Source: a virus | Reading direction: 5' to 3' (one strand) | Length of the DNA stretch: 56,079 bases | IMG/VR virus record: IMGVR_UViG_3300027736_000055 | Location: 1 to 56,079 of that record | Shown here: one piece after another, positions 1 to 56,079 of the stretch | Layout: each line of letters opens with the position of its first letter | How positions within the stretch are numbered: the first letter of the stretch is position 1 | Notes under the pieces: model-generated | Database searches by the model: none | What the model was told of the DNA's origin: nothing | Seen by the model: only the letters and a program-made list of their open reading frames with translations | Program-made: the position numbers and the translations under genes

Positions 1-447
1 ATATATATTATCCATCCATGTAACAACAACCATTCCTTCCTCTAATACTGGAACTAATAGCTCTGTTGTTTCATCTTCTTCCATATATATGCCAAGCATA
101 CCATTGTAATGCATCATTATAGCATTCATGTCGTCTATGGTGAAATCATACAACTGATTCTCGTGCTCTATCCAACCAATAGAATTCTCTTCGGCTAATA
201 AAACAAGCGCAGCATCAGGATTGTCTTCAATCTGACCATATATCTCAACATTAACAGGAAATCCATGCTCAGCATAGAATATCTCGTAATCATCACTATC
301 TAATGGTACATCATTCATTTCATAGATATGTATGTATGTTTGTTCACCACCTAATGTATGCATAGAACGTTCTGTAATGAATAACATGCCATCCTTTAAT
401 CTGGATGGCACGTAATTCTTAAATACTAGATGAGCTGGAATGTACAT
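1..447 (-). CDS. Hypothetical acidic protein, 3' end outside the window
   Basis: An open frame runs on the minus strand from an ATG at 447 to the window edge (149 codons, no stop). I chose this start because it begins MYIPAHLVFKNYVPSRL and gives a short 29-bp overlap with the end of the upstream gene; a second Met lies 20 codons further in. The product is rich in Asp, Glu and aromatic residues, with no signal peptide or membrane segment in the visible part. I do not recognise the family. It is the most distal visible gene of the minus-strand cluster of small genes, so an early or accessory role is inferred from position only. Confidence 0.6.
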   Translation of the reverse strand, partial: MYIPAHLVFKNYVPSRLKDGMLFITERSMHTLGGEQTYIHIYEMNDVPLDSDDYEIFYAEHGFPVNVEIYGQIEDNPDAALVLLAEENSIGWIEHENQLYDFTIDDMNAIMMHYNGMLGIYMEEDETTELLVPVLEEGMVVVTWMDNIY

Positions 448-793
448 CTTCAATTAGTTTTGTTGCCTTAAATATAGCAATATCTGCTTGAACTAACAAA
501 ATAATAGTTTGTAATTCTACATCATCTACCAATTCTACATTAATAGTGATAGTATTATTACTGTACCCAGCAGTTTCAAACAATGATACATTCACTGTTT
601 TAGGCCATGATGAAAGTTCCATGCTACAATAGTCATGTACTGGATGATAATGTATACGTATTCTATCTGATATACGTAAAGTAATACCAACAGGTTTGCC
701 TTCTTCATTTATATCTTGTGGAAGATTTAATGATATTACATACTCGCGTAATTCTTTTGCTACGTTTAGTAGCTCGATTGATTGACTTCTCAT
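419..793 (-). CDS. Hypothetical protein, 124 aa
   Basis: Minus-strand gene starting MRSQSIELLNVAKELREYV and ending in a run of five serines followed by Ile. The N-terminal part looks helical; the middle is rich in alternating hydrophobic and polar residues (beta-like), followed by a hydrophobic helix near residues 95-112. Its 3' end overlaps the next minus-strand gene by 29 bp, and its 5' end overlaps the tail of the preceding gene by 89 bp, which is long even for a phage. I recognise no family. Co-directional packing supports a real gene in the early cluster; an internal start is possible. Confidence 0.55.
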   Translation of the reverse strand: MRSQSIELLNVAKELREYVISLNLPQDINEEGKPVGITLRISDRIRIHYHPVHDYCSMELSSWPKTVNVSLFETAGYSNNTITINVELVDDVELQTIILLVQADIAIFKATKLIEDVHSSSSSI

Positions 794-1019
794 GCGTTTT
801 CTTAAAATTTACATTAAATGCTTTACTACTGATGTTACAAGATGATCTATTATCACTAAGATATATCTTGTAATAGCTCTTACCACCTGAGTGGTATTCA
901 TAGAAGTATGAACCACCTTTACGGTAGATGATGTCTGTATTAACTACTGTATAGTCAATAATACACTTGCACCTACCGTATTTGGGTCCTTCTATCTTAA
1001 TAGCTTTTTGAATATCCAT
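705..1019 (-). CDS. Hypothetical basic protein, 104 aa
   Basis: Minus-strand gene starting MDIQKAIKIEGPKYGRCKC. The first 70 residues look like a compact beta-rich domain with several Tyr and Gly residues. The last 25 residues are very basic and lie inside the overlap with the following gene, so this tail may be non-essential or a recent extension. The start lies 3 bp after the stop of a small membrane-protein gene. I do not recognise the family. The charge would suit nucleic-acid or ribosome contact, but that is only an inference. Confidence 0.5.
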   Translation of the reverse strand: MDIQKAIKIEGPKYGRCKCIIDYTVVNTDIIYRKGGSYFYEYHSGGKSYYKIYLSDNRSSCNISSKAFNVNFKKTHEKSINRATKRSKRITRVCNIIKSSTRYK

Positions 1020-1022
1020 AAG

Positions 1023-1193
1023 CTATTTATCTGCTAATTCACTCATTAATATAACTGCTGATCCTGAAAACATTATTGCTGAGCCAATAGCTAAGTCTGG
1101 ATGATTAGTTATAACCATCCAGACAATATTAACCATAGACAACACGCATAGCAATGCTAGAATCACTAATGAAACTACATCTCTATTTTTCAT
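1023..1193 (-). CDS. Small two-helix membrane protein, 56 aa
   Basis: This short minus-strand frame begins MKNRDVVSLVILALLCVLSM and ends in SELADK. It has two hydrophobic segments, about residues 7-29 and 36-51, separated by a short polar turn (TNHPD), so it should be an inner-membrane hairpin. The start codon overlaps the stop of the upstream gene by one base (TAATG), a typical translational coupling, and its stop lies 3 bp before the next start. This exact fit between two genes is the main support that it is real. Small phage membrane proteins often act in superinfection exclusion or lysis timing, but nothing in the sequence decides which. Confidence 0.6.
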   Translation of the reverse strand: MKNRDVVSLVILALLCVLSMVNIVWMVITNHPDLAIGSAIMFSGSAVILMSELADK

Positions 1194-1504
1194 TAGTACA
1201 CAATTTCTTGAAGTTCTTCAACAGTAAATGGAACAGCAAATGCTTTCTCATATACTTTTTGTTGTAAAACCATTTCTTGAGAGTGTAGTGATTCAATCAT
1301 TTTATTGTAATGATAATTTACTACGTTCTCAACCATGGTGCCAAGCTTAAATGCTTGTTCATGTGAGACATCAGGCATTGTGATTAACAATTTGTCTGAT
1401 CCTTTCACTTTAGCTTGGATTTTACAATCGTCAGCTAACTCGTCTACAATCGCCTGAATAATGACATCATTCATGTCACCATACAAATCAAAGGTTATTT
1501 TCAT
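1193..1504 (-). CDS. Hypothetical protein, 103 aa
   Basis: Minus-strand gene starting MKITFDLYGDMNDVIIQAIV. Alternating beta-like and helical stretches suggest a small alpha/beta fold, ending in an amphipathic helix (FTVEELQEIV). No family recognised. Its upstream region carries the leader GTTTAAAGGGTG (plus strand 1515-1526; on the transcript CACCCTTTAAAC) that is also seen before several other minus-strand genes. It is coupled by a one-base overlap to the membrane-protein gene that follows. Confidence 0.6.
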   Translation of the reverse strand: MKITFDLYGDMNDVIIQAIVDELADDCKIQAKVKGSDKLLITMPDVSHEQAFKLGTMVENVVNYHYNKMIESLHSQEMVLQQKVYEKAFAVPFTVEELQEIVY

Positions 1505-1531
1505 GATAGAAAATGTTTAAAGGGTGAATAA

Positions 1532-1795
1532 TTACTCGAAAAAATCTATTTTACCAGGAGTACCAGTTAATCTCTTGTACATCACTTGTGTTTTAACAAT
1601 TGTAATTGCCGAATTATATGCAGCAATTGCAGCTAGTGCAGTTTTTAAATCTGCTGTTTTGTCAAAATTGGTCTTTAATGAATCTCCCATATCTTGAAGG
1701 ACCAAACGAACAGATTTAGAACGATCTGTCTTAGTAACTACAACTAACTCTTGTGCTATTGTAGCTATTTCTTCTTTTTTTACTGTCTTTGCCAT
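1532..1795 (-). CDS. Hypothetical helical protein, 87 aa
   Basis: Minus-strand gene starting MAKTVKKEEIATIAQELVVV. It has a basic start, then two Ala/Lys-rich helices, and ends in GKIDFFE. No cysteine cluster, signal peptide or membrane segment is visible. The length and charge pattern would fit a small DNA- or protein-binding helix bundle, but I recognise no family. It is co-directional with its neighbours, separated by 19 bp from the upstream zinc-ribbon gene and 27 bp from the downstream gene. Confidence 0.6.
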   Translation of the reverse strand: MAKTVKKEEIATIAQELVVVTKTDRSKSVRLVLQDMGDSLKTNFDKTADLKTALAAIAAYNSAITIVKTQVMYKRLTGTPGKIDFFE

Positions 1796-1814
1796 TTTTA
1801 CGCATTTGTTGGTT

Positions 1815-2492
1815 TTAATTCTTTAATTGTTTAAGCTCACGTTGAATCTTAATCTTTTCTCTAAACACATGAAAGATATCTTCAGGAATATCTTTCTTCT
1901 TAATAGGAATATGTTTACGTATTACCATTCCAAGATAATTATCAGTTAATCCTTCAGAATCTCTCTTGTAATATTTGTGACGAAGAGGTTTTTCTTTCTT
2001 AAGATTACATGTTCTACATGAATGTTTCATATATCCTTTCTTATTTACTGAGAACTGTTCAACAGAAAGATTTTCATTACATACATAACATTGCTTTAAA
2101 CCATCAATAATAGGATGAGTAACTTCTACGTTTGGAACTGCACCTTTAGCTCTTCTATGTTTAAGACTTCTTTCTACTTCACATTCTTTACAATGACATC
2201 TTATACCTGATATATTTCTAGAATGTTTACCAAACTGATCAATTGGTTTTACCTTATCACATCTAGTGCATTGTTTACATCCATCAATAATAGGATAGCA
2301 CTTCGTAGGTTGTATACCAAGTGATCTTTTTAGTTTTGTACTATAAGCACGTATACATTCTTTACATTTAGATTTATGAAACATCTCACCATGTAAACTC
2401 TTTTTCATGCTAAATGCATCAACAGCCTTTACTGTGTGACATACACTGCACTTCTTATGTCCATCAATTATTGGATTTCTTAGTTTTCTCAT
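1815..2492 (-). CDS. Triple zinc-ribbon protein, 225 aa
   Basis: The protein holds three tandem copies of one module: a PIIDG lead (residues about 7, 67 and 127), then K-x-C-x2-C, a short hydrophobic stretch with a conserved Phe, and a second C-x2-C (KCKEC, HCKEC, SCRTC). Each module therefore has four cysteines able to bind one zinc ion. A basic helical tail of about 70 residues follows. Such ribbons occur in phage proteins and next to HNH or endonuclease VII-like nucleases, but no nuclease motif is present here. A role in nucleic-acid binding or in redirecting host transcription or translation is inferred. It begins just after an intrinsic terminator and carries the CTTTAAAT leader. Confidence 0.75.
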   Translation of the reverse strand: MRKLRNPIIDGHKKCSVCHTVKAVDAFSMKKSLHGEMFHKSKCKECIRAYSTKLKRSLGIQPTKCYPIIDGCKQCTRCDKVKPIDQFGKHSRNISGIRCHCKECEVERSLKHRRAKGAVPNVEVTHPIIDGLKQCYVCNENLSVEQFSVNKKGYMKHSCRTCNLKKEKPLRHKYYKRDSEGLTDNYLGMVIRKHIPIKKKDIPEDIFHVFREKIKIQRELKQLKN

Positions 2493-2512
2493 GTTATTAA
2501 GATTTAAAGAGA

Positions 2513-2548
2513 GCTAAAAAAGAAAGAGCTCAACAATATGTCGAGCCC
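2513..2548 (-). terminator. Intrinsic terminator after the 215-aa gene
   Basis: Read on the minus strand, a 10-bp stem (arms 2539-2548 and 2526-2535, two G-U pairs) closes a 3-nt loop and is followed by TTTCTTTTTT. It ends the unit containing the lipoprotein and the 215-aa protein and lies just before the leader of the zinc-ribbon gene. Confidence 0.75.
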
Positions 2549-2575
2549 TTTACTACATTTTAACCTCTTAACCAT

Positions 2576-3223
2576 TTAATCTTCTTCATTGTCAATCATT
2601 GTTAACAATCTTTTACTAGTTTGGAGATTGACCATGAATTCTTCTACTTTAGATTTGTACACATCATTGTATACATCTCTCACCATATCATAATGAATAC
2701 CATGGCTTTTGTCATCAATATCTAAAAAACCTGTATAGTAACTTCCTCCACTTTTTGTAACAAACTTAACTTGATGATGATCACGACCATATCGACTACT
2801 AGTCTTTTTAATAGTCATACCTATACCATTGTCTACATAGAAAGATGCTGTATCTGATTCATCAAATATTAGATCTTTATATCTCTTAATATTAGGATTT
2901 AACCAAGCTAAATAAGCTTGGAAATCATCATCTCTAGTTAAATTATCAAGTATCCAATAATGCTCTTTCTCAATGTATTCTAACAAAGTCTCTAATTCTG
3001 TTTTATACACCTTAACACATTCTAGACTCTCATTATAACGCCTAAAACAACATTCTGCATCATCTGCATCATAATCAGGCTCATCTTTACAACTTATTGC
3101 AGCATCATAATCCATCTTGTTGTCTTTAGCTGAATAGTTATGATCATTGTATGCCTTAGCAACAAATTCTAAGACCTCCCCAAGATCATCTATTGGGAAG
3201 GTCACTTTGATAGTAGTATCCAT
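2576..3223 (-). CDS. Hypothetical acidic protein, 215 aa
   Basis: Minus-strand gene starting MDTTIKVTFPIDDLGEVLEF. It is strongly acidic, with a DEPDYDADDAECC stretch and a probable helical middle, and a C-terminal domain that contains a KSGGSYYTGFLDID stretch. A similar GGSYF/GGKSYY pattern occurs in the 104-aa protein of the same cluster, which may mean related small beta domains. No catalytic motif recognised. Its start codon overlaps the lipoprotein stop by one base, so the two are translationally coupled, and a clear terminator follows. Confidence 0.65.
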   Translation of the reverse strand: MDTTIKVTFPIDDLGEVLEFVAKAYNDHNYSAKDNKMDYDAAISCKDEPDYDADDAECCFRRYNESLECVKVYKTELETLLEYIEKEHYWILDNLTRDDDFQAYLAWLNPNIKRYKDLIFDESDTASFYVDNGIGMTIKKTSSRYGRDHHQVKFVTKSGGSYYTGFLDIDDKSHGIHYDMVRDVYNDVYKSKVEEFMVNLQTSKRLLTMIDNEED

Positions 3224-3489
3224 TATCTGTAAGTAGTTTCAATCCTACCAATTCTATGTGTGATGTTTCCTGATAATGTAACAATAGTTGTGTCACGTAT
3301 CTCTCCATCACTACATACATACCATCCTTCTTTACTATGTTGTACACATACAACATTAAAGTCTGAATAGTTTACATCAGTGTTATTCTCAGCAATGATG
3401 TAAGCACCATTGGACAATTTGACTTTCTCATGAGAGTCACAACTCATCAATGTAGTGACAATAGCCACTAGTAATACTAATTTCTTCAT
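3223..3489 (-). CDS. Small lipoprotein, 88 aa
   Basis: I start the gene at the Met of MKKLVLLVAIVTTLMSC, not at a Met 13 codons upstream, because this gives a perfect lipoprotein signal: two lysines, a hydrophobic core and the lipobox TLMSC with the acylated Cys at residue 17. The mature part (CDSHEK onward) is about 70 residues with two more cysteines (VVCVQ, WYVCSD) that could form a disulfide. It should sit in the cell envelope. Phage lipoproteins of this size commonly block superinfection by hiding or closing the receptor; that function is inferred from class and position. It is coupled to the next gene by a one-base overlap. Confidence 0.75.
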   Translation of the reverse strand: MKKLVLLVAIVTTLMSCDSHEKVKLSNGAYIIAENNTDVNYSDFNVVCVQHSKEGWYVCSDGEIRDTTIVTLSGNITHRIGRIETTYR

Positions 3490-3494
3490 CTTAG

Positions 3495-3701
3495 TTAGTC
3501 TTCTATAGTGTGAAACAATTCTTCCCATTCTTCTGGTGTAATACCAGATATTAAAAACTCTCTATCTTCTATAGATAGATGTGGAACAACATTTTGTATA
3601 AGCTCTTTTTCATGCTTTATTCTAAATAGTTGTTCTATTGTGATATCAATATCCCTAGTGGATGCATTTTTTGATATCATACTAGTCATTGTAATTAACA
3701 T
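3495..3701 (-). CDS. Hypothetical protein, 68 aa
   Basis: Small minus-strand gene starting MLITMTSMISKNASTRDIDI and ending in PEEWEELFHTIED. Mostly helical and acidic at its C-terminus. No family recognised. It is the first gene after the large nested terminator, carries the leader TTAACCTTTTAAATAAT, and ends 5 bp before the lipoprotein start, so it probably heads a three-gene unit with the lipoprotein and the 215-aa protein. Internal Met codons at residues 5 and 8 leave the exact start open. Confidence 0.6.
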   Translation of the reverse strand: MLITMTSMISKNASTRDIDITIEQLFRIKHEKELIQNVVPHLSIEDREFLISGITPEEWEELFHTIED

Positions 3702-3721
3702 ACATATATTATTTAAAAGGT

Positions 3722-3804
3722 TAAAAAAATTAATGCTATTGTAATTAAACTATTGCTTTACAGAATGAATAGTTTTGCCTGAAACATATTACAATAACAT
3801 TAAT
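3722..3804 (-). terminator. Large nested hairpin terminator
   Basis: Arms at 3729-3745 and 3788-3804 match as an inverted repeat at 16 of 17 positions. Inside the 42-nt loop a second perfect 8-bp inverted repeat (3747-3754 with 3768-3775) forms its own stem. On the minus strand the outer stem is followed directly by TTTTTTTAACC, so it is an intrinsic terminator for the 159-aa gene. The stem is far longer than needed for termination. Confidence 0.8.
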
Positions 3805-3805
3805 C

Positions 3806-4285
3806 TTATTCTTTATTTTCTTGTTTGATTGCGATTGATAAAACTGTAAAGTGATTAGAATATGTAGATACTGATAAGATTCTACATATTTCTTCATACA
3901 CATGATCCTTTTTAAAATCTTTTCTACATAATGATATATATGCTCCTGATTTTATAACATCCCAATCTTTTTCTTTTAATTGTTTTATTTGATGCTTTGT
4001 CATAAATATATTTCGTAAAGCTTGTACTTCAGCCATATGTGTTGTTACATCATCTTCTGTAAGCCAACCTAATACATCCATAGTAACAGAAGTGTACGAT
4101 ACTGGACCACCTTTAGGATCATCTAACACTGCTAATTCATACAATCCTTCTTTACCACCATATGTCATGTTTGTTTGTACAACAGATACACCATATCCAT
4201 TATCAAACATCATACGTGCTCTTTTTCCTACTCCACCATCAGGTGCAATAAGGTCTTTAAATTCTAAATCATTAAATGTTTTCAT
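3806..4285 (-). CDS. Hypothetical protein, 159 aa
   Basis: Minus-strand gene starting MKTFNDLEFKDLIAPDGGVG. The first half (to about residue 75) looks like a beta-rich domain with a GYGVSVVQTNMTYGGKEGLYEL stretch; the second half is helical and basic (HQIKQLKEKDWDVIKSG). No motif that I can name. The gene is isolated between two intrinsic terminators and carries the leader TTAACCCTTTAAATAATAA before ATG, so it looks like a single-gene transcription unit or a processed cistron. Confidence 0.65.
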   Translation of the reverse strand: MKTFNDLEFKDLIAPDGGVGKRARMMFDNGYGVSVVQTNMTYGGKEGLYELAVLDDPKGGPVSYTSVTMDVLGWLTEDDVTTHMAEVQALRNIFMTKHQIKQLKEKDWDVIKSGAYISLCRKDFKKDHVYEEICRILSVSTYSNHFTVLSIAIKQENKE

Positions 4286-4306
4286 TTTTGTTATTATTTA
4301 AAGGGT

Positions 4307-4329
4307 TAAAAGGGAGAACAAGTCTCCCT
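4307..4329 (-). terminator. Intrinsic terminator after the 91-aa gene
   Basis: On the minus strand AGGGAGA pairs with TCTCCCT (plus 4311-4329, 5-nt loop), followed by TTTTAA. The short U run makes it moderate in strength. The leader of the following gene begins inside or directly after the U run. Confidence 0.6.
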
Positions 4330-4333
4330 CTCT

Positions 4334-4609
4334 TTATAAATGTTTTAATCTTTTGTATATATTAAAAGATTTATCCCAATCTTTAGATATAAACTCAGGA
4401 ATTCTTGTAGCTTTATATCCATCAAAGGAATGATAGCCATTTAAGATTTGATCATAAGTTACCATCAAATGACCTTTATCAGTCCAATTCCTAATGAGTA
4501 TAAACTGATCAGATAGTTCAAAAGAATTCTCTTGATTACTCTCTGCCATACCACATAAACGACTACATATCTCATCTGCAATCATTTGTTTTGTTATTGT
4601 AATGTTCAT
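4334..4609 (-). CDS. Hypothetical protein, 91 aa
   Basis: I start at the ATG at 4609 (MNITITKQMIADEICSRLCG), although the frame stays open to 4711. The shorter start places the shared leader AACCTTTTAAACAAT about 10 nt upstream of ATG, as in the neighbouring genes, and the extra upstream residues are hydrophobic without clear sense. The product has an N-terminal helix and a middle with an IRNWTDKGHLMVTYDQI stretch. Family not recognised. A terminator follows it. Confidence 0.6.
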   Translation of the reverse strand: MNITITKQMIADEICSRLCGMAESNQENSFELSDQFILIRNWTDKGHLMVTYDQILNGYHSFDGYKATRIPEFISKDWDKSFNIYKRLKHL

Positions 4610-4739
4610 TTCTTTATTGTTTAAAAGGTTGTTAATGCTATATCTAAACAATAGTATAGCGTATTTTACAATGTATTTATTTACTATTTTATATGGATAG
4701 GTAACACACACGCTCCCTTTTACACCCTCACATTATATA

Positions 4740-4807
4740 AAACTAATGATATATTATCATAAAAGTTAATATCTCCCTAGGGACAAAGTGCAAGATATCA
4801 TTAGTTT
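4740..4807. repeat. Perfect 13-bp inverted repeat, 42-nt loop
   Basis: AAACTAATGATAT at 4740-4752 is repeated exactly, inverted, at 4795-4807. The loop contains the palindrome CCCTAGGG. No U run follows on either strand, so it may be an operator, a processing site or a structured leader rather than a terminator. Confidence 0.55.
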
Positions 4808-4875
4808 GTATGTTTCGTGTGTATATCCCACCCACGTACGAAGTTGTGCTTCGTTCACCCACCCTATATATGTAT

Positions 4876-4898
4876 AAAAAGGGGGATTTCTCCCCCTT
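4876..4898 (-). terminator. Strong intrinsic terminator after the 131-aa gene
   Basis: Arms AAGGGGGA (4879-4886) and TCCCCCTT (4891-4898) form a perfect 8-bp GC-rich stem with a 4-nt loop. On the minus strand the stem runs into TTTTTAT. It lies 4 bp after the stop codon of the 131-aa gene. Confidence 0.85.
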
Positions 4899-4902
4899 CT
4901 TA

Positions 4903-5298
4903 TTACGCCATAGCCTCAACCTCTTCAACAGAAGGGATAGCAACAGCACCACGACCTGCCTCGATAGCTTCGAGTTGAGCAACAAACATTGCATCCTCAA
5001 TGAAAGCTTGCTTGTTGATGTGAGTGTGGAACTGATAGCGTGTTAGCTCCTTATCCTCTTCATCTTCCACTTGATTGATAACAACCTCGTGCACCTTACC
5101 ACTCTTTAGGTCAGCGTGGAAATCATTATCCACAGGAACGGTGAATACCACACCATTGTAATTGTAGCGGTGGTAGCCTGCAGGAAAGTCTGTAATCATT
5201 TTAGTTCCTTCCTTGTAAAAGAAAGTACCTGAAAGCTTTACTACCTTACGAGTGTCTTTACCGATAAGGTTAATTGTGTCTAATACTTTAGTTGCCAT
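4903..5298 (-). CDS. Hypothetical acidic protein, 131 aa, likely well expressed
   Basis: Minus-strand gene starting MATKVLDTINLIGKDTRKVV. The first 100 residues look like an all-beta or alpha/beta domain (TFFYKEGTKMITDFPAGYHR); a long acidic, Ala-rich helix ends the protein (IPSVEEVEAMA). GC content and codon use (many GCC, ACC, CTC, GAG) are clearly above those of the minus-strand genes to its left, which suggests high expression or a different origin. It is the first leftward gene from the divergent control region and has its own strong terminator, so it is probably an abundant early product. I do not recognise a family. Confidence 0.65.
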   Translation of the reverse strand: MATKVLDTINLIGKDTRKVVKLSGTFFYKEGTKMITDFPAGYHRYNYNGVVFTVPVDNDFHADLKSGKVHEVVINQVEDEEDKELTRYQFHTHINKQAFIEDAMFVAQLEAIEAGRGAVAIPSVEEVEAMA

Positions 5299-5713
5299 TG
5301 TAATTTGGATTTAAGTGTGAACTGATAGATTGATGGGGGTAGGCGGCAACCTCCCCTTTGATAGGAGGGGTCACTATTGGAAGTAGACTCCTCTCTCATG
5401 GCTATAATCACTATGGCCCCTATAAAAATTTTAGGAAAAGTTTGGATGGACGGAAAAATTGCTGCAACTTTGGGGGGGATAAGGGGGGGCCATTTATTAA
5501 ACACATATATTATGATAGATATAAGGATAAATAGTCCCTCTAAATTTGGAATGGGATTTGAATTCAGGAGTAAAGATTTATACTATTACTCTATGAAAAG
5601 ATTAGATGTACATTTGTTAATAATTACGATTTCATTTGTATATACAAAGTTTAATATATAATATAGAGATTTGGAATTACGAATATTTCTAGTATATTTG
5701 TTACAAACTACGT
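5299..5713. promoter_or_regulatory. Divergent control region, 415 bp
   Basis: Leftward genes end their 5' side here and rightward genes begin. It contains a GC-rich stretch with CTCCCC and GGAGGGG segments able to pair (5351-5370), the near-palindrome CCTATAAAAATTTTAGG (5418-5434), two G7 runs separated by ATAA (about 5472-5489), and an AT-rich part ending in a clear promoter. A 94-codon frame across it (5377-5661) does not look like a protein. It is the obvious place for early/late switching and a candidate replication origin or packaging site. Confidence 0.6.
5670..5700 (+). promoter_or_regulatory. Bacteroidota-type promoter, very short leader
   Basis: TTTG at 5670-5673 and TATATTTG at 5693-5700 are separated by 19 nt, matching the known Bacteroidota -33/-7 consensus (TTTG and TAnnTTTG). 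The ATG of the first rightward gene is at 5714, so the transcript should have a 5' leader of only a few nucleotides. Confidence 0.8.
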
Positions 5714-6073
5714 ATGGAAACAAGTAAGAAGATGATAGTACAAACTCTCTTAAGGAGAGTGGATGATGACTATGGTATGGCAGAGAAATACTATAGCCTA
5801 CTTTCCACTGTTAATGATCTTAAGCTTACAACAAGAGAGATACAGTTGATAGCATTTGCAGCCGTTAATGGAAACATATCTTATTCGTCTATTAGGGAAG
5901 AGTTCTGTAAGAAGTATAATTCTACATCCCCTACAATCAATAACATGATAAGCAAGCTTAAGAAGGTGAAGGTCTTAGTGAAGGATGGAACTAAGGTGAA
6001 AGTTAATCCTCTTATTCTTCTTAATTTCAAGGATAATATTAAGCTAGAGATAAAGGTGGAACATAATGAGTAA
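5714..6073 (+). CDS. Putative winged-helix DNA-binding protein, 119 aa
   Basis: Begins METSKKMIVQTLLRRVDDDY. Residues about 35-100 read as a winged helix-turn-helix: a helix (TTREIQLIAFAAV), a turn, a recognition-like helix (TSPTINNMISKLKK) and a short hairpin (VLVKDGTKVKVNP). It is the first gene of the rightward operon and has its own promoter a few bases upstream, so a transcription-switch role (for example activating late genes) is a reasonable inference. It overlaps the next gene by 8 bp. The fold is judged from pattern only. Confidence 0.55.
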   Translation: METSKKMIVQTLLRRVDDDYGMAEKYYSLLSTVNDLKLTTREIQLIAFAAVNGNISYSSIREEFCKKYNSTSPTINNMISKLKKVKVLVKDGTKVKVNPLILLNFKDNIKLEIKVEHNE

Positions 6074-6404
6074 TGATGTCAACAAGGTGTTAATACGAAC
6101 AACGTCTGTAAAGCTTGCAATTAATGAGCAGATTGTACAGAAGGTTGTTGATTATCAATTTAAATCTGCTCACGAGGCCATGGGCATTCATCATACAATA
6201 GAACTTTGTGGGTTTGGTAAGTTTATTTTTAATAATAATAAAGCCAAGAAGAAGCTAGTGTCATTGCAAAAGACAGTGGAGATATTACAGAATGAACTAG
6301 ATCATCCAGAGACAGCTAAAAAGAATCCTGTGTTTTCTAAGAATGTATTGAAAGCTACAAAAGAACATATCGCATCACTTAAACCAATGATTAAATATGA
6401 TTAA
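6066..6404 (+). CDS. Possible HU/IHF-like small DNA-binding protein, 112 aa
   Basis: Begins MSNDVNKVLIRTTSVKLAIN. Residues about 17-56 resemble the core of the HU/IHF family: two helices followed by IELCGFGKFIF, close to the family's IxGFGxF strand. The long beta arm is missing and is replaced by a helical C-terminal half with several Lys pairs. HU/IHF-like proteins are a known component of crAss-like phage genomes and could bend DNA for packaging or transcription. The gene overlaps both neighbours by 8 bp. The match is short, so the assignment is moderate. Confidence 0.45.
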   Translation: MSNDVNKVLIRTTSVKLAINEQIVQKVVDYQFKSAHEAMGIHHTIELCGFGKFIFNNNKAKKKLVSLQKTVEILQNELDHPETAKKNPVFSKNVLKATKEHIASLKPMIKYD

Positions 6405-6684
6405 CTTCGGACAGATATATGAGGGATGGAAAAATATGCTTGTTCCCTCATCAGAATTAAAAGATACAATAGAGAAGATTAGCGCTGAGCGCATGGCAAT
6501 TTGTAACAGTTGCATGTATCACTCTAAAAATCATCCCATCACTGTTCCTTATGATCATTGTATAGAATGTGGATGTATGTTAAAAGCTAAGGCAGCATGC
6601 TTGTCATGTGAATGTCCTAAGAAGTATTGGTTAGCACAAATGAAAGATCCTGAAGAAGAACAAGATTTAAAAACAAAATTATGA
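6397..6684 (+). CDS. Small zinc-ribbon protein, 95 aa
   Basis: Begins MINFGQIYEGWKNMLVPSSE. Eight cysteines lie in the middle: CNSC, CIECGC and CLSCEC, with histidines nearby, enough to bind one or two zinc ions. The pattern CNSC...CIECGCMLKAKA is familiar from small uncharacterised proteins in many phages and bacteria. The C-terminus is acidic. It lies just upstream of the terminase genes with overlaps of 8 and 4 bp, so it is co-translated with the packaging module; its job is unknown. Confidence 0.65.
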   Translation: MINFGQIYEGWKNMLVPSSELKDTIEKISAERMAICNSCMYHSKNHPITVPYDHCIECGCMLKAKAACLSCECPKKYWLAQMKDPEEEQDLKTKL

Positions 6685-6947
6685 AGAATCCAGTCTTAAA
6701 GAAAGTAGATATTAACGAGCTCATGGATATAATGTCTGAGTTGTGGGAAAGAGGTGTAGATTACGTTGATATCATAATTAAGCCTGAAGACAACACTATA
6801 TCTTTAATGTTTACAGAAGATTATCTTTCAGACGAAGCCAAAGAAGGATTAGATGATGTAGAAGAAATTGAAGACGAGGAAATTGAAGACACATATGTGG
6901 AGGTGAGAAGTAAGCTAACAAATGATGATTTAAACCAACTAATGTAA
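6681..6947 (+). CDS. Hypothetical acidic protein, 88 aa
   Basis: Begins MKNPVLKKVDINELMDIMSE. A helix and a short beta segment are followed by an acidic stretch (EEIEDEEIEDTYVEV). It starts by an ATGA overlap with the zinc-ribbon gene. Family not recognised. The acidic character would suit a partner of a basic or DNA-binding protein; nothing more can be said. Confidence 0.55.
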   Translation: MKNPVLKKVDINELMDIMSELWERGVDYVDIIIKPEDNTISLMFTEDYLSDEAKEGLDDVEEIEDEEIEDTYVEVRSKLTNDDLNQLM

Positions 6948-6951
6948 AGCT

Positions 6952-7218
6952 ATGAAACCTAATCACTATGAAAAAATACTAGGAGTACTAATAGAGCTTA
7001 AACAATCCCATCCTAAATGCAGTATGGGTAGACATTTAGCAACAGCTCTTGAGCCAAATACATGGAACATGACAGATGCTGAAGTATTTGATTGTCTAGA
7101 GAAATACAAATCACGTTTATCTATAGACATATTTCATTCTGATTCAGATATAGATAATATAATTAATGATGGTATTAATTTAAATAATATACTTCACGAA
7201 GATGAAGAAGACGACTAG
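6952..7218 (+). CDS. Hypothetical acidic protein, 88 aa
   Basis: Begins MKPNHYEKILGVLIELKQSH. The first 60 residues are helical with a SMGRHLATAL segment; the last 25 are acidic (ILHEDEEDD). It lies 4 bp after the preceding gene and 3 bp before the next one. No family recognised. Part of the operon leading into the terminase. Confidence 0.55.
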   Translation: MKPNHYEKILGVLIELKQSHPKCSMGRHLATALEPNTWNMTDAEVFDCLEKYKSRLSIDIFHSDSDIDNIINDGINLNNILHEDEEDD

Positions 7219-7221
7219 ATA

Positions 7222-7563
7222 ATGGCAGCACCAAAGAAAACTACATATATTAATACAGAGCTCGATTGGGCTGAAGAACAATTATCATCATGGAGAGCAT
7301 ATGTTGATGCTAATGCTATGCATGAGTTGAAAGACAGAATTGAGTGGAAACCAACAGGTAAAGGTGGATTGCTTCCTATGGTGATAGCATCCATTGAATC
7401 TCAGGGTAAGTTTATACAAGAAACCATGAAGAACTATTTAGCTCTTCTTGAGGTGGTGGATAAACTACGTGAGAAAGAAGAGAGTAAAGTGGAAGTGAGA
7501 GGTGGAGGAGGAATGAGCTCTAAGGCTGAACGTTGGTTAAAGCAAAGGAATGGAACTGCTTAA
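7222..7563 (+). CDS. Candidate small terminase or packaging accessory, 113 aa
   Basis: Begins MAAPKKTTYINTELDWAEEQ. The protein is mostly helical, with a probable coiled coil at residues 60-90 (MKNYLALLEVVDKLREKEES), then a Gly-rich hinge (RGGGG) and a basic tail. It overlaps the large terminase start by 14 bp, the position usually held by a small terminase subunit, and the coiled coil would allow ring assembly. No classic HTH is evident, so the role rests on position and shape. Confidence 0.4.
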   Translation: MAAPKKTTYINTELDWAEEQLSSWRAYVDANAMHELKDRIEWKPTGKGGLLPMVIASIESQGKFIQETMKNYLALLEVVDKLREKEESKVEVRGGGGMSSKAERWLKQRNGTA

Positions 7564-9571
7564 GATTGATTCTAAAGATTGGTTGATTAACCAGAAACGT
7601 ATACCTCTAGTAGACAGTGCAGAGTATGGAGATTTCTATGATTTCCATGAGGAGATATGTAAGAATGGTTGTATGATGGGAGACACATACATTCCTCCTT
7701 TTCTATATTGGCACCTTAATGTATGGCATACAGAGATAGATATTATAGATGATAGAGGAAGAATATCTCAGAGGTATACAAACCCTTCCTTGCGTGATAA
7801 TGAGTGGGTGGTGGCTAATGAGATAGACAAGGCAGAAAGGGCTCGCAAAGGGCTTGTTATTTTAGGAATCAGACGTTTTGCTAAGAGTGTTATTGAGGCA
7901 TCTTATGTATCACATGGTGCTACATTTGATGAGAACAGCCAAAATATCATTGCTGGCTTGAATGCTCCCGATATAAAACTTATTACAGATAAGATAGATA
8001 AAGGGCTCAACCATTTACCACAAGCCTGGCAGTGGCAAAGGATTGAGGATAATTGGAAGAACCAAGTGACACTGGGAATTAAGACAAGAGATGGTAGACG
8101 TATGCCATTCTCACAGATATTAATACGTAACCTTGATGAAGGTAATAATGAAGAAGCAATTGCTGGTAGTAAGCCTAGAAAGTTAATTATAGATGAGATT
8201 GGTAAAGGAAGTTTCCTTCGTGGTTTACAAGCGGCTATTCCAGGTTTCACTACACCCTTTGGCTGGGGTTGCTCACCGATTCTTACAGGAACTGGTGGGG
8301 ATATGAAGAAGTTTATGGACGCCAAGCTATTAATGTTTGACGTAGAAAACTTCAACTTCATGACCTATAACAATGCAGAAGATGATAAACGTGTACACGG
8401 ACTATTCATCTCTCATAAGTTTAGAATGGAGGCTAAGTATGAAAGTTCACTTGGTGCATATTTAGATAAGCCAGTAAAGAATGATCTTCACAAGCTTAAG
8501 ATGCTTGTAAGTGATGAAGCATTAGCAACAAAGATAACAGAAGATAACCTTAATAGACTTAAAAAGTCAGGAGATAGAGTTGCTTATTTAAAGGAGAAGA
8601 TGTACTATCCACAGAAAGTGGATGATATATTCTTAAATGAAGATAGTAACATATTTGATATAGAGGGAGCAAAACGACAAAAGACCAGACTCCTATCACA
8701 GGAGCGCACTGGTACACCTGTTGTGCTATATGATGATGGCGATGGTATAAAGCATGAGTTTACAGACAAATTGCCCATCACCAACTTCCCTCTAAAGAAC
8801 TCTGATAATAAGGATGCTCCTGTAATTATATATGAGTTTCCTATAGAAGCACCACCTTATGGATTATATGTAGCAGGAGTCGATCCATACCGTCAAGGTA
8901 AAGCTGCATATTCTACATCGTTAGGAGCTGTGTATATTTACAAACGTATGCACTCTATAGCTAGTGAAAAATATCAAGACATGTTTGTAGCTTCATACTG
9001 CGCACGTCCTGATAAGAAAGAAACCTGGGAGGAACAAGCAAGGATGCTCATTAAATATTACAATGCAAGAGCACTTGTAGAGAATGATGAGATATCATTC
9101 ATTGAATACATGAAGTCTAAAGGAGATGCGCATTATTTAGAAAAGCAACCTGATTGGTTAAAAGAAGTGGTGCCAAATACTACCGTTAGACGTGACTACG
9201 GTGTACATAGATCTGCAGGTAAGATTGTAGATTTCTTACATACGTGTCTCAAGACATACTCTGAGGAGCCTATTATTACTGAGAAGGATGACGATGGAAA
9301 GATACTCAGTGAAACAAAAGGTATGGTGAAGATTTTTGATCCTGTACTTCTTGAAGAAATGATTCAGTACAATGAAGAAGGTAACTTTGACCGTATCATT
9401 GCAGCTGAATTAGCAATAGCTCAGGCTATGAAAATGGATCCTATTATGGGAAGAGTGGGAGATAAAGGTGATATACGTATTCAATCGATGCACCTACCTA
9501 AGAAGAAAAATAAATTATTTGTGGGAGGCGGTAGCTTATTCCCAGGACAAAAACATAAACTGTTTACATAA
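7550..9571 (+). CDS. terL: Terminase large subunit, 673 aa
   Basis: This is the packaging motor ATPase and headful nuclease. The N-terminal ATPase shows a Walker A variant GIRRFAKS at residues 106-113 and a Walker B segment LIIDEI with D215 and E216. The C-terminal RNase H-like nuclease begins with AGVDPYRQGK (candidate metal ligand D445) and continues with ALVENDEISF and, further on, acidic residues near the end. Length and motif order fit crAss-like terminases. It starts within the preceding gene and its stop shares a base with the portal ATG (TAATG). The N-terminal 95 residues hold a short region with Trp and His residues (YWHLNVWH) typical of phage terminase lids. Confidence 0.9.
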   Translation: MELLKIDSKDWLINQKRIPLVDSAEYGDFYDFHEEICKNGCMMGDTYIPPFLYWHLNVWHTEIDIIDDRGRISQRYTNPSLRDNEWVVANEIDKAERARKGLVILGIRRFAKSVIEASYVSHGATFDENSQNIIAGLNAPDIKLITDKIDKGLNHLPQAWQWQRIEDNWKNQVTLGIKTRDGRRMPFSQILIRNLDEGNNEEAIAGSKPRKLIIDEIGKGSFLRGLQAAIPGFTTPFGWGCSPILTGTGGDMKKFMDAKLLMFDVENFNFMTYNNAEDDKRVHGLFISHKFRMEAKYESSLGAYLDKPVKNDLHKLKMLVSDEALATKITEDNLNRLKKSGDRVAYLKEKMYYPQKVDDIFLNEDSNIFDIEGAKRQKTRLLSQERTGTPVVLYDDGDGIKHEFTDKLPITNFPLKNSDNKDAPVIIYEFPIEAPPYGLYVAGVDPYRQGKAAYSTSLGAVYIYKRMHSIASEKYQDMFVASYCARPDKKETWEEQARMLIKYYNARALVENDEISFIEYMKSKGDAHYLEKQPDWLKEVVPNTTVRRDYGVHRSAGKIVDFLHTCLKTYSEEPIITEKDDDGKILSETKGMVKIFDPVLLEEMIQYNEEGNFDRIIAAELAIAQAMKMDPIMGRVGDKGDIRIQSMHLPKKKNKLFVGGGSLFPGQKHKLFT

Positions 9572-12153
9572 TGGCAATCATTAGATATACCAAAGATGCA
9601 ACCATCAGGTACGCCTATCTTAATATCTTTCCTGATCAGTTCAAGACTGAAAAAGAGAAGATGGATGAAAGTTGGATCAAGAATACAATGGATTACTTTG
9701 CTAACAAGGCATATGCTGAGTATGTAAAGAATCGAGATACGTTTGTTAAAAACTATGACTTGGTGAAGGGTATACTTCGTATGGAAGACTTCTATCAAGA
9801 GCCAGAGGTAAAAAGTTTTACAGATATGCTTACGGCAGATCTTGGTTTGCCTGGTTATGTAAAACATTATTCTATTCTAACAACTCCTCTTAATGAGCTT
9901 ATTGGAGAGATATCAAAGAGACCTGATTCATTTCGTGTTAAGGCATTTGATGATGATTCTCGTTCTGAGGAGCTTGAATTTAAGACAAGTATTCTTCAAG
10001 AATTTGTTTTAAATGAAGCCAAGCAAAAGATTGCACAAAGTATGTTAATGCAAGGTCAGGAGCCAGATGAGGAAGAAGTGCAAAAAATGGCAATAGAAAA
10101 AGTTAAAGACGAACTTGATAACTATACATCTATAGCTGAGAAGTGGGGAAACCATATTCTTACAGCACTCAAAGCTGAGTTTAATACTAAAGAGAAATCA
10201 GAGGATGCGTTCCGTGATCTTGGTATTACAGCTCGTGAGTTCTATCATATATATGAGGATAACTCTAAAACAGGATTTAATGTTGAGGTGGCCAATCCAA
10301 AGAATACTTGGTTCTTAACTACACCAGATAGAAAATATATCTCTGATCCTACAGGGCGTGCACAAGGAGCATATGCTGCTGGCTTAGTACAAGTGATGGA
10401 GCTATCTGAGATTATTGAAACATTTACATGGCTTGCAAAAGATGAGATTGATCACTTACGTTCATCATTACAAGATTATGGACTTATAAATGTTCGTGAA
10501 TCTAATCTAGGCAATCCTAATGCTGCTGATGGTATTGACTCTGTACAATATGATACATTTGATCCTCTTGTTCTTCAGACACGTATGATCATTGAATCTG
10601 AGATGAAAGAGAATGATGATGGACTAAAAGATTTCTTAGGACTTACATCAAATGTGTCTTCATTTGGATACAAATATGTAGTGGTGAGATCTTACTGGAT
10701 CTCTAAGAAAAAGATAGGTAAGCTTATTTATACAGATGAAATGGGCAATGAGCAATCTACGCTTGTTGATGAAAGCTATAAAAGTGGCACCATACCCACT
10801 CAAATATCATTAGAATGGGGATGGATTAATCAATGGTATCAAGGTGTAAAAATTGGACCAGACATCTATCACATCTCTCCATACAAGTTATTAAACTACT
10901 GCCCTATCATTGGGCTAGTACATGAGATCAAGAATACTGAGGCTAAGAGTATTGTAGATATGATGAAGCCGTTTCAGGTGATATACAATGTTTGTATGAA
11001 CCAATTATATAAGCTTCTTGAGAAAGAAGTAGGTAAGGTTCAGCTTATGTCATTAAGACATATCCCTATTCCTAAAGATGGAGATGCACAAGATGCTCTT
11101 GATATATGGGAAATGGAAGCACGTAATAGAGGAGTGGTATTTATTGACGACTCTCCTGAGAACTTAAAAGCTCCAAGTTCATTCAATCAATTTACAAGTT
11201 TAGACCTTACACGTACGCAGGAGATTCAATCTCGTTACACTCTAGCTCAACAAATGAAGAACGAGTGTTGGGAGCTTATTGGTATGTCTAAGCAACGTTT
11301 AGGTAACGTGTCAGCTTCTGAGACTGCTACAGGTACAAACAACGCTGTAACACAAAGCTACACACAAACAGAGTCATTATTTGTAGCACACGAATATGTA
11401 TTAGGACAGCTGTATCAGTCAATGATTGATGCAGCATTATATACAGAAAGTCAGAAACCAGAATCTACCATTTCTTACATTACGTCTGAAGGAGAGAATG
11501 CGTTTGTTCAAGTGAATGGATCTGAACTTAAGTTCCGTGATCTTAAGGTGTTCTTAACTAATCGTCCAGAAGATAAACAAATGTTCCAAGAGCTTAGAGC
11601 ATTATCTCAAGCAGTTCTTCAGAATGGTGGAAGCTTACATGACATCATTGAATTGTATAGCACTAACTCTGTACGTCAGATGAAGAAAGTGTTTAAGACT
11701 CTTAAAGAAAGACAAGAGCAGTTACAGGATCAACAAGCAAAACAACAACAACAACAGATAGATCAACAACAGCAACAAGCACAAGCTGCCTTACAACAAA
11801 CTTCTCAATTACAAGAAGAGAAAATTGCACATGATGATTATCAAGCAGAACTAGATAGAATCAACAAGGTACAGATAGCAATGATTGCTGCTGAATCTAA
11901 AGCAGGGCCATTATCAGATGTTGATACATCTGGCACTGCAGATGTTCTTGAGATGACTAAACTTACTGCTGATCAGTCTAATGCTGCTAAAGATTATCAA
12001 ACTAGATTAAGAGAGATCCAAAATGAGAGTCAAATGAGCAGAGAAAAACTAGCTGTAGAGAATAGAAAGATTGACGTTGACCTTAAAAATCAAGACAACG
12101 ATCTTAAGATAGCTAAGATAAATGCAAGCAATAGAGGGTCAAAAAGTAAGTAG
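9571..12153 (+). CDS. Portal protein, 860 aa
   Basis: Directly follows the terminase with a one-base overlap, the usual place for the portal, and is long, as in crAss-like phages. The N-terminal half mixes helices and beta segments; the central region contains a long helical stretch typical of the portal stem and clip (IVDMMKPFQVIYNVCMNQLY). The C-terminus has a Gln-rich run near residues 715-750 (KQQQQQIDQQQQQ) and a charged coiled coil, likely the barrel or a region reaching into the capsid. It forms the dodecameric DNA gate at one capsid vertex in known phages. Identification rests on gene order, length and general character rather than a single motif. Confidence 0.8.
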   Translation: MAIIRYTKDATIRYAYLNIFPDQFKTEKEKMDESWIKNTMDYFANKAYAEYVKNRDTFVKNYDLVKGILRMEDFYQEPEVKSFTDMLTADLGLPGYVKHYSILTTPLNELIGEISKRPDSFRVKAFDDDSRSEELEFKTSILQEFVLNEAKQKIAQSMLMQGQEPDEEEVQKMAIEKVKDELDNYTSIAEKWGNHILTALKAEFNTKEKSEDAFRDLGITAREFYHIYEDNSKTGFNVEVANPKNTWFLTTPDRKYISDPTGRAQGAYAAGLVQVMELSEIIETFTWLAKDEIDHLRSSLQDYGLINVRESNLGNPNAADGIDSVQYDTFDPLVLQTRMIIESEMKENDDGLKDFLGLTSNVSSFGYKYVVVRSYWISKKKIGKLIYTDEMGNEQSTLVDESYKSGTIPTQISLEWGWINQWYQGVKIGPDIYHISPYKLLNYCPIIGLVHEIKNTEAKSIVDMMKPFQVIYNVCMNQLYKLLEKEVGKVQLMSLRHIPIPKDGDAQDALDIWEMEARNRGVVFIDDSPENLKAPSSFNQFTSLDLTRTQEIQSRYTLAQQMKNECWELIGMSKQRLGNVSASETATGTNNAVTQSYTQTESLFVAHEYVLGQLYQSMIDAALYTESQKPESTISYITSEGENAFVQVNGSELKFRDLKVFLTNRPEDKQMFQELRALSQAVLQNGGSLHDIIELYSTNSVRQMKKVFKTLKERQEQLQDQQAKQQQQQIDQQQQQAQAALQQTSQLQEEKIAHDDYQAELDRINKVQIAMIAAESKAGPLSDVDTSGTADVLEMTKLTADQSNAAKDYQTRLREIQNESQMSREKLAVENRKIDVDLKNQDNDLKIAKINASNRGSKSK

Positions 12154-12295
12154 TTCTAATCATTTTGGTTAGAACAAAAACTATTAATGCTATATTATCT
12201 AAAATATTTAGCGTTTTTGACCTTTTCCTATTTGTTATTAACTTATAGTGATTTAGTTTTATATCGAAAAACCAATTAAAAAATCCCAACTACGT
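12153..12295 (+). promoter_or_regulatory. Hairpin and promoter between portal and scaffold genes
   Basis: A 7-bp hairpin (GTTCTAA 12153-12159 with TTAGAAC 12169-12175) overlaps the portal stop. Further on, TTTG (12231-12234) and TAGTTTTA (12254-12261) are 19 nt apart, close to the Bacteroidota promoter consensus. AACTACGT directly precedes the ATG at 12296, the same start context as at 5714. Confidence 0.55.
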
Positions 12296-13543
12296 ATGGC
12301 CAATGATTTAGAAACCCCAGATTTTGGGAATTTCAGCATTCAGAGCACCATGGAAGGTGTAGGTAATGCAGAGCTATTAAATGATTTAATGGCTCCAGAA
12401 ACATCTACAGGCAATCCTGATGATATTCAAGATATAAATGCTCCTGAAGTTCCTAAAAAGAAAGCTGCAGTGAAAGCTCTAGCATCTGATGAAGAAGAAA
12501 ATAAGAAAGACGATGACGCTCCTAAACAGGATATCACTGATTTCTTATACGGTACAGATGATGATGAAGAAGAAGATGAAGATGGAACACCAGCTAAACC
12601 TGTTGCAAAAGCTACTGATACTACATCTGATGAAGACGAGGATGATGAAGATGGAGCTAATCCATTTACAGCATTTGCTAGAGACTTATTCAAGTTAGGT
12701 GGTTTCACTGCAGACGAAGATGAAGAAGAAGCACCAATTAATACAGCAGAAGAATTTTTAGATAGATTCAATGCTGAGAAAAAGAAAGGAGCTATTACAA
12801 TTGTTAATGAATTCATCGGACAGTTTGGTGAAGATTACCAGGATGCATTCCAGGCAATCTTTGTTAAAGGTGTTAACCCTAGAGATTATTATGGCACATA
12901 CAACGCTATTGAGAACTATGCAGAAATGGACTTGTCCAATGAAGCAAATCAAGTAGCGGTTATTAGACAAGCTTTAACTGATCAAGAATTTGATCAAGAA
13001 GATATTGAAACGGAGATTGAAAAACTTCGTAATTATGGTGACCTAGAAAGTACAGCAACTAGACATCATAAAGTGTTAGTAAAGAAAGAAGCTACAAAGC
13101 TTCAAAAATTGGAGCAAGAGAAAGAGACCCAATTAAAACAACAAGCTGCTTACAAGCAACAGTACGCACAGAACGTGGGTGCTATTTTGCAAGATAAGGT
13201 GAAAGCAAAGGAGTTTGATGGTATTCCTCTTAATCCAAAATTGGCTGGCGAACTACAAGATTTTTTGGTTACAGATAGATACAAAACAGGATCTGGCGAA
13301 ATGCTTACAGAATTTGATCGTACTATCTTGGAACTGAAGAGACCCGAGAATCATGAGATGAAGGTTAAAGTGGCACTACTTTTAAAAATCCTAGAAAAGG
13401 ATCCTACGTTATCAACAATTCAAAAGGCAGGTGTAACCAAAAAAACAGATACTCTGTTTGGAGAAGTTACACGACAATCTTCTAAGTCAGCCGTAAAATC
13501 TAGTAAAGGTTCTTCCAAGCCTACCTCATGGTGGAGTAATTAA
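12296..13543 (+). CDS. Putative capsid scaffolding protein, 415 aa
   Basis: Lies between portal and major capsid genes, the classical place of a scaffold. The first 160 residues are extremely acidic, with several runs of Asp and Glu (DDDEEEDEDGTP, DEDEDDEDG), then a mixed domain, a helical coiled-coil region near residues 255-300 rich in Lys, Glu and Gln, and a basic Ser/Lys tail ending in SKPTSWWSN. A charged, coiled-coil protein with a basic C-terminus that can bind the capsid shell is what scaffolds look like. No protease motif seen. The acidic N-terminus could also mimic DNA inside the procapsid. Confidence 0.6.
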   Translation: MANDLETPDFGNFSIQSTMEGVGNAELLNDLMAPETSTGNPDDIQDINAPEVPKKKAAVKALASDEEENKKDDDAPKQDITDFLYGTDDDEEEDEDGTPAKPVAKATDTTSDEDEDDEDGANPFTAFARDLFKLGGFTADEDEEEAPINTAEEFLDRFNAEKKKGAITIVNEFIGQFGEDYQDAFQAIFVKGVNPRDYYGTYNAIENYAEMDLSNEANQVAVIRQALTDQEFDQEDIETEIEKLRNYGDLESTATRHHKVLVKKEATKLQKLEQEKETQLKQQAAYKQQYAQNVGAILQDKVKAKEFDGIPLNPKLAGELQDFLVTDRYKTGSGEMLTEFDRTILELKRPENHEMKVKVALLLKILEKDPTLSTIQKAGVTKKTDTLFGEVTRQSSKSAVKSSKGSSKPTSWWSN

Positions 13544-13570
13544 ATAATAATAAATTAAACTTAAAAAAAA

Positions 13571-15124
13571 ATGGCAATTCAAACAATCCCAGGTTTAACT
13601 GGATTTACCTACGCTCGCGTTGCGTCTATGGACAAACGTGCAGTTGGTAAGTTAACAGACTCTAACCACTTGGAAAGCTTTCACTCGACTGAGCCAGCAG
13701 ACTATGATAAGAAAATTATCAGTTTGTACACTCAGAGCTCATTGTACAGCAACGACTTCTTGGACATGATCAACAAGTCAACTCCGTTCTACATTGATAA
13801 TAATAGTGATGCTTGGAAGTGGCAGGTAGCTGTACCTTACAAATTCCCTAAAATTATTGACATCCCTACTACTACCTTAGAATTATCTAAGCCAGGTATT
13901 GATGGACAAGAGTTCTCGTTAATCTTAGATACTAATGAATTCTCTAAGAACTCCATCATCTCTGTAGGTTCTCGTCAATACGGTCCTCGTTTCTACGTTA
14001 TCAAAGATCCACAGCCTTGGAACATGGGTTACTTGTACTCATTTACTTTAGTTACTGACAATCCAACTGTAGATTACGTATCCGCTACGTTCTTACAAAC
14101 TGGTATTGAGTTAGAATTAGTAGATGCTGCTATTGGTGAATTCGATCAAGACTTATTAGGATTACCACGTTTGGGTGAGCAAATCACAATGTTTGAATCA
14201 TTAGGTTCTGCATATGGTTATGAGCACAAAATTACTGAATGGGCTGATGATAAGATGTTAGTTAATGCTAATGGCTCACCTTTAGATATTTTAGTATATG
14301 CTCCACAAAGACGTAACCAATTACCTTTAACTCGTAATGATGTTAAGTGGGAACCGTTTATTGAATTCTGGATGCGTAAGTCTATGTTAGAACTTAAGGT
14401 TAAGCGTATGATCTGGGCTAAGCCTGGTAGCGTTAAGTCTGGTGGATCTAAGCAAGAGTTAAAGCGTACATCTGCTGGTGTTTATCACAGAATGCGTAAC
14501 AATGGTAACTTAGTTCAATACAACCGTGGAGAATTCACTGCTAACTTGATTCGTTCGGTATTTGGTGATTTATTCTATCGTCGTGTGGATGTTAAAGACC
14601 GTAAGGTTAAAATGTACACTAACGAAGCTGGGTTTGACGTGTTCCAACAAGCTTTGAAAAACGATGCTTTGAATTCAGGTTTGACTTTCATGGCTGATTC
14701 AGGTAATCGTTACATGCAAGGAGAAGGACAACACATCACTTACAACTTTGCATTCGATGCAATGGTTACTCGTGAGACTGGTCGTGTTGAGTTAATTCAC
14801 TTAAAAGAATTAGACCTTCCTCAATCTAACTTAGAATTTGGACAAAACAAGAAGTCTACTCCAGTATTTATGGTGTTTGACGTTTCTCCAATGTCTGATG
14901 GATCTATGGTAAATAACATTCGTGAAGTACGTATGAAGGGAGCTCCTTCTATGACTTGGGGTTATATCGATGGTACTCGTCATCACTTAGGATTTGCAAA
15001 ATCTCAAGGTATGTCAAGTGCTAACAAATTCCCAGGATACGAAATCTGGATGAAGGATCGTTGTGATGTATTTATCGAAGACTTGTCTCGTACAGTCTTA
15101 ATCGAAGAAATCCCTCAGTTCTAA
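13571..15124 (+). CDS. Major capsid protein, 517 aa
   Basis: Begins MAIQTIPGLTGFTYARVASM. Size, position after portal and scaffold, and composition fit the HK97-fold major capsid protein of crAss-like phages. Codon use is more biased than in neighbouring genes (many GGT, GCT, CGT, AAC, TTC), the pattern expected for the most abundant virion protein. No N-terminal cleaved region is obvious; the separate upstream scaffold would fill that role. The start is preceded by an A-rich stretch instead of a Shine-Dalgarno sequence, normal for Bacteroidota. A strongly structured RNA follows the stop codon. Confidence 0.85.
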   Translation: MAIQTIPGLTGFTYARVASMDKRAVGKLTDSNHLESFHSTEPADYDKKIISLYTQSSLYSNDFLDMINKSTPFYIDNNSDAWKWQVAVPYKFPKIIDIPTTTLELSKPGIDGQEFSLILDTNEFSKNSIISVGSRQYGPRFYVIKDPQPWNMGYLYSFTLVTDNPTVDYVSATFLQTGIELELVDAAIGEFDQDLLGLPRLGEQITMFESLGSAYGYEHKITEWADDKMLVNANGSPLDILVYAPQRRNQLPLTRNDVKWEPFIEFWMRKSMLELKVKRMIWAKPGSVKSGGSKQELKRTSAGVYHRMRNNGNLVQYNRGEFTANLIRSVFGDLFYRRVDVKDRKVKMYTNEAGFDVFQQALKNDALNSGLTFMADSGNRYMQGEGQHITYNFAFDAMVTRETGRVELIHLKELDLPQSNLEFGQNKKSTPVFMVFDVSPMSDGSMVNNIREVRMKGAPSMTWGYIDGTRHHLGFAKSQGMSSANKFPGYEIWMKDRCDVFIEDLSRTVLIEEIPQF

Positions 15125-15130
15125 TATATT

Positions 15131-15274
15131 GCGAGCCTAGTGCTCGTCTCCAGCAATCGCTGGCTTTGATCAAGAAGTCTCCCACAACTCCTCCCCTCCG
15201 TGTGGGAGCTTCTTGAATTTCAGGGTGAAAGGATTGGGTTTCCTAGTCGCTAGGTCTTTCGTTAGACGTCACCC
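15131..15274 (+). ncRNA. Highly structured RNA region after the capsid gene
   Basis: About 144 nt of unusually GC-rich sequence fold into consecutive elements: hairpin A (GCGAGC/GCTCGT, 15131-15147), hairpin B (CCAGC/GCTGG, 15150-15163), a long hairpin C of 16 bp with one bulged U (15170-15186 with 15201-15216) closing a 14-nt C-rich loop, and a multi-branch element D closed by GGGTGA/TCACCC (15223-15228 with 15269-15274) containing CCTAG/CTAGG and TCT/AGA hairpins. No U run follows hairpin C, so simple termination does not explain it. It may stabilise the capsid mRNA, be a processing site or be a separate RNA. Confidence 0.6.
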
Positions 15275-15276
15275 AC

Positions 15277-15311
15277 AAAACCAATTATTAAATAAAACTA
15301 CATATGGGTAA
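15277..15311 (+). repeat. Leader repeat, copy 1 (before HNH gene)
   Basis: AAAACCAA, an A/T stretch, AAAACTACATAT and GGGTAA occur in this order here and again at 15599-15636. The copies flank the HNH gene and each includes a start codon followed by GGTAA, so the first three codons (Met-Gly-Lys) are the same. Confidence 0.65.
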
Positions 15312-15600
15312 GTGGAATACTTATGATATACAAAAGAAAAGTAGAGATAAATCTATTGTTCGTAATAAACTATATGTAAAAAATTATTTAGAAAATAAAG
15401 CTTGCATTGATTGTGGAAACTCAGATATTAGAGTTTTAGAATTTGATCATGCGAGAGGAGTTAAATTATATCACGTATCTTATATGATTCAAAAAGCATA
15501 TAAGCTTGATCTTATTAAAGATGAAATAGAAAAATGTGATATAAGATGTTGTAACTGTCACAGAATAGTTACACAAGAACGAAGAATTATTAATAGTTAA
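15304..15600 (+). CDS. Free-standing HNH endonuclease, 98 aa
   Basis: The frame shows a complete HNH zinc-finger nuclease: C34-x2-C37, EFDH with catalytic H49, and CDIRCCNCHR with C82, C85, N84 and H86. It would cut DNA and is probably a homing endonuclease that spreads its own gene between phages. It sits between capsid and downstream virion genes, its base composition is more A-rich than its neighbours, and it is flanked by a duplicated leader, all signs of insertion. It shares its first three residues (MGK) with the next gene. An alternative role in DNA packaging, known for some HNH proteins next to terminases, is less likely here because of the location. Confidence 0.85.
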   Translation: MGKWNTYDIQKKSRDKSIVRNKLYVKNYLENKACIDCGNSDIRVLEFDHARGVKLYHVSYMIQKAYKLDLIKDEIEKCDIRCCNCHRIVTQERRIINS

Positions 15601-15636
15601 AACCAACAATAAATTAAAACTACATATCATGGGTAA
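15599..15636 (+). repeat. Leader repeat, copy 2 (before 322-aa gene)
   Basis: Second copy of the leader found at 15277-15311. It differs by a few base changes and a 3-nt insertion (CAT) that moves the start codon: ACATATGGGTAA in copy 1, ACATATCATGGGTAA in copy 2. Confidence 0.65.
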
Positions 15637-16597
15637 AATAGGTAAAATCTCTACTATTAAAAGAGAGTTCAATGACTCTTTAATTCAAACAATGCAGAGC
15701 GAGCTCTCTAAAAGAGGCATGTCACGTATTCCAGGAACTGGTGTATTCAAGTATCCTTACAAGGAACTTGGTGGTAAATACCGAACAGGATTAGATCCAG
15801 ATGCTGCTTACATTAAGCGTATTCTTGATACTACAGGAAGAGAACTTGAAATCGAACGTGTAACTAAGCTTCGTGAGAAGTTAGAAGCAGAGTTAGGTGG
15901 TATTAACTTAGGACCAAATGCACCATTTTGGAATGCAGGTTTATCTACTGGTTCAGAAGATAACACTCACGTTCAACCAGTTAAGTTGATGGATGGAGAT
16001 AACTATTTTGACTTCACTAATCCTTTTAAAGAGTTAGAGTTTGCATGGTTAAGAGTTCATCCAACTATTGCTTCTAGTTATGAATCATGGGTTAGAGGTG
16101 ACTTTCCTGCAGAGACACAGTTCTACGTTGTAGACGATGAGATTGAAAGTGCTATTGTTTACAAGAAGAAACAAGTAATCAATAAAGCAATCATCAAGTT
16201 TGATGCAATGAGTATTGAGAAGAAACGTAAAGTAGCAAGATTACTAGGCTTACCTATTAGCGATGAAACTAAAGAAGAAGTAGTCTACAACTTAGTAGAT
16301 AACATGTTAAAACAATCGGAGTTTAAAGAAGGTCAATACCAAGGTTTATCTCCAGTTGAAGTCTTTACAAGATTTGCAGATATGAAAGATGACTTGTTAG
16401 CTGTAAAAGATTTAGTGAAACAAGCATTAACACATTCAGTTTACCGTAAGAAACCTAATGGTAGAATCTACATGGGAGAACTTGAAGTGGCAATAGATGA
16501 AGAAGAATTAGTTAAGTTCTTATCAAATGAAGATAATCAAGACGAGTTACTAATTCTAGAACAAAAAATAAAAGGTAAAAAACTCGCAGCAGTATGA
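15629..16597 (+). CDS. Virion-region protein, unknown function, 322 aa
   Basis: Begins MGKIGKISTIKREFNDSLIQ. The N-terminal 150 residues look globular and include GGKYRTGLDPDAAYIKRILD; the C-terminal half is helical with a segment that resembles a SAP/LEM-like helix pair (MSIEKKRKVARLLGLPISDE) and might touch DNA. It is coupled to the following gene through an ATGA overlap, so the two products probably act together. The place after the capsid gene suggests a capsid-associated or head-completion role, but I cannot name a family. The initiation site is the second copy of a duplicated leader. Confidence 0.6.
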   Translation: MGKIGKISTIKREFNDSLIQTMQSELSKRGMSRIPGTGVFKYPYKELGGKYRTGLDPDAAYIKRILDTTGRELEIERVTKLREKLEAELGGINLGPNAPFWNAGLSTGSEDNTHVQPVKLMDGDNYFDFTNPFKELEFAWLRVHPTIASSYESWVRGDFPAETQFYVVDDEIESAIVYKKKQVINKAIIKFDAMSIEKKRKVARLLGLPISDETKEEVVYNLVDNMLKQSEFKEGQYQGLSPVEVFTRFADMKDDLLAVKDLVKQALTHSVYRKKPNGRIYMGELEVAIDEEELVKFLSNEDNQDELLILEQKIKGKKLAAV

Positions 16598-17325
16598 TCG
16601 CAGTAGATAGTTTATTATATAAGATCGACCAAAGACTAAATAAACTGTCTACAAATGACCATCAGCAGATTGCGTTAGAAGATAAGATCCTTGCTTTAAA
16701 TGAGGCACAGATCAAGTTACTCAAGCAGAAAGTAGACGGATTTAGTACAGTCTCTGGTATGGGTATGGACGCCTTTAAAAAGCGTTATGAAGATTTGCAA
16801 AGCTTAGTGGTGAACTACCAGGATGGTAAGTTGCCACTAACTTTGAAGAACGTTGAGTTAAATCAATGGACTGCTTATATTCATAATCTTTTTCCAAAGT
16901 ATATGTTCTATGTAGATAGTTATGTACTAGCAGATAAAGGTCCTTGTATTGATAGAAAGATCTGGATTAACAAAGATCTTGCTAAACATGGTGATCTATC
17001 GTTGTTGTTAAACAACACTCATTACAGACCATCTTTTGAGTATCAAGAAACATTTAACTTTATATCTTCAGATGAGATAAGTATTTTCACTGATGGAACT
17101 TTTACTCCTACAGATATTTACATAATGTATTTTAGATATCCTATATATATTGATAAGGCAGGATACATAAGATTTGACGGAACACCTTCTGCAGATTGTA
17201 ATTGTGAACTAGAGCCATATTTAGAAGATGAGCTTTTAGATTTAACTGTAGAGAACTTAGCAATGTACACAGAGAACCAATCTGCGGCTCAAAGTGCAGC
17301 ATATAGAATTAAAACAAATGAGTAA
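16594..17325 (+). CDS. Virion-region protein, possible connector, 243 aa
   Basis: Begins MIAVDSLLYKIDQRLNKLST. An N-terminal coiled coil (residues 5-50) precedes a globular domain rich in Tyr, Phe and Ile with motifs such as YIMYFRYPIYIDKAGYIRFD and an acidic patch (CELEPYLEDELLDL), ending with a helix and AAYRIKTNE. The general look, and the final helical part after ELEPYLEDELLDLTVENLA, resembles phage head-tail adaptor or ring proteins, which end with helices that pack on the portal. The assignment is tentative. It starts by ATGA overlap with the 322-aa gene. Confidence 0.5.
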   Translation: MIAVDSLLYKIDQRLNKLSTNDHQQIALEDKILALNEAQIKLLKQKVDGFSTVSGMGMDAFKKRYEDLQSLVVNYQDGKLPLTLKNVELNQWTAYIHNLFPKYMFYVDSYVLADKGPCIDRKIWINKDLAKHGDLSLLLNNTHYRPSFEYQETFNFISSDEISIFTDGTFTPTDIYIMYFRYPIYIDKAGYIRFDGTPSADCNCELEPYLEDELLDLTVENLAMYTENQSAAQSAAYRIKTNE

Positions 17326-17351
17326 ATTTTTAACAATAAATAAATATACAA

Positions 17352-18500
17352 ATGGCTGATTTTTCATTGACCACCCTGTTTGTAGTTCCAGTAGGTAATA
17401 CATTGCCTAGCACTGGTTCTACGCAAGACTTAACTGCTGGGCAGTTTGGTATTTTCAAGGCGGATTATTCAGTAGCTACTGCTGGTAATATCGCAACGAA
17501 CAACCCTTATTTCTATGTTGCTCAAGGACGTACTAATACGTACTTACAAGGATCTAAGCGTTCTGACAAGATTGCAACTGACGGATCTAACGTTACTGCA
17601 TGGTACACTGTAACTGGTTCTCCAGTAGCTGCTAACCAAGTAACTGATATCTCTGACTGGACAGTAACTCCAGGTACTGATGTAACTGTTACATTACGTG
17701 CGTTCTCTTCTTACTTAAACACATTGTACTTCAATGGTTTCACTCGTAGTGTAACTGTTAAAGGAGAATGTTTAGCTTGTGGTGGAGATCCTTGTGCTGA
17801 TGTTGATGTTCCTGCTTTAATTGATTCTTTAATCTTAAAGTTCCAAGAGCAAGCTCCAGGTGATAACCCTGATAACATTAACTTTAATGACTTCTACCAA
17901 TTCCAACGTATTGGTAACAACCAAGCTGCTATCTTACGTATTTCTGGTAAGCCATTAACTGTTTATGGACAGCCATGTGATATTGCTGCATTCCCTTGGG
18001 AGTATGATCGTATGTATTTCCGTACATTCGTTTACCCTGGTCCAGCTACTACTGCTGACTTTATTGTAGCAGATAGCTGTAATCAAATTGCTAATGTTGA
18101 GGTTACACAACGTGCTTCTTATGTTGCTGGTACATCTGATGAGATTAAGCAATTAGAGAAAAACTTCTATAGCTACCAAGCTGCTTACTTGAAGCATTTA
18201 TACCGTATGAACGGATATAATGAGAACTTTGAGTCTTGGGTATCTGATGGTACTACTTATGACACTTACTATATTCGTTTTAACGAATATTCAAAAGCTG
18301 CATACGTATGGGGTGACTATGTTAAAGAAGATTCAACTGTAATCATTGCTGCTCCTCAAGCTTTAGCAGCTGCTATTGAAGCTATTTTAACTGGAGCATT
18401 AGGTGCACCAACTGATGAGAGTGGAGATATCGTTTCTACGACTACTTCTACTACTACTGTTTGGCCTTCAACTAGTACAACTACTACCTTGATTCCTTAA
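17352..18500 (+). CDS. Abundant virion protein with Thr-rich tail, 382 aa
   Basis: Begins MADFSLTTLFVVPVGNTLPS. The body is Gly/Thr/Asn-rich and beta-like, with a CLACGGDPCADVD cysteine cluster near residue 140. The C-terminus is a Ser/Thr-rich linker (STTTSTTTVWPSTSTTTT). Codon use is as strongly biased as in the capsid gene, so the protein is probably made in many copies: a capsid decoration, head-fibre or tail-tube-like protein are the options. A strong terminator follows, so it ends the capsid-side operon. Family not recognised with certainty. Confidence 0.6.
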   Translation: MADFSLTTLFVVPVGNTLPSTGSTQDLTAGQFGIFKADYSVATAGNIATNNPYFYVAQGRTNTYLQGSKRSDKIATDGSNVTAWYTVTGSPVAANQVTDISDWTVTPGTDVTVTLRAFSSYLNTLYFNGFTRSVTVKGECLACGGDPCADVDVPALIDSLILKFQEQAPGDNPDNINFNDFYQFQRIGNNQAAILRISGKPLTVYGQPCDIAAFPWEYDRMYFRTFVYPGPATTADFIVADSCNQIANVEVTQRASYVAGTSDEIKQLEKNFYSYQAAYLKHLYRMNGYNENFESWVSDGTTYDTYYIRFNEYSKAAYVWGDYVKEDSTVIIAAPQALAAAIEAILTGALGAPTDESGDIVSTTTSTTTVWPSTSTTTTLIP

Positions 18501-18522
18501 TAAAAAGGAAATCATATAACCT

Positions 18523-18568
18523 ATGCCAGAGGGTAAGAGGATAATCTCTGTCCTCTGGCATTATTTTT
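18523..18568 (+). terminator. Strong intrinsic terminator
   Basis: ATGCCAGAGG (18523-18532) pairs perfectly with CCTCTGGCAT (18552-18561), with a small inner AGAG/CTCT stem, followed by TATTTTTTA. It lies 23 bp after the stop of the 382-aa gene. Confidence 0.9.
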
Positions 18569-18575
18569 TAAGAAC

Positions 18576-19133
18576 ATGGCAACAACATTAAATATTCAAG
18601 TAGTACCTACCTATAATACGTATACAATCTCTATACAAGATTTGTCTACGTATGTTGGTGCACCTAGTTCTCCAACAATTCGTATAGTTGCTCCTGGTAT
18701 AGATATAAATCAACCATTCACTATAAATAGTATCAATACATTTAATTCTACAACTTTAGGATTAACTCCTGTATTGACACCTACTATTCCTATTCCAGAT
18801 GGTGTTTACTATTTGACATATTCAATAGCACCTTCTAATGTGAATTATGTCACTAAGACATTTATGCGTACTGATTTAATTCAGGAAAAGTTTGATAACG
18901 CCTTTATGAAACTTGATATGATCGAATGTGATAGAGCTATTAAGACTCAAGCAAAAGTTGAGCTTACTACTATCTACTATTTTATTCAAGGGTCAATTGC
19001 TGCAGCTAACAACTCAGCAGTTAGTGTTGCAACAAGACTGTATCTTCAAGCAGATAATATGTTGAATAACTTCATCAGAACTAATTGTGGATGTACAGGA
19101 ACAAATTACATAGTTAATTATTCAGCATTCTAA
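18576..19133 (+). CDS. Putative fibre or capsid-surface protein, 185 aa
   Basis: Begins MATTLNIQVVPTYNTYTISI. The first 100 residues form an Ig-like or beta-sandwich pattern (ATTLNIQVV...YLTYSIAPSNVNYVTKTF). The second half is helical, with IQEKFDNAFMKLDMIECDRA followed by an Ala/Gln helix and a CGCTG motif near the C-terminus. This arrangement of beta-sandwich plus helical domain recurs in surface proteins of Bacteroidota phages. It lies 7 bp after the terminator, so it must be expressed by read-through or from a promoter overlapping the terminator. Function inferred, family not named. Confidence 0.55.
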   Translation: MATTLNIQVVPTYNTYTISIQDLSTYVGAPSSPTIRIVAPGIDINQPFTINSINTFNSTTLGLTPVLTPTIPIPDGVYYLTYSIAPSNVNYVTKTFMRTDLIQEKFDNAFMKLDMIECDRAIKTQAKVELTTIYYFIQGSIAAANNSAVSVATRLYLQADNMLNNFIRTNCGCTGTNYIVNYSAF

Positions 19134-19140
19134 AAACGTC

Positions 19141-19278
19141 ATGGCAAACTGTAAAAAATGTGGGACAAGCGTAGGATGCGGATGTCAATTAGTCAATGGA
19201 TATTGCTCAGCATGCAATTATGCTGTTCAGCAAGAAATTAAACAACCGCAGCAAAATGTTAACACCCAGGCTAACTAA
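19141..19278 (+). CDS. Tiny cysteine-rich zinc-ribbon-like protein, 45 aa
   Basis: A short frame starts MANCKKCGTSVGCGCQLVNG and ends with a Gln/Asn-rich tail. Six cysteines (C4, C7, C13, C15, C22, C25) are packed into the first 25 residues in C-x2-C and C-x-C pairs, as in zinc ribbons. It lies 7 bp after the preceding stop and its end overlaps the start of the next gene by 23 bp, filling a gap exactly. Cys-rich segments also occur in neighbouring virion proteins (CGCTG, CTLCG). I take it as a real gene; its function is unknown. Confidence 0.6.
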   Translation: MANCKKCGTSVGCGCQLVNGYCSACNYAVQQEIKQPQQNVNTQAN

Positions 19279-19675
19279 CGCTTTATATTATACATCAATT
19301 CCCGTTTTATTAACTGAGATAGATGACACCTTGGCAAGAATTGCTAATGAGTTATATTATAATGTAATATACTCATTACACAGAGACGTAGCATGTGGAC
19401 CAATGGGCGATCTATTAATGTATAGACGTATACTATGGTATAAAGCATGTAATCCTACCTATGCAGAAGACTTCACTGTAGGGCAAATAGCAGGTAGAGT
19501 TATTACATTAATAGCTGGTATAACAGCTGCACCTATAAATATTCTTACCACTACAACTACTACCACGCGAGGACTACAATGTACATTAGCAGGTACTGCT
19601 GTTTTAGATTGGAACATCGATTGTACATTATGTGGTACAGCATTAAACTTATCAGAAAACCCTCAATATTGTTAA
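19256..19675 (+). CDS. Virion-region protein with poly-Thr tract, 139 aa
   Basis: I start at the ATG at 19256 (MLTPRLTNALYYTSIPVLLT), because the longer frame from 19196 would overlap most of the small Cys-rich gene. The first 95 residues are helical with aromatic residues; then a run of seven threonines (NILTTTTTTTRG) links to a small domain with CTLAGTAVLDWNIDCTLCG, whose cysteines may bind metal. The same layout of helical part, Thr linker and small Cys module occurs in adjacent genes, pointing to one surface structure. Family not recognised. Confidence 0.55.
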   Translation: MLTPRLTNALYYTSIPVLLTEIDDTLARIANELYYNVIYSLHRDVACGPMGDLLMYRRILWYKACNPTYAEDFTVGQIAGRVITLIAGITAAPINILTTTTTTTRGLQCTLAGTAVLDWNIDCTLCGTALNLSENPQYC

Positions 19676-19678
19676 TAT

Positions 19679-20011
19679 ATGCCTTGTCCTCCAGGAGTTC
19701 CTTGTAATGATATAAGAAAACCATTTCCTTTATCAAATGGATCTTCTAATAATCCTCTTGCTAATAGAAATACAGATTGTGATAAATCTTGTATTGTTGA
19801 ATCAGTAAGAGTTGCATATGATGGTCCAAACTTGCCCCAGTCAGGTATTACTACTGGTGATTGTTTGACATTATGTTTAGAGAAGTTAGATAACGCTATC
19901 TTGATATATAGTAATTATTATAACTCTAATGCAGAAGTAATTACATTGATACAAGCTTTAACAGAAACAGTACAACAATTAGCACAAAGAGTTACTCAAT
20001 TAGAAACTTAA
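19679..20011 (+). CDS. Small fibre-associated coiled-coil protein, 110 aa
   Basis: Begins MPCPPGVPCNDIRKPFPLSN. It has six cysteines in the first 75 residues, the segment VAYDGPNLPQSGITTGDCLT, and a C-terminal coiled coil (ALTETVQQLAQRVTQLE) suitable for trimerisation. The pattern YxGxNLxxxGI is repeated in the fibre-like gene at the right edge of the window (YEGSNLMCVGI), so both belong to one family of fibre head or attachment proteins. A role as a short fibre or fibre connector is inferred. Confidence 0.55.
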   Translation: MPCPPGVPCNDIRKPFPLSNGSSNNPLANRNTDCDKSCIVESVRVAYDGPNLPQSGITTGDCLTLCLEKLDNAILIYSNYYNSNAEVITLIQALTETVQQLAQRVTQLET

Positions 20012-20026
20012 TAAACAATTAAAAAT

Positions 20027-21034
20027 ATGAATGTCTTAATAACGCTTACTTCAGCAGGAACGGATACAGGACCCTTTAACCTTTATTCAAATGTGGATAA
20101 CTACACAACTGCTTTTGAGACCGACATCTCTAAAGGGATATTAGTTGCTGGATATACAAGTACAATAGTTCCTCCAGGAACTTCAGCTATTCGTGTTAAG
20201 TCAATAGGTATATGTACAAACTATGTTGATATAACATTAACTGTACCTTCTACCACAACAACTACAACAACTCGTGCTGCTACAACCACCACTACAACTA
20301 CGGCAGTAGGTAGTCCAACTACCACTACAACTACTACAGCACCTGTAGGCCCAACTACTACAACAACCACTACACCGTACGTGGGTCCTGCTACAACTAC
20401 AACTACCACTACAGCGCCTGTAGCTCTAACAACTACAACTACTACTACTACAGTATACGTAGGTGCTGCTACAACTACAACTACAACCACTATAGCAGCC
20501 ACTACTACTACTACCACAACTAATGTTTTTGTTAGTTGTCAAGAATGGAGAAATGATACAGCTGAAGAAGCAATTATAACTTACACTCCTTGTGGAAGTA
20601 GCACTCCTGTAAGTGGCTATACTTTAGCTGATACATCTAGTGTATGCGCGGTTTATGGTTCTATAACTGTTACATCAGGTGGTGCCTTAACATTAGTTGG
20701 AGCTTGTTCTGCACCAGAGCCAGCTACAACAACTACAACAACTACTGGAGCAGCTGTAGGTACAACAACTACAACTACTACCACTGCTTTAGTATATTAC
20801 AGTTTTCCAATAACAACAGGTTATGGAGATTCTGCATCAGCATGTGGTGATTCATCTACTAATATGAGTATTTATGGTAGTTCACCGTCGTTTTTAAGTA
20901 ACGCTACATTCTATAATGATTACACTTTACTTAGTCCATTTGATGGTAGCAATTTCTATTACAGCAATACAAGTAATAATGAGTACGTACAAATTAGTAG
21001 CATCGGAAGTCAGACTGCAGGTGGTAGTTGTTAA
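20027..21034 (+). CDS. Poly-threonine linker protein, likely adhesin or fibre, 335 aa
   Basis: Begins MNVLITLTSAGTDTGPFNLY. After an N-terminal beta domain of about 70 residues come seven or more tracts of 6-8 threonines (residues about 75-165), spaced by short segments such as APVGP, PYVGPA and VYVGAA. A small domain with two or three cysteines follows (CQEWRNDTAEEAIITYTPCG), then two further Thr tracts and a C-terminal domain (FPITTGYGDSASACGDSSTN...). This beads-on-a-string design fits an extended surface fibre holding small binding domains away from the capsid. Thr tracts could be glycosylated. A terminator follows. The family of the end domains is not named. Confidence 0.65.
   Translation: MNVLITLTSAGTDTGPFNLYSNVDNYTTAFETDISKGILVAGYTSTIVPPGTSAIRVKSIGICTNYVDITLTVPSTTTTTTTRAATTTTTTTAVGSPTTTTTTTAPVGPTTTTTTTPYVGPATTTTTTTAPVALTTTTTTTTVYVGAATTTTTTTIAATTTTTTTNVFVSCQEWRNDTAEEAIITYTPCGSSTPVSGYTLADTSSVCAVYGSITVTSGGALTLVGACSAPEPATTTTTTTGAAVGTTTTTTTTALVYYSFPITTGYGDSASACGDSSTNMSIYGSSPSFLSNATFYNDYTLLSPFDGSNFYYSNTSNNEYVQISSIGSQTAGGSC
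20250..20520 (+). repeat. Threonine-codon tandem repeats
   Basis: About 270 bp of ACA/ACT/ACC triplets in blocks interrupted by short unique spacers. A further block lies at about 20725-20788. The codons are mixed instead of being one repeated triplet, which would slow slippage. Confidence 0.8.
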
Positions 21035-21077
21035 TATTTAAGATGTAAAAAATCCTGTTTGTTGGTTTACAGGGTTT

Positions 21078-21109
21078 CTCCTAGGGACACATTGTCTCTA
21101 GGAGTTTTT
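21078..21109 (+). terminator. Strong intrinsic terminator after the fibre gene
   Basis: CTCCTAGGGACA (21078-21089) pairs with TGTCTCTAGGAG (21093-21104, one G-U pair) around a 3-nt loop, followed by TTTTTATTATT. A smaller hairpin CCTGT/ACAGG precedes it. Confidence 0.9.
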
Positions 21110-21159
21110 ATTATTATAACCAATTTAGTTAAGCTATATAACTGATTCAATTACAATTG

Positions 21160-21192
21160 TTTGGTAAATACAAAATTTAATTTATATATTTA
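21160..21192 (+). promoter_or_regulatory. Candidate Bacteroidota-type promoter
   Basis: TTTG at 21160-21163 and TATATTTA at 21185-21192, 21 nt apart, match the -33/-7 pattern with one change. It lies after a terminator and 28 bp before the ATG of the phosphoesterase gene, whose leader contains AAACTACGAATAGG. Confidence 0.6.
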
Positions 21193-21219
21193 GGACAATT
21201 TAACTAAACTACGAATAGG

Positions 21220-22446
21220 ATGACTGATAATCAGGACATGCTTTTCCGTCTTGAAGGACTTTTAAGACAAAAGAAAAGCAAAACATTCTATGCTGAAAAG
21301 CTAGGAATAACTGAAAATGAAGTAGATGAATTGTTAAAAGAGATAAGAGAAAGAGATCAAGAACCAAACGATACATTGAAAGCACCATTGTTATGTGAAT
21401 CTGTTCGCAAGGTTAACAATGAGAAAGGAACAATAGAGAGCACATTAATTCTTGACTTTGAACCAAAGGATGACCTAGAGCTAGCTACTCTACACAAGAT
21501 TAATCTTGATAAATATATCATTACAAATTACTGGTCTAAACTATTACCCAACGGTAAGTTTACATCATCAGTATTCTCTAAGAAAAAAGAGGCTAATGAT
21601 TACACAGCTGAAGACTTTGCAAAGTTCTTAGTAGATTATAAATCCAACTACATACCCCAGCAACAACCAGAGCTAGAACGTGCTAAACTAATAGATGTTG
21701 AGATATCATTATCTGATTTTCATTTAGCTAAGAGGCATATTGATGGAGACAATTCACCAGCTATTAGATGTAAAAGATACTTCAATGCAGCTGTAAGTCT
21801 TGCATATGATGTAAAAGCATTGTACGATATTGATAGAATTGTATTTCCAATATCAAATGATTTCTTTCACACAGATAACTATCAACATCAAACAACTGCA
21901 GGTACTCCACAAGAAACTATTATTGATTATGCACATGAGTATGAACTAGGATTTGCTCTACTTGTAGATACAATCAAAATGTTAAAAAAGATTTGTAAAG
22001 AAGTGCATGTAGTATTAGTACAAGGTAATCATGATAAGACTAAGTCTTATTATTTAGCTCATGCTCTCGATGTTTACTTTCACGCAGATCCTAATATATA
22101 CTTTGATAGAGAACATAGTGTAGTGAAAGCTACAATGTTAGGAGAAACATTTATTGGTTACCATCATGGTAACTGTAAGATTGAGGATCTTCCTTTATTG
22201 TTTGCTACACATCCTGATTACAGTGTAATGTTTGGATATGCTAAGTACAGAGAGATACATACAGGTGATAAACATCACTACATGGCTAAGGAAGTGAAAG
22301 GGGTAAGAATACAACAAATGCCTAGCTTGTCTGGTACAGATAGATGGCATCAGGATAACAACTTTGTTCATAGTGTTAGAGCAGCACTTGCTTTAGTGTA
22401 TGATAAAAAGTTAGGTAAGATTTGTGAATTTGAACATCGAATATAA
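21220..22446 (+). CDS. Metallophosphoesterase with N-terminal HTH-like segment, 408 aa
   Basis: The C-terminal 240 residues show the calcineurin-like phosphoesterase motifs in order: SLSDFHLAK near residue 165 (D-x-H), SNDFFHTDN near 210, QGNHDK at 268-273 (GNHD), GYHHGN near 312 and TGDKHH near 347, together binding two metal ions. The enzyme would cleave a phosphodiester or phosphomonoester; nucleic acid is a likely substrate. The N-terminal part (FYAEKLGITENEVDELLKEI) reads as a helix-turn-helix, so it may be DNA-directed. It has its own promoter and heads the operon with the connector proteins, unusual for a repair enzyme. Confidence 0.8.
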   Translation: MTDNQDMLFRLEGLLRQKKSKTFYAEKLGITENEVDELLKEIRERDQEPNDTLKAPLLCESVRKVNNEKGTIESTLILDFEPKDDLELATLHKINLDKYIITNYWSKLLPNGKFTSSVFSKKKEANDYTAEDFAKFLVDYKSNYIPQQQPELERAKLIDVEISLSDFHLAKRHIDGDNSPAIRCKRYFNAAVSLAYDVKALYDIDRIVFPISNDFFHTDNYQHQTTAGTPQETIIDYAHEYELGFALLVDTIKMLKKICKEVHVVLVQGNHDKTKSYYLAHALDVYFHADPNIYFDREHSVVKATMLGETFIGYHHGNCKIEDLPLLFATHPDYSVMFGYAKYREIHTGDKHHYMAKEVKGVRIQQMPSLSGTDRWHQDNNFVHSVRAALALVYDKKLGKICEFEHRI

Positions 22447-22449
22447 ACA

Positions 22450-23172
22450 ATGGCAACATTAAGAAAATTAGTCTCGGATGTGCGTTCTATGCACAAGTTA
22501 TTATCAACCGACAACTTGATAACAGATCGGGCTATTGCATCTGAAATAAAGAACGATGCGTTATTGTTAATTAAACGTGAGACTAATCTTCGTAAGCTTT
22601 GGGCTACAGATACTATCTTTACAACAATTCCTTGCTTAGAAATGGTACAAGTTTCCATCACTGAATGTTGTGATTATGTGGATGACTGTACAATTGCTAG
22701 AAGCAAATACAAGATACCTAGAATTGGTGAAGGTAATTATCAATACTTAATTCAAGGAGTTTACTCTGTTAATGCTTTAGGGGGTAAAGGATATAAGTTT
22801 AAAGAAATAACTGTAAACAGATATGCTAATCTATTAAAACTTCCCCTTATAAAGAACAATCAATATTTTTGGATAACTAATGATTATTTGTATATCAATA
22901 ATCCAATGATCCAAAAGATAAGATTTGTTGGATTGTTTGAAGAAGATATACCTAATGAGCTACGTTATGGAGGAGATTGTAATTCACAAGAAGTAAATTC
23001 AGGATGGTGTTTAAATCCTTTAGATAGAGAATCATTTGTTCCAGGTTATCTAGAGAAACAAGTATTGGAATTAGCTTCTCAAAAACTATTACAAACTTAC
23101 TTCAGAATCAAGGATGACTTGACTCAGAACAATATTGACGGACAATCACCTAATGCTCCAGCAGGATCATAA
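22450..23172 (+). CDS. Putative ring/connector protein, 240 aa
   Basis: Begins MATLRKLVSDVRSMHKLLST. An N-terminal helical part (TDRAIASEIKNDALLLIKRE) leads to a beta-rich domain with several Cys residues, then a C-terminal helix (PGYLEKQVLELASQKLLQTY). The place between capsid genes and the muzzle-like protein fits the ring proteins of crAss-like virions that lie below the portal; such proteins end in a helix that packs on the ring above. The assignment rests on order, size and shape. 3 bp separate it from each neighbour. Confidence 0.55.
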   Translation: MATLRKLVSDVRSMHKLLSTDNLITDRAIASEIKNDALLLIKRETNLRKLWATDTIFTTIPCLEMVQVSITECCDYVDDCTIARSKYKIPRIGEGNYQYLIQGVYSVNALGGKGYKFKEITVNRYANLLKLPLIKNNQYFWITNDYLYINNPMIQKIRFVGLFEEDIPNELRYGGDCNSQEVNSGWCLNPLDRESFVPGYLEKQVLELASQKLLQTYFRIKDDLTQNNIDGQSPNAPAGS

Positions 23173-23175
23173 TAT

Positions 23176-23652
23176 ATGGCAAGAGTACAAGTAGACTGGC
23201 GTAGCGCTAGTAAAGATAACTACAAAATCTTCTGTAAGAAGGAACCTACAATCAAGATAACATTTGATGAATGGCGTAATATCATATACACATTCAATGA
23301 TGCCTTCAAAAATCACATTCTAGAGACAGGAGAAAAGATTAAACTACCAGTTGGCTTTGGTGAGTTTTCTATTAATAAGAAAAAGAGAAAAAGAATGGTT
23401 ACTGTTGATGGTAGAGATAGAGTTGCATTACCTATTGATTGGCAAAAAACTAAAGAAAAAGGTAAGGTTATATATAACTTTAACTATCACACAGATGGAT
23501 ACTTCTTTGGATGGGTATGGTTTAAGAATGTAAGATTAAAGAATTATTCATTGTGGTACTTTAAGCCATCTAGAAATACATCAAGAATACTTGCTCATTA
23601 CATAAAAACTGATCCCAAGTATCAACAAATATATAACGAGTGGAAAAAATAA
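23176..23652 (+). CDS. HU/IHF-like protein, 158 aa
   Basis: Begins MARVQVDWRSASKDNYKIFC. Residues about 30-60 match the helix-helix-strand start of the HU/IHF family, with the strand LPVGFGEFSINKKKRKRM corresponding to the family's GFGxF strand. The rest is basic and aromatic (NFNYHTDGYFFGWVWFKNVR) and ends in YQQIYNEWKK. HU/IHF-like proteins embedded among the tail genes are a hallmark of crAss-like phages and may be structural. It may bind DNA at the connector. Fold assigned by motif only. Confidence 0.55.
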   Translation: MARVQVDWRSASKDNYKIFCKKEPTIKITFDEWRNIIYTFNDAFKNHILETGEKIKLPVGFGEFSINKKKRKRMVTVDGRDRVALPIDWQKTKEKGKVIYNFNYHTDGYFFGWVWFKNVRLKNYSLWYFKPSRNTSRILAHYIKTDPKYQQIYNEWKK

Positions 23653-23658
23653 AATAAC

Positions 23659-24651
23659 ATGTCGTACTACTATAAATACAACTTTGTTTCCCCTGAGCCC
23701 ATCTATGCTTTAGTAAAAGAGGAGTTTAAAAGCTACTTTGATACAGGGGCTGTTGATGACTTATTGTTTCCTACTTATCTAGACAAGTGTCTTCGTAAAC
23801 TTGGTAGAGCCACATATGTTATTGCTGAACAGATTCTTTATATCGAAGACTTTGAAGCACGTCTTCCAGATAACTTTTTTGCTGCACGTGAGGCTTGGAT
23901 GGTTGCCGAGATCCCTCAATATCCATATCAAACTGCTAACTCTTTCTATTCTCAAGCTGCTGAAGAAACCACTATTCAAGTGGCTCCTTTGATTGTAAAT
24001 GGTACAGAGTGTACTGCTGGTAATTGTAAAGATCCAGCATCTCCTTGTTTTGATCACTGTATGCCTCAGATCATTCAAGCTGTATACAAAACAAACAATC
24101 AAGTAGCAAGATCTTACAGACGTGAGTTCTTATTAATGCCAGGTAATATATCTGCTAGAAGTAATTGTACTGTAGATTATAACACTGCAGCTTGGGAGTT
24201 TAATGCATCTTCTCCAGGATTAGCTTCTAACAATAGTTCAACTCCAGGGTCCTCTTCTTACAACTCTTTTGATATCAGAGATAATAAGTTTGTCACTAAC
24301 TTCAGAAGTGGAGTAGTGCATTTATTATTTTATGCTACAGAATATGATTGTGGGGGTAACCAACTAGTTCCTGATAACTATCGTATTAGAGAGTATGTTG
24401 AGGCATTTGTTAAATATAAAATATTTGAAATACTTACTAATCAAACTAATGATGAAACGTTTCAACAGTTACAACAAAAGCTTACATATTATAAACAGCT
24501 TTCTGAGGAAGCATTTATTATGGCCGATATCGAAATAAAGAAACAGGATCCATATGCTAAGCAAAGAAGAATAAAGAATGACCTGAATAGGTTTAATATG
24601 TACGAACTGCCAAATAGAACAAATAGATATGGCTGGAGAAGAAACAACTAA
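23659..24651 (+). CDS. Putative tail/ring protein, 330 aa
   Basis: Begins MSYYYKYNFVSPEPIYALVK. The first 90 residues are helical with a conserved-looking LDKCLRKLGRATYVIAEQIL segment, then a Cys-rich central part (TECTAGNCKDPASPCFDHC), a Ser/Asn-rich linker (SSPGLASNNSSTPGSSSYNS) and a C-terminal helical domain. This layout and position fit tail-stabilisation or ring proteins of podovirus-type tails. It overlaps the muzzle-like gene by 23 bp, suggesting coupled synthesis of partners. Confidence 0.55.
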   Translation: MSYYYKYNFVSPEPIYALVKEEFKSYFDTGAVDDLLFPTYLDKCLRKLGRATYVIAEQILYIEDFEARLPDNFFAAREAWMVAEIPQYPYQTANSFYSQAAEETTIQVAPLIVNGTECTAGNCKDPASPCFDHCMPQIIQAVYKTNNQVARSYRREFLLMPGNISARSNCTVDYNTAAWEFNASSPGLASNNSSTPGSSSYNSFDIRDNKFVTNFRSGVVHLLFYATEYDCGGNQLVPDNYRIREYVEAFVKYKIFEILTNQTNDETFQQLQQKLTYYKQLSEEAFIMADIEIKKQDPYAKQRRIKNDLNRFNMYELPNRTNRYGWRRNN

Positions 24652-27600
24652 TCAGCAACGAGGTAACATTAATATTAATTATAATGCTGCTCAGACTGGT
24701 ATAGATATGGATAAGAGCCTTGGCCAAATAGCTAAGGGTAAACTTACTTATGCACTAAATGCTAACGTTGAGAACTTTGATTCTAATTCTGTTAACTATC
24801 AGAATGAGGAAGGTAATGAATTCTGTCTAGAGTTTCCCTCAGGATATACATTAATTGGTAAGCATTACATTCAAGAGAAGGCTAAGCACATATTCTTTTT
24901 AGTTAATTCGTCAACTGGCGATTCTCAAATAGGATACATGGTTAATAATGACTGTGTATATAATTCTTTATTAACTGCTGAGTGTTTAAACTTTGATGTC
25001 AACTATCCTATTCATAAGGTTGTACATCGTATCACAAACTGTACTACAGAGATCTATTGGACAGATGGATTAAACTCACGTAGATTTTTAGACATTGATG
25101 ATGTTCCTACATCAGGAGATATCTGTAATAAGCTAAGTGTACAACCAAATTTTAACATCCCTCAACTAACTATTGCTGAAGTTACTACTGGTGGAGAGCT
25201 AATAGCTGGTACATATCAGTTTGCTATTCAATACTCAGATGCTCAAGGCTTTGGATATACATCTTACTATTCAGTAACCAATCCCACCCCTATTGCTAAT
25301 CCTGATATAACTAGTGCTGAGTTTAACTACCCAGTAAATAAGTCAATCAGGTTGACTATCACTAATCTAGAGATTAGCGGATACTATGAATACTATAACC
25401 TTGCAGTTATCAAATCTGTAAACGGTATCACTTCTGTTGAACTAATAGGTACATACTATATTAATTCTGCTATCGACCAAGTGACATACACTGGACAGAA
25501 CCAGACACAAATAAGGTTATCTATTAATGATATCTTTGAGAAGTTTCCATATTACGATATTGCTGGAGACGTTACATCGGTACAGGATGTATTGATATGG
25601 GATCAGCTCACCACTAATAAAAGAATCAACTATCAAAGCATTGCTGCTCAGATAGCATTGAACTGGGAAACTTATAAGATTCCTGCAGGCTCAGATTATT
25701 CTAATCCAGATATAGCTACAAAGTTACGTGGTTATCTACGTGATGAGGTATATGCTTTTGAGATATGTTTCTTATTAAAGAACGGTAGACAAACAGATGG
25801 TTTCCATATTCCTGGTAGAACAGCTATTGCATCAGACCTGGTACCTATCTCTAAAGCTAGTAACAATGACTATATTGGGTCAGGTACATCAGCTCCTACA
25901 TGGAAGATCTATAACACTGCATATGATGTTCAAAATGCTACAGGAGATCCTATTGCTGGAGCTACTCCTTATAAATTTGGTAAGTTTGCATATTGGGAAT
26001 CAGACGAACAATATCAAGGAACCGTATTTACTTCAGCTGGTTTGACAGGAGGTATTCGTCATCATAAGTTTCCTGATGTATTAGTTAGTCCTATATTTGA
26101 GAGTGCTACATTAGTTGGAGGATTGCCAGTTACACAAGCTTCTGATGCTGTATATCCTTTAGGAGTGAGAGTGAGCATTGCTCAAATCAAATCATTGATT
26201 GCTAGCTCATCTTTAAGTGTTGAGGAAAAGGCAGAGATTGTTGGGTTTAAGATATTACGTGGAAGTCGTTCTACAAACAAATCAATTGTTGGTAAAGGAA
26301 TATTACGTAACGTAGGTAAGTATACACGTGAGGGTACAGATTTCTATTTCCCTAACTATCCTTACAATGACTTAAATGCAGATCCATTTTTACTATCTAC
26401 AACCAATGCTTACAATAGTCAATCTATCAAATACAGGATTGGTAGTCCTTCAATTGGTGGATCAATAAGTTATACAAGTGATATCACTGGCTTAGTTGAA
26501 AGTAGACTTCTAACTGCTTTAGAAGCTGCATTTGATCTAAACTCATTAACTTACCCATTATTGCAAGCTGGTGCATCTGCAACAATTACAGCTCCTGGTT
26601 TAAAGACAGTGACTATTGGTATAAGTACTGATAGTCAGACAATGTTTTCTTATGCGGATCCTTACAGTGTAACTATTATAAATATTACAGTGTATGTTAC
26701 TGATGGTATAAAGTATCTTGCTATAAATTCGTTCTATCCTTTTCAGTATGTATCAGGATCAAAGAACTTTACAGTTACATTAAGCGACACTGTAAATGCA
26801 GAAAGCTTACCTAGTAATCTAAATGCATTCTCTACAGATGCTTCTAAGTTTAGAAACGTATTTAACTCTCCAGAGACTTCTTTTGGACAACCTTCATTAG
26901 GATCAATCCTTAAGGTGGAGAATGCTATCTTTGGTGAGAGTAGATCACACTTTGTTCAAGTTAAGAACAATGCTAGGTATAAACTTATCAATAGAAACAC
27001 ACAACAACAAGCTTTACAATCAAGTTATAACATAGCTATTTCTACAGGTACACTTGATGGCAATGCTATGTTTACAACATACCAAGCATACCTACAGATA
27101 TATATTAATGGACTTAGTAGAACAAACTTTGCTTATTCATTTAACTCTACTGCTAGTTATGACTATTGGGCAAATATAACTAACTCAGGTAATAAACAAA
27201 GAGAGCTTAGTATATATCAATATTTGATTCCAGGAGTACAATCTACTTCTGACGATCATGATGTTAATAACTTTCAGAGAGAATCATCTGTATATTTAAA
27301 GACTGCAGGAACAACTCCTTTACCTTTTGTTAAAGATGTACCTGCTGTAACTGCATTAAGTATCACTGATACAACTAGATTCACAGCATCTCAAAGACAC
27401 AAATGTGGATCTCCTGAAGATATAATTAGTAACTCTTCAGTGATGTATTATGCATCATTAAAGAACATTATTGTTAATCAGTATGGTCAGTTGTATTCTT
27501 ATGAAACAATTGATACAGGATTCCAAATTGATTTAGATACAGTAGATACAATAGGTGTAGCATTTGGTGGTGATACTTTTGTATCAAGATTTGGATTTAA

Positions 27601-29566
27601 AACAAAGCTTCCATTCTTTATAGATAACAGAGTAAATGCTCCTGATGATAGTGATATATTCTATGATGAGATAGGTAACGTTGCCTATCCTAGATATTGG
27701 CATTCATCAAGATCTATCTTGAGTAATTACCAAGTGGGTACGGTCACTAACCTACAGAACATAATATCTGTAAAGGCTACAGCATTAGATTGTCCAAATG
27801 ATCCTACATATAATACTGCTGGAGGAACCACAACTACTACAACCACAACTCAGATTCCAGGAAGCGTTACTCCAGGTAATGTTAACTATGGATATCTTGG
27901 TAAGATGTATATGTTTGCTTATGGCATTCCTTATTTCTATTGTGAGAGCTCTATTAACATAGACTTACGTCAAGCTGTTAATAATCTTGATGGTGACTTC
28001 TATCCACACGTTAGCTCTGGTATTCCTGATACATGGTTACAACAAACTAACGTACCAATAGCTTTAGATAACACATACAACTATAACATCACCTTCTCTA
28101 AGCAGAACACTGAGAACTTCTTCTCACATCTACCTATTGATTGGGATGGTAGTCAATGTAGAACAGTATATCCTTTTAGAACTATATACTCAGATCCTCA
28201 AGTGAGTGATCCTACAAGTAAGGTGAACAACTGGTTAATCTATCGTCCTGTATCATTCTTTGACTTCCCTCAGAGTTATGGAGATTTAATATCTCTTGAT
28301 GGTATACAGAACAAAGGTATCCTTGCTCGTTTTGAGAACAAGTCATTGTTATACAATACAATGCTTACAATCAATACTAGCAATCCACAAGCTGCATACA
28401 TTGGTAATCCAACATTATTTAGAAGCTCGCCCCCAGTAGACTTTGCAGAAACTGATTTAGGATATGTAGGATCTCAAAACAAGATGTTGTTAAAGATACC
28501 TCAAGGACAAATAAGTATTGATGCTAAACGTGGACAGATATTTTTATTGTCTGGTCAAGGTGCTACAGATCTTACAGCATTTGGATCAGGAGTTAACCGA
28601 TTCATGACTGACCATTTAGCCTTTGAGATACTACGTTACTATCCTTCTGCTCAGATTGATAATAGCTTTAAAGGACTAGGACTATCAGGAGTATACGATA
28701 GTAAGTATGATAGAGTGATTATCACTAAGCTTGACTACATTCCTCAACCAGCCTATGTTGATGTAATCACTTACAACTCTACCACTAATGAGTTTTATGT
28801 AGGAGAAACAATAGTGTCTCTCACCAACCTTACATATTTCTGTAACAAGTCTTGGACTATGTCATTTAATATGAATACTAAGAGTTGGGTGAGCTTCCAT
28901 AGTTATCTACCTAACTATTACATAGGAGATAACAACTTCTATTATTCAGGTAAGGTGGGTATTGGTATGTGGAGACATTTGACTAGTGAGCTAGTTAACA
29001 ATAACTTCTATGGAACAATTGTTCCTTACATTATTGAATATCCTTTTGCATATGAATATCACGATGAGATATTACAGAACGTAAAAGACTACACACGTGC
29101 ATATCAATATCTACCTATCACTGATGGCGTATATAACGATAATGCAAAGATTCAAACAGACGACTACTACTTCAACAAAGCAGTGTTATATAATGGTCAA
29201 CAGTCTACAGGATTGTTAAAGCTTGTTAAGAAGCCTATGCATAACTTGGCTGCTTATAATCAGTATCCAATATACAACACAGATAGTAAAACTATATTGT
29301 TCACTAAGAGCGATAGTTTCTACAACTATAATACTTTCTGGAACGTAGTTAAAGATAAGACCCAAGTATTGTTTAATACCACTTGCGAATCTCTATCTAT
29401 TGATAAAGTGATCAATCAGTCTAATATGGACTATGGTACTAGATCATATAGAAAAGATCCATTACGTGCCAAAGGATTACTCATCAGACATATTCTAGAT
29501 GATAGATCAGACATACACATGGTGAGTCAGTTTATTGTTGCACCTTCTCAAATCTCTTATAAATAA
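24629..29566 (+). CDS. Large tail hub/muzzle-like protein, 1645 aa
   Basis: One long beta-rich protein, starting MAGEETTNQQRGNININYNA. Signature segments include TEIYWTDGLNSRRFLDIDDV, VYDSKYDRVIITKLDY and the C-terminal SWTMSFNMNTKSWVSFHSYL, which recur in the tail muzzle proteins of crAss-like and related Bacteroidota phages. It probably forms the tail nozzle that closes the DNA channel and carries fibres. A run of eight threonines at residues 1067-1074 forms a linker, like those in the fibre genes. Length agrees with muzzle proteins, which are the largest tail parts of these phages. It touches the next gene by one base (TAATG). Confidence 0.7.
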   Translation: MAGEETTNQQRGNININYNAAQTGIDMDKSLGQIAKGKLTYALNANVENFDSNSVNYQNEEGNEFCLEFPSGYTLIGKHYIQEKAKHIFFLVNSSTGDSQIGYMVNNDCVYNSLLTAECLNFDVNYPIHKVVHRITNCTTEIYWTDGLNSRRFLDIDDVPTSGDICNKLSVQPNFNIPQLTIAEVTTGGELIAGTYQFAIQYSDAQGFGYTSYYSVTNPTPIANPDITSAEFNYPVNKSIRLTITNLEISGYYEYYNLAVIKSVNGITSVELIGTYYINSAIDQVTYTGQNQTQIRLSINDIFEKFPYYDIAGDVTSVQDVLIWDQLTTNKRINYQSIAAQIALNWETYKIPAGSDYSNPDIATKLRGYLRDEVYAFEICFLLKNGRQTDGFHIPGRTAIASDLVPISKASNNDYIGSGTSAPTWKIYNTAYDVQNATGDPIAGATPYKFGKFAYWESDEQYQGTVFTSAGLTGGIRHHKFPDVLVSPIFESATLVGGLPVTQASDAVYPLGVRVSIAQIKSLIASSSLSVEEKAEIVGFKILRGSRSTNKSIVGKGILRNVGKYTREGTDFYFPNYPYNDLNADPFLLSTTNAYNSQSIKYRIGSPSIGGSISYTSDITGLVESRLLTALEAAFDLNSLTYPLLQAGASATITAPGLKTVTIGISTDSQTMFSYADPYSVTIINITVYVTDGIKYLAINSFYPFQYVSGSKNFTVTLSDTVNAESLPSNLNAFSTDASKFRNVFNSPETSFGQPSLGSILKVENAIFGESRSHFVQVKNNARYKLINRNTQQQALQSSYNIAISTGTLDGNAMFTTYQAYLQIYINGLSRTNFAYSFNSTASYDYWANITNSGNKQRELSIYQYLIPGVQSTSDDHDVNNFQRESSVYLKTAGTTPLPFVKDVPAVTALSITDTTRFTASQRHKCGSPEDIISNSSVMYYASLKNIIVNQYGQLYSYETIDTGFQIDLDTVDTIGVAFGGDTFVSRFGFKTKLPFFIDNRVNAPDDSDIFYDEIGNVAYPRYWHSSRSILSNYQVGTVTNLQNIISVKATALDCPNDPTYNTAGGTTTTTTTTQIPGSVTPGNVNYGYLGKMYMFAYGIPYFYCESSINIDLRQAVNNLDGDFYPHVSSGIPDTWLQQTNVPIALDNTYNYNITFSKQNTENFFSHLPIDWDGSQCRTVYPFRTIYSDPQVSDPTSKVNNWLIYRPVSFFDFPQSYGDLISLDGIQNKGILARFENKSLLYNTMLTINTSNPQAAYIGNPTLFRSSPPVDFAETDLGYVGSQNKMLLKIPQGQISIDAKRGQIFLLSGQGATDLTAFGSGVNRFMTDHLAFEILRYYPSAQIDNSFKGLGLSGVYDSKYDRVIITKLDYIPQPAYVDVITYNSTTNEFYVGETIVSLTNLTYFCNKSWTMSFNMNTKSWVSFHSYLPNYYIGDNNFYYSGKVGIGMWRHLTSELVNNNFYGTIVPYIIEYPFAYEYHDEILQNVKDYTRAYQYLPITDGVYNDNAKIQTDDYYFNKAVLYNGQQSTGLLKLVKKPMHNLAAYNQYPIYNTDSKTILFTKSDSFYNYNTFWNVVKDKTQVLFNTTCESLSIDKVINQSNMDYGTRSYRKDPLRAKGLLIRHILDDRSDIHMVSQFIVAPSQISYK

Positions 29567-30891
29567 TGAAAGGTAAAGTTACATGTTCTTGTGGTCATTC
29601 CTGGAATACATCAGATTCTAGTAAGAAGGATGCGTCTGTCTGTCACATATGTGGTAAAGACAACACAATGAAAGATGGTGGTTGGTTAGAAAAGTACAAT
29701 GATGGAGGTCCTGTTCAACCTAACTATAATGATTACTCTGTATCAGCTCCTGAAGGATTCCAAGGTGATGGATATAGTAACGTAGGACGTAACTATTCTC
29801 CTGCATGGGGAGGACAGTTTAAAGAAGGAGGAGAACTTCCTAATGTAACAGTTAAAGGTAAAAGACAACCTATCACTGTTACAGATAAGAATGATCCTAG
29901 ATTAAAAGCTTATCAAGATAGCTTAAGTTTATTTAATGAAAGTAAAAATACAGAAGATAAAGTTTCTAAAATATTTGCAAAGGCATATAAGAGAGTAGGA
30001 TTTGATAAATCAACTATTGATGAAACTTTATATAGAGGAAAAGATATTATATTAAATCCTAAAAAATATACAAAAGAACAAGAACATGAGGGTGGTCCTC
30101 GTGTAAAAAATTATAATAAAAAAGGTTTATATTCTTCATCATTTCCTGGTGAAGAATATTTAGGTACACCTGAATATCCAGCAACTATTCAAAATCTAAT
30201 AAAATATAATAAAGAATATATTAAATATCATAGTCCATACTTAAATAGTTTGGATGAAGATATAAATGGATTAACTGCTAAAGAAAGAATAGAATTAGCA
30301 AATATTACAAATGCTAGTTTGCAAAAACAAAATAATATTATAAAAAGAACAGGTTACAACCCTACTTATTTTATACCTAATGCTGAAAGGACTCCTAATT
30401 TAATATTTAAAAAACCAACACAACCTGTAGTATATAGACCAGAATCTACTCCTCAATCTACAATAGATTTTATGGAGGGAAACTATGGACAAGAACCTAT
30501 TATAGAAATACCACAATCACAAGCAAGTGCATATGGAGAAGTGGTAGATCCTAGAACAGGATATACACACATGACTAGACAAGGAAGTCCTATGTATCCA
30601 ATGGTTGGTCAAAGAGTTCCTGAGATGGCTATGGGAGGATCTATGCCAGGAGCTGTAGGATTCATGTACGCACGTACAAATGATCCTGCTCCTAGTAATG
30701 GTAAGTATGCTAAGAAGACAAAAGCTTCTGCACAGAATGGAAAAGAGATGAGATACTATCAAGAAGGGCTAGACTTCAAACCTAAATCTATATCGAGAGA
30801 TGGTAGCCAGTTGACAAAACTAGATCAGCTTACAAACTTTACAAATTATAATAAACCAACCAAAGGTGGGTGGTTAGATAAATACAAATAA
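29566..30891 (+). CDS. Zinc-ribbon virion protein with A-rich insert, 441 aa
   Basis: Begins MKGKVTCSCGHSWNTSDSSK. Cysteines C7, C9, C26 and C29 (CSCGH...CHICG) form a zinc ribbon. The motif GGWLEKYNDGG follows and returns at the C-terminus as KGGWLDKYK; short GGWL-type repeats are familiar from internal proteins of Bacteroidota phages. The middle (residues about 109-305, 29890-30480) is much richer in A and in Lys, Asn, Tyr and Ile codons than both ends, as though another sequence had been inserted. Role inferred as an internal or tail-associated virion protein. No catalytic motif seen in the insert. Confidence 0.6.
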   Translation: MKGKVTCSCGHSWNTSDSSKKDASVCHICGKDNTMKDGGWLEKYNDGGPVQPNYNDYSVSAPEGFQGDGYSNVGRNYSPAWGGQFKEGGELPNVTVKGKRQPITVTDKNDPRLKAYQDSLSLFNESKNTEDKVSKIFAKAYKRVGFDKSTIDETLYRGKDIILNPKKYTKEQEHEGGPRVKNYNKKGLYSSSFPGEEYLGTPEYPATIQNLIKYNKEYIKYHSPYLNSLDEDINGLTAKERIELANITNASLQKQNNIIKRTGYNPTYFIPNAERTPNLIFKKPTQPVVYRPESTPQSTIDFMEGNYGQEPIIEIPQSQASAYGEVVDPRTGYTHMTRQGSPMYPMVGQRVPEMAMGGSMPGAVGFMYARTNDPAPSNGKYAKKTKASAQNGKEMRYYQEGLDFKPKSISRDGSQLTKLDQLTNFTNYNKPTKGGWLDKYK

Positions 30892-30892
30892 T

Positions 30893-33793
30893 ATGAAGGC
30901 TCAAATATTAAAATTAGCAGGTGTAAAAACTGAGAAAGAGTTCTATCGTAAATTTCCTACGGAAGAAGCTTTTATGGAGAAACATGGTGAAGCTTTACAG
31001 AAAGCTCAACTTGGTGCAAAGATGCCAAGACAGATGCCAGTAAATATTCCTGCTCTTCCAACTTTACAAAATACATTTTCATCAACTCCTGGTTTTGGAG
31101 CTACAGCTAAAGCGTATGGAAAAAATCTAGGTAATGATGTTCTTAAAGGAGTGAATGCTTTGGTTAAACCTGTAGACTTATCTACACCTAGTGGACTTGC
31201 AGGTATGATTGGTGGAATTGGAGCTGGTATAAATACTATAAAACAAACTGAGAAAAACATTGGAGAGCTTGAGAAGTATGGAAAGGTAAGTGATGTTGTA
31301 TTACAAGCTCGTAATACAAAAGCTGCGCCACCTCAAAGACTATATGATTTTCCAAAGTTAGTTACGGGTATGAATCCTAAAGGAACAGGTACTAACTATC
31401 TAGCTGCAAGGAATGGTACAGAGATACAAAATACATACGCTCCTAATGATATATACACTGACTCAGGATATGAGCCATTGAATGATAGTAATGTTAAGCA
31501 ATATAAGAAAGGTGGCAAGATGAGAAAAGCTGAAGGCGGATTTAGTCTTGATCCGTTTGCTGGCATTGCTGGTGGTATTGGTGGATCGTTAGGTTCTGCT
31601 GCAGGTAAAGGTTCTGGTAAAGGTGGACCTGGTTCTACAATTGGTTCTACTCTTGGTGGTATTGCTGGATCATTCATTCCTATTCCAGGCGTAGGTACAG
31701 CGTTAGGTAGTCTTGCTGGTGGATTCATTGGTGGACTATTTGATGCACAAGATCAGAATGAACAACAAGCTGCTCAAGATAAGTTAGATCAAAACATGCA
31801 AGGTTTAGCATTCCAATCAGGAGCTAGAAATATTCAGCAAACCAATAAAGGATTTATGGAAGATGGAGGATGGGTGAGTAATGACTGGCAGCCACAAGTG
31901 ATAACATCATTTGGTGACCATAGTATGAAAGACTTATTAGCACCAGATCCTATGATGAACACATTACGTGCAGGTGGAAACTTGAAGTATTACACTCCTC
32001 CTAGTGAGAGAGCTATGTATACAGGTAGAGCAGAGAATGGTGCACAGATGGCTATGGGTGGAGATTTACAAGTTCATCGTGGAGAAGCTGAAACATTATC
32101 TTATAATCCTTACATGCCTAATAATGGAGAAACAGTAATGTTTAGAGGACCTTCTCATGATAACGGTGGTATGCCTATATCTTATGGACAGAACGGTATA
32201 GAAGTAGAAGGAGGAGAACCAGCTCAAGTTATGCAAGATGGTGGTAAGGCAGATAATTTAGTTGTATTTGGTAATATGGAGATACCAGGATATGGCGCTA
32301 ATGAAATAGGTGACCCTAAAGCTAAAGGTATGAAGTTTAAAAGATATATAGCTGAATTGAGTAAACAAGAAGCTAAGAACAATAAGTATATGGATAAGTC
32401 TCTTGACTTAATTAATAGAGCTGATACTAATGATCCATTCCAACAACTATCATTTAACTCTGGTAAAGCTATGATGCTAGGTTCTCAAATGAACTTAAAG
32501 AGCATAGCTGATAAGAAGAAGAATGCTGCGGCTGTACAAGATGCTATTCTTGAGACTGCTGAACAATACGGAATGGATAGTGCAAAGCTTGCTAAGCAAA
32601 AGATTGCTAAGTTTGGTGGTAAGTTTACATCTTCATCTATGGCGCAAAATGGTATTAATCTAAACCCAATTGCAGAAAATCTTCCTGGATCATATATTCC
32701 TGATTTAAGTAAGCAAATAATGGATGCTAAGTCTGCTGCAAAGATTTCAGAGCAGGCACGTCATGCAAATGATTTTAACATAGCTAACTATATCCCAAGC
32801 AGGTTATTTCATCAAGGCGTACCTCTTAGAGATACTATTGGTGTATTTAATCCAGAATTAGGTCAGTACGAAGTTCCTGAGGTAGAAAAGATAAACCGAA
32901 TTACTGTACCACGTATTAATGATGAACCAACTACTGGTAACTCAATTTTACAAGGCAACATCTTTAATACGCAGAAGCAAATGAAAGCTAAGAATGCGTT
33001 TCCACTTGAAAGTATTCTACAGATGGGATTAACTTCAGCAGCACCGTTCTTAAGAAACAAATACAATGATAGTGTTAGTCCAGAACAACTTGCTCCTGAA
33101 ATGTTAGCAGCAGCTCTTAATCAACAAGAGCCTGTAGGCGCACAGTTATATAACCCAATGCTTACACAAGCTACAAGCATTAGCTTACAAGATCAATTAA
33201 ATGAGGTGACAGCACAAACACGTGCTGCTGAAAGACTTGCTCAAGGTGATCCTTCAGCATTAGCAATGATTGCTTCTCAAGGACAACAAGCTAAGAGTAA
33301 GATATTAGGCGAGCAATTTAGAATGAACCAAGCTGAGAAGCAACGTGTGTCAGAACAAAATGCTGCTGTACTTAATGATGCTCAGATGAAGAACTTAGCA
33401 TTGCTAGATCAGCAAATGGTTAGACAGTTTGAAGGAAGAAGTAAAACTAAAACACAAGCTATCGAGATTGCTAAAAACATTGCTGATAAGATTGCTAAGA
33501 AGAAATCAGAAAACCTTGCAGCTAACGTTTATCAAAACATGTATCCTGATTATAACTTTACACCTTCTGGTACAGCTTACAAGAATCCTTATAGTATGGC
33601 ATCTTTCGGTCCTGGTATGGGAAGAAGCTCTGGACAAGGTATGCTTGGCGGTATACAAATGGGTAATAAAAACTTATTGCCTACAAACTATGATAAGAGA
33701 GGTAACCCCACTCACTATAAACTTATAGGATCAGATGATGATTTAGATGCTAAAAGAAATGGTGGAATCGTAAAAGCATTCAAGAATTTCTAA
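30893..33793 (+). CDS. Gly-zipper internal virion protein, 966 aa
   Basis: Begins MKAQILKLAGVKTEKEFYRK. Residues about 220-285 form a Gly-rich hydrophobic stretch (GIAGGIGGSLGSAAGKGSGK ... TALGSLAGGFIGGLFDA), the type of Gly-zipper segment seen in ejected proteins that enter membranes. A conserved-looking block HDNGGMPISYGQNGIEVEGG follows; the C-terminal half is helical and Gln-rich, with a coiled coil near 770-890. It likely belongs to the proteins packaged with DNA and ejected to form a channel. The function is inferred from composition and position next to the other internal proteins. Confidence 0.6.
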   Translation: MKAQILKLAGVKTEKEFYRKFPTEEAFMEKHGEALQKAQLGAKMPRQMPVNIPALPTLQNTFSSTPGFGATAKAYGKNLGNDVLKGVNALVKPVDLSTPSGLAGMIGGIGAGINTIKQTEKNIGELEKYGKVSDVVLQARNTKAAPPQRLYDFPKLVTGMNPKGTGTNYLAARNGTEIQNTYAPNDIYTDSGYEPLNDSNVKQYKKGGKMRKAEGGFSLDPFAGIAGGIGGSLGSAAGKGSGKGGPGSTIGSTLGGIAGSFIPIPGVGTALGSLAGGFIGGLFDAQDQNEQQAAQDKLDQNMQGLAFQSGARNIQQTNKGFMEDGGWVSNDWQPQVITSFGDHSMKDLLAPDPMMNTLRAGGNLKYYTPPSERAMYTGRAENGAQMAMGGDLQVHRGEAETLSYNPYMPNNGETVMFRGPSHDNGGMPISYGQNGIEVEGGEPAQVMQDGGKADNLVVFGNMEIPGYGANEIGDPKAKGMKFKRYIAELSKQEAKNNKYMDKSLDLINRADTNDPFQQLSFNSGKAMMLGSQMNLKSIADKKKNAAAVQDAILETAEQYGMDSAKLAKQKIAKFGGKFTSSSMAQNGINLNPIAENLPGSYIPDLSKQIMDAKSAAKISEQARHANDFNIANYIPSRLFHQGVPLRDTIGVFNPELGQYEVPEVEKINRITVPRINDEPTTGNSILQGNIFNTQKQMKAKNAFPLESILQMGLTSAAPFLRNKYNDSVSPEQLAPEMLAAALNQQEPVGAQLYNPMLTQATSISLQDQLNEVTAQTRAAERLAQGDPSALAMIASQGQQAKSKILGEQFRMNQAEKQRVSEQNAAVLNDAQMKNLALLDQQMVRQFEGRSKTKTQAIEIAKNIADKIAKKKSENLAANVYQNMYPDYNFTPSGTAYKNPYSMASFGPGMGRSSGQGMLGGIQMGNKNLLPTNYDKRGNPTHYKLIGSDDDLDAKRNGGIVKAFKNF

Positions 33794-33806
33794 TCAAAAC
33801 GGTTAT

Positions 33807-33845
33807 ACAAGATTAACTGATTCTGTTAGTTAGTCTTGTGTAATT
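33807..33845 (+). terminator. Probable terminator before the GIY-YIG gene
   Basis: ACAAGATTAAC (33807-33817) pairs with GTTAGTCTTGT (33829-33839, one G-U pair) over an 11-nt loop. The following sequence GTAATTGATAT has no good U run, so termination may be weak. Confidence 0.5.
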
Positions 33846-33859
33846 GATATATTTTAAAT

Positions 33860-33867
33860 TATATTTG
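33860..33867 (+). promoter_or_regulatory. Bacteroidota -7 element before the GIY-YIG gene
   Basis: A perfect TATATTTG lies 16 bp before the ATG at 33884. A -33 element is weak (TGTG at 33837-33840 at the 19-nt spacing; CTTG at 33835-33838 at 21 nt). It may give the inserted endonuclease and the genes behind it a separate promoter. Confidence 0.55.
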
Positions 33868-33883
33868 TTAATTATACTAAGCC

Positions 33884-34501
33884 ATGGCTTCATTCACTGG
33901 ACTAATTTATCTAACAGTTAACTTGATAAATCAAAAAATTTATGTAGGACAAAGTACTATTGATAAGTTATCATATGTAGGAAGTGGTTCTGCTATTAGA
34001 AAAGCTATTAAAAAATATGGCAAAAGTAATTTTAATAGGGTTATATTAAGAAACAATATAACTTGTTTAGAAGAGTTAAACTTTTGGGAAAGTTATTATA
34101 TTAAATTAATAAAATCCAATAATCCTAAAATAGGTTATAATATAACATTAGGAGGAGATAATGGTGGTTGGAAACATACAGAAGAATCAATTGATAAAAT
34201 TAAAAATAGAAGTAATCAATTAGATAATAAAAAACGTATAAGAGAAATTCAAAAAATTGCTACTGAACAAAGATTAGGATCTCATCATAGTAAAGATAGT
34301 AAGATTAAAATGATGAATACTAAGTTTGGAAATGTCCGACATATTGAAATATATAAAGATGATATATTAATGTACACTTGTAATTTTTCAAAAGAAGCTC
34401 AAAACTTGACAGGAATTAAACAATCTGGAATTAAAAATAACTTATGTGGATTGTCTAAATCTGCTGGAGGTTTTATTTTTAAATATAAACAATTAAGCTA
34501 A
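33884..34501 (+). CDS. GIY-YIG homing endonuclease, 205 aa
   Basis: The N-terminal domain shows GLIYLTVNLINQKIYVGQS (GIY and YVG elements at residues 6-9 and 22-24), then KKYGKSNFNRVIL and the catalytic-Glu region ELNFWESYYIKL, followed by GYNITLGGDNGG. The C-terminal part has a NUMOD-like DNA-binding repeat (HTEESIDKIKNRS) and ends in a helix-turn-helix-like region. It is a free-standing homing endonuclease, low in GC relative to its neighbours. The first five residues, MASFT, match those of the next gene, although family members usually begin close to the GIY element. It overlaps that gene by one base (TAATG). Confidence 0.9.
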   Translation: MASFTGLIYLTVNLINQKIYVGQSTIDKLSYVGSGSAIRKAIKKYGKSNFNRVILRNNITCLEELNFWESYYIKLIKSNNPKIGYNITLGGDNGGWKHTEESIDKIKNRSNQLDNKKRIREIQKIATEQRLGSHHSKDSKIKMMNTKFGNVRHIEIYKDDILMYTCNFSKEAQNLTGIKQSGIKNNLCGLSKSAGGFIFKYKQLS

Positions 34502-37221
34502 TGGCAAGTTTTACCGATGCAATATCGACCTTTAATCCTTACGTGCAAGAGCTCCCCGTAGATGCTATGCTAAAGGTTGGCATGTACAAGCAAGCCAAAT
34601 ACGAAGAAGGTGTTCAAAGAATTCAATCTCAGCTAGATCAGGTATACGGACTTAGTGTTAGTAGACCTGTAGATAAACAATATCTAGAATCAAAACTAGG
34701 ACAGCTAAATAACAATCTTAGATATGTTGCTGCTGGAGACTTTTCTAATCAACAGCTTGTTAACTCTGTTGGTGGTATGGCTGGTGAAATCAGCAAAGAT
34801 AGAAGAATCCAAAACGCTATGGCGTCCACTGCTAATATTACAAAGCAAGGACAAGTGATGGATGCTGCTAGACAGAAGGGTGAGCTAGCTCCAGAGAACG
34901 AAGATCTATATAACGATCATCTTGGTAAGTATCTATCTTCTACAGAAGACGAAGCAAGCTTTGTTAATGGTAGATATATTCCTTACACTAATGTATTCAA
35001 GAAGCTACAAGACGCAGCAGCAGCTGTAGGTATTGATAGTCAAGAAATTCCAACAATCCTTAAAACAGATGCAAGAGGTAACCCGATACCAGATGGTAAA
35101 GGAGGTTTTCAATGGAGTCCTATAATGGCTACAGAGAAGCTAAAAGGTAAAGATGTTGGTAAGATGTTAACAATGTTCAAAGCATCTTTAACTCCTCAAG
35201 ATTATCAACAGCTTGCTATTACAGGACGGTACACATACAAGAATGCTAGCCCTGAGGAATTAACTAGAATGATTGAGAGTGATTACTCTTCTGATAAATC
35301 AAAGTTAACAGCTGTTATCGATGACTTAAAAGTAAGATTAACTAATGAAGAAGGTTCACCTAATGCAGATATAACTAAAGTTACAGATCTTGCAGAACAA
35401 TATAAATATTACAATGAACTAAATGACAATCTAGATAAATCTATATCTTCAGAGATTGAAAATATGACTAAGAACCCTGATGCGTCTAAAGGAAGTTTAT
35501 ATACAAGAAAGTATTTAAACACTATGGCAATGAGCATGAGTGGTGTTGAGAAATCTAAGAGCTATTCAATAAGTCCTAACTATACAATATGGAACGATGA
35601 TAGAAATTTCCAAGCAGCTCAACAAAGAGAACGTAATACTCAATCACGTTGGTGGTACGAGCAAGAGTATAAGGCAAATAAAGATAAAGGAGATGCTTGG
35701 TTAGAACAGTTAAAGATGCATTTAGAGTTTGGTGGGCCACCTCCTGCAGGATATAAACCCAAACAACTTAAGTCTCCTTTTGATGTAGAAGGTGGAGAAG
35801 CTTACGATATAGTTAATCAAAAGAAAAATGAATATAGCGATGTACTAGGTGCTACTAACCAAGCTGCGTATGCATTAACTATAGCAAACTTCAAAAATGC
35901 TCATGCTAAACAACCTGGAGAAAAGGACCAAGCATACAACGAGAGGATTGCTAAGATGATTGCTAATATAGCTAAGGTTAAAGGTGTAGTTATAGATCCT
36001 AACTCTGGAGACATTAATGATTTAACAAATCAGTTTGCTTCAGAGATGGTTACTAAGTGGAAGAAGGGTGGTAACATTCCTTTACAATATAGAGACTTAG
36101 TAAGACAATATGATACAGGTCTTAAAGATGCTACTACATTAAGAGGTCAGCTTGAAGAGTTTGATAGAAAAGCAATTGCTGAAGCTAAGTTACAAGGAGT
36201 AGATGTTAAGTCTAACGCTGAGATTAAGAAGTTAATAAAGCCAGTTACAATTGATACTTATAATCCTTCAACTGGAATACAATCTAAAGTGACATTAACT
36301 GCTGATGATGTAATGGATTGGACATTAATTAATGCAGATCACTTCGAGTTTTTTGGAGGAATGGCTCTAGGTAAAGATCAGGAATCTAATAGACGTGCCG
36401 CTACATTAAGACAACAAGCTAAATTAGGAAATAAGTTTAATGACGTAAGTAACTCTGTTCGTACATCTGATCCAGGCAATGGTCGAAGTATAGTTCATCC
36501 AGGCATTCAAAATGCAGGAGATGTTATGAAGAAAGCTGGAGTTGATAAGAAAACAAAGATATTAGCAAAGCTATATCAAGACGCTGGTTATTCAACACAA
36601 CCGCTAATTACCCCTGTCAATAGAGGAAAGGCTAATAAAGATGATATTGATAATAATCTAATACAGATAGTAGATAACTATGTAGGTGTAGCAGATAATG
36701 CAGAAGCTGTAAAGGCAGCCATCTTATCTCCAGACAGTAAAGTGGGAATGCGAGTTATTCCTAAAGGTGCAGGAATGGGTAATGCCTATCAAATGGTAGT
36801 TACTAAGAGAGACGGTACCACTGAGGAATTAGCTGTTCAAGAATCTGACTATGAATATATGTTTGGACAAGCTCCAAGAAGCTCACCTGTTCCCAAAGTA
36901 CTTAATCAAATCAATGCATTTGGTACAAGTAACTTAGGTGGAACAAATAACCCTGATACATCTTGGTGGGGAAGTGATGATTTTATCAACTTAAAAAATT
37001 ACAAATATGGTATCACTGCTGATCTAGTTCCAGACCCAGGTCTTGATAAAAACAAACTATGGTTCGTCATGAATTTACATGATAAAAAGTCAGGAGATGT
37101 TATTAAACCAGTAACATACCCTAAGCCTTTTTATAAAATAATTGATGGCCAAATGAATACGCAGTTAGATGCATTACCTACAGGTATAAATCCATCTGTC
37201 TTAGAAGGAATAATGAAATAA
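34501..37221 (+). CDS. Internal virion protein, 906 aa
   Basis: Begins MASFTDAISTFNPYVQELPV and continues with DAMLKVGMYKQAKYEEGVQR, an N-terminal block I recognise as recurring in internal virion proteins of Bacteroidota phages. Mostly helical with long charged stretches and no visible signal peptide or enzyme motif. The position between the Gly-zipper protein and the giant polymerase protein puts it in the internal cargo group, likely packaged and ejected with DNA. A GIY-YIG endonuclease gene has been inserted exactly before its start codon, which now begins with a one-base overlap. Confidence 0.6.
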   Translation: MASFTDAISTFNPYVQELPVDAMLKVGMYKQAKYEEGVQRIQSQLDQVYGLSVSRPVDKQYLESKLGQLNNNLRYVAAGDFSNQQLVNSVGGMAGEISKDRRIQNAMASTANITKQGQVMDAARQKGELAPENEDLYNDHLGKYLSSTEDEASFVNGRYIPYTNVFKKLQDAAAAVGIDSQEIPTILKTDARGNPIPDGKGGFQWSPIMATEKLKGKDVGKMLTMFKASLTPQDYQQLAITGRYTYKNASPEELTRMIESDYSSDKSKLTAVIDDLKVRLTNEEGSPNADITKVTDLAEQYKYYNELNDNLDKSISSEIENMTKNPDASKGSLYTRKYLNTMAMSMSGVEKSKSYSISPNYTIWNDDRNFQAAQQRERNTQSRWWYEQEYKANKDKGDAWLEQLKMHLEFGGPPPAGYKPKQLKSPFDVEGGEAYDIVNQKKNEYSDVLGATNQAAYALTIANFKNAHAKQPGEKDQAYNERIAKMIANIAKVKGVVIDPNSGDINDLTNQFASEMVTKWKKGGNIPLQYRDLVRQYDTGLKDATTLRGQLEEFDRKAIAEAKLQGVDVKSNAEIKKLIKPVTIDTYNPSTGIQSKVTLTADDVMDWTLINADHFEFFGGMALGKDQESNRRAATLRQQAKLGNKFNDVSNSVRTSDPGNGRSIVHPGIQNAGDVMKKAGVDKKTKILAKLYQDAGYSTQPLITPVNRGKANKDDIDNNLIQIVDNYVGVADNAEAVKAAILSPDSKVGMRVIPKGAGMGNAYQMVVTKRDGTTEELAVQESDYEYMFGQAPRSSPVPKVLNQINAFGTSNLGGTNNPDTSWWGSDDFINLKNYKYGITADLVPDPGLDKNKLWFVMNLHDKKSGDVIKPVTYPKPFYKIIDGQMNTQLDALPTGINPSVLEGIMK

Positions 37222-37228
37222 GAAGATA

Positions 37229-40200
37229 ATGGCAGAAGAATTAAAACCAGTTAATCTACCAGGTTACCAACCTACTGAGTATACTCCAGTAGAAACAATG
37301 GTTCCTACTTTAAAGCCTACAGCAAGCTATGATGAGATTTTCAACAATCTTCTAAATCAGTCTGCTCCTAAAGACGCTAGCGCTATGCCTACTGTTTCTT
37401 CAGGAGATATAAACATGTCTGGTAGATATCCTAAATTCTTCACAGGATTAGATAATGAAGAGCTGTATGCTCAGAACCAATCATTTGCAGAAAAAGCATT
37501 TAATGGTGTAACAAAGATGGCAGGTATTGCTACATCTACATTTATCAATGGTACTGTAGGTATAGTTAATGGTATATATGAAACTTCCAAAACTGGTAAG
37601 TTTAATTCCTTCTATAATAACGATCTTAGTAATTCATTAAATGACTTTCAAGAATCATTAAATGATAAGTATGCGTTCTATAAAACAGAACGTGAAAGAA
37701 ATGGTAACTGGTGGGAACCATCTAATCTATTAACAGCAAACTTCTTATTTGATAATATTGTCAGCAACATGGGCTTTGCTCTAGGTGCTGGTGCTGCTGG
37801 TTTGGTTACAGGTGGACTATTAGGCACAGCATTGAAAGGTATAGCTAAGGCTGCTAGACTTACATCACTTGGTGTAGATAGTGCAGCTGCTGCAGAAAGT
37901 ATTGTTTCAGAAGCTGCAGGATTAAGTAATGCTGAAGCATTGTCTGCAGTTAACAGTAGATTGAATAGTTTATGGACTGCTACTAAATCAAAGATAGGCG
38001 CAGGTCTTCTTAAATCAGATAGAGCTATCACAGCTCTTACAGCAACCGCAGGTGAAGCAGGATTGGAAGCATTAAATAATTCCATCCAGTTCAGAACTCA
38101 AATGATCCAAGACTATAAGAAGAATTATGGTGTGGATCCAGAAGGTGCAGACTTAGAAAGGATTAATCAATATTCAGAATCAGTGGGTAACTTTAGCTTT
38201 GCTGCTAATACTGCATTGCTATCTGTAACTAACTATATACAGCTTCCTAAGATATTCTCTTCATCCTTTAAATCTGAGAAGGGTATATTAAATGGTGTTG
38301 CTAGACAAGCAGGTGAAGTTGTTTCTACATTACCTCAGAAAGGTTTTGGTAAGTTAATGTATGGAGGATATAAAGCTGCAAGTGCATTGTTTAGTCCTGC
38401 AGAAGCATTTGAAGAAGGTGCACAGTTCGCTATTCAAACTGGTACACAGAACTACTTTGCTAGAAAAACTAGAGGAGAGAAATCTACAATAGCAGATGAT
38501 GCTATTGGATACGGTATCAAAGAAGCATTGACAAGTGATGAAGGTTTATTAAACATCTTCACTGGTGGTGTATCTGGTGGTCTTATGACTATGGGACTAG
38601 TTGGTAAGAAAGATGGTAAGATAGCGTTTGGACAAACTGGTACATTAGGAGAAAGAGGATTGTTTGGATATGGTGGAGAACAAGCTAGACTACGTGACGA
38701 AGCTATTCCTGCATTACAAAAAACTAGACTTAAGCAAAACTTAATAGCTGCTAATAATAATATAAACACAGCTGAGTCAATTCAAGAAGATAGAAAAGAT
38801 GCAATCCTTGCTAATGATAAACTAGAGTCTAAAGATTTAGAGTTTGATTATGCTCATACATTTATTAGTACACGTTTAAAATACGGTGCTGAAGAAATGG
38901 TATATGAGGAGATTGATGAGATGCGTCAAGAAGCACTCACTGATTTTACTAAGTTAAAGAAAGAAGGTGTTACTGGCCAAGCTGATGATCAACAATCTTT
39001 CTTAGCTCGTTTAGACTTAGTAGAGGCTCAAACAAAACATGCTTCTCAACTTCAAAAGGCACTTGATCTTAAGTATTCTGGATTAGCTAATAAAGAAGGT
39101 AAGCGTCTTTACTCTGATAATACTATTGACAAGCTTGTATATGCTGCAGCTAAAGTTAATGATTACAATCATCGTATACCTCAACTATCTGTAGAGCTAG
39201 GTAAGTATAACATCTCATTAGAGAATATACTTGGAAGAGTAGTTCGTGGAGAAGATGTTACATTAGAAGAAGTTAATAAAGAGATTGCTGATCAACTTGC
39301 TGAGTACCAAAAAACTACACAGTTAACAGATACAGAAATTGCAGATGCTACTCAAGAGGGTATAGACTATTTTGAACTTGGATTACGTAGAAGACAATTT
39401 ATTGGTGAGTATAATGAGATCTTAAAGAACCCAGAAAACTTTGTAACCCCAGAGGAAGAAGATCTTGAGAAGACTACAGAAGAGAAAGCTGCTGAAAAGA
39501 AAGCTGCTGAAGAAGCTGTAAAGGGACCCACTGTTAAAATAAAGACACAGAGAGGTGATACAGAAGTTGAGATAGGTAAAGAATACTTTGTAGGTAACAA
39601 ATCCCAAACACCAAAAGGTAATGCTTTTTATGAGTTTACAAAGTTCACTGTATTAGCAGTTAATGAAGATGGTAATATAAAGGTACAGTTTCCTGATGGC
39701 AAGATGGGTGTTGTAGCTAAAGATGGTTTTGCCACTTACAAAATTGGTAAGGTAGAATCTGTACAAAACAATAAGAAAGCATTATTCTTTATAGAGAATG
39801 CAAACAATGTATATTCATTTAACTTTGGTAAAGCCAAAGGTGGTAAGGTACAAGGTAGACTTGAATATGATGAAGGTAAACTTAACTTTGTATTTAAAAA
39901 TGCTAAAGGTAAGATTGATAGTATTGAGCTACATGGCAAACACTTTGTTGCAAAGAAAGGATTCAAACAAGCTATTGTTGAGAAAGTAGGAACTCTTACA
40001 AAAGCAGAACAAAAGGTTCTTGATGATTTTACTAATGACAAGACTCCAGATCCTTCTGTATTAGAGAAGGTTGCTACTGTTGCAGGTACCATTGAAGTTA
40101 TCTTTGATGAGACTTTAGAAACATTAGAAGATACTAAAGATCTTATTCAACAAAAAACAGAAGAGCTTGGTAAGATTGAGAAACAGTTAGAAGAACTAGG

Positions 40201-43200
40201 TAAGAAGGTAGAAGGACCTAACACTGTTACAAGCAAAACAAAACGATTCAAAGCTACAACACATAGAACATTGCAATCGATCAAGCAACTAACAAAGATG
40301 CGTGATCAGTTACGTAAAGAACTATTCAATCTACAATCAGAACAAGAAGAACTAGAGATACGTCTAGAAGACTTAATTGTCACTGCAGAAGAGTTACAAG
40401 ATCAACCAGGTAACTACAGAGAGTTATATGACTCTATGAGAAAGCAACGTGAAGGTTTAAATGATGCCATCTTAGAAACTGGATTACAGATCAATAAGCT
40501 TTCCAACCTAATTGATATGGTTGAGAATGTTATTGAGAGTGCATATAAAGCTGCTAAGTCATTAATAGAAAAGTTCTTTGATAAGTATCCTGGAGTACCT
40601 TTAGATAGAGACGGCATCATTGCTTTCTTAAACAAGAACTTAGAAGATACTAAAGCTGAGAAAGCTATCACCCCTACGTCTGAAGCAGAGAAGATTCTTC
40701 CATACACTGCTATAGCTGCTGCATTATATGATGACATCAATCAACTAGATGCAGATCTTGCACAGATAGATGAAGCTGATGTTACTCCTAATGAGCCTAT
40801 TGCTAAACAGTTAAGAGATGAGTTACGTGCTCTTCAAGAAGAACTATCTAACTACGAGAAACAACTATCTGCTAAAGAAGGTACACTTAAGAGATTACGT
40901 GAACTATATAAACTACACAAGACAGAAGCTGATAAAGCTAGAGCAGTACAACTTGAGAAAGAGTTAAAGATCAATGAGGTGAAGGAGCAATTCCTTGGAA
41001 CTATTGATAACTCTATTCCCACTACCAATCATGATTCAAACTATGAACCAGATGATAAAAAGAGCTTACTTAATATTATCCGTGCTTCTATTGCTACCAC
41101 TAAAGCATTCCTTAAGAAAGATGAAACTTTAAGAGAGCATCATGTTCGTGCTAATAAGTTTGGTACACGTTTCGAAAGCTTCCGTAACAAAGACAACATA
41201 TACGGTGTACTAGTAAGTAAAGGTAACGGAGAAGATCGTAAAGGTAATGAAGAAGAGTTAGGTATGACAGGATTAATTGACCACATAGGTGGCAATGATC
41301 GTACTGTTGTATTAGTGATGGTGGAAGAGCAGAGCGATGGTTCTTTACTTCCTGTAGATGAGAATGGTAAAGCTATTGTAAGCTCAGAAGATAGAATCAA
41401 CAAAGGTATATACCAAGTACGTCCTGATCCTAAACTTCGTTGGAGTAATGGTGAAACCATGTTCCGTGAAGAAGATAAACCAATAGAAGAAGAAGTTAGA
41501 AAGGTATATGCTAAAGAGATTGATTACATATTAAACAATCCTTCTCTTAATAAATACAAGATAACTCCATCGTTTGGTAATGCTGACTATGTAACTCATC
41601 CAGATCAGATCAATCCAAAGACTAATAAACCTATTAGAAATCGTCAGGCTAAGACAACTCTTAAGGCTGCAGGATTAATTAAGGATGATGAGAAGAATGA
41701 TGATCTTCGTGAGAAGAAGTTAATATACATCCCTACAACTAATGATCGTGTAGAGAAAGGATCTACTAGCTACACTGACGCATTAGGTAGAGTGTTCTTA
41801 GACTTAGGTAATGCTTATGTTAAGTTAAAGAATGCTCAGTATAATAATGCTAAAGCCACGGCTATATATGATGCTGTATTACGTCTTGCTAGTATTGGTA
41901 AGATAAAAGGTAGTACAGAAGCTAACGACTTAGTTTCTTGGTTACGCACTGTAGTATATTGGGGTACTCCTAAAGAGAAGCTTTCTTACAATAGCTTGTT
42001 CTTTGAAGATACAGATGATGGATTAAAGTTATTCATCTCTGGTAAAGGAAGTAACATTCCATTTACACCAACATCTATTAAAGCAAACAAAGATAATATC
42101 ATTGCATTGCTTGAAGAGATGTATCATAATGTTAACTCTCGTCAAGCTACATCTGATTCAGAATATAACAAACCTTACACTGAGATTATAAGTGTATCTG
42201 AAGGTGGTAAGATGGTAACTCGTCAATGGCCTAACTATCAGTCATACTTAATGTCTGATAAGAACCCAGATGGATCTCCTAGAAACATCGATGAGATTCC
42301 TTTAACCACTGAGATTAAACCATTAGAGAACGCTGAGGATTCAAACAGAGAAGGTATATACTTTATCATGGATGATTTAAACATCGATGAATATAGTAAA
42401 GCAATAAATAAGAAACAACCTAAGAAAACATTAGGAACAAAAGCTGCTAAAGAGACAGTAACCACTGCACAGGCAAAAGCTGCCTCTACTGCTGTTGCAT
42501 CTGAGTTTACATTAGATGGTGAGACAGACAACACTGTTTCAATGTTCAAGGGTGAGGTAGAGGTTAAGTTCAAGGTTAATCAAGATGAGTTTTATAATGA
42601 AGATGGTACAGTTAACATTGAGTCTGTTGAAGTAGTTAAAGGACAGAAGTTCTTAAATGACAAATACAACAGTGATAATGATAAGATATTAGCAACTATC
42701 AGAGGATTCATTGCTAGTAAGGTTAAACCTCAAGTGGATGATTATCTATCTGGTCCTATAGAAGAACAAATTGCACCAGCTCCTGAACCCACTGAGTTTG
42801 TATTAGATGGTGAGACATCTAATCTTCTCACTATGTATAAGGGTAAAGTGGTAATCACATTTAAAGTAAATGCTAATGAGTTCTATGATGAGAACGGTAA
42901 TGCTGTTATTGAAGAAGTTGTAATTGTATCAGGATATGATGAGTTACAGAAAAACTTTCCAGAAGCAGATAAAGATGATCTCATTGCAAGAGTTAGAGGA
43001 TTTGTTGCTGGTAAGGTTAAACCTTTTGTAGATGCAGAGTTAGAGAATAAAGAAGACATCCCACAAGAACCTATAGTTAGTTCTGCTACTCCTGATGAGG
43101 TGAGTATCGAAACAACTGATGAGATGGATGATATTGATCCTAACAATCTACCTACCAAGGAATATCGTATGGCAGTATTAAATGCTAACGAAGAGAAACT

Positions 43201-46200
43201 TGAAAGAGAGAACTGGGATGAGATTGAGAGCTGGTTAAAGACAACGTTCCCTAACATTCCTGTATACCGTGTTAAGAGAATGATTCAAGCGTCTAACGGT
43301 AGACAAGCTTGGGGTATGTACAAAGATGGAGCCATCTATGTATATGAGAACGCATTGGCTGGTACAGCATATCACGAGGTGTTTGAAGCTATTTGGGATA
43401 CATTAGTAACTCCTAAAGAGAAGTCACGCATCTATAAAGAAGTTAAAGCTAGAGAAGGTTCTTTCTTTGATCGTGAGACTGCTAAGCAAGTTAAGTATTC
43501 CACTGCTACTAATCATCAGATAAAAGAAGCTCTTGCAGAAGAGTTAATAGACTATGTAAGAAAAGGTCAAAAGCCTGCAGGTCCTGCTAAGTCATTCCTT
43601 GAGAAGATATTTGATGACATCATCAACTTCTTTAAAGAGATGTTCTTTGGTGAGAAGGGTAAGAACAATACAGAGAAGTTATTTGAGAAGATAGGGAATG
43701 GATACTACGCACAGTATAATCCATATCAGTCTAAGTTATCGTTTGCTAAAGCTGGCTTTATTGATATTGACAATGCTATTGCTAATGGTAATGAGGAATA
43801 TCGTTACGCCTTGATGGGCTTTACAGATGTTCAATGGGATGACTTGATGCAACAGATGACATACTTTACAGTATCTAACTTGTTGTGGGATCCTAATAAT
43901 CCTGACAAATCTATCTTTGATATCAACGTTAGAAAGAAGGCTGATCTATACGATAACTTAAAGAGTAACGTATTAGAAGAACTTAAGATGGCACGTGCTA
44001 TCTTGAAGAAAGAGAAAAGCACTCCTGCTACAGAAGCTTCTATCAAGAACTATGAATCATTATATCAGAACATCAAGAACAATTGGGATGCTATTGTAGA
44101 AAGTCACACTGACTATCTAATCCCTTATGAGATTGACTTTGATGAGAATGACAATGCTATCCTTCGTGATGAGAACAACTCTGGTAAGGAAGATTACAAG
44201 GATGCTAACAAGATTGATACATTTAGAAAAGCTAATACAGCTATCAAGTTATTCTTGGCAACTCTTCCTGTTGTAGATGCAGAAGGTATTACCGTGATGT
44301 CCACTGTAAACGGTCCACGCTTACAGCAGTTATCTAAGGTGAAGAACGACATACAGAACGTTGTAGATAAGTCTCGCAAACCTGATGAGATGATTGGTAA
44401 CATCAAGAAGCTTGCTGAACAAAACATCTCTTATAAGCTATTAGCTGAAAGGGTTACGTTTGGTATTAAGAACTTCTCTCTTGATAAGATGACTAATGTA
44501 GGTCAGACTAGTTTAATTACTGGTTTATGGAAGACGTTTGCTAAAACAAACCCTGAAGTTAAATATGTTTACATCCTATCTAATGGTGATGTAGTGATTG
44601 ATGATTCTAACTTCTCTACAGCAACAGATCAATCTATGCTTGACTTAGAAGCAGACTTGACAGTAGCATTGAGAGATCCTAGTAACAAGCTATTCACTTA
44701 CGACGCTAAGAAAAAAGGTGGAGGATACTTTGCAAACGCTGATTCGTTAGGACCAAAGCCTGATACTATTGCTGGAATGATTACATTCTTGAAGAGATTA
44801 GGTATAGAGTTTGATATCAAAGATATAGAGAAACGCCCTCAGTACAAGACTCAGTTCATGGAAGCTGTTGGTGGTATGCATGATAGTTTAAAAGAAGCTA
44901 AGAAGGTAGCAACTATTAGTGGTAGGTCATTAGAACTAAGAGGTAGATTAAGAGAGATAGCTCAGATTGAGGCAATGATTAAGAACCCAGAGTTTGATTC
45001 TACACACTATAACATTAATGGTGAGCTCACTCAAACGTTCATTGGAAGGAATGCACATAGTGACTTGTTTGATATGTTATCACAGATCAAGAATCTTGAT
45101 GAGCTACAAGGTACTCGTTATGAGTATTTAATGAACAATGCTGATAACTTCTCTCAGAACTCAGTTAAGATGGCAGAGATGTTCAATCGTAAGACTGGAA
45201 ACATTACAGTTGGACGTAGTCCAATGTTAATGAAGAATGGTTATTTCGATGGTATCTTTAACTCTGCTAAAGGTAAGAGAGTATCAGCATCTAAGATGGA
45301 CTACAGAGATCGTTTAGTTGCTCAGATAAACCTTGCACTTAAAGGATACTACTTTAACTTAGTTCCAGGTGATGCAGGAATGGAGCACATGTCTAACATG
45401 GGTAACTCTGTAGATCTTACTAAATCAATCTCTGCTCAGTTAGAGATGGCTAAACCTATCTTTAAAGGATACTTTATTGATGAGATAAATGTATCTAGAG
45501 AAGAAAGAAAGATTGTTATTCCTGAAGATAGTGGAAGAAAGAATACAGACTTACGTTTCTTAAAAGGTATCCTTGATAATTATGAAAAAGGTTTGCATGA
45601 TAAGATAGTTGCTGAGGGTAACCGTCAACTTTCTCCAACAGAACTTTATGACAAGTATGCTGATAAGATAGATGCAGCAATAGCTGAATATTTTGAATTT
45701 AGAGCTGCTACATTGTTAGAAACAATGGAAGACTATAACTTAGTTGAGCAGGAATCAGAGAATGTATTCAATGTAGAAAACATTGCATTTGGTGAAGACT
45801 TATCAAAAGATGAACTACAATCTAAACTACATTCACTTGTATTAAACTTTGCTATCAATAATATTGAGATGCATAAGCTTGTATACTCTGATCCTTATTT
45901 CTATAAAGATGAGTTGAAGCGTGTTAAGAACTTTAACTCACCTCACCAAGCATTGGCTGCAGGATCTGCTAATCTAAACACAGCGTTTGATAAAGTTTGG
46001 AATAAGCTTTATAAGACTGATAAGAAAGAAACTGGTGGATATAATAACATAGGATACACTGACTTCTTTAATGATAGTCTTGTATCTGCTACTCTTGAGG
46101 ATGTAAAAGCTGTTGCTGATATCAAAGGTCCTTGGGGAACTTACGGATCATGGGATGAAGGAGACGGTGGTGGAATGATTATGTTCCAAGGTCTACGTAA

Positions 46201-49200
46201 GCTTCGTATTGCTGCTGGTGAATGGGATAGTAACGACGAACGTCAGTATGTTTATGACATAGCTTGGGAGAAGGTTGATAAAGATCTATATGATCAATTA
46301 TCTGTAGAAGAAATAGAAGCATATGATAAAGGTAATCCTAAAGTTCAAAGTGCTTATACTCCTTACAAGCCTGTTGCTAATGGTAACAAAGATGATGGTA
46401 AGAAGTATAACGATATAGTTCTAGACAAGTTTGCATTGTTCCCTATATCATATAGGATAATGAAAGAGTTTAACAAGGAGGCAGATGTCAACTATGTTAA
46501 TCTATATAATAGAATGCAGTCAAGTGGTGTAGACTATGTAGTGTTTGGTAGTGGTAGAAAGGTAGGGTCTAATACAAAACATAAGCTATATGATAAGGAT
46601 GGAAACTTTGTAACTGATTCTTTTGGAACAGTGGAAGATGGTGGTATCAGTATCATACCTTTAACTATCTTGAGCAATCAAACAGACGTTCCTACTAAAG
46701 AAACATCTACTGTAACTACAGGATCTCAAGCGGTTAAGTTAATGACTCTTGATTTAATGGAAGGTGGTGTACCTGTTGACTTCATGCGTGATTCTGACTT
46801 TACTACTAAGTATCAAGAGTGGGTTGACTTAAGTGAAGATGAAAAACTAGAGACATCTAAGTTATATAAAGAGATAAAGAATAACCAAAAGATCGTTGAA
46901 GCCCTTATCAAAAATGGTATGGAGGACACAATGACTATATTGGGTATCACTAAAGAAGATGGCAAGTATGTAATCAAACCTGAGAATCGTACAAAGGCTT
47001 ACGATACATTACGTAAGGAGATGTTGAGGAGAGAGGTTAACAGCAACGTTATTGATTCGTTAGCAGGATTCTTGAATGGTGAAACAATCCTAGAAGCTAC
47101 ACCTGCTTACAGACAAATCAAGAACATCTTATACTCTATTGCTGACAAGAACATTGTATCTCGTACAATCACTGGAAGTAAGAAAGTACAGATGCCTTCT
47201 ACGCTATTAGAAACTCTACGTCCTAAGGAAGTAACTATCAATGGTAAGACTGGATATACATCAGACTACTTAAAGTTCTATGATCATCCTGGTCCTGACG
47301 GTAACCCTATTCGCGTATGTGAAATAGCAGTTAGAAGATGGTTTAAATCTGATAAGACAGATGATGAACTAATGGACTACTTCAATAACACTGAAGAAGG
47401 AAAAGCTCAACTAGCTGCTATCACTGGTATTGGATTCCGTATCCCTTCACAGAAGCAGAACTCTATTGACGTATTTAGAATAGCTAAGTTCCTACCTGAA
47501 GAGATGGGTGACGTAGTTATTATTCCTTCAGCATTAGTTAGAAAAGTAGGATCTGACTTTGACATAGATGCATTGTCTATGTACTTTAAGAACTTACGTA
47601 GAGGTAAGAATGGATATCCTGAAGTAATTAAATATTTAACTGCTGACAACTCTACAGTTCAAGAAAGATATTACAACTGGGTGATTGATAATGCTGATAA
47701 AGATGTAAGTAAATACATTCGGTTCTTAGCTAAAGGCGAAGTTGCTAAACTAAGAGAGCAGTTCAAAGAACAATTTAACAGCTTAAGCGAGAGCTATAAA
47801 ACTGCTGTAGAAGAATCAAAAGCTTTAAACTATGAAGAACTATTAGATAGCTACAAGTCTATTAAGCAAAAAATTAATGTTGCTCAAGATGGTTACATGG
47901 TAGAACTATTTGCACAAGGTTCTAAAATATTTAGAAAGCTAAGTGATGATCTTAAAGATAAAGTCTTTGAATTAAAGAAAGAGATGTATATGCTAAACAT
48001 TAACGGTCCTGAAGAAATCAGACGTTATTTAGCACTAGCTACAATCTTATCTAACCAATATTCTACATCTGCTCAAGATAAGAAGATATTGAACGATATG
48101 AGTTCCATATATCAAGAGGAGCTAAGAGTATTAGGTGCCACTCAAGAAGAGATTGATAAAGCAACTGCTGAAGCTCTTGCTGCATTCAGAGAAAACAAAT
48201 CAGCTTCTATCAAAGCTATTGGAGAAATGGTAGCTAATTTCAAACTAAATGAAGTCATACCACAACAAGAAGAACTCATCAATGCTCAGAAACTAGAGTT
48301 TGCTACAGAACTAGCAGAAGCTTCTGAATTAGATTCATTATCTAAGTTTGAGAGTTATCCTATTGAGATGCAGAATACTAAGAAGGCGTTACAGAATGCA
48401 TACATTCAGTCTTCTGAGAACTTAGTATCATCTGAAGAGAACTATGAGCAGTTAATTAAACCTAACTCTGCTGATGTATTAATCAAGTTAACAAATGAGT
48501 TGTTATCAGATAGAGGTAAGGTTAAACCAGATTATTCTAAGGTGGATACAATGTTAGTGTTAGAAGACATGGCACGTATCAGATACAACTTAGTTACTGG
48601 TAAACGATTAATTGGTATTGCAGCCCAAGCTCAAACTAACCACTCATTAAATCAACGTTTGTTATTCACTGTAGATCCTTCTCGTAGAGATAGGATTCCA
48701 GTAGAAGATAGAAAGTGGATGGGTGATGCTGAGATTAAGTTTAAGAAGTTTAACAGTGTGTTTGTTAATGGTGAGAAGAGATCTACATTATCCATGATTA
48801 AGGATGCTAATAATGACCTATACATCTCTGATGTTAATGGTATAATTATTGACGGCTCTGTGGATATTTCTAAGGATGACTGGTTGATGCAGATGGGTGC
48901 TACTCCTCAAACGATAGCTACATATCTATTCTTAATCAAAGAAGGAGTTCCTGTAAAAGATGTAGTTTATTTCATGAGTCAACCTATCATCCGTGACTAC
49001 CTAACAAAGTTAGAGAGTAAAGGATACTCGTACTTATTTATTGAGGACTATGTTGAGGAGTTAGAAGACTCAACCAATTATAATAAGAAGTCTAGTGCAG
49101 TGGTTAATAGTATTCCTTCTTTTGATAAGCTTCAAGAGATGATTAGAAAGGATAAGGATAAGTTAACTAATGATGAAGCAGCAATGCAACGTTTCATGTT

Positions 49201-51073
49201 AAGAGAGTTCTTGAAGTATGCCAAGATGGCTCAACAGTTATTCTATGTATCTCAAGGTACAAACTTTGACACAGCTAATCTTAATGATCCTTTCTTGATC
49301 TTCAAGAAGATGATGCAATTGAGTAGAGCTAAGAATACAATCTTCTCTAATGTAGAAGAGTTCTTAGAGCAATCTTTCTTAGGAGTGCTAGGTGATACAA
49401 TGGAAGATGTAAGAAATGCTATTGCTGCATTGTTACCATCCGATCAAGGATTAGCAAGACTTGTATTAGAGAAAACATTACTTCCTTACATTGACCTACC
49501 CGATAATCAGTTTATTAGAATTGCACAAACAGCTGTAGCAGATCTATTTGATTGGGCAGTACAGAATGATGAAGGACAACTTAATACTAAGATTGAAAAG
49601 ATATTAATCAACAAGAAAGGTACAGCCTCTCAAGTGATGACTTTTATCAAGAGTATTAAGAAAGGACATCCTTTATATCAGAACGTTGTAATTGATGCAA
49701 TGGGTGAGAAGCCTGCTGAGAAAGAGAAGCAAGCTAACAACTTGTATATCAAGAACAAAGCTAACAAGGTGTACGATGAGAACAGATACATTTATGGGTT
49801 TGCTCAGATAAAACAATATCTTGAGTCTCAGGGTAAAGGACAGTTGTATGATGATTTAGTATCTCTATCTATATTACAATCAGGTTTGAGAACATCTCCT
49901 ATATCATTTACTTCGTTATTGCCATATGAGGATTTCAAAAATAAGTACGCTGAAACGTTGTCTTATATAAATGAATTTTCTAACTTAGATGAATTTACTA
50001 ACCTCGATGTGTTCAAGAGAAACAACTGGAACAACTCAGACATCGTACCATCTATGTCAGCTAGTTATATCAAAGGTATGTACAATCCTTCGATGAACCA
50101 TTTCTTACCTAAGAAAGCAAAGTCTGCAATTCAAGATGGTAAAGTTCCAATGTTACTACAGGTATCCATCAATAGTATAGATGCTAAAGATGTTGTTAGT
50201 TATAGCTGGGAGAAAGGAAGTACTGCTGAGAAGAAGAGGATGAGAAAAGAAAAAGACTATTCTTATATTAAGAAAGGCTTATTCAAGAAAGTATACGAAG
50301 ACGAAGCACAAACTATACCTTTAATTAGAACTTACATAAACCCTAAGAACGGAAAGGCTTATCTATCTTATGTATACAAGATGGTGAATGCTTGGGGACA
50401 AGGCATATATGCTAATGAATTATACATGGAAGCTAAACCTTCAGTGTTTGATAATGGATATATCAAGGTGGAAGAAAGAACAATGACAGTTAATAGAAGA
50501 TTCCCTAATGGTGAGATTGATCCACAATCATTTATTGATATTAAGTTTAGCCCTGAGGTGAATGATAGTGAGATTGTTAAGCTATACCCTGATGATGCGA
50601 CAATTGATACGTCTTCTGAAATTACACAATCGTCAGTTGCTGCAGTATTACCAATTGAACAAAACTTTACAGATGGACAAGGTAGTCGTAAAATGCAGTC
50701 TAAGTTTGCAGGTAAGTCTACAATGGACCTTATATTATCTGGTGATCGTACTCGTACAACTCGTGCAAAAACAGATATTGCTAGGATGATCAAAGATTAT
50801 GGTTTAACCAAGATTGAAGATCTAGTAGGTAAAATAATTCCTATGACAGATAAATCTGGTAGAATAGCTCAAACTAGAATAACAAAGGTAGTTCCATTTA
50901 CTCAGAAATATCAAGATACTACATGGCAGAAAGAAGGTTGGGAGAAGTCAGTTACTGATAAATTAATAGGTCAATATCCATATGCTATCGAGTTTGAATT
51001 AATACAACCGTCTACTGAACAAACTGATAACTGGCAAGAAGAAGATAACACTTGCACTAACCCAATTGTATAA
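37229..51073 (+). CDS. Giant virion RNA polymerase-containing protein, 4614 aa
   Basis: One uninterrupted frame of 13.8 kb. In order: a hydrophobic, Gly/Ala-rich region (residues about 150-230); helical and coiled-coil regions (about 450-800 and 960-1250); a zincin-like motif AYHEVFEAIW with H2049, E2050 and E2053, followed by EALAEELIDYV; a first double-psi barrel-like block near 3060-3125 (VLDKFALFPISYRIMKEFNK ... VVFGSGRKVGS); a second block with FRIPSQKQNS and the catalytic loop D3443-F-D-I-D3447; and an ASCH/PUA-like tail near 4480-4600 (LILSGDRTRTTR). DFDxD is the signature of the crAss-like virion RNA polymerase, which in phage phi14:2 is a separate 2180-aa protein and transcribes early genes. 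Here the polymerase is fused to other cargo domains; proteolysis after synthesis is possible. Confidence 0.85.
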   Translation: MAEELKPVNLPGYQPTEYTPVETMVPTLKPTASYDEIFNNLLNQSAPKDASAMPTVSSGDINMSGRYPKFFTGLDNEELYAQNQSFAEKAFNGVTKMAGIATSTFINGTVGIVNGIYETSKTGKFNSFYNNDLSNSLNDFQESLNDKYAFYKTERERNGNWWEPSNLLTANFLFDNIVSNMGFALGAGAAGLVTGGLLGTALKGIAKAARLTSLGVDSAAAAESIVSEAAGLSNAEALSAVNSRLNSLWTATKSKIGAGLLKSDRAITALTATAGEAGLEALNNSIQFRTQMIQDYKKNYGVDPEGADLERINQYSESVGNFSFAANTALLSVTNYIQLPKIFSSSFKSEKGILNGVARQAGEVVSTLPQKGFGKLMYGGYKAASALFSPAEAFEEGAQFAIQTGTQNYFARKTRGEKSTIADDAIGYGIKEALTSDEGLLNIFTGGVSGGLMTMGLVGKKDGKIAFGQTGTLGERGLFGYGGEQARLRDEAIPALQKTRLKQNLIAANNNINTAESIQEDRKDAILANDKLESKDLEFDYAHTFISTRLKYGAEEMVYEEIDEMRQEALTDFTKLKKEGVTGQADDQQSFLARLDLVEAQTKHASQLQKALDLKYSGLANKEGKRLYSDNTIDKLVYAAAKVNDYNHRIPQLSVELGKYNISLENILGRVVRGEDVTLEEVNKEIADQLAEYQKTTQLTDTEIADATQEGIDYFELGLRRRQFIGEYNEILKNPENFVTPEEEDLEKTTEEKAAEKKAAEEAVKGPTVKIKTQRGDTEVEIGKEYFVGNKSQTPKGNAFYEFTKFTVLAVNEDGNIKVQFPDGKMGVVAKDGFATYKIGKVESVQNNKKALFFIENANNVYSFNFGKAKGGKVQGRLEYDEGKLNFVFKNAKGKIDSIELHGKHFVAKKGFKQAIVEKVGTLTKAEQKVLDDFTNDKTPDPSVLEKVATVAGTIEVIFDETLETLEDTKDLIQQKTEELGKIEKQLEELGKKVEGPNTVTSKTKRFKATTHRTLQSIKQLTKMRDQLRKELFNLQSEQEELEIRLEDLIVTAEELQDQPGNYRELYDSMRKQREGLNDAILETGLQINKLSNLIDMVENVIESAYKAAKSLIEKFFDKYPGVPLDRDGIIAFLNKNLEDTKAEKAITPTSEAEKILPYTAIAAALYDDINQLDADLAQIDEADVTPNEPIAKQLRDELRALQEELSNYEKQLSAKEGTLKRLRELYKLHKTEADKARAVQLEKELKINEVKEQFLGTIDNSIPTTNHDSNYEPDDKKSLLNIIRASIATTKAFLKKDETLREHHVRANKFGTRFESFRNKDNIYGVLVSKGNGEDRKGNEEELGMTGLIDHIGGNDRTVVLVMVEEQSDGSLLPVDENGKAIVSSEDRINKGIYQVRPDPKLRWSNGETMFREEDKPIEEEVRKVYAKEIDYILNNPSLNKYKITPSFGNADYVTHPDQINPKTNKPIRNRQAKTTLKAAGLIKDDEKNDDLREKKLIYIPTTNDRVEKGSTSYTDALGRVFLDLGNAYVKLKNAQYNNAKATAIYDAVLRLASIGKIKGSTEANDLVSWLRTVVYWGTPKEKLSYNSLFFEDTDDGLKLFISGKGSNIPFTPTSIKANKDNIIALLEEMYHNVNSRQATSDSEYNKPYTEIISVSEGGKMVTRQWPNYQSYLMSDKNPDGSPRNIDEIPLTTEIKPLENAEDSNREGIYFIMDDLNIDEYSKAINKKQPKKTLGTKAAKETVTTAQAKAASTAVASEFTLDGETDNTVSMFKGEVEVKFKVNQDEFYNEDGTVNIESVEVVKGQKFLNDKYNSDNDKILATIRGFIASKVKPQVDDYLSGPIEEQIAPAPEPTEFVLDGETSNLLTMYKGKVVITFKVNANEFYDENGNAVIEEVVIVSGYDELQKNFPEADKDDLIARVRGFVAGKVKPFVDAELENKEDIPQEPIVSSATPDEVSIETTDEMDDIDPNNLPTKEYRMAVLNANEEKLERENWDEIESWLKTTFPNIPVYRVKRMIQASNGRQAWGMYKDGAIYVYENALAGTAYHEVFEAIWDTLVTPKEKSRIYKEVKAREGSFFDRETAKQVKYSTATNHQIKEALAEELIDYVRKGQKPAGPAKSFLEKIFDDIINFFKEMFFGEKGKNNTEKLFEKIGNGYYAQYNPYQSKLSFAKAGFIDIDNAIANGNEEYRYALMGFTDVQWDDLMQQMTYFTVSNLLWDPNNPDKSIFDINVRKKADLYDNLKSNVLEELKMARAILKKEKSTPATEASIKNYESLYQNIKNNWDAIVESHTDYLIPYEIDFDENDNAILRDENNSGKEDYKDANKIDTFRKANTAIKLFLATLPVVDAEGITVMSTVNGPRLQQLSKVKNDIQNVVDKSRKPDEMIGNIKKLAEQNISYKLLAERVTFGIKNFSLDKMTNVGQTSLITGLWKTFAKTNPEVKYVYILSNGDVVIDDSNFSTATDQSMLDLEADLTVALRDPSNKLFTYDAKKKGGGYFANADSLGPKPDTIAGMITFLKRLGIEFDIKDIEKRPQYKTQFMEAVGGMHDSLKEAKKVATISGRSLELRGRLREIAQIEAMIKNPEFDSTHYNINGELTQTFIGRNAHSDLFDMLSQIKNLDELQGTRYEYLMNNADNFSQNSVKMAEMFNRKTGNITVGRSPMLMKNGYFDGIFNSAKGKRVSASKMDYRDRLVAQINLALKGYYFNLVPGDAGMEHMSNMGNSVDLTKSISAQLEMAKPIFKGYFIDEINVSREERKIVIPEDSGRKNTDLRFLKGILDNYEKGLHDKIVAEGNRQLSPTELYDKYADKIDAAIAEYFEFRAATLLETMEDYNLVEQESENVFNVENIAFGEDLSKDELQSKLHSLVLNFAINNIEMHKLVYSDPYFYKDELKRVKNFNSPHQALAAGSANLNTAFDKVWNKLYKTDKKETGGYNNIGYTDFFNDSLVSATLEDVKAVADIKGPWGTYGSWDEGDGGGMIMFQGLRKLRIAAGEWDSNDERQYVYDIAWEKVDKDLYDQLSVEEIEAYDKGNPKVQSAYTPYKPVANGNKDDGKKYNDIVLDKFALFPISYRIMKEFNKEADVNYVNLYNRMQSSGVDYVVFGSGRKVGSNTKHKLYDKDGNFVTDSFGTVEDGGISIIPLTILSNQTDVPTKETSTVTTGSQAVKLMTLDLMEGGVPVDFMRDSDFTTKYQEWVDLSEDEKLETSKLYKEIKNNQKIVEALIKNGMEDTMTILGITKEDGKYVIKPENRTKAYDTLRKEMLRREVNSNVIDSLAGFLNGETILEATPAYRQIKNILYSIADKNIVSRTITGSKKVQMPSTLLETLRPKEVTINGKTGYTSDYLKFYDHPGPDGNPIRVCEIAVRRWFKSDKTDDELMDYFNNTEEGKAQLAAITGIGFRIPSQKQNSIDVFRIAKFLPEEMGDVVIIPSALVRKVGSDFDIDALSMYFKNLRRGKNGYPEVIKYLTADNSTVQERYYNWVIDNADKDVSKYIRFLAKGEVAKLREQFKEQFNSLSESYKTAVEESKALNYEELLDSYKSIKQKINVAQDGYMVELFAQGSKIFRKLSDDLKDKVFELKKEMYMLNINGPEEIRRYLALATILSNQYSTSAQDKKILNDMSSIYQEELRVLGATQEEIDKATAEALAAFRENKSASIKAIGEMVANFKLNEVIPQQEELINAQKLEFATELAEASELDSLSKFESYPIEMQNTKKALQNAYIQSSENLVSSEENYEQLIKPNSADVLIKLTNELLSDRGKVKPDYSKVDTMLVLEDMARIRYNLVTGKRLIGIAAQAQTNHSLNQRLLFTVDPSRRDRIPVEDRKWMGDAEIKFKKFNSVFVNGEKRSTLSMIKDANNDLYISDVNGIIIDGSVDISKDDWLMQMGATPQTIATYLFLIKEGVPVKDVVYFMSQPIIRDYLTKLESKGYSYLFIEDYVEELEDSTNYNKKSSAVVNSIPSFDKLQEMIRKDKDKLTNDEAAMQRFMLREFLKYAKMAQQLFYVSQGTNFDTANLNDPFLIFKKMMQLSRAKNTIFSNVEEFLEQSFLGVLGDTMEDVRNAIAALLPSDQGLARLVLEKTLLPYIDLPDNQFIRIAQTAVADLFDWAVQNDEGQLNTKIEKILINKKGTASQVMTFIKSIKKGHPLYQNVVIDAMGEKPAEKEKQANNLYIKNKANKVYDENRYIYGFAQIKQYLESQGKGQLYDDLVSLSILQSGLRTSPISFTSLLPYEDFKNKYAETLSYINEFSNLDEFTNLDVFKRNNWNNSDIVPSMSASYIKGMYNPSMNHFLPKKAKSAIQDGKVPMLLQVSINSIDAKDVVSYSWEKGSTAEKKRMRKEKDYSYIKKGLFKKVYEDEAQTIPLIRTYINPKNGKAYLSYVYKMVNAWGQGIYANELYMEAKPSVFDNGYIKVEERTMTVNRRFPNGEIDPQSFIDIKFSPEVNDSEIVKLYPDDATIDTSSEITQSSVAAVLPIEQNFTDGQGSRKMQSKFAGKSTMDLILSGDRTRTTRAKTDIARMIKDYGLTKIEDLVGKIIPMTDKSGRIAQTRITKVVPFTQKYQDTTWQKEGWEKSVTDKLIGQYPYAIEFELIQPSTEQTDNWQEEDNTCTNPIV

Positions 51074-51075
51074 CA

Positions 51076-54000
51076 ATGAGCTGTAAAGATACACAAAAGT
51101 TTAGAACATCTGAAGCATCCACTAAGGCAGCAATGCGTACACAGGGTGCTATAGATGGCTTTTTGAATATACTCGACTTGGGTTTATTTAGAACACTTAA
51201 TGGTAAGTGGTCTAGAGATGCTAAGGAAAACTTTGATGTACAGGAAATGTTATTCTCTGAAGAGAATAATGGTACAAAGGCTAGGGCTAACAAACCTGCA
51301 TTCAAACAAATTGATAATGCTAAAGGTATTTATTATCAAGAAGACAGTATAGGTCAATCGATTGCAGATGATCAAACAATAGCTAATGTAAAGAAAGCTA
51401 TTGAGCAGATGGAAGTGTCGTTAATGACTCTAGCTGACTACGCAAAGAACTCTGACATAGACACTACAAGTATCAATGGTCTTGCTGACTTAACTAAAAA
51501 CATTATTGCAATTGCAGAAGGTAAAGAAGCAGAAGCACTCACTGAAGAGATGGTTCACGTTTCTACAGCTATTCTTGAGCAAGTTGATCCTAGACTTGTC
51601 ACTGAGATGATATCTAAGATAGATAGATTCAAGATATACAAAATAGTATTCGAACAGTATAAGAACAATCCCAAGTATCAACTTGAGAACGGAAAGCCTA
51701 ACATCCGTAAGATCAAGAAGGAAGCCGTTGATAAGTTAATAGCAGAAGTTATTATTAATAACTCATCTGATATTGAGCAGTTCCCAGAACTACAAGCTGA
51801 AGAAAACATATCTACAATCAGAAGATTTTGGAATGCCATCTTAGACTTATTCAGAAGACAGTATAAGAAGAGTGACATCTCTCTGTTTCAGAAAACTGCT
51901 GGAAGAATTATGGAAGGTGTGGGTACTGCTGATCAGATACAAGGTGGAGGCATATACTTACAACAGAGTACAGAACCAGTTAATAAATTATATGATACGT
52001 TAAGAGACTATGACAAACGTATTGTATTATCTCCTGCAACTTCTACTGACAAACGTTTTTATACTTTTGATGGAACACGTATATTAAAGAGTGTTACAGA
52101 GAAGGTTAAAGGTATGATGAAGTGGGATACCACTGAGTATCAACAAAAGATATACGATCAAATGAAGGAGTGGGGTATTGCTGGACACACATATGTTGAG
52201 CAGTATCTTAATTCAGCATTGATTGATGAGAATGGATTTGCTAGACCTGAACCACTAGCTGTTGATATAGATACAGAGCTACCTGAAAAAGTACAAGTTG
52301 TATTAAACTCCTACCTAAAAGATCTTGTAAACTCTTATGCTCCAGGTACAAGATTCATCACAGAAACTAAGATGGTGAATACAAAACCTAAGGGTATGAT
52401 AGCATCTACTATTGACTTGATAGCAATCGAACCTAATGATACTACAGGAGTTAAGGTGGATGTCTATGACTGGAAGTTTACTTCTATCAATAAAGAGAAA
52501 GAAGAAGATGTGCCTTGGTACAAACAAAAAGAATGGAAGTCTCAGATGGGTGAGTATGCACAGATGTTATATAACATTGGTATAAAGCCTAATCAGATTA
52601 GAAGAGCTAGGATGATTCCTTTCTCAGTGAAGTATGATCCTACAGTGAAGGGAGACTGGTCATCTGAACTAAAGCTAACTGCTGTAGAGATTGGTAAGTT
52701 TGATAACGTTAAAGAGAGTAAGTTATATCTATTACCTGTACCACTTGACTTAGAATCAAGCGGTAACAAACTTGTAGATGAACTTGTTAGATCATTAAAA
52801 CAACAGTATACTAAGTTACAGAAAAGTAAAGTGGAGACTGCTGATAAACCAGCTAAGAAGTTACAACTAAAACAACTAGCTAAGGCTATCCGTAAGTTAC
52901 AGATGACATTAAACTTTGATCCTATATCAAACGTAATGTTCACCTTCTTAAACAATGCAGCAAAGGTCTATAAGACATTTGAGGATATTGATTATGATAA
53001 CATGACTGCTAAGGATATAGAAGTGAAGCTAGGAGAGTTAATTAAGTTTAAAGCCACAGCATCTAAGTTCATTGACATAGATAAAATATTTACATCTATG
53101 TTTGATGAGAAGGAGATGACTTCTGAAGAAAAGAATATATTAACTAATCTAGAAAAACGTTCTGCTTCTGTAAAACGTATGATAGCTAAGTTCAATGTTC
53201 TTCAAGAAGATTATATTGTTCACATAGCATTGAAGACAGGGTTGTCAGAAGAAGACGTACGTTCTGCAGAGAAGCCTATTACATCTTTTATTGAGAAGAA
53301 CTTAATCGAAGCATCTAAGTTATCGTCATCTCTTATAAAGCTAGCTACTAACTTAATGCTTAAGTCTAGAAGTCTTGCTACCAAGAAAGCTAGTGATAAG
53401 ATAGATGAGTACTTTGTAAAGCTTGCTGCATTAGAAACAGAAGCTGCTAAGATGGGTAAGAGTGCATTTGATATGATTGGTAAAGTAGATGATGGTAAAC
53501 TAAGCTTTGTTAAAAAGATTAGTAAGAAGTTCTACGAAAGCTATGATAAAGCTATCAATGATAAGGATAAAGACTTCTTCTTAAAGAACATGGACGTAGA
53601 AGAGTTCAAGAGAAAGGCTAAGGAGATAATTGAAAAGAGTGATGCTGAGCTAGAAAATGTATTGTTCTCTAGTGATCCAGAAGTTAATGATACAGAGCGT
53701 GACTATCAAAAGAAACAAGTACGTAGCTCATTAGATATTGATGCTAAAGACTTTAATGGTTATCAATCTTATTCTTTCCAAGCATTGTTTAAAGAAACAA
53801 TGAAACAAGAAAACTTCTTGTCAGACGACTATAAAGAGATGTCTAAGAATGCTGCAGCTCTTGATGTGTGGAAGTTCTTTACACAATTGAATGAGCATGC
53901 TCGTAAGATGGGATATCTAAATGATAAGGGTAACTCTTTCTTCCCATTAATTGAAGCTGCGTTTGTTCAAAAGGTTTCTCAAACAGGAGACGCAATTGGA

Positions 54001-55938
54001 CAAGCACGTGATTTCTTTAAAGACTTATATACAATAGATCCTAATGAGCAGAATACATATGCTAAGTTTGATGAGGAGACAAGAGCGGTTCGTAAGGAGA
54101 TTCCTAAACTATTTACAAGAACAAACAAGTCAGTGGATCAACTATCAAAAGACTTAACTAAGGTGGGTGTTCTTTGGATTAAGTCGTTGATGGAATATGA
54201 GGAAGCAAACAACTTAGAAAACTTGCTAGTTACATTACTCTCTGTTGAGAGAACAAAAGGACAGGTTGCTGTAAACCCTGCCACTGGTAAGATCATTAGA
54301 AAAGCTGGAGAGGTTGTAGTAGAAAAAGATAAATCTCTTAATGCAGATATACTAGAAATCATTATAAATGATTATCTTTATGGTATACGAGAAGATGATA
54401 CTTCATTCTTCAACATAGGATTAGATACTGTTACTAGTAAGTTCATCACTGATGAGTCTGAAAGAAACGAAAAAGTTGTATCCGTCAAGAAAGGGTTTGA
54501 TAACCTGAACGTCTTGACACAAGGATTAGCTGTGGGTTTAAAGTATCTAATTGCAATTCCTAACTATTTCGGTGTAAACTTCCAAGCATTTATCAACTCT
54601 GGAAACATGTATACTTTCAGTGAGTACATGACAAACCAAGCAAAAGTTGTTGGTGATACAGTGGGTGCTCCATCCCTATCTACTATTGAGAAAGGATTGA
54701 TTGATATGTTTGTTTCATTAAACGAAGGTATTGATGCTGAGAAACAAAGACAACGTGCCATCAAGGAAGGTAAGTATGCTCAGTGGATTAGCTCTTGGAA
54801 CTTCAATGATGTAATGATGTCTACCAACTCATTCCCTGAAAGAAAACTACAGATCGTTAATACATTATCATTCTTACAAAATACAATGCTTGTAGATGGT
54901 AAGCTGGTTAACATTCGTCAATATGTATCTGCTCAAGATAGAGGTAGATATAAACTAAGTTACGCAGAACGTAAAGAGATAGAAGCAACTAAAGAAGAAA
55001 GAATAAAGAAACTAAAAGCTGAGAACTCATTAGTTAATGTTGCTAAAGAAGTGAACGGTAACATTGTTGTTGAAGGACTAACGCAAGAAGCTATTGCTAA
55101 CTATCGTGTAACCATGATAGAATACAGTAGAGATCTAAGTGGTCAGATGAACAATGATAACAAAGCTGGATACAGAAGAGATACAATCTTTAAGTCAGCA
55201 ATGATGTTCAAAGGCTGGATTCCTAAACAAGTTAGCTTACGTACATTAGATATATACAAGAACCTTGAGACTAATGAGTGGCAGTATGGTAGAGCTCGTG
55301 TATTCACCAAGGTATTTGTAGATCAAGGACTTAGATCTATATCTACTATACGAAATATCATGGCAGGTAATGATGAAGGGTTAGCCTACATGAATGCTAT
55401 GTTAGAAGCTAAGAAGGAAGCATATAGAGAGAAAGAAGGTAAAGAGTTAAACATTAGTGAAGAAGAGTTCTATGATTTGATTAGAAGGGAAATAACTAAT
55501 CAGATGAAAGAACTTGGTCTATTAGTAGGCTTACTTGCATTATTACTTTCAGCTAAAGCAGCAGCACCAGATGACGATGATGATGAGTATACTAAGAACA
55601 GATATAAGTTTTGGGCCAAGGCACTTAATAAAATAACAGACGAGGTTCGTTTCTATTATGATCCAGCATCAGTTGAGTCTATAACTAGTGGTAACATTAT
55701 CCCTCAAGTGGGACTTTTAACTAAAGTGGGAAAAGCTTTAGGAGCAATAGCCCAAGAGAGTAGAGGTATGATTACTGGAAATCAAGAGTTGATTGACAAG
55801 TCACATCCTGTTAAATATACTTTAAACTTGGTACCTGGTGGTTCACAGTTTATAAACGAATGGTTACCATTAATATCTCCTGAGTATGCTAAAGAGATAG
55901 GTATCAGAGTAAGTCCTGAAGCTCGACCAGGAAGATAA
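51076..55938 (+). CDS. Large cargo protein with RecB/Cas4-like nuclease signature, 1620 aa
   Basis: Starts 2 bp after the giant gene: MSCKDTQKFRTSEASTKAAM. An EEMVH motif (residues 157-161) lies in a helical region that resembles degenerate zincin domains of phage polyproteins. Residues about 350-500 carry a PD-(D/E)XK nuclease signature: TETK with E430, ASTID with D447, VYDWKF with D465 and K467, and GEYAQMLY near 490, matching the Q-x(n)-Y motif of RecB/Cas4-type nucleases. A long helical part follows, then a hydrophobic helix near 1485-1500 (LLVGLLALLLSAKAA) and an Asp run. Packaged with the genome, it might act on host or phage DNA on entry. Nuclease call is fairly firm, role is inferred. 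Confidence 0.7.
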   Translation: MSCKDTQKFRTSEASTKAAMRTQGAIDGFLNILDLGLFRTLNGKWSRDAKENFDVQEMLFSEENNGTKARANKPAFKQIDNAKGIYYQEDSIGQSIADDQTIANVKKAIEQMEVSLMTLADYAKNSDIDTTSINGLADLTKNIIAIAEGKEAEALTEEMVHVSTAILEQVDPRLVTEMISKIDRFKIYKIVFEQYKNNPKYQLENGKPNIRKIKKEAVDKLIAEVIINNSSDIEQFPELQAEENISTIRRFWNAILDLFRRQYKKSDISLFQKTAGRIMEGVGTADQIQGGGIYLQQSTEPVNKLYDTLRDYDKRIVLSPATSTDKRFYTFDGTRILKSVTEKVKGMMKWDTTEYQQKIYDQMKEWGIAGHTYVEQYLNSALIDENGFARPEPLAVDIDTELPEKVQVVLNSYLKDLVNSYAPGTRFITETKMVNTKPKGMIASTIDLIAIEPNDTTGVKVDVYDWKFTSINKEKEEDVPWYKQKEWKSQMGEYAQMLYNIGIKPNQIRRARMIPFSVKYDPTVKGDWSSELKLTAVEIGKFDNVKESKLYLLPVPLDLESSGNKLVDELVRSLKQQYTKLQKSKVETADKPAKKLQLKQLAKAIRKLQMTLNFDPISNVMFTFLNNAAKVYKTFEDIDYDNMTAKDIEVKLGELIKFKATASKFIDIDKIFTSMFDEKEMTSEEKNILTNLEKRSASVKRMIAKFNVLQEDYIVHIALKTGLSEEDVRSAEKPITSFIEKNLIEASKLSSSLIKLATNLMLKSRSLATKKASDKIDEYFVKLAALETEAAKMGKSAFDMIGKVDDGKLSFVKKISKKFYESYDKAINDKDKDFFLKNMDVEEFKRKAKEIIEKSDAELENVLFSSDPEVNDTERDYQKKQVRSSLDIDAKDFNGYQSYSFQALFKETMKQENFLSDDYKEMSKNAAALDVWKFFTQLNEHARKMGYLNDKGNSFFPLIEAAFVQKVSQTGDAIGQARDFFKDLYTIDPNEQNTYAKFDEETRAVRKEIPKLFTRTNKSVDQLSKDLTKVGVLWIKSLMEYEEANNLENLLVTLLSVERTKGQVAVNPATGKIIRKAGEVVVEKDKSLNADILEIIINDYLYGIREDDTSFFNIGLDTVTSKFITDESERNEKVVSVKKGFDNLNVLTQGLAVGLKYLIAIPNYFGVNFQAFINSGNMYTFSEYMTNQAKVVGDTVGAPSLSTIEKGLIDMFVSLNEGIDAEKQRQRAIKEGKYAQWISSWNFNDVMMSTNSFPERKLQIVNTLSFLQNTMLVDGKLVNIRQYVSAQDRGRYKLSYAERKEIEATKEERIKKLKAENSLVNVAKEVNGNIVVEGLTQEAIANYRVTMIEYSRDLSGQMNNDNKAGYRRDTIFKSAMMFKGWIPKQVSLRTLDIYKNLETNEWQYGRARVFTKVFVDQGLRSISTIRNIMAGNDEGLAYMNAMLEAKKEAYREKEGKELNISEEEFYDLIRREITNQMKELGLLVGLLALLLSAKAAAPDDDDDEYTKNRYKFWAKALNKITDEVRFYYDPASVESITSGNIIPQVGLLTKVGKALGAIAQESRGMITGNQELIDKSHPVKYTLNLVPGGSQFINEWLPLISPEYAKEIGIRVSPEARPGR

Positions 55939-55965
55939 ATAATTATTTAATATTTTATATCTACC

Positions 55966-56079
55966 ATGGATATATCTTGTAACTCTCCAATAAACAGTTG
56001 TCAAACTGTACCTTGCCCAATCCTATTAAGCTCTGCCTGCGTATTCTACGAAGGTAGTAACTTGATGTGCGTAGGTATC
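55966..56079 (+). CDS. Start of a fibre-like protein, cut by window end
   Basis: 38 codons are visible from ATG (MDISCNSPINSCQTVPCPIL). Cysteines are frequent and the segment CVFYEGSNLMCVGI matches the YxGxNLxxxGI pattern of the 110-aa protein near the poly-Thr genes. In Bacteroidota phages this pattern lies near the N-terminus of tail fibre or spike proteins, so a fibre module probably begins here. The rest lies outside the window. Confidence 0.5.
   Translation, partial: MDISCNSPINSCQTVPCPILLSSACVFYEGSNLMCVGI

What the first reader, a model, noticed from the sequence alone, without database searches (positions are those of the whole stretch)
15131..15274. Compact, GC-rich structured RNA behind the major capsid gene
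Four stem-loop elements follow one another, including a 16-bp stem with one bulged base and a C-rich 14-nt loop, and a three-way junction closed by GGGTGA/TCACCC. It stands out sharply from the AT-rich surroundings. No U run follows, so it is not a plain terminator. It lies outside the duplicated leader that flanks the HNH gene, suggesting that it belongs to the capsid transcript. The loop (CTCCTCCCCTCC) contains CCTCC, complementary to GGAGG. It may be a stabiliser, a processing site, or a regulatory RNA made in large amounts with capsid mRNA.
Basis: partly seen in the sequence, partly recalled or inferred. Interest (0 to 1): 0.7.

Follow-up and report, generated by a model that had tools for sequence, protein, structure and literature searches.

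The report
Conserved RNA behind phage capsid gene
In a large group of crAss-like bacterial viruses the gene for the main shell protein is always followed by the same intricately folded RNA, kept by evolution through many matched base changes; it sits where related viruses carry a transcription stop signal and probably sets how much shell-protein message is kept.

Summary
Window 15131-15274 lies between the crAss-like major capsid gene (MCP) and the next gene and folds as described. All 80 IMG/VR loci fetched with the MCP (94-96% identical), and 46 of 48 further ones, carry the same architecture there: a strong hairpin (HP2) plus a three-way junction (3WJ). In 60 dereplicated 3WJ sequences 92.3% of pair cells form standard pairs (70.9% shuffled, 37-46% in slid registers) and 19 of 22 pairs show double changes. 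G-U cells outnumber A-C cells 91 to 13, so the RNA is the capsid-sense strand. A bulged G in P2 and the UU of a UUCRNU hexaloop in P3 never vary. One copy per genome, always at this site, with or without the HNH gene; no Rfam match. Distant Crassvirales lack it; several, crAss001 included, have an intrinsic terminator or plain hairpin in the slot. Best reading: a cis-acting element at the 3' boundary of the MCP mRNA that stands in for a terminator (processing and/or exonuclease barrier, setting capsid dosage). Structure is established by covariation; function is inferred. Rivals: leader of the next gene, trans-acting RNA, terminator without U tract.

The parts
13571..15124 (+). major capsid protein gene (MCP) upstream of the element
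   Evidence: Pfam PF23898 Crass_capsid E 2.8e-28; PHROG 11589 major head protein
15131..15147 (+). variable 5' hairpin 1 (GCGAGC/GCUCGU)
   Evidence: the number of such hairpins varies from 0 to 2 among relatives
15150..15163 (+). variable 5' hairpin 2 (CCAGC/GCUGG)
   Evidence: variable among relatives
15170..15216 (+). HP2: long conserved hairpin, 16 pairs, one bulged base (15178), 14-nt C-rich loop 15187-15200
   Evidence: strongly folded in 60 of 60 relatives (mean z -5.0); one subtype 100% paired with 6 doubly changed pairs
15221..15276 (+). three-way junction (3WJ); P1 is GGGUGA 15223-15228 with UCACCC 15269-15274 (the two outermost pairs of the consensus P1 are lost in the window)
   Evidence: model R1 finds it at 15222-15277, 34.3 bits, E 7e-7
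15230..15251 (+). P2 arm with loop 15239-15241 and the unvarying bulged G at 15249
   Evidence: G in 60 of 60 sequences
15254..15267 (+). P3 arm GUCU/AGAC with hexaloop UUCGUU 15258-15263 (family consensus UUCRNU)
   Evidence: UU in 60 of 60, C in 57 of 60
15277..15305 (+). A-rich leader copy 1 in front of the HNH gene
15304..15600 (+). HNH endonuclease gene, an insertion; not part of the RNA element
   Evidence: PHROG 2255 E 1.7e-20; relatives of it in only 10 of 200 other loci
15599..15627 (+). A-rich leader copy 2 in front of the next gene
15629..16597 (+). next gene of the conserved order, homologue of crAss001 gp33
   Evidence: 26% identity, E 5e-5 to crAss001 gp33; PHROG 16383

Best explanation
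A conserved cis-acting structured RNA at the 3' boundary of the major-capsid message in one clade of crAss-like phages. SHOWN by comparison: its secondary structure, its strand, its single-copy fixed location and its independence from the HNH gene. INFERRED: it occupies the slot that other Crassvirales often fill with an intrinsic terminator or plain hairpin and does a related job after transcription. The long hairpin HP2 (a candidate for double-strand cleavage) and the compact three-way junction separate the abundant capsid mRNA from the downstream genes and protect its 3' end against 3'-to-5' exonucleases, so that more capsid than downstream protein is made. The unvarying bulged G of P2 and the UUCRNU loop of P3 probably contact each other, or a protein, to give the junction its fold.
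For: Covariation far above both controls for the 3WJ (92.3% paired vs 70.9% shuffled, 19 of 22 pairs doubly changed) and clear for HP2. Sense strand: 91 G-U against 13 A-C cells. Present in all 80 loci fetched by the capsid protein alone and, with the model, in 46 of 48 further loci; one strong copy per genome in 20 of 20 long contigs; all 74 collection-wide pattern hits adjoin the MCP and/or the next gene. In the homologous slot crAss001 and DAC17 have a hairpin plus T run and several other crAss-like phages a GC-rich hairpin. In HNH-bearing loci the insertion mostly (10 of 10 relatives of the window's HNH plus the window) leaves the RNA attached to the MCP and parts it from the next gene. 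Late genes such as MCP are thought to be transcribed by host RNA polymerase (PMC8375218), and the same window has an ordinary intrinsic terminator elsewhere (21078-21104), so the missing U run here is informative.
Against: No expression, processing or stability data. The spacing from the 3WJ to the next start codon is usually also short (about 25-30 nt), which a leader element would explain as well. L123 has another HNH gene between MCP and the RNA. FpV4 and Lbo-JY46 have no strong hairpin in the slot, so punctuation there is not universal. The unvarying unpaired bases suggest a more specific task than a passive barrier.
Confidence: 0.48

Rival explanations
1. Leader-type regulator of the next gene (gp33 homologue): a protein, perhaps that gene's own nucleic-acid-binding product, or another ligand binds the three-way junction and controls translation that starts about 25 nt downstream.
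For: Usually short distance from 3WJ to the start codon. crAss001 gp33 is annotated as having a double-stranded-DNA-binding domain and the modelled next-gene protein shows a short, statistically weak resemblance (E 0.2) to part of RecA.
Against: HNH genes with their own leader copy separate the RNA from the next gene in the window and 10 other loci; some loci have an extra hairpin in between (L067). No ribosome-binding sequence lies in the element to be hidden.
Confidence: 0.2
2. Trans-acting RNA: a small RNA cut out of, or ending in, the capsid transcript acts elsewhere (on host or phage RNA, host protein or packaging).
For: Strong structure, unvarying unpaired bases and a C-rich, nearly G-free HP2 loop with recurring words UCCCACC and CCUCC.
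Against: Strict synteny with MCP in every genome is not needed for a trans-acting RNA; loop words are not universal; no promoter evidence was found.
Confidence: 0.14
3. A transcription terminator or pause site that works without a U run, through Rho or a phage factor, tuning read-through from MCP to the downstream genes.
For: Sits in the slot of an intrinsic terminator in crAss001 and DAC17; GC-rich hairpins; C-rich G-poor loop.
Against: No U run in the relatives listed. Covariation and conserved unpaired bases in the 3WJ go beyond what an intrinsic terminator needs.
Confidence: 0.15
4. An RNA that belongs to the HNH mobile gene (intron-like or HNH-associated RNA).
For: The HNH gene follows directly in the window.
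Against: The RNA is present in loci without the HNH gene; L123 has a different HNH gene on the other side of the RNA; no Rfam match.
Confidence: 0.01

Closest known systems
Intrinsic terminator or plain hairpin between MCP and the gp33-like gene in other Crassvirales (crAss001, DAC17, cr4_1, cr7_1 and others)
   Same: Same slot between the same two genes; GC-rich hairpin
   Different: Here no U run; two conserved domains; three-way junction with conserved unpaired bases; about 145-200 nt instead of about 70 nt
L17 downstream element (Rfam RF01708)
   Same: Conserved structured RNA behind a coding region, proposed to act in the 3' untranslated region (PMC2864571)
   Different: No sequence or structure match in Rfam search; different gene and organisms
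Phage lambda int retroregulation (sib, RNase III)
   Same: A structured site downstream of a phage gene controls that gene's mRNA (cited in PMC5371410; details from general knowledge)
   Different: Lambda's site triggers decay of the upstream gene's mRNA; here protection is the favoured reading; no evidence of homology
phi29 packaging RNA
   Same: Phage RNA with a three-way junction (general knowledge)
   Different: No Rfam match; located at the capsid gene 3' end; no complementary loop pair seen
Bacterial Y RNA / tRNA-like modules
   Same: UUCR loop plus an unvarying G nearby recall the tRNA T-loop and D-loop contact (general knowledge)
   Different: Hexaloop is one base shorter and its fifth base varies; no TROVE protein in 16 long contigs of the clade nor in the window; no tRNA call

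Membership tests
Conserved structured RNA | Compensatory changes in stems above shuffled and slid controls | tested here: met
   3WJ; HP2, one subtype
Conserved structured RNA | One strand favoured by G-U tolerance | tested here: met
   91 G-U/U-G against 13 A-C/C-A cells
Any Rfam 15 family | Covariance-model match at gathering score | tested here: not met
   none in the window; only chance-level matches at relaxed thresholds for window and two relatives
Intrinsic terminator | GC-rich hairpin directly followed by a U run | tested here: not met
   Hairpins met; no U run after HP2 or the 3WJ in the window or the relatives listed
HNH-associated or intron RNA | Occurs with the HNH gene | tested here: not met
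Y RNA | Partner TROVE-domain (Ro60) protein in the genome | tested here: not met
   0 of 16 clade contigs and not in the window; crAss001 as positive control has it
RNase III processing site | Cleaved by RNase III | not testable with these tools
   HP2 has a long enough stem (16 pairs), but cleavage needs experiment
Exonuclease-resistant RNA | Blocks an exonuclease through tertiary structure | not testable with these tools
   Tertiary contact only suggested by the unvarying G and UU
Leader element of the next gene | Stays next to the gene it controls | tested here: inconclusive
   Usually close, but separated by an HNH gene in the window and 10 other loci

The most novel reading that the evidence does not exclude
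The three-way junction is a new tertiary-folded RNA class in which a T-loop-like UUCRNU hexaloop docks on a bulged G, and it works as an exonuclease-proof or protein-recruiting 3' end for a phage's most abundant late mRNA, standing in for a transcription terminator.
Probability: 0.22. Interest if true: 0.82.

Novelty: new variant of a known kind. Interest (0 to 1): 0.62.

Why it matters
crAss-like phages are very abundant, and how they balance hundreds of capsid subunits against few copies of neighbouring gene products is not worked out. A covarying, single-copy RNA at exactly that boundary, absent from Rfam and sitting in the slot of a terminator, is a concrete testable candidate and a clear example of a conserved structured element behind a phage coding region, which is a rare arrangement in bacteria and their phages. 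The unvarying bulged G and hexaloop make its fold directly testable by mutation.

Tried and rejected
Known RNA families (Rfam; window and two relatives): none. Second copies in the window: a weak model hit at 40762-40873 needs a 53-nt insertion and lies inside a large open reading frame, treated as chance. A broad pattern GCNNNNCCCTTCGATGGG gave many hits in unrelated-looking contigs and was not pursued. Y RNA idea, prompted by the TROVE gene of crAss001: not kept, no TROVE in the clade. HNH-associated RNA: rejected. Anti-Shine-Dalgarno role of the CCUCC loop: not general. Kissing-loop dimer through UCGA in the hexaloop: not kept, since UUCAAU, UUCGCU and UUCAGU loops are not palindromic. Solved structures of MCP and next-gene protein by sequence: none; by fold, only a weak partial resemblance to RecA. 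My first pair count for HP2 used a register shifted by two columns and is void; the corrected count is. The MAFFT alignment of HP2 subtype B was too gapped for pair counting, so covariation of that subtype was not scored. The MCP search of bacterial genomes gave only one contig, filed under a Tissierellales MAG, so the host remains unknown. Literature searches for a described capsid-downstream RNA in crAss-like phages found none in the library held.

Full report
WHERE IT IS. The window is a crAss-like phage: the 517-aa protein at 13571-15124 matches Pfam 'Crassvirus major capsid protein' (PF23898, E 2.8e-28), behind a P22-like portal (9571-12153). The element lies in the gap after the capsid stop codon. 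The next gene of the conserved order, 15629-16597, is a homologue of gp33 of crAss001 (26% identity, E 5e-5). Between them the window has an extra HNH gene with a duplicated 29-nt leader.

The stretch folds at -57.5 kcal/mol, better than all 200 shuffles, into the four units described; no U run follows. Stability alone would not be decisive: the two windows covering it are the most stable of the + strand, but about five other windows have similar or lower z-scores.

CONSERVATION. The capsid protein retrieved 80 IMG/VR loci at 94-96% identity. All have a gap of 142-245 nt, or about 470-520 nt with an HNH gene, before the next gene. The gaps hold, in order, zero to two variable hairpins, a long hairpin HP2, a short linker such as AAACUA, a three-way junction and an A-rich leader (partly cut in output; all loci processed). 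A pattern for the junction with one common P1 sequence matched 74 stretches of the whole viral collection, all adjoining the capsid gene and/or the next gene. A covariance model (R1) found one strong copy in each of 20 long contigs, and in 46 of 48 further loci (E < 1e-5) from a search centred on a more distant capsid, none used to build it. L283, L307 and the MAG contig L272 (capsid 89%) have divergent versions in which the P3 hexaloop UUCGAU is kept (by eye).

COVARIATION. On 60 dereplicated sequences aligned by MAFFT without structure, 92.3% of cells pair, against 70.9% in shuffles and 37-46% in slid registers; 283 cells are doubly changed against 82.8; the covariation score is 0.613 against 0.209; 19 of 22 pairs have a compensatory change. 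The window takes part: its P1 core GGGUGA/UCACCC differs from the common AGUG/CACU by a double change, although its two outermost consensus pairs are lost. P2 is longer than the automatic fold suggests: three more pairs below an unvarying bulged G covary (columns 10-12 with 37-39, e.g. AUG/CAU, AAG/CUU, GUG/CAC). HP2 is strongly folded in 60 of 60 (mean z -5.0); one subtype pairs in 100% of cells with 6 doubly changed pairs. Relatedness of the sequences inflates shuffled controls, but the slid-register control keeps relatedness and also fails clearly.

STRAND. G-U and U-G fill 91 cells; A-C and C-A, which would be wobble pairs on the other strand, only 13. Selection therefore acts on RNA read in the capsid direction, not on a DNA site or an antisense transcript.

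UNPAIRED SIGNATURE. The bulged G (15249 in the window) and the first two U of the P3 loop are identical in 60 of 60; the loop consensus is UUCRNU, with C at position 3 in 57 of 60 and U in the rest, which could still pair with G. Two conserved unpaired sites, three to four pairs from the same junction on neighbouring arms, suggest a tertiary contact like that between T-loop and D-loop of tRNA. This is inference: because the sites hardly vary, covariation cannot test it.

DISTANT RELATIVES. crAss001, DAC17, five uncultured Crassvirales (cr4_1, cr7_1, cr53_1, cr55_1, cr130_1), Azobacteroides phage ProJPt-Bp1, Dulem virus 41, FpV4, Lbo-JY46 and the L273-L280 group were read in the same slot. None shows the element. 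crAss001 and DAC17 have a hairpin followed by a T run; cr4_1, cr7_1, cr53_1, cr55_1, cr130_1, Dulem virus 41, L276, L277, L279 and L280 have hairpins, some with T-rich tails; FpV4 and Lbo-JY46 have no strong hairpin. The element thus occupies a slot that other members often use to end or punctuate the capsid transcript. That it replaced a terminator in evolution is an inference from this distribution, not a reconstructed history.

HNH. A relative of the window's HNH gene occurs in 10 of 200 other loci, always after the RNA; L057-L059 seem to keep a remnant. L123 carries a different HNH gene between capsid and RNA. The RNA is independent of these insertions.

FUNCTION. I favour a cis-acting 3'-boundary element of the capsid mRNA, through processing and/or exonuclease protection, at about 0.48. 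The leader, trans-RNA and U-less-terminator rivals are not excluded. No expression data were available here; in crAss001, middle and late genes are thought to depend on host RNA polymerase (PMC8375218), and the passages searched in that paper do not treat this site.

NOVELTY. The element matches no Rfam family and no description was found. Structured elements behind coding regions are a known but rare kind (L17 downstream element, PMC2864571; lambda int retroregulation, cited in PMC5371410), hence 'new variant of a known kind'. The host of this phage group was not identified.

Noticed in passing
HP2 loops, e.g. window 15187-15200 and L018, L001: Long HP2 loops are C-rich and almost G-free (C 52%, G 2%) with recurring words UCCCACC (20 of 39) and CCUCC (23 of 39), above within-loop shuffles. 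Binding partner unknown; relatedness not corrected.
   Followed up: partly
L123 (MCP to RNA gap), L157 5477-6259, L057-L059: HNH genes have landed repeatedly next to the capsid gene: an unrelated HNH gene between MCP and RNA in L123, one right after MCP in Flavobacterium phage FpV4, and an apparent remnant with duplicated leader in L057-L059.
   Followed up: partly
window 15299-15320 and 15621-15650: The HNH gene begins with the same leader and first codons (ATGGGTAAG/ATGGGTAAA) as the gene it precedes, as if the insertion copied or carried the target gene's start region.
   Followed up: no
window 21078-21104: Ordinary intrinsic terminator (12-pair stem, 3-nt loop, TTTTTATTAT tail) behind the gene at 20027-21034; shows that this phage does use U-run terminators elsewhere.
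   Followed up: no
window 13571-15124: Capsid protein is about 95% identical across the clade although third codon positions are only 58-67% identical and the next protein is about 70% identical: very strong purifying selection on the capsid.
   Followed up: partly
window 15629-16597: Next-gene product: model pLDDT 77.5; a stretch of about 59 residues weakly resembles part of RecA (best E 0.2), in keeping with 'RecA' and 'dsDNA-binding' labels on the gene after MCP in other crAss-like phages.
   Followed up: partly
window 880-1440: Region with the lowest folding z-scores of the + strand scan (-5.3 at 901-1050 and 1276-1425); the genes there run on the - strand. Nature unknown.
   Followed up: no
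window 37229-51073: Open reading frame of 4614 aa, next to others of 1620 and 1645 aa; giant proteins typical of crAss-like phages, not examined.
   Followed up: no
L272 (JACIXZ010000023.1): A phage contig with an 89% identical capsid protein is filed under a Tissierellales MAG; likely a binning error, otherwise a host clue.
   Followed up: no
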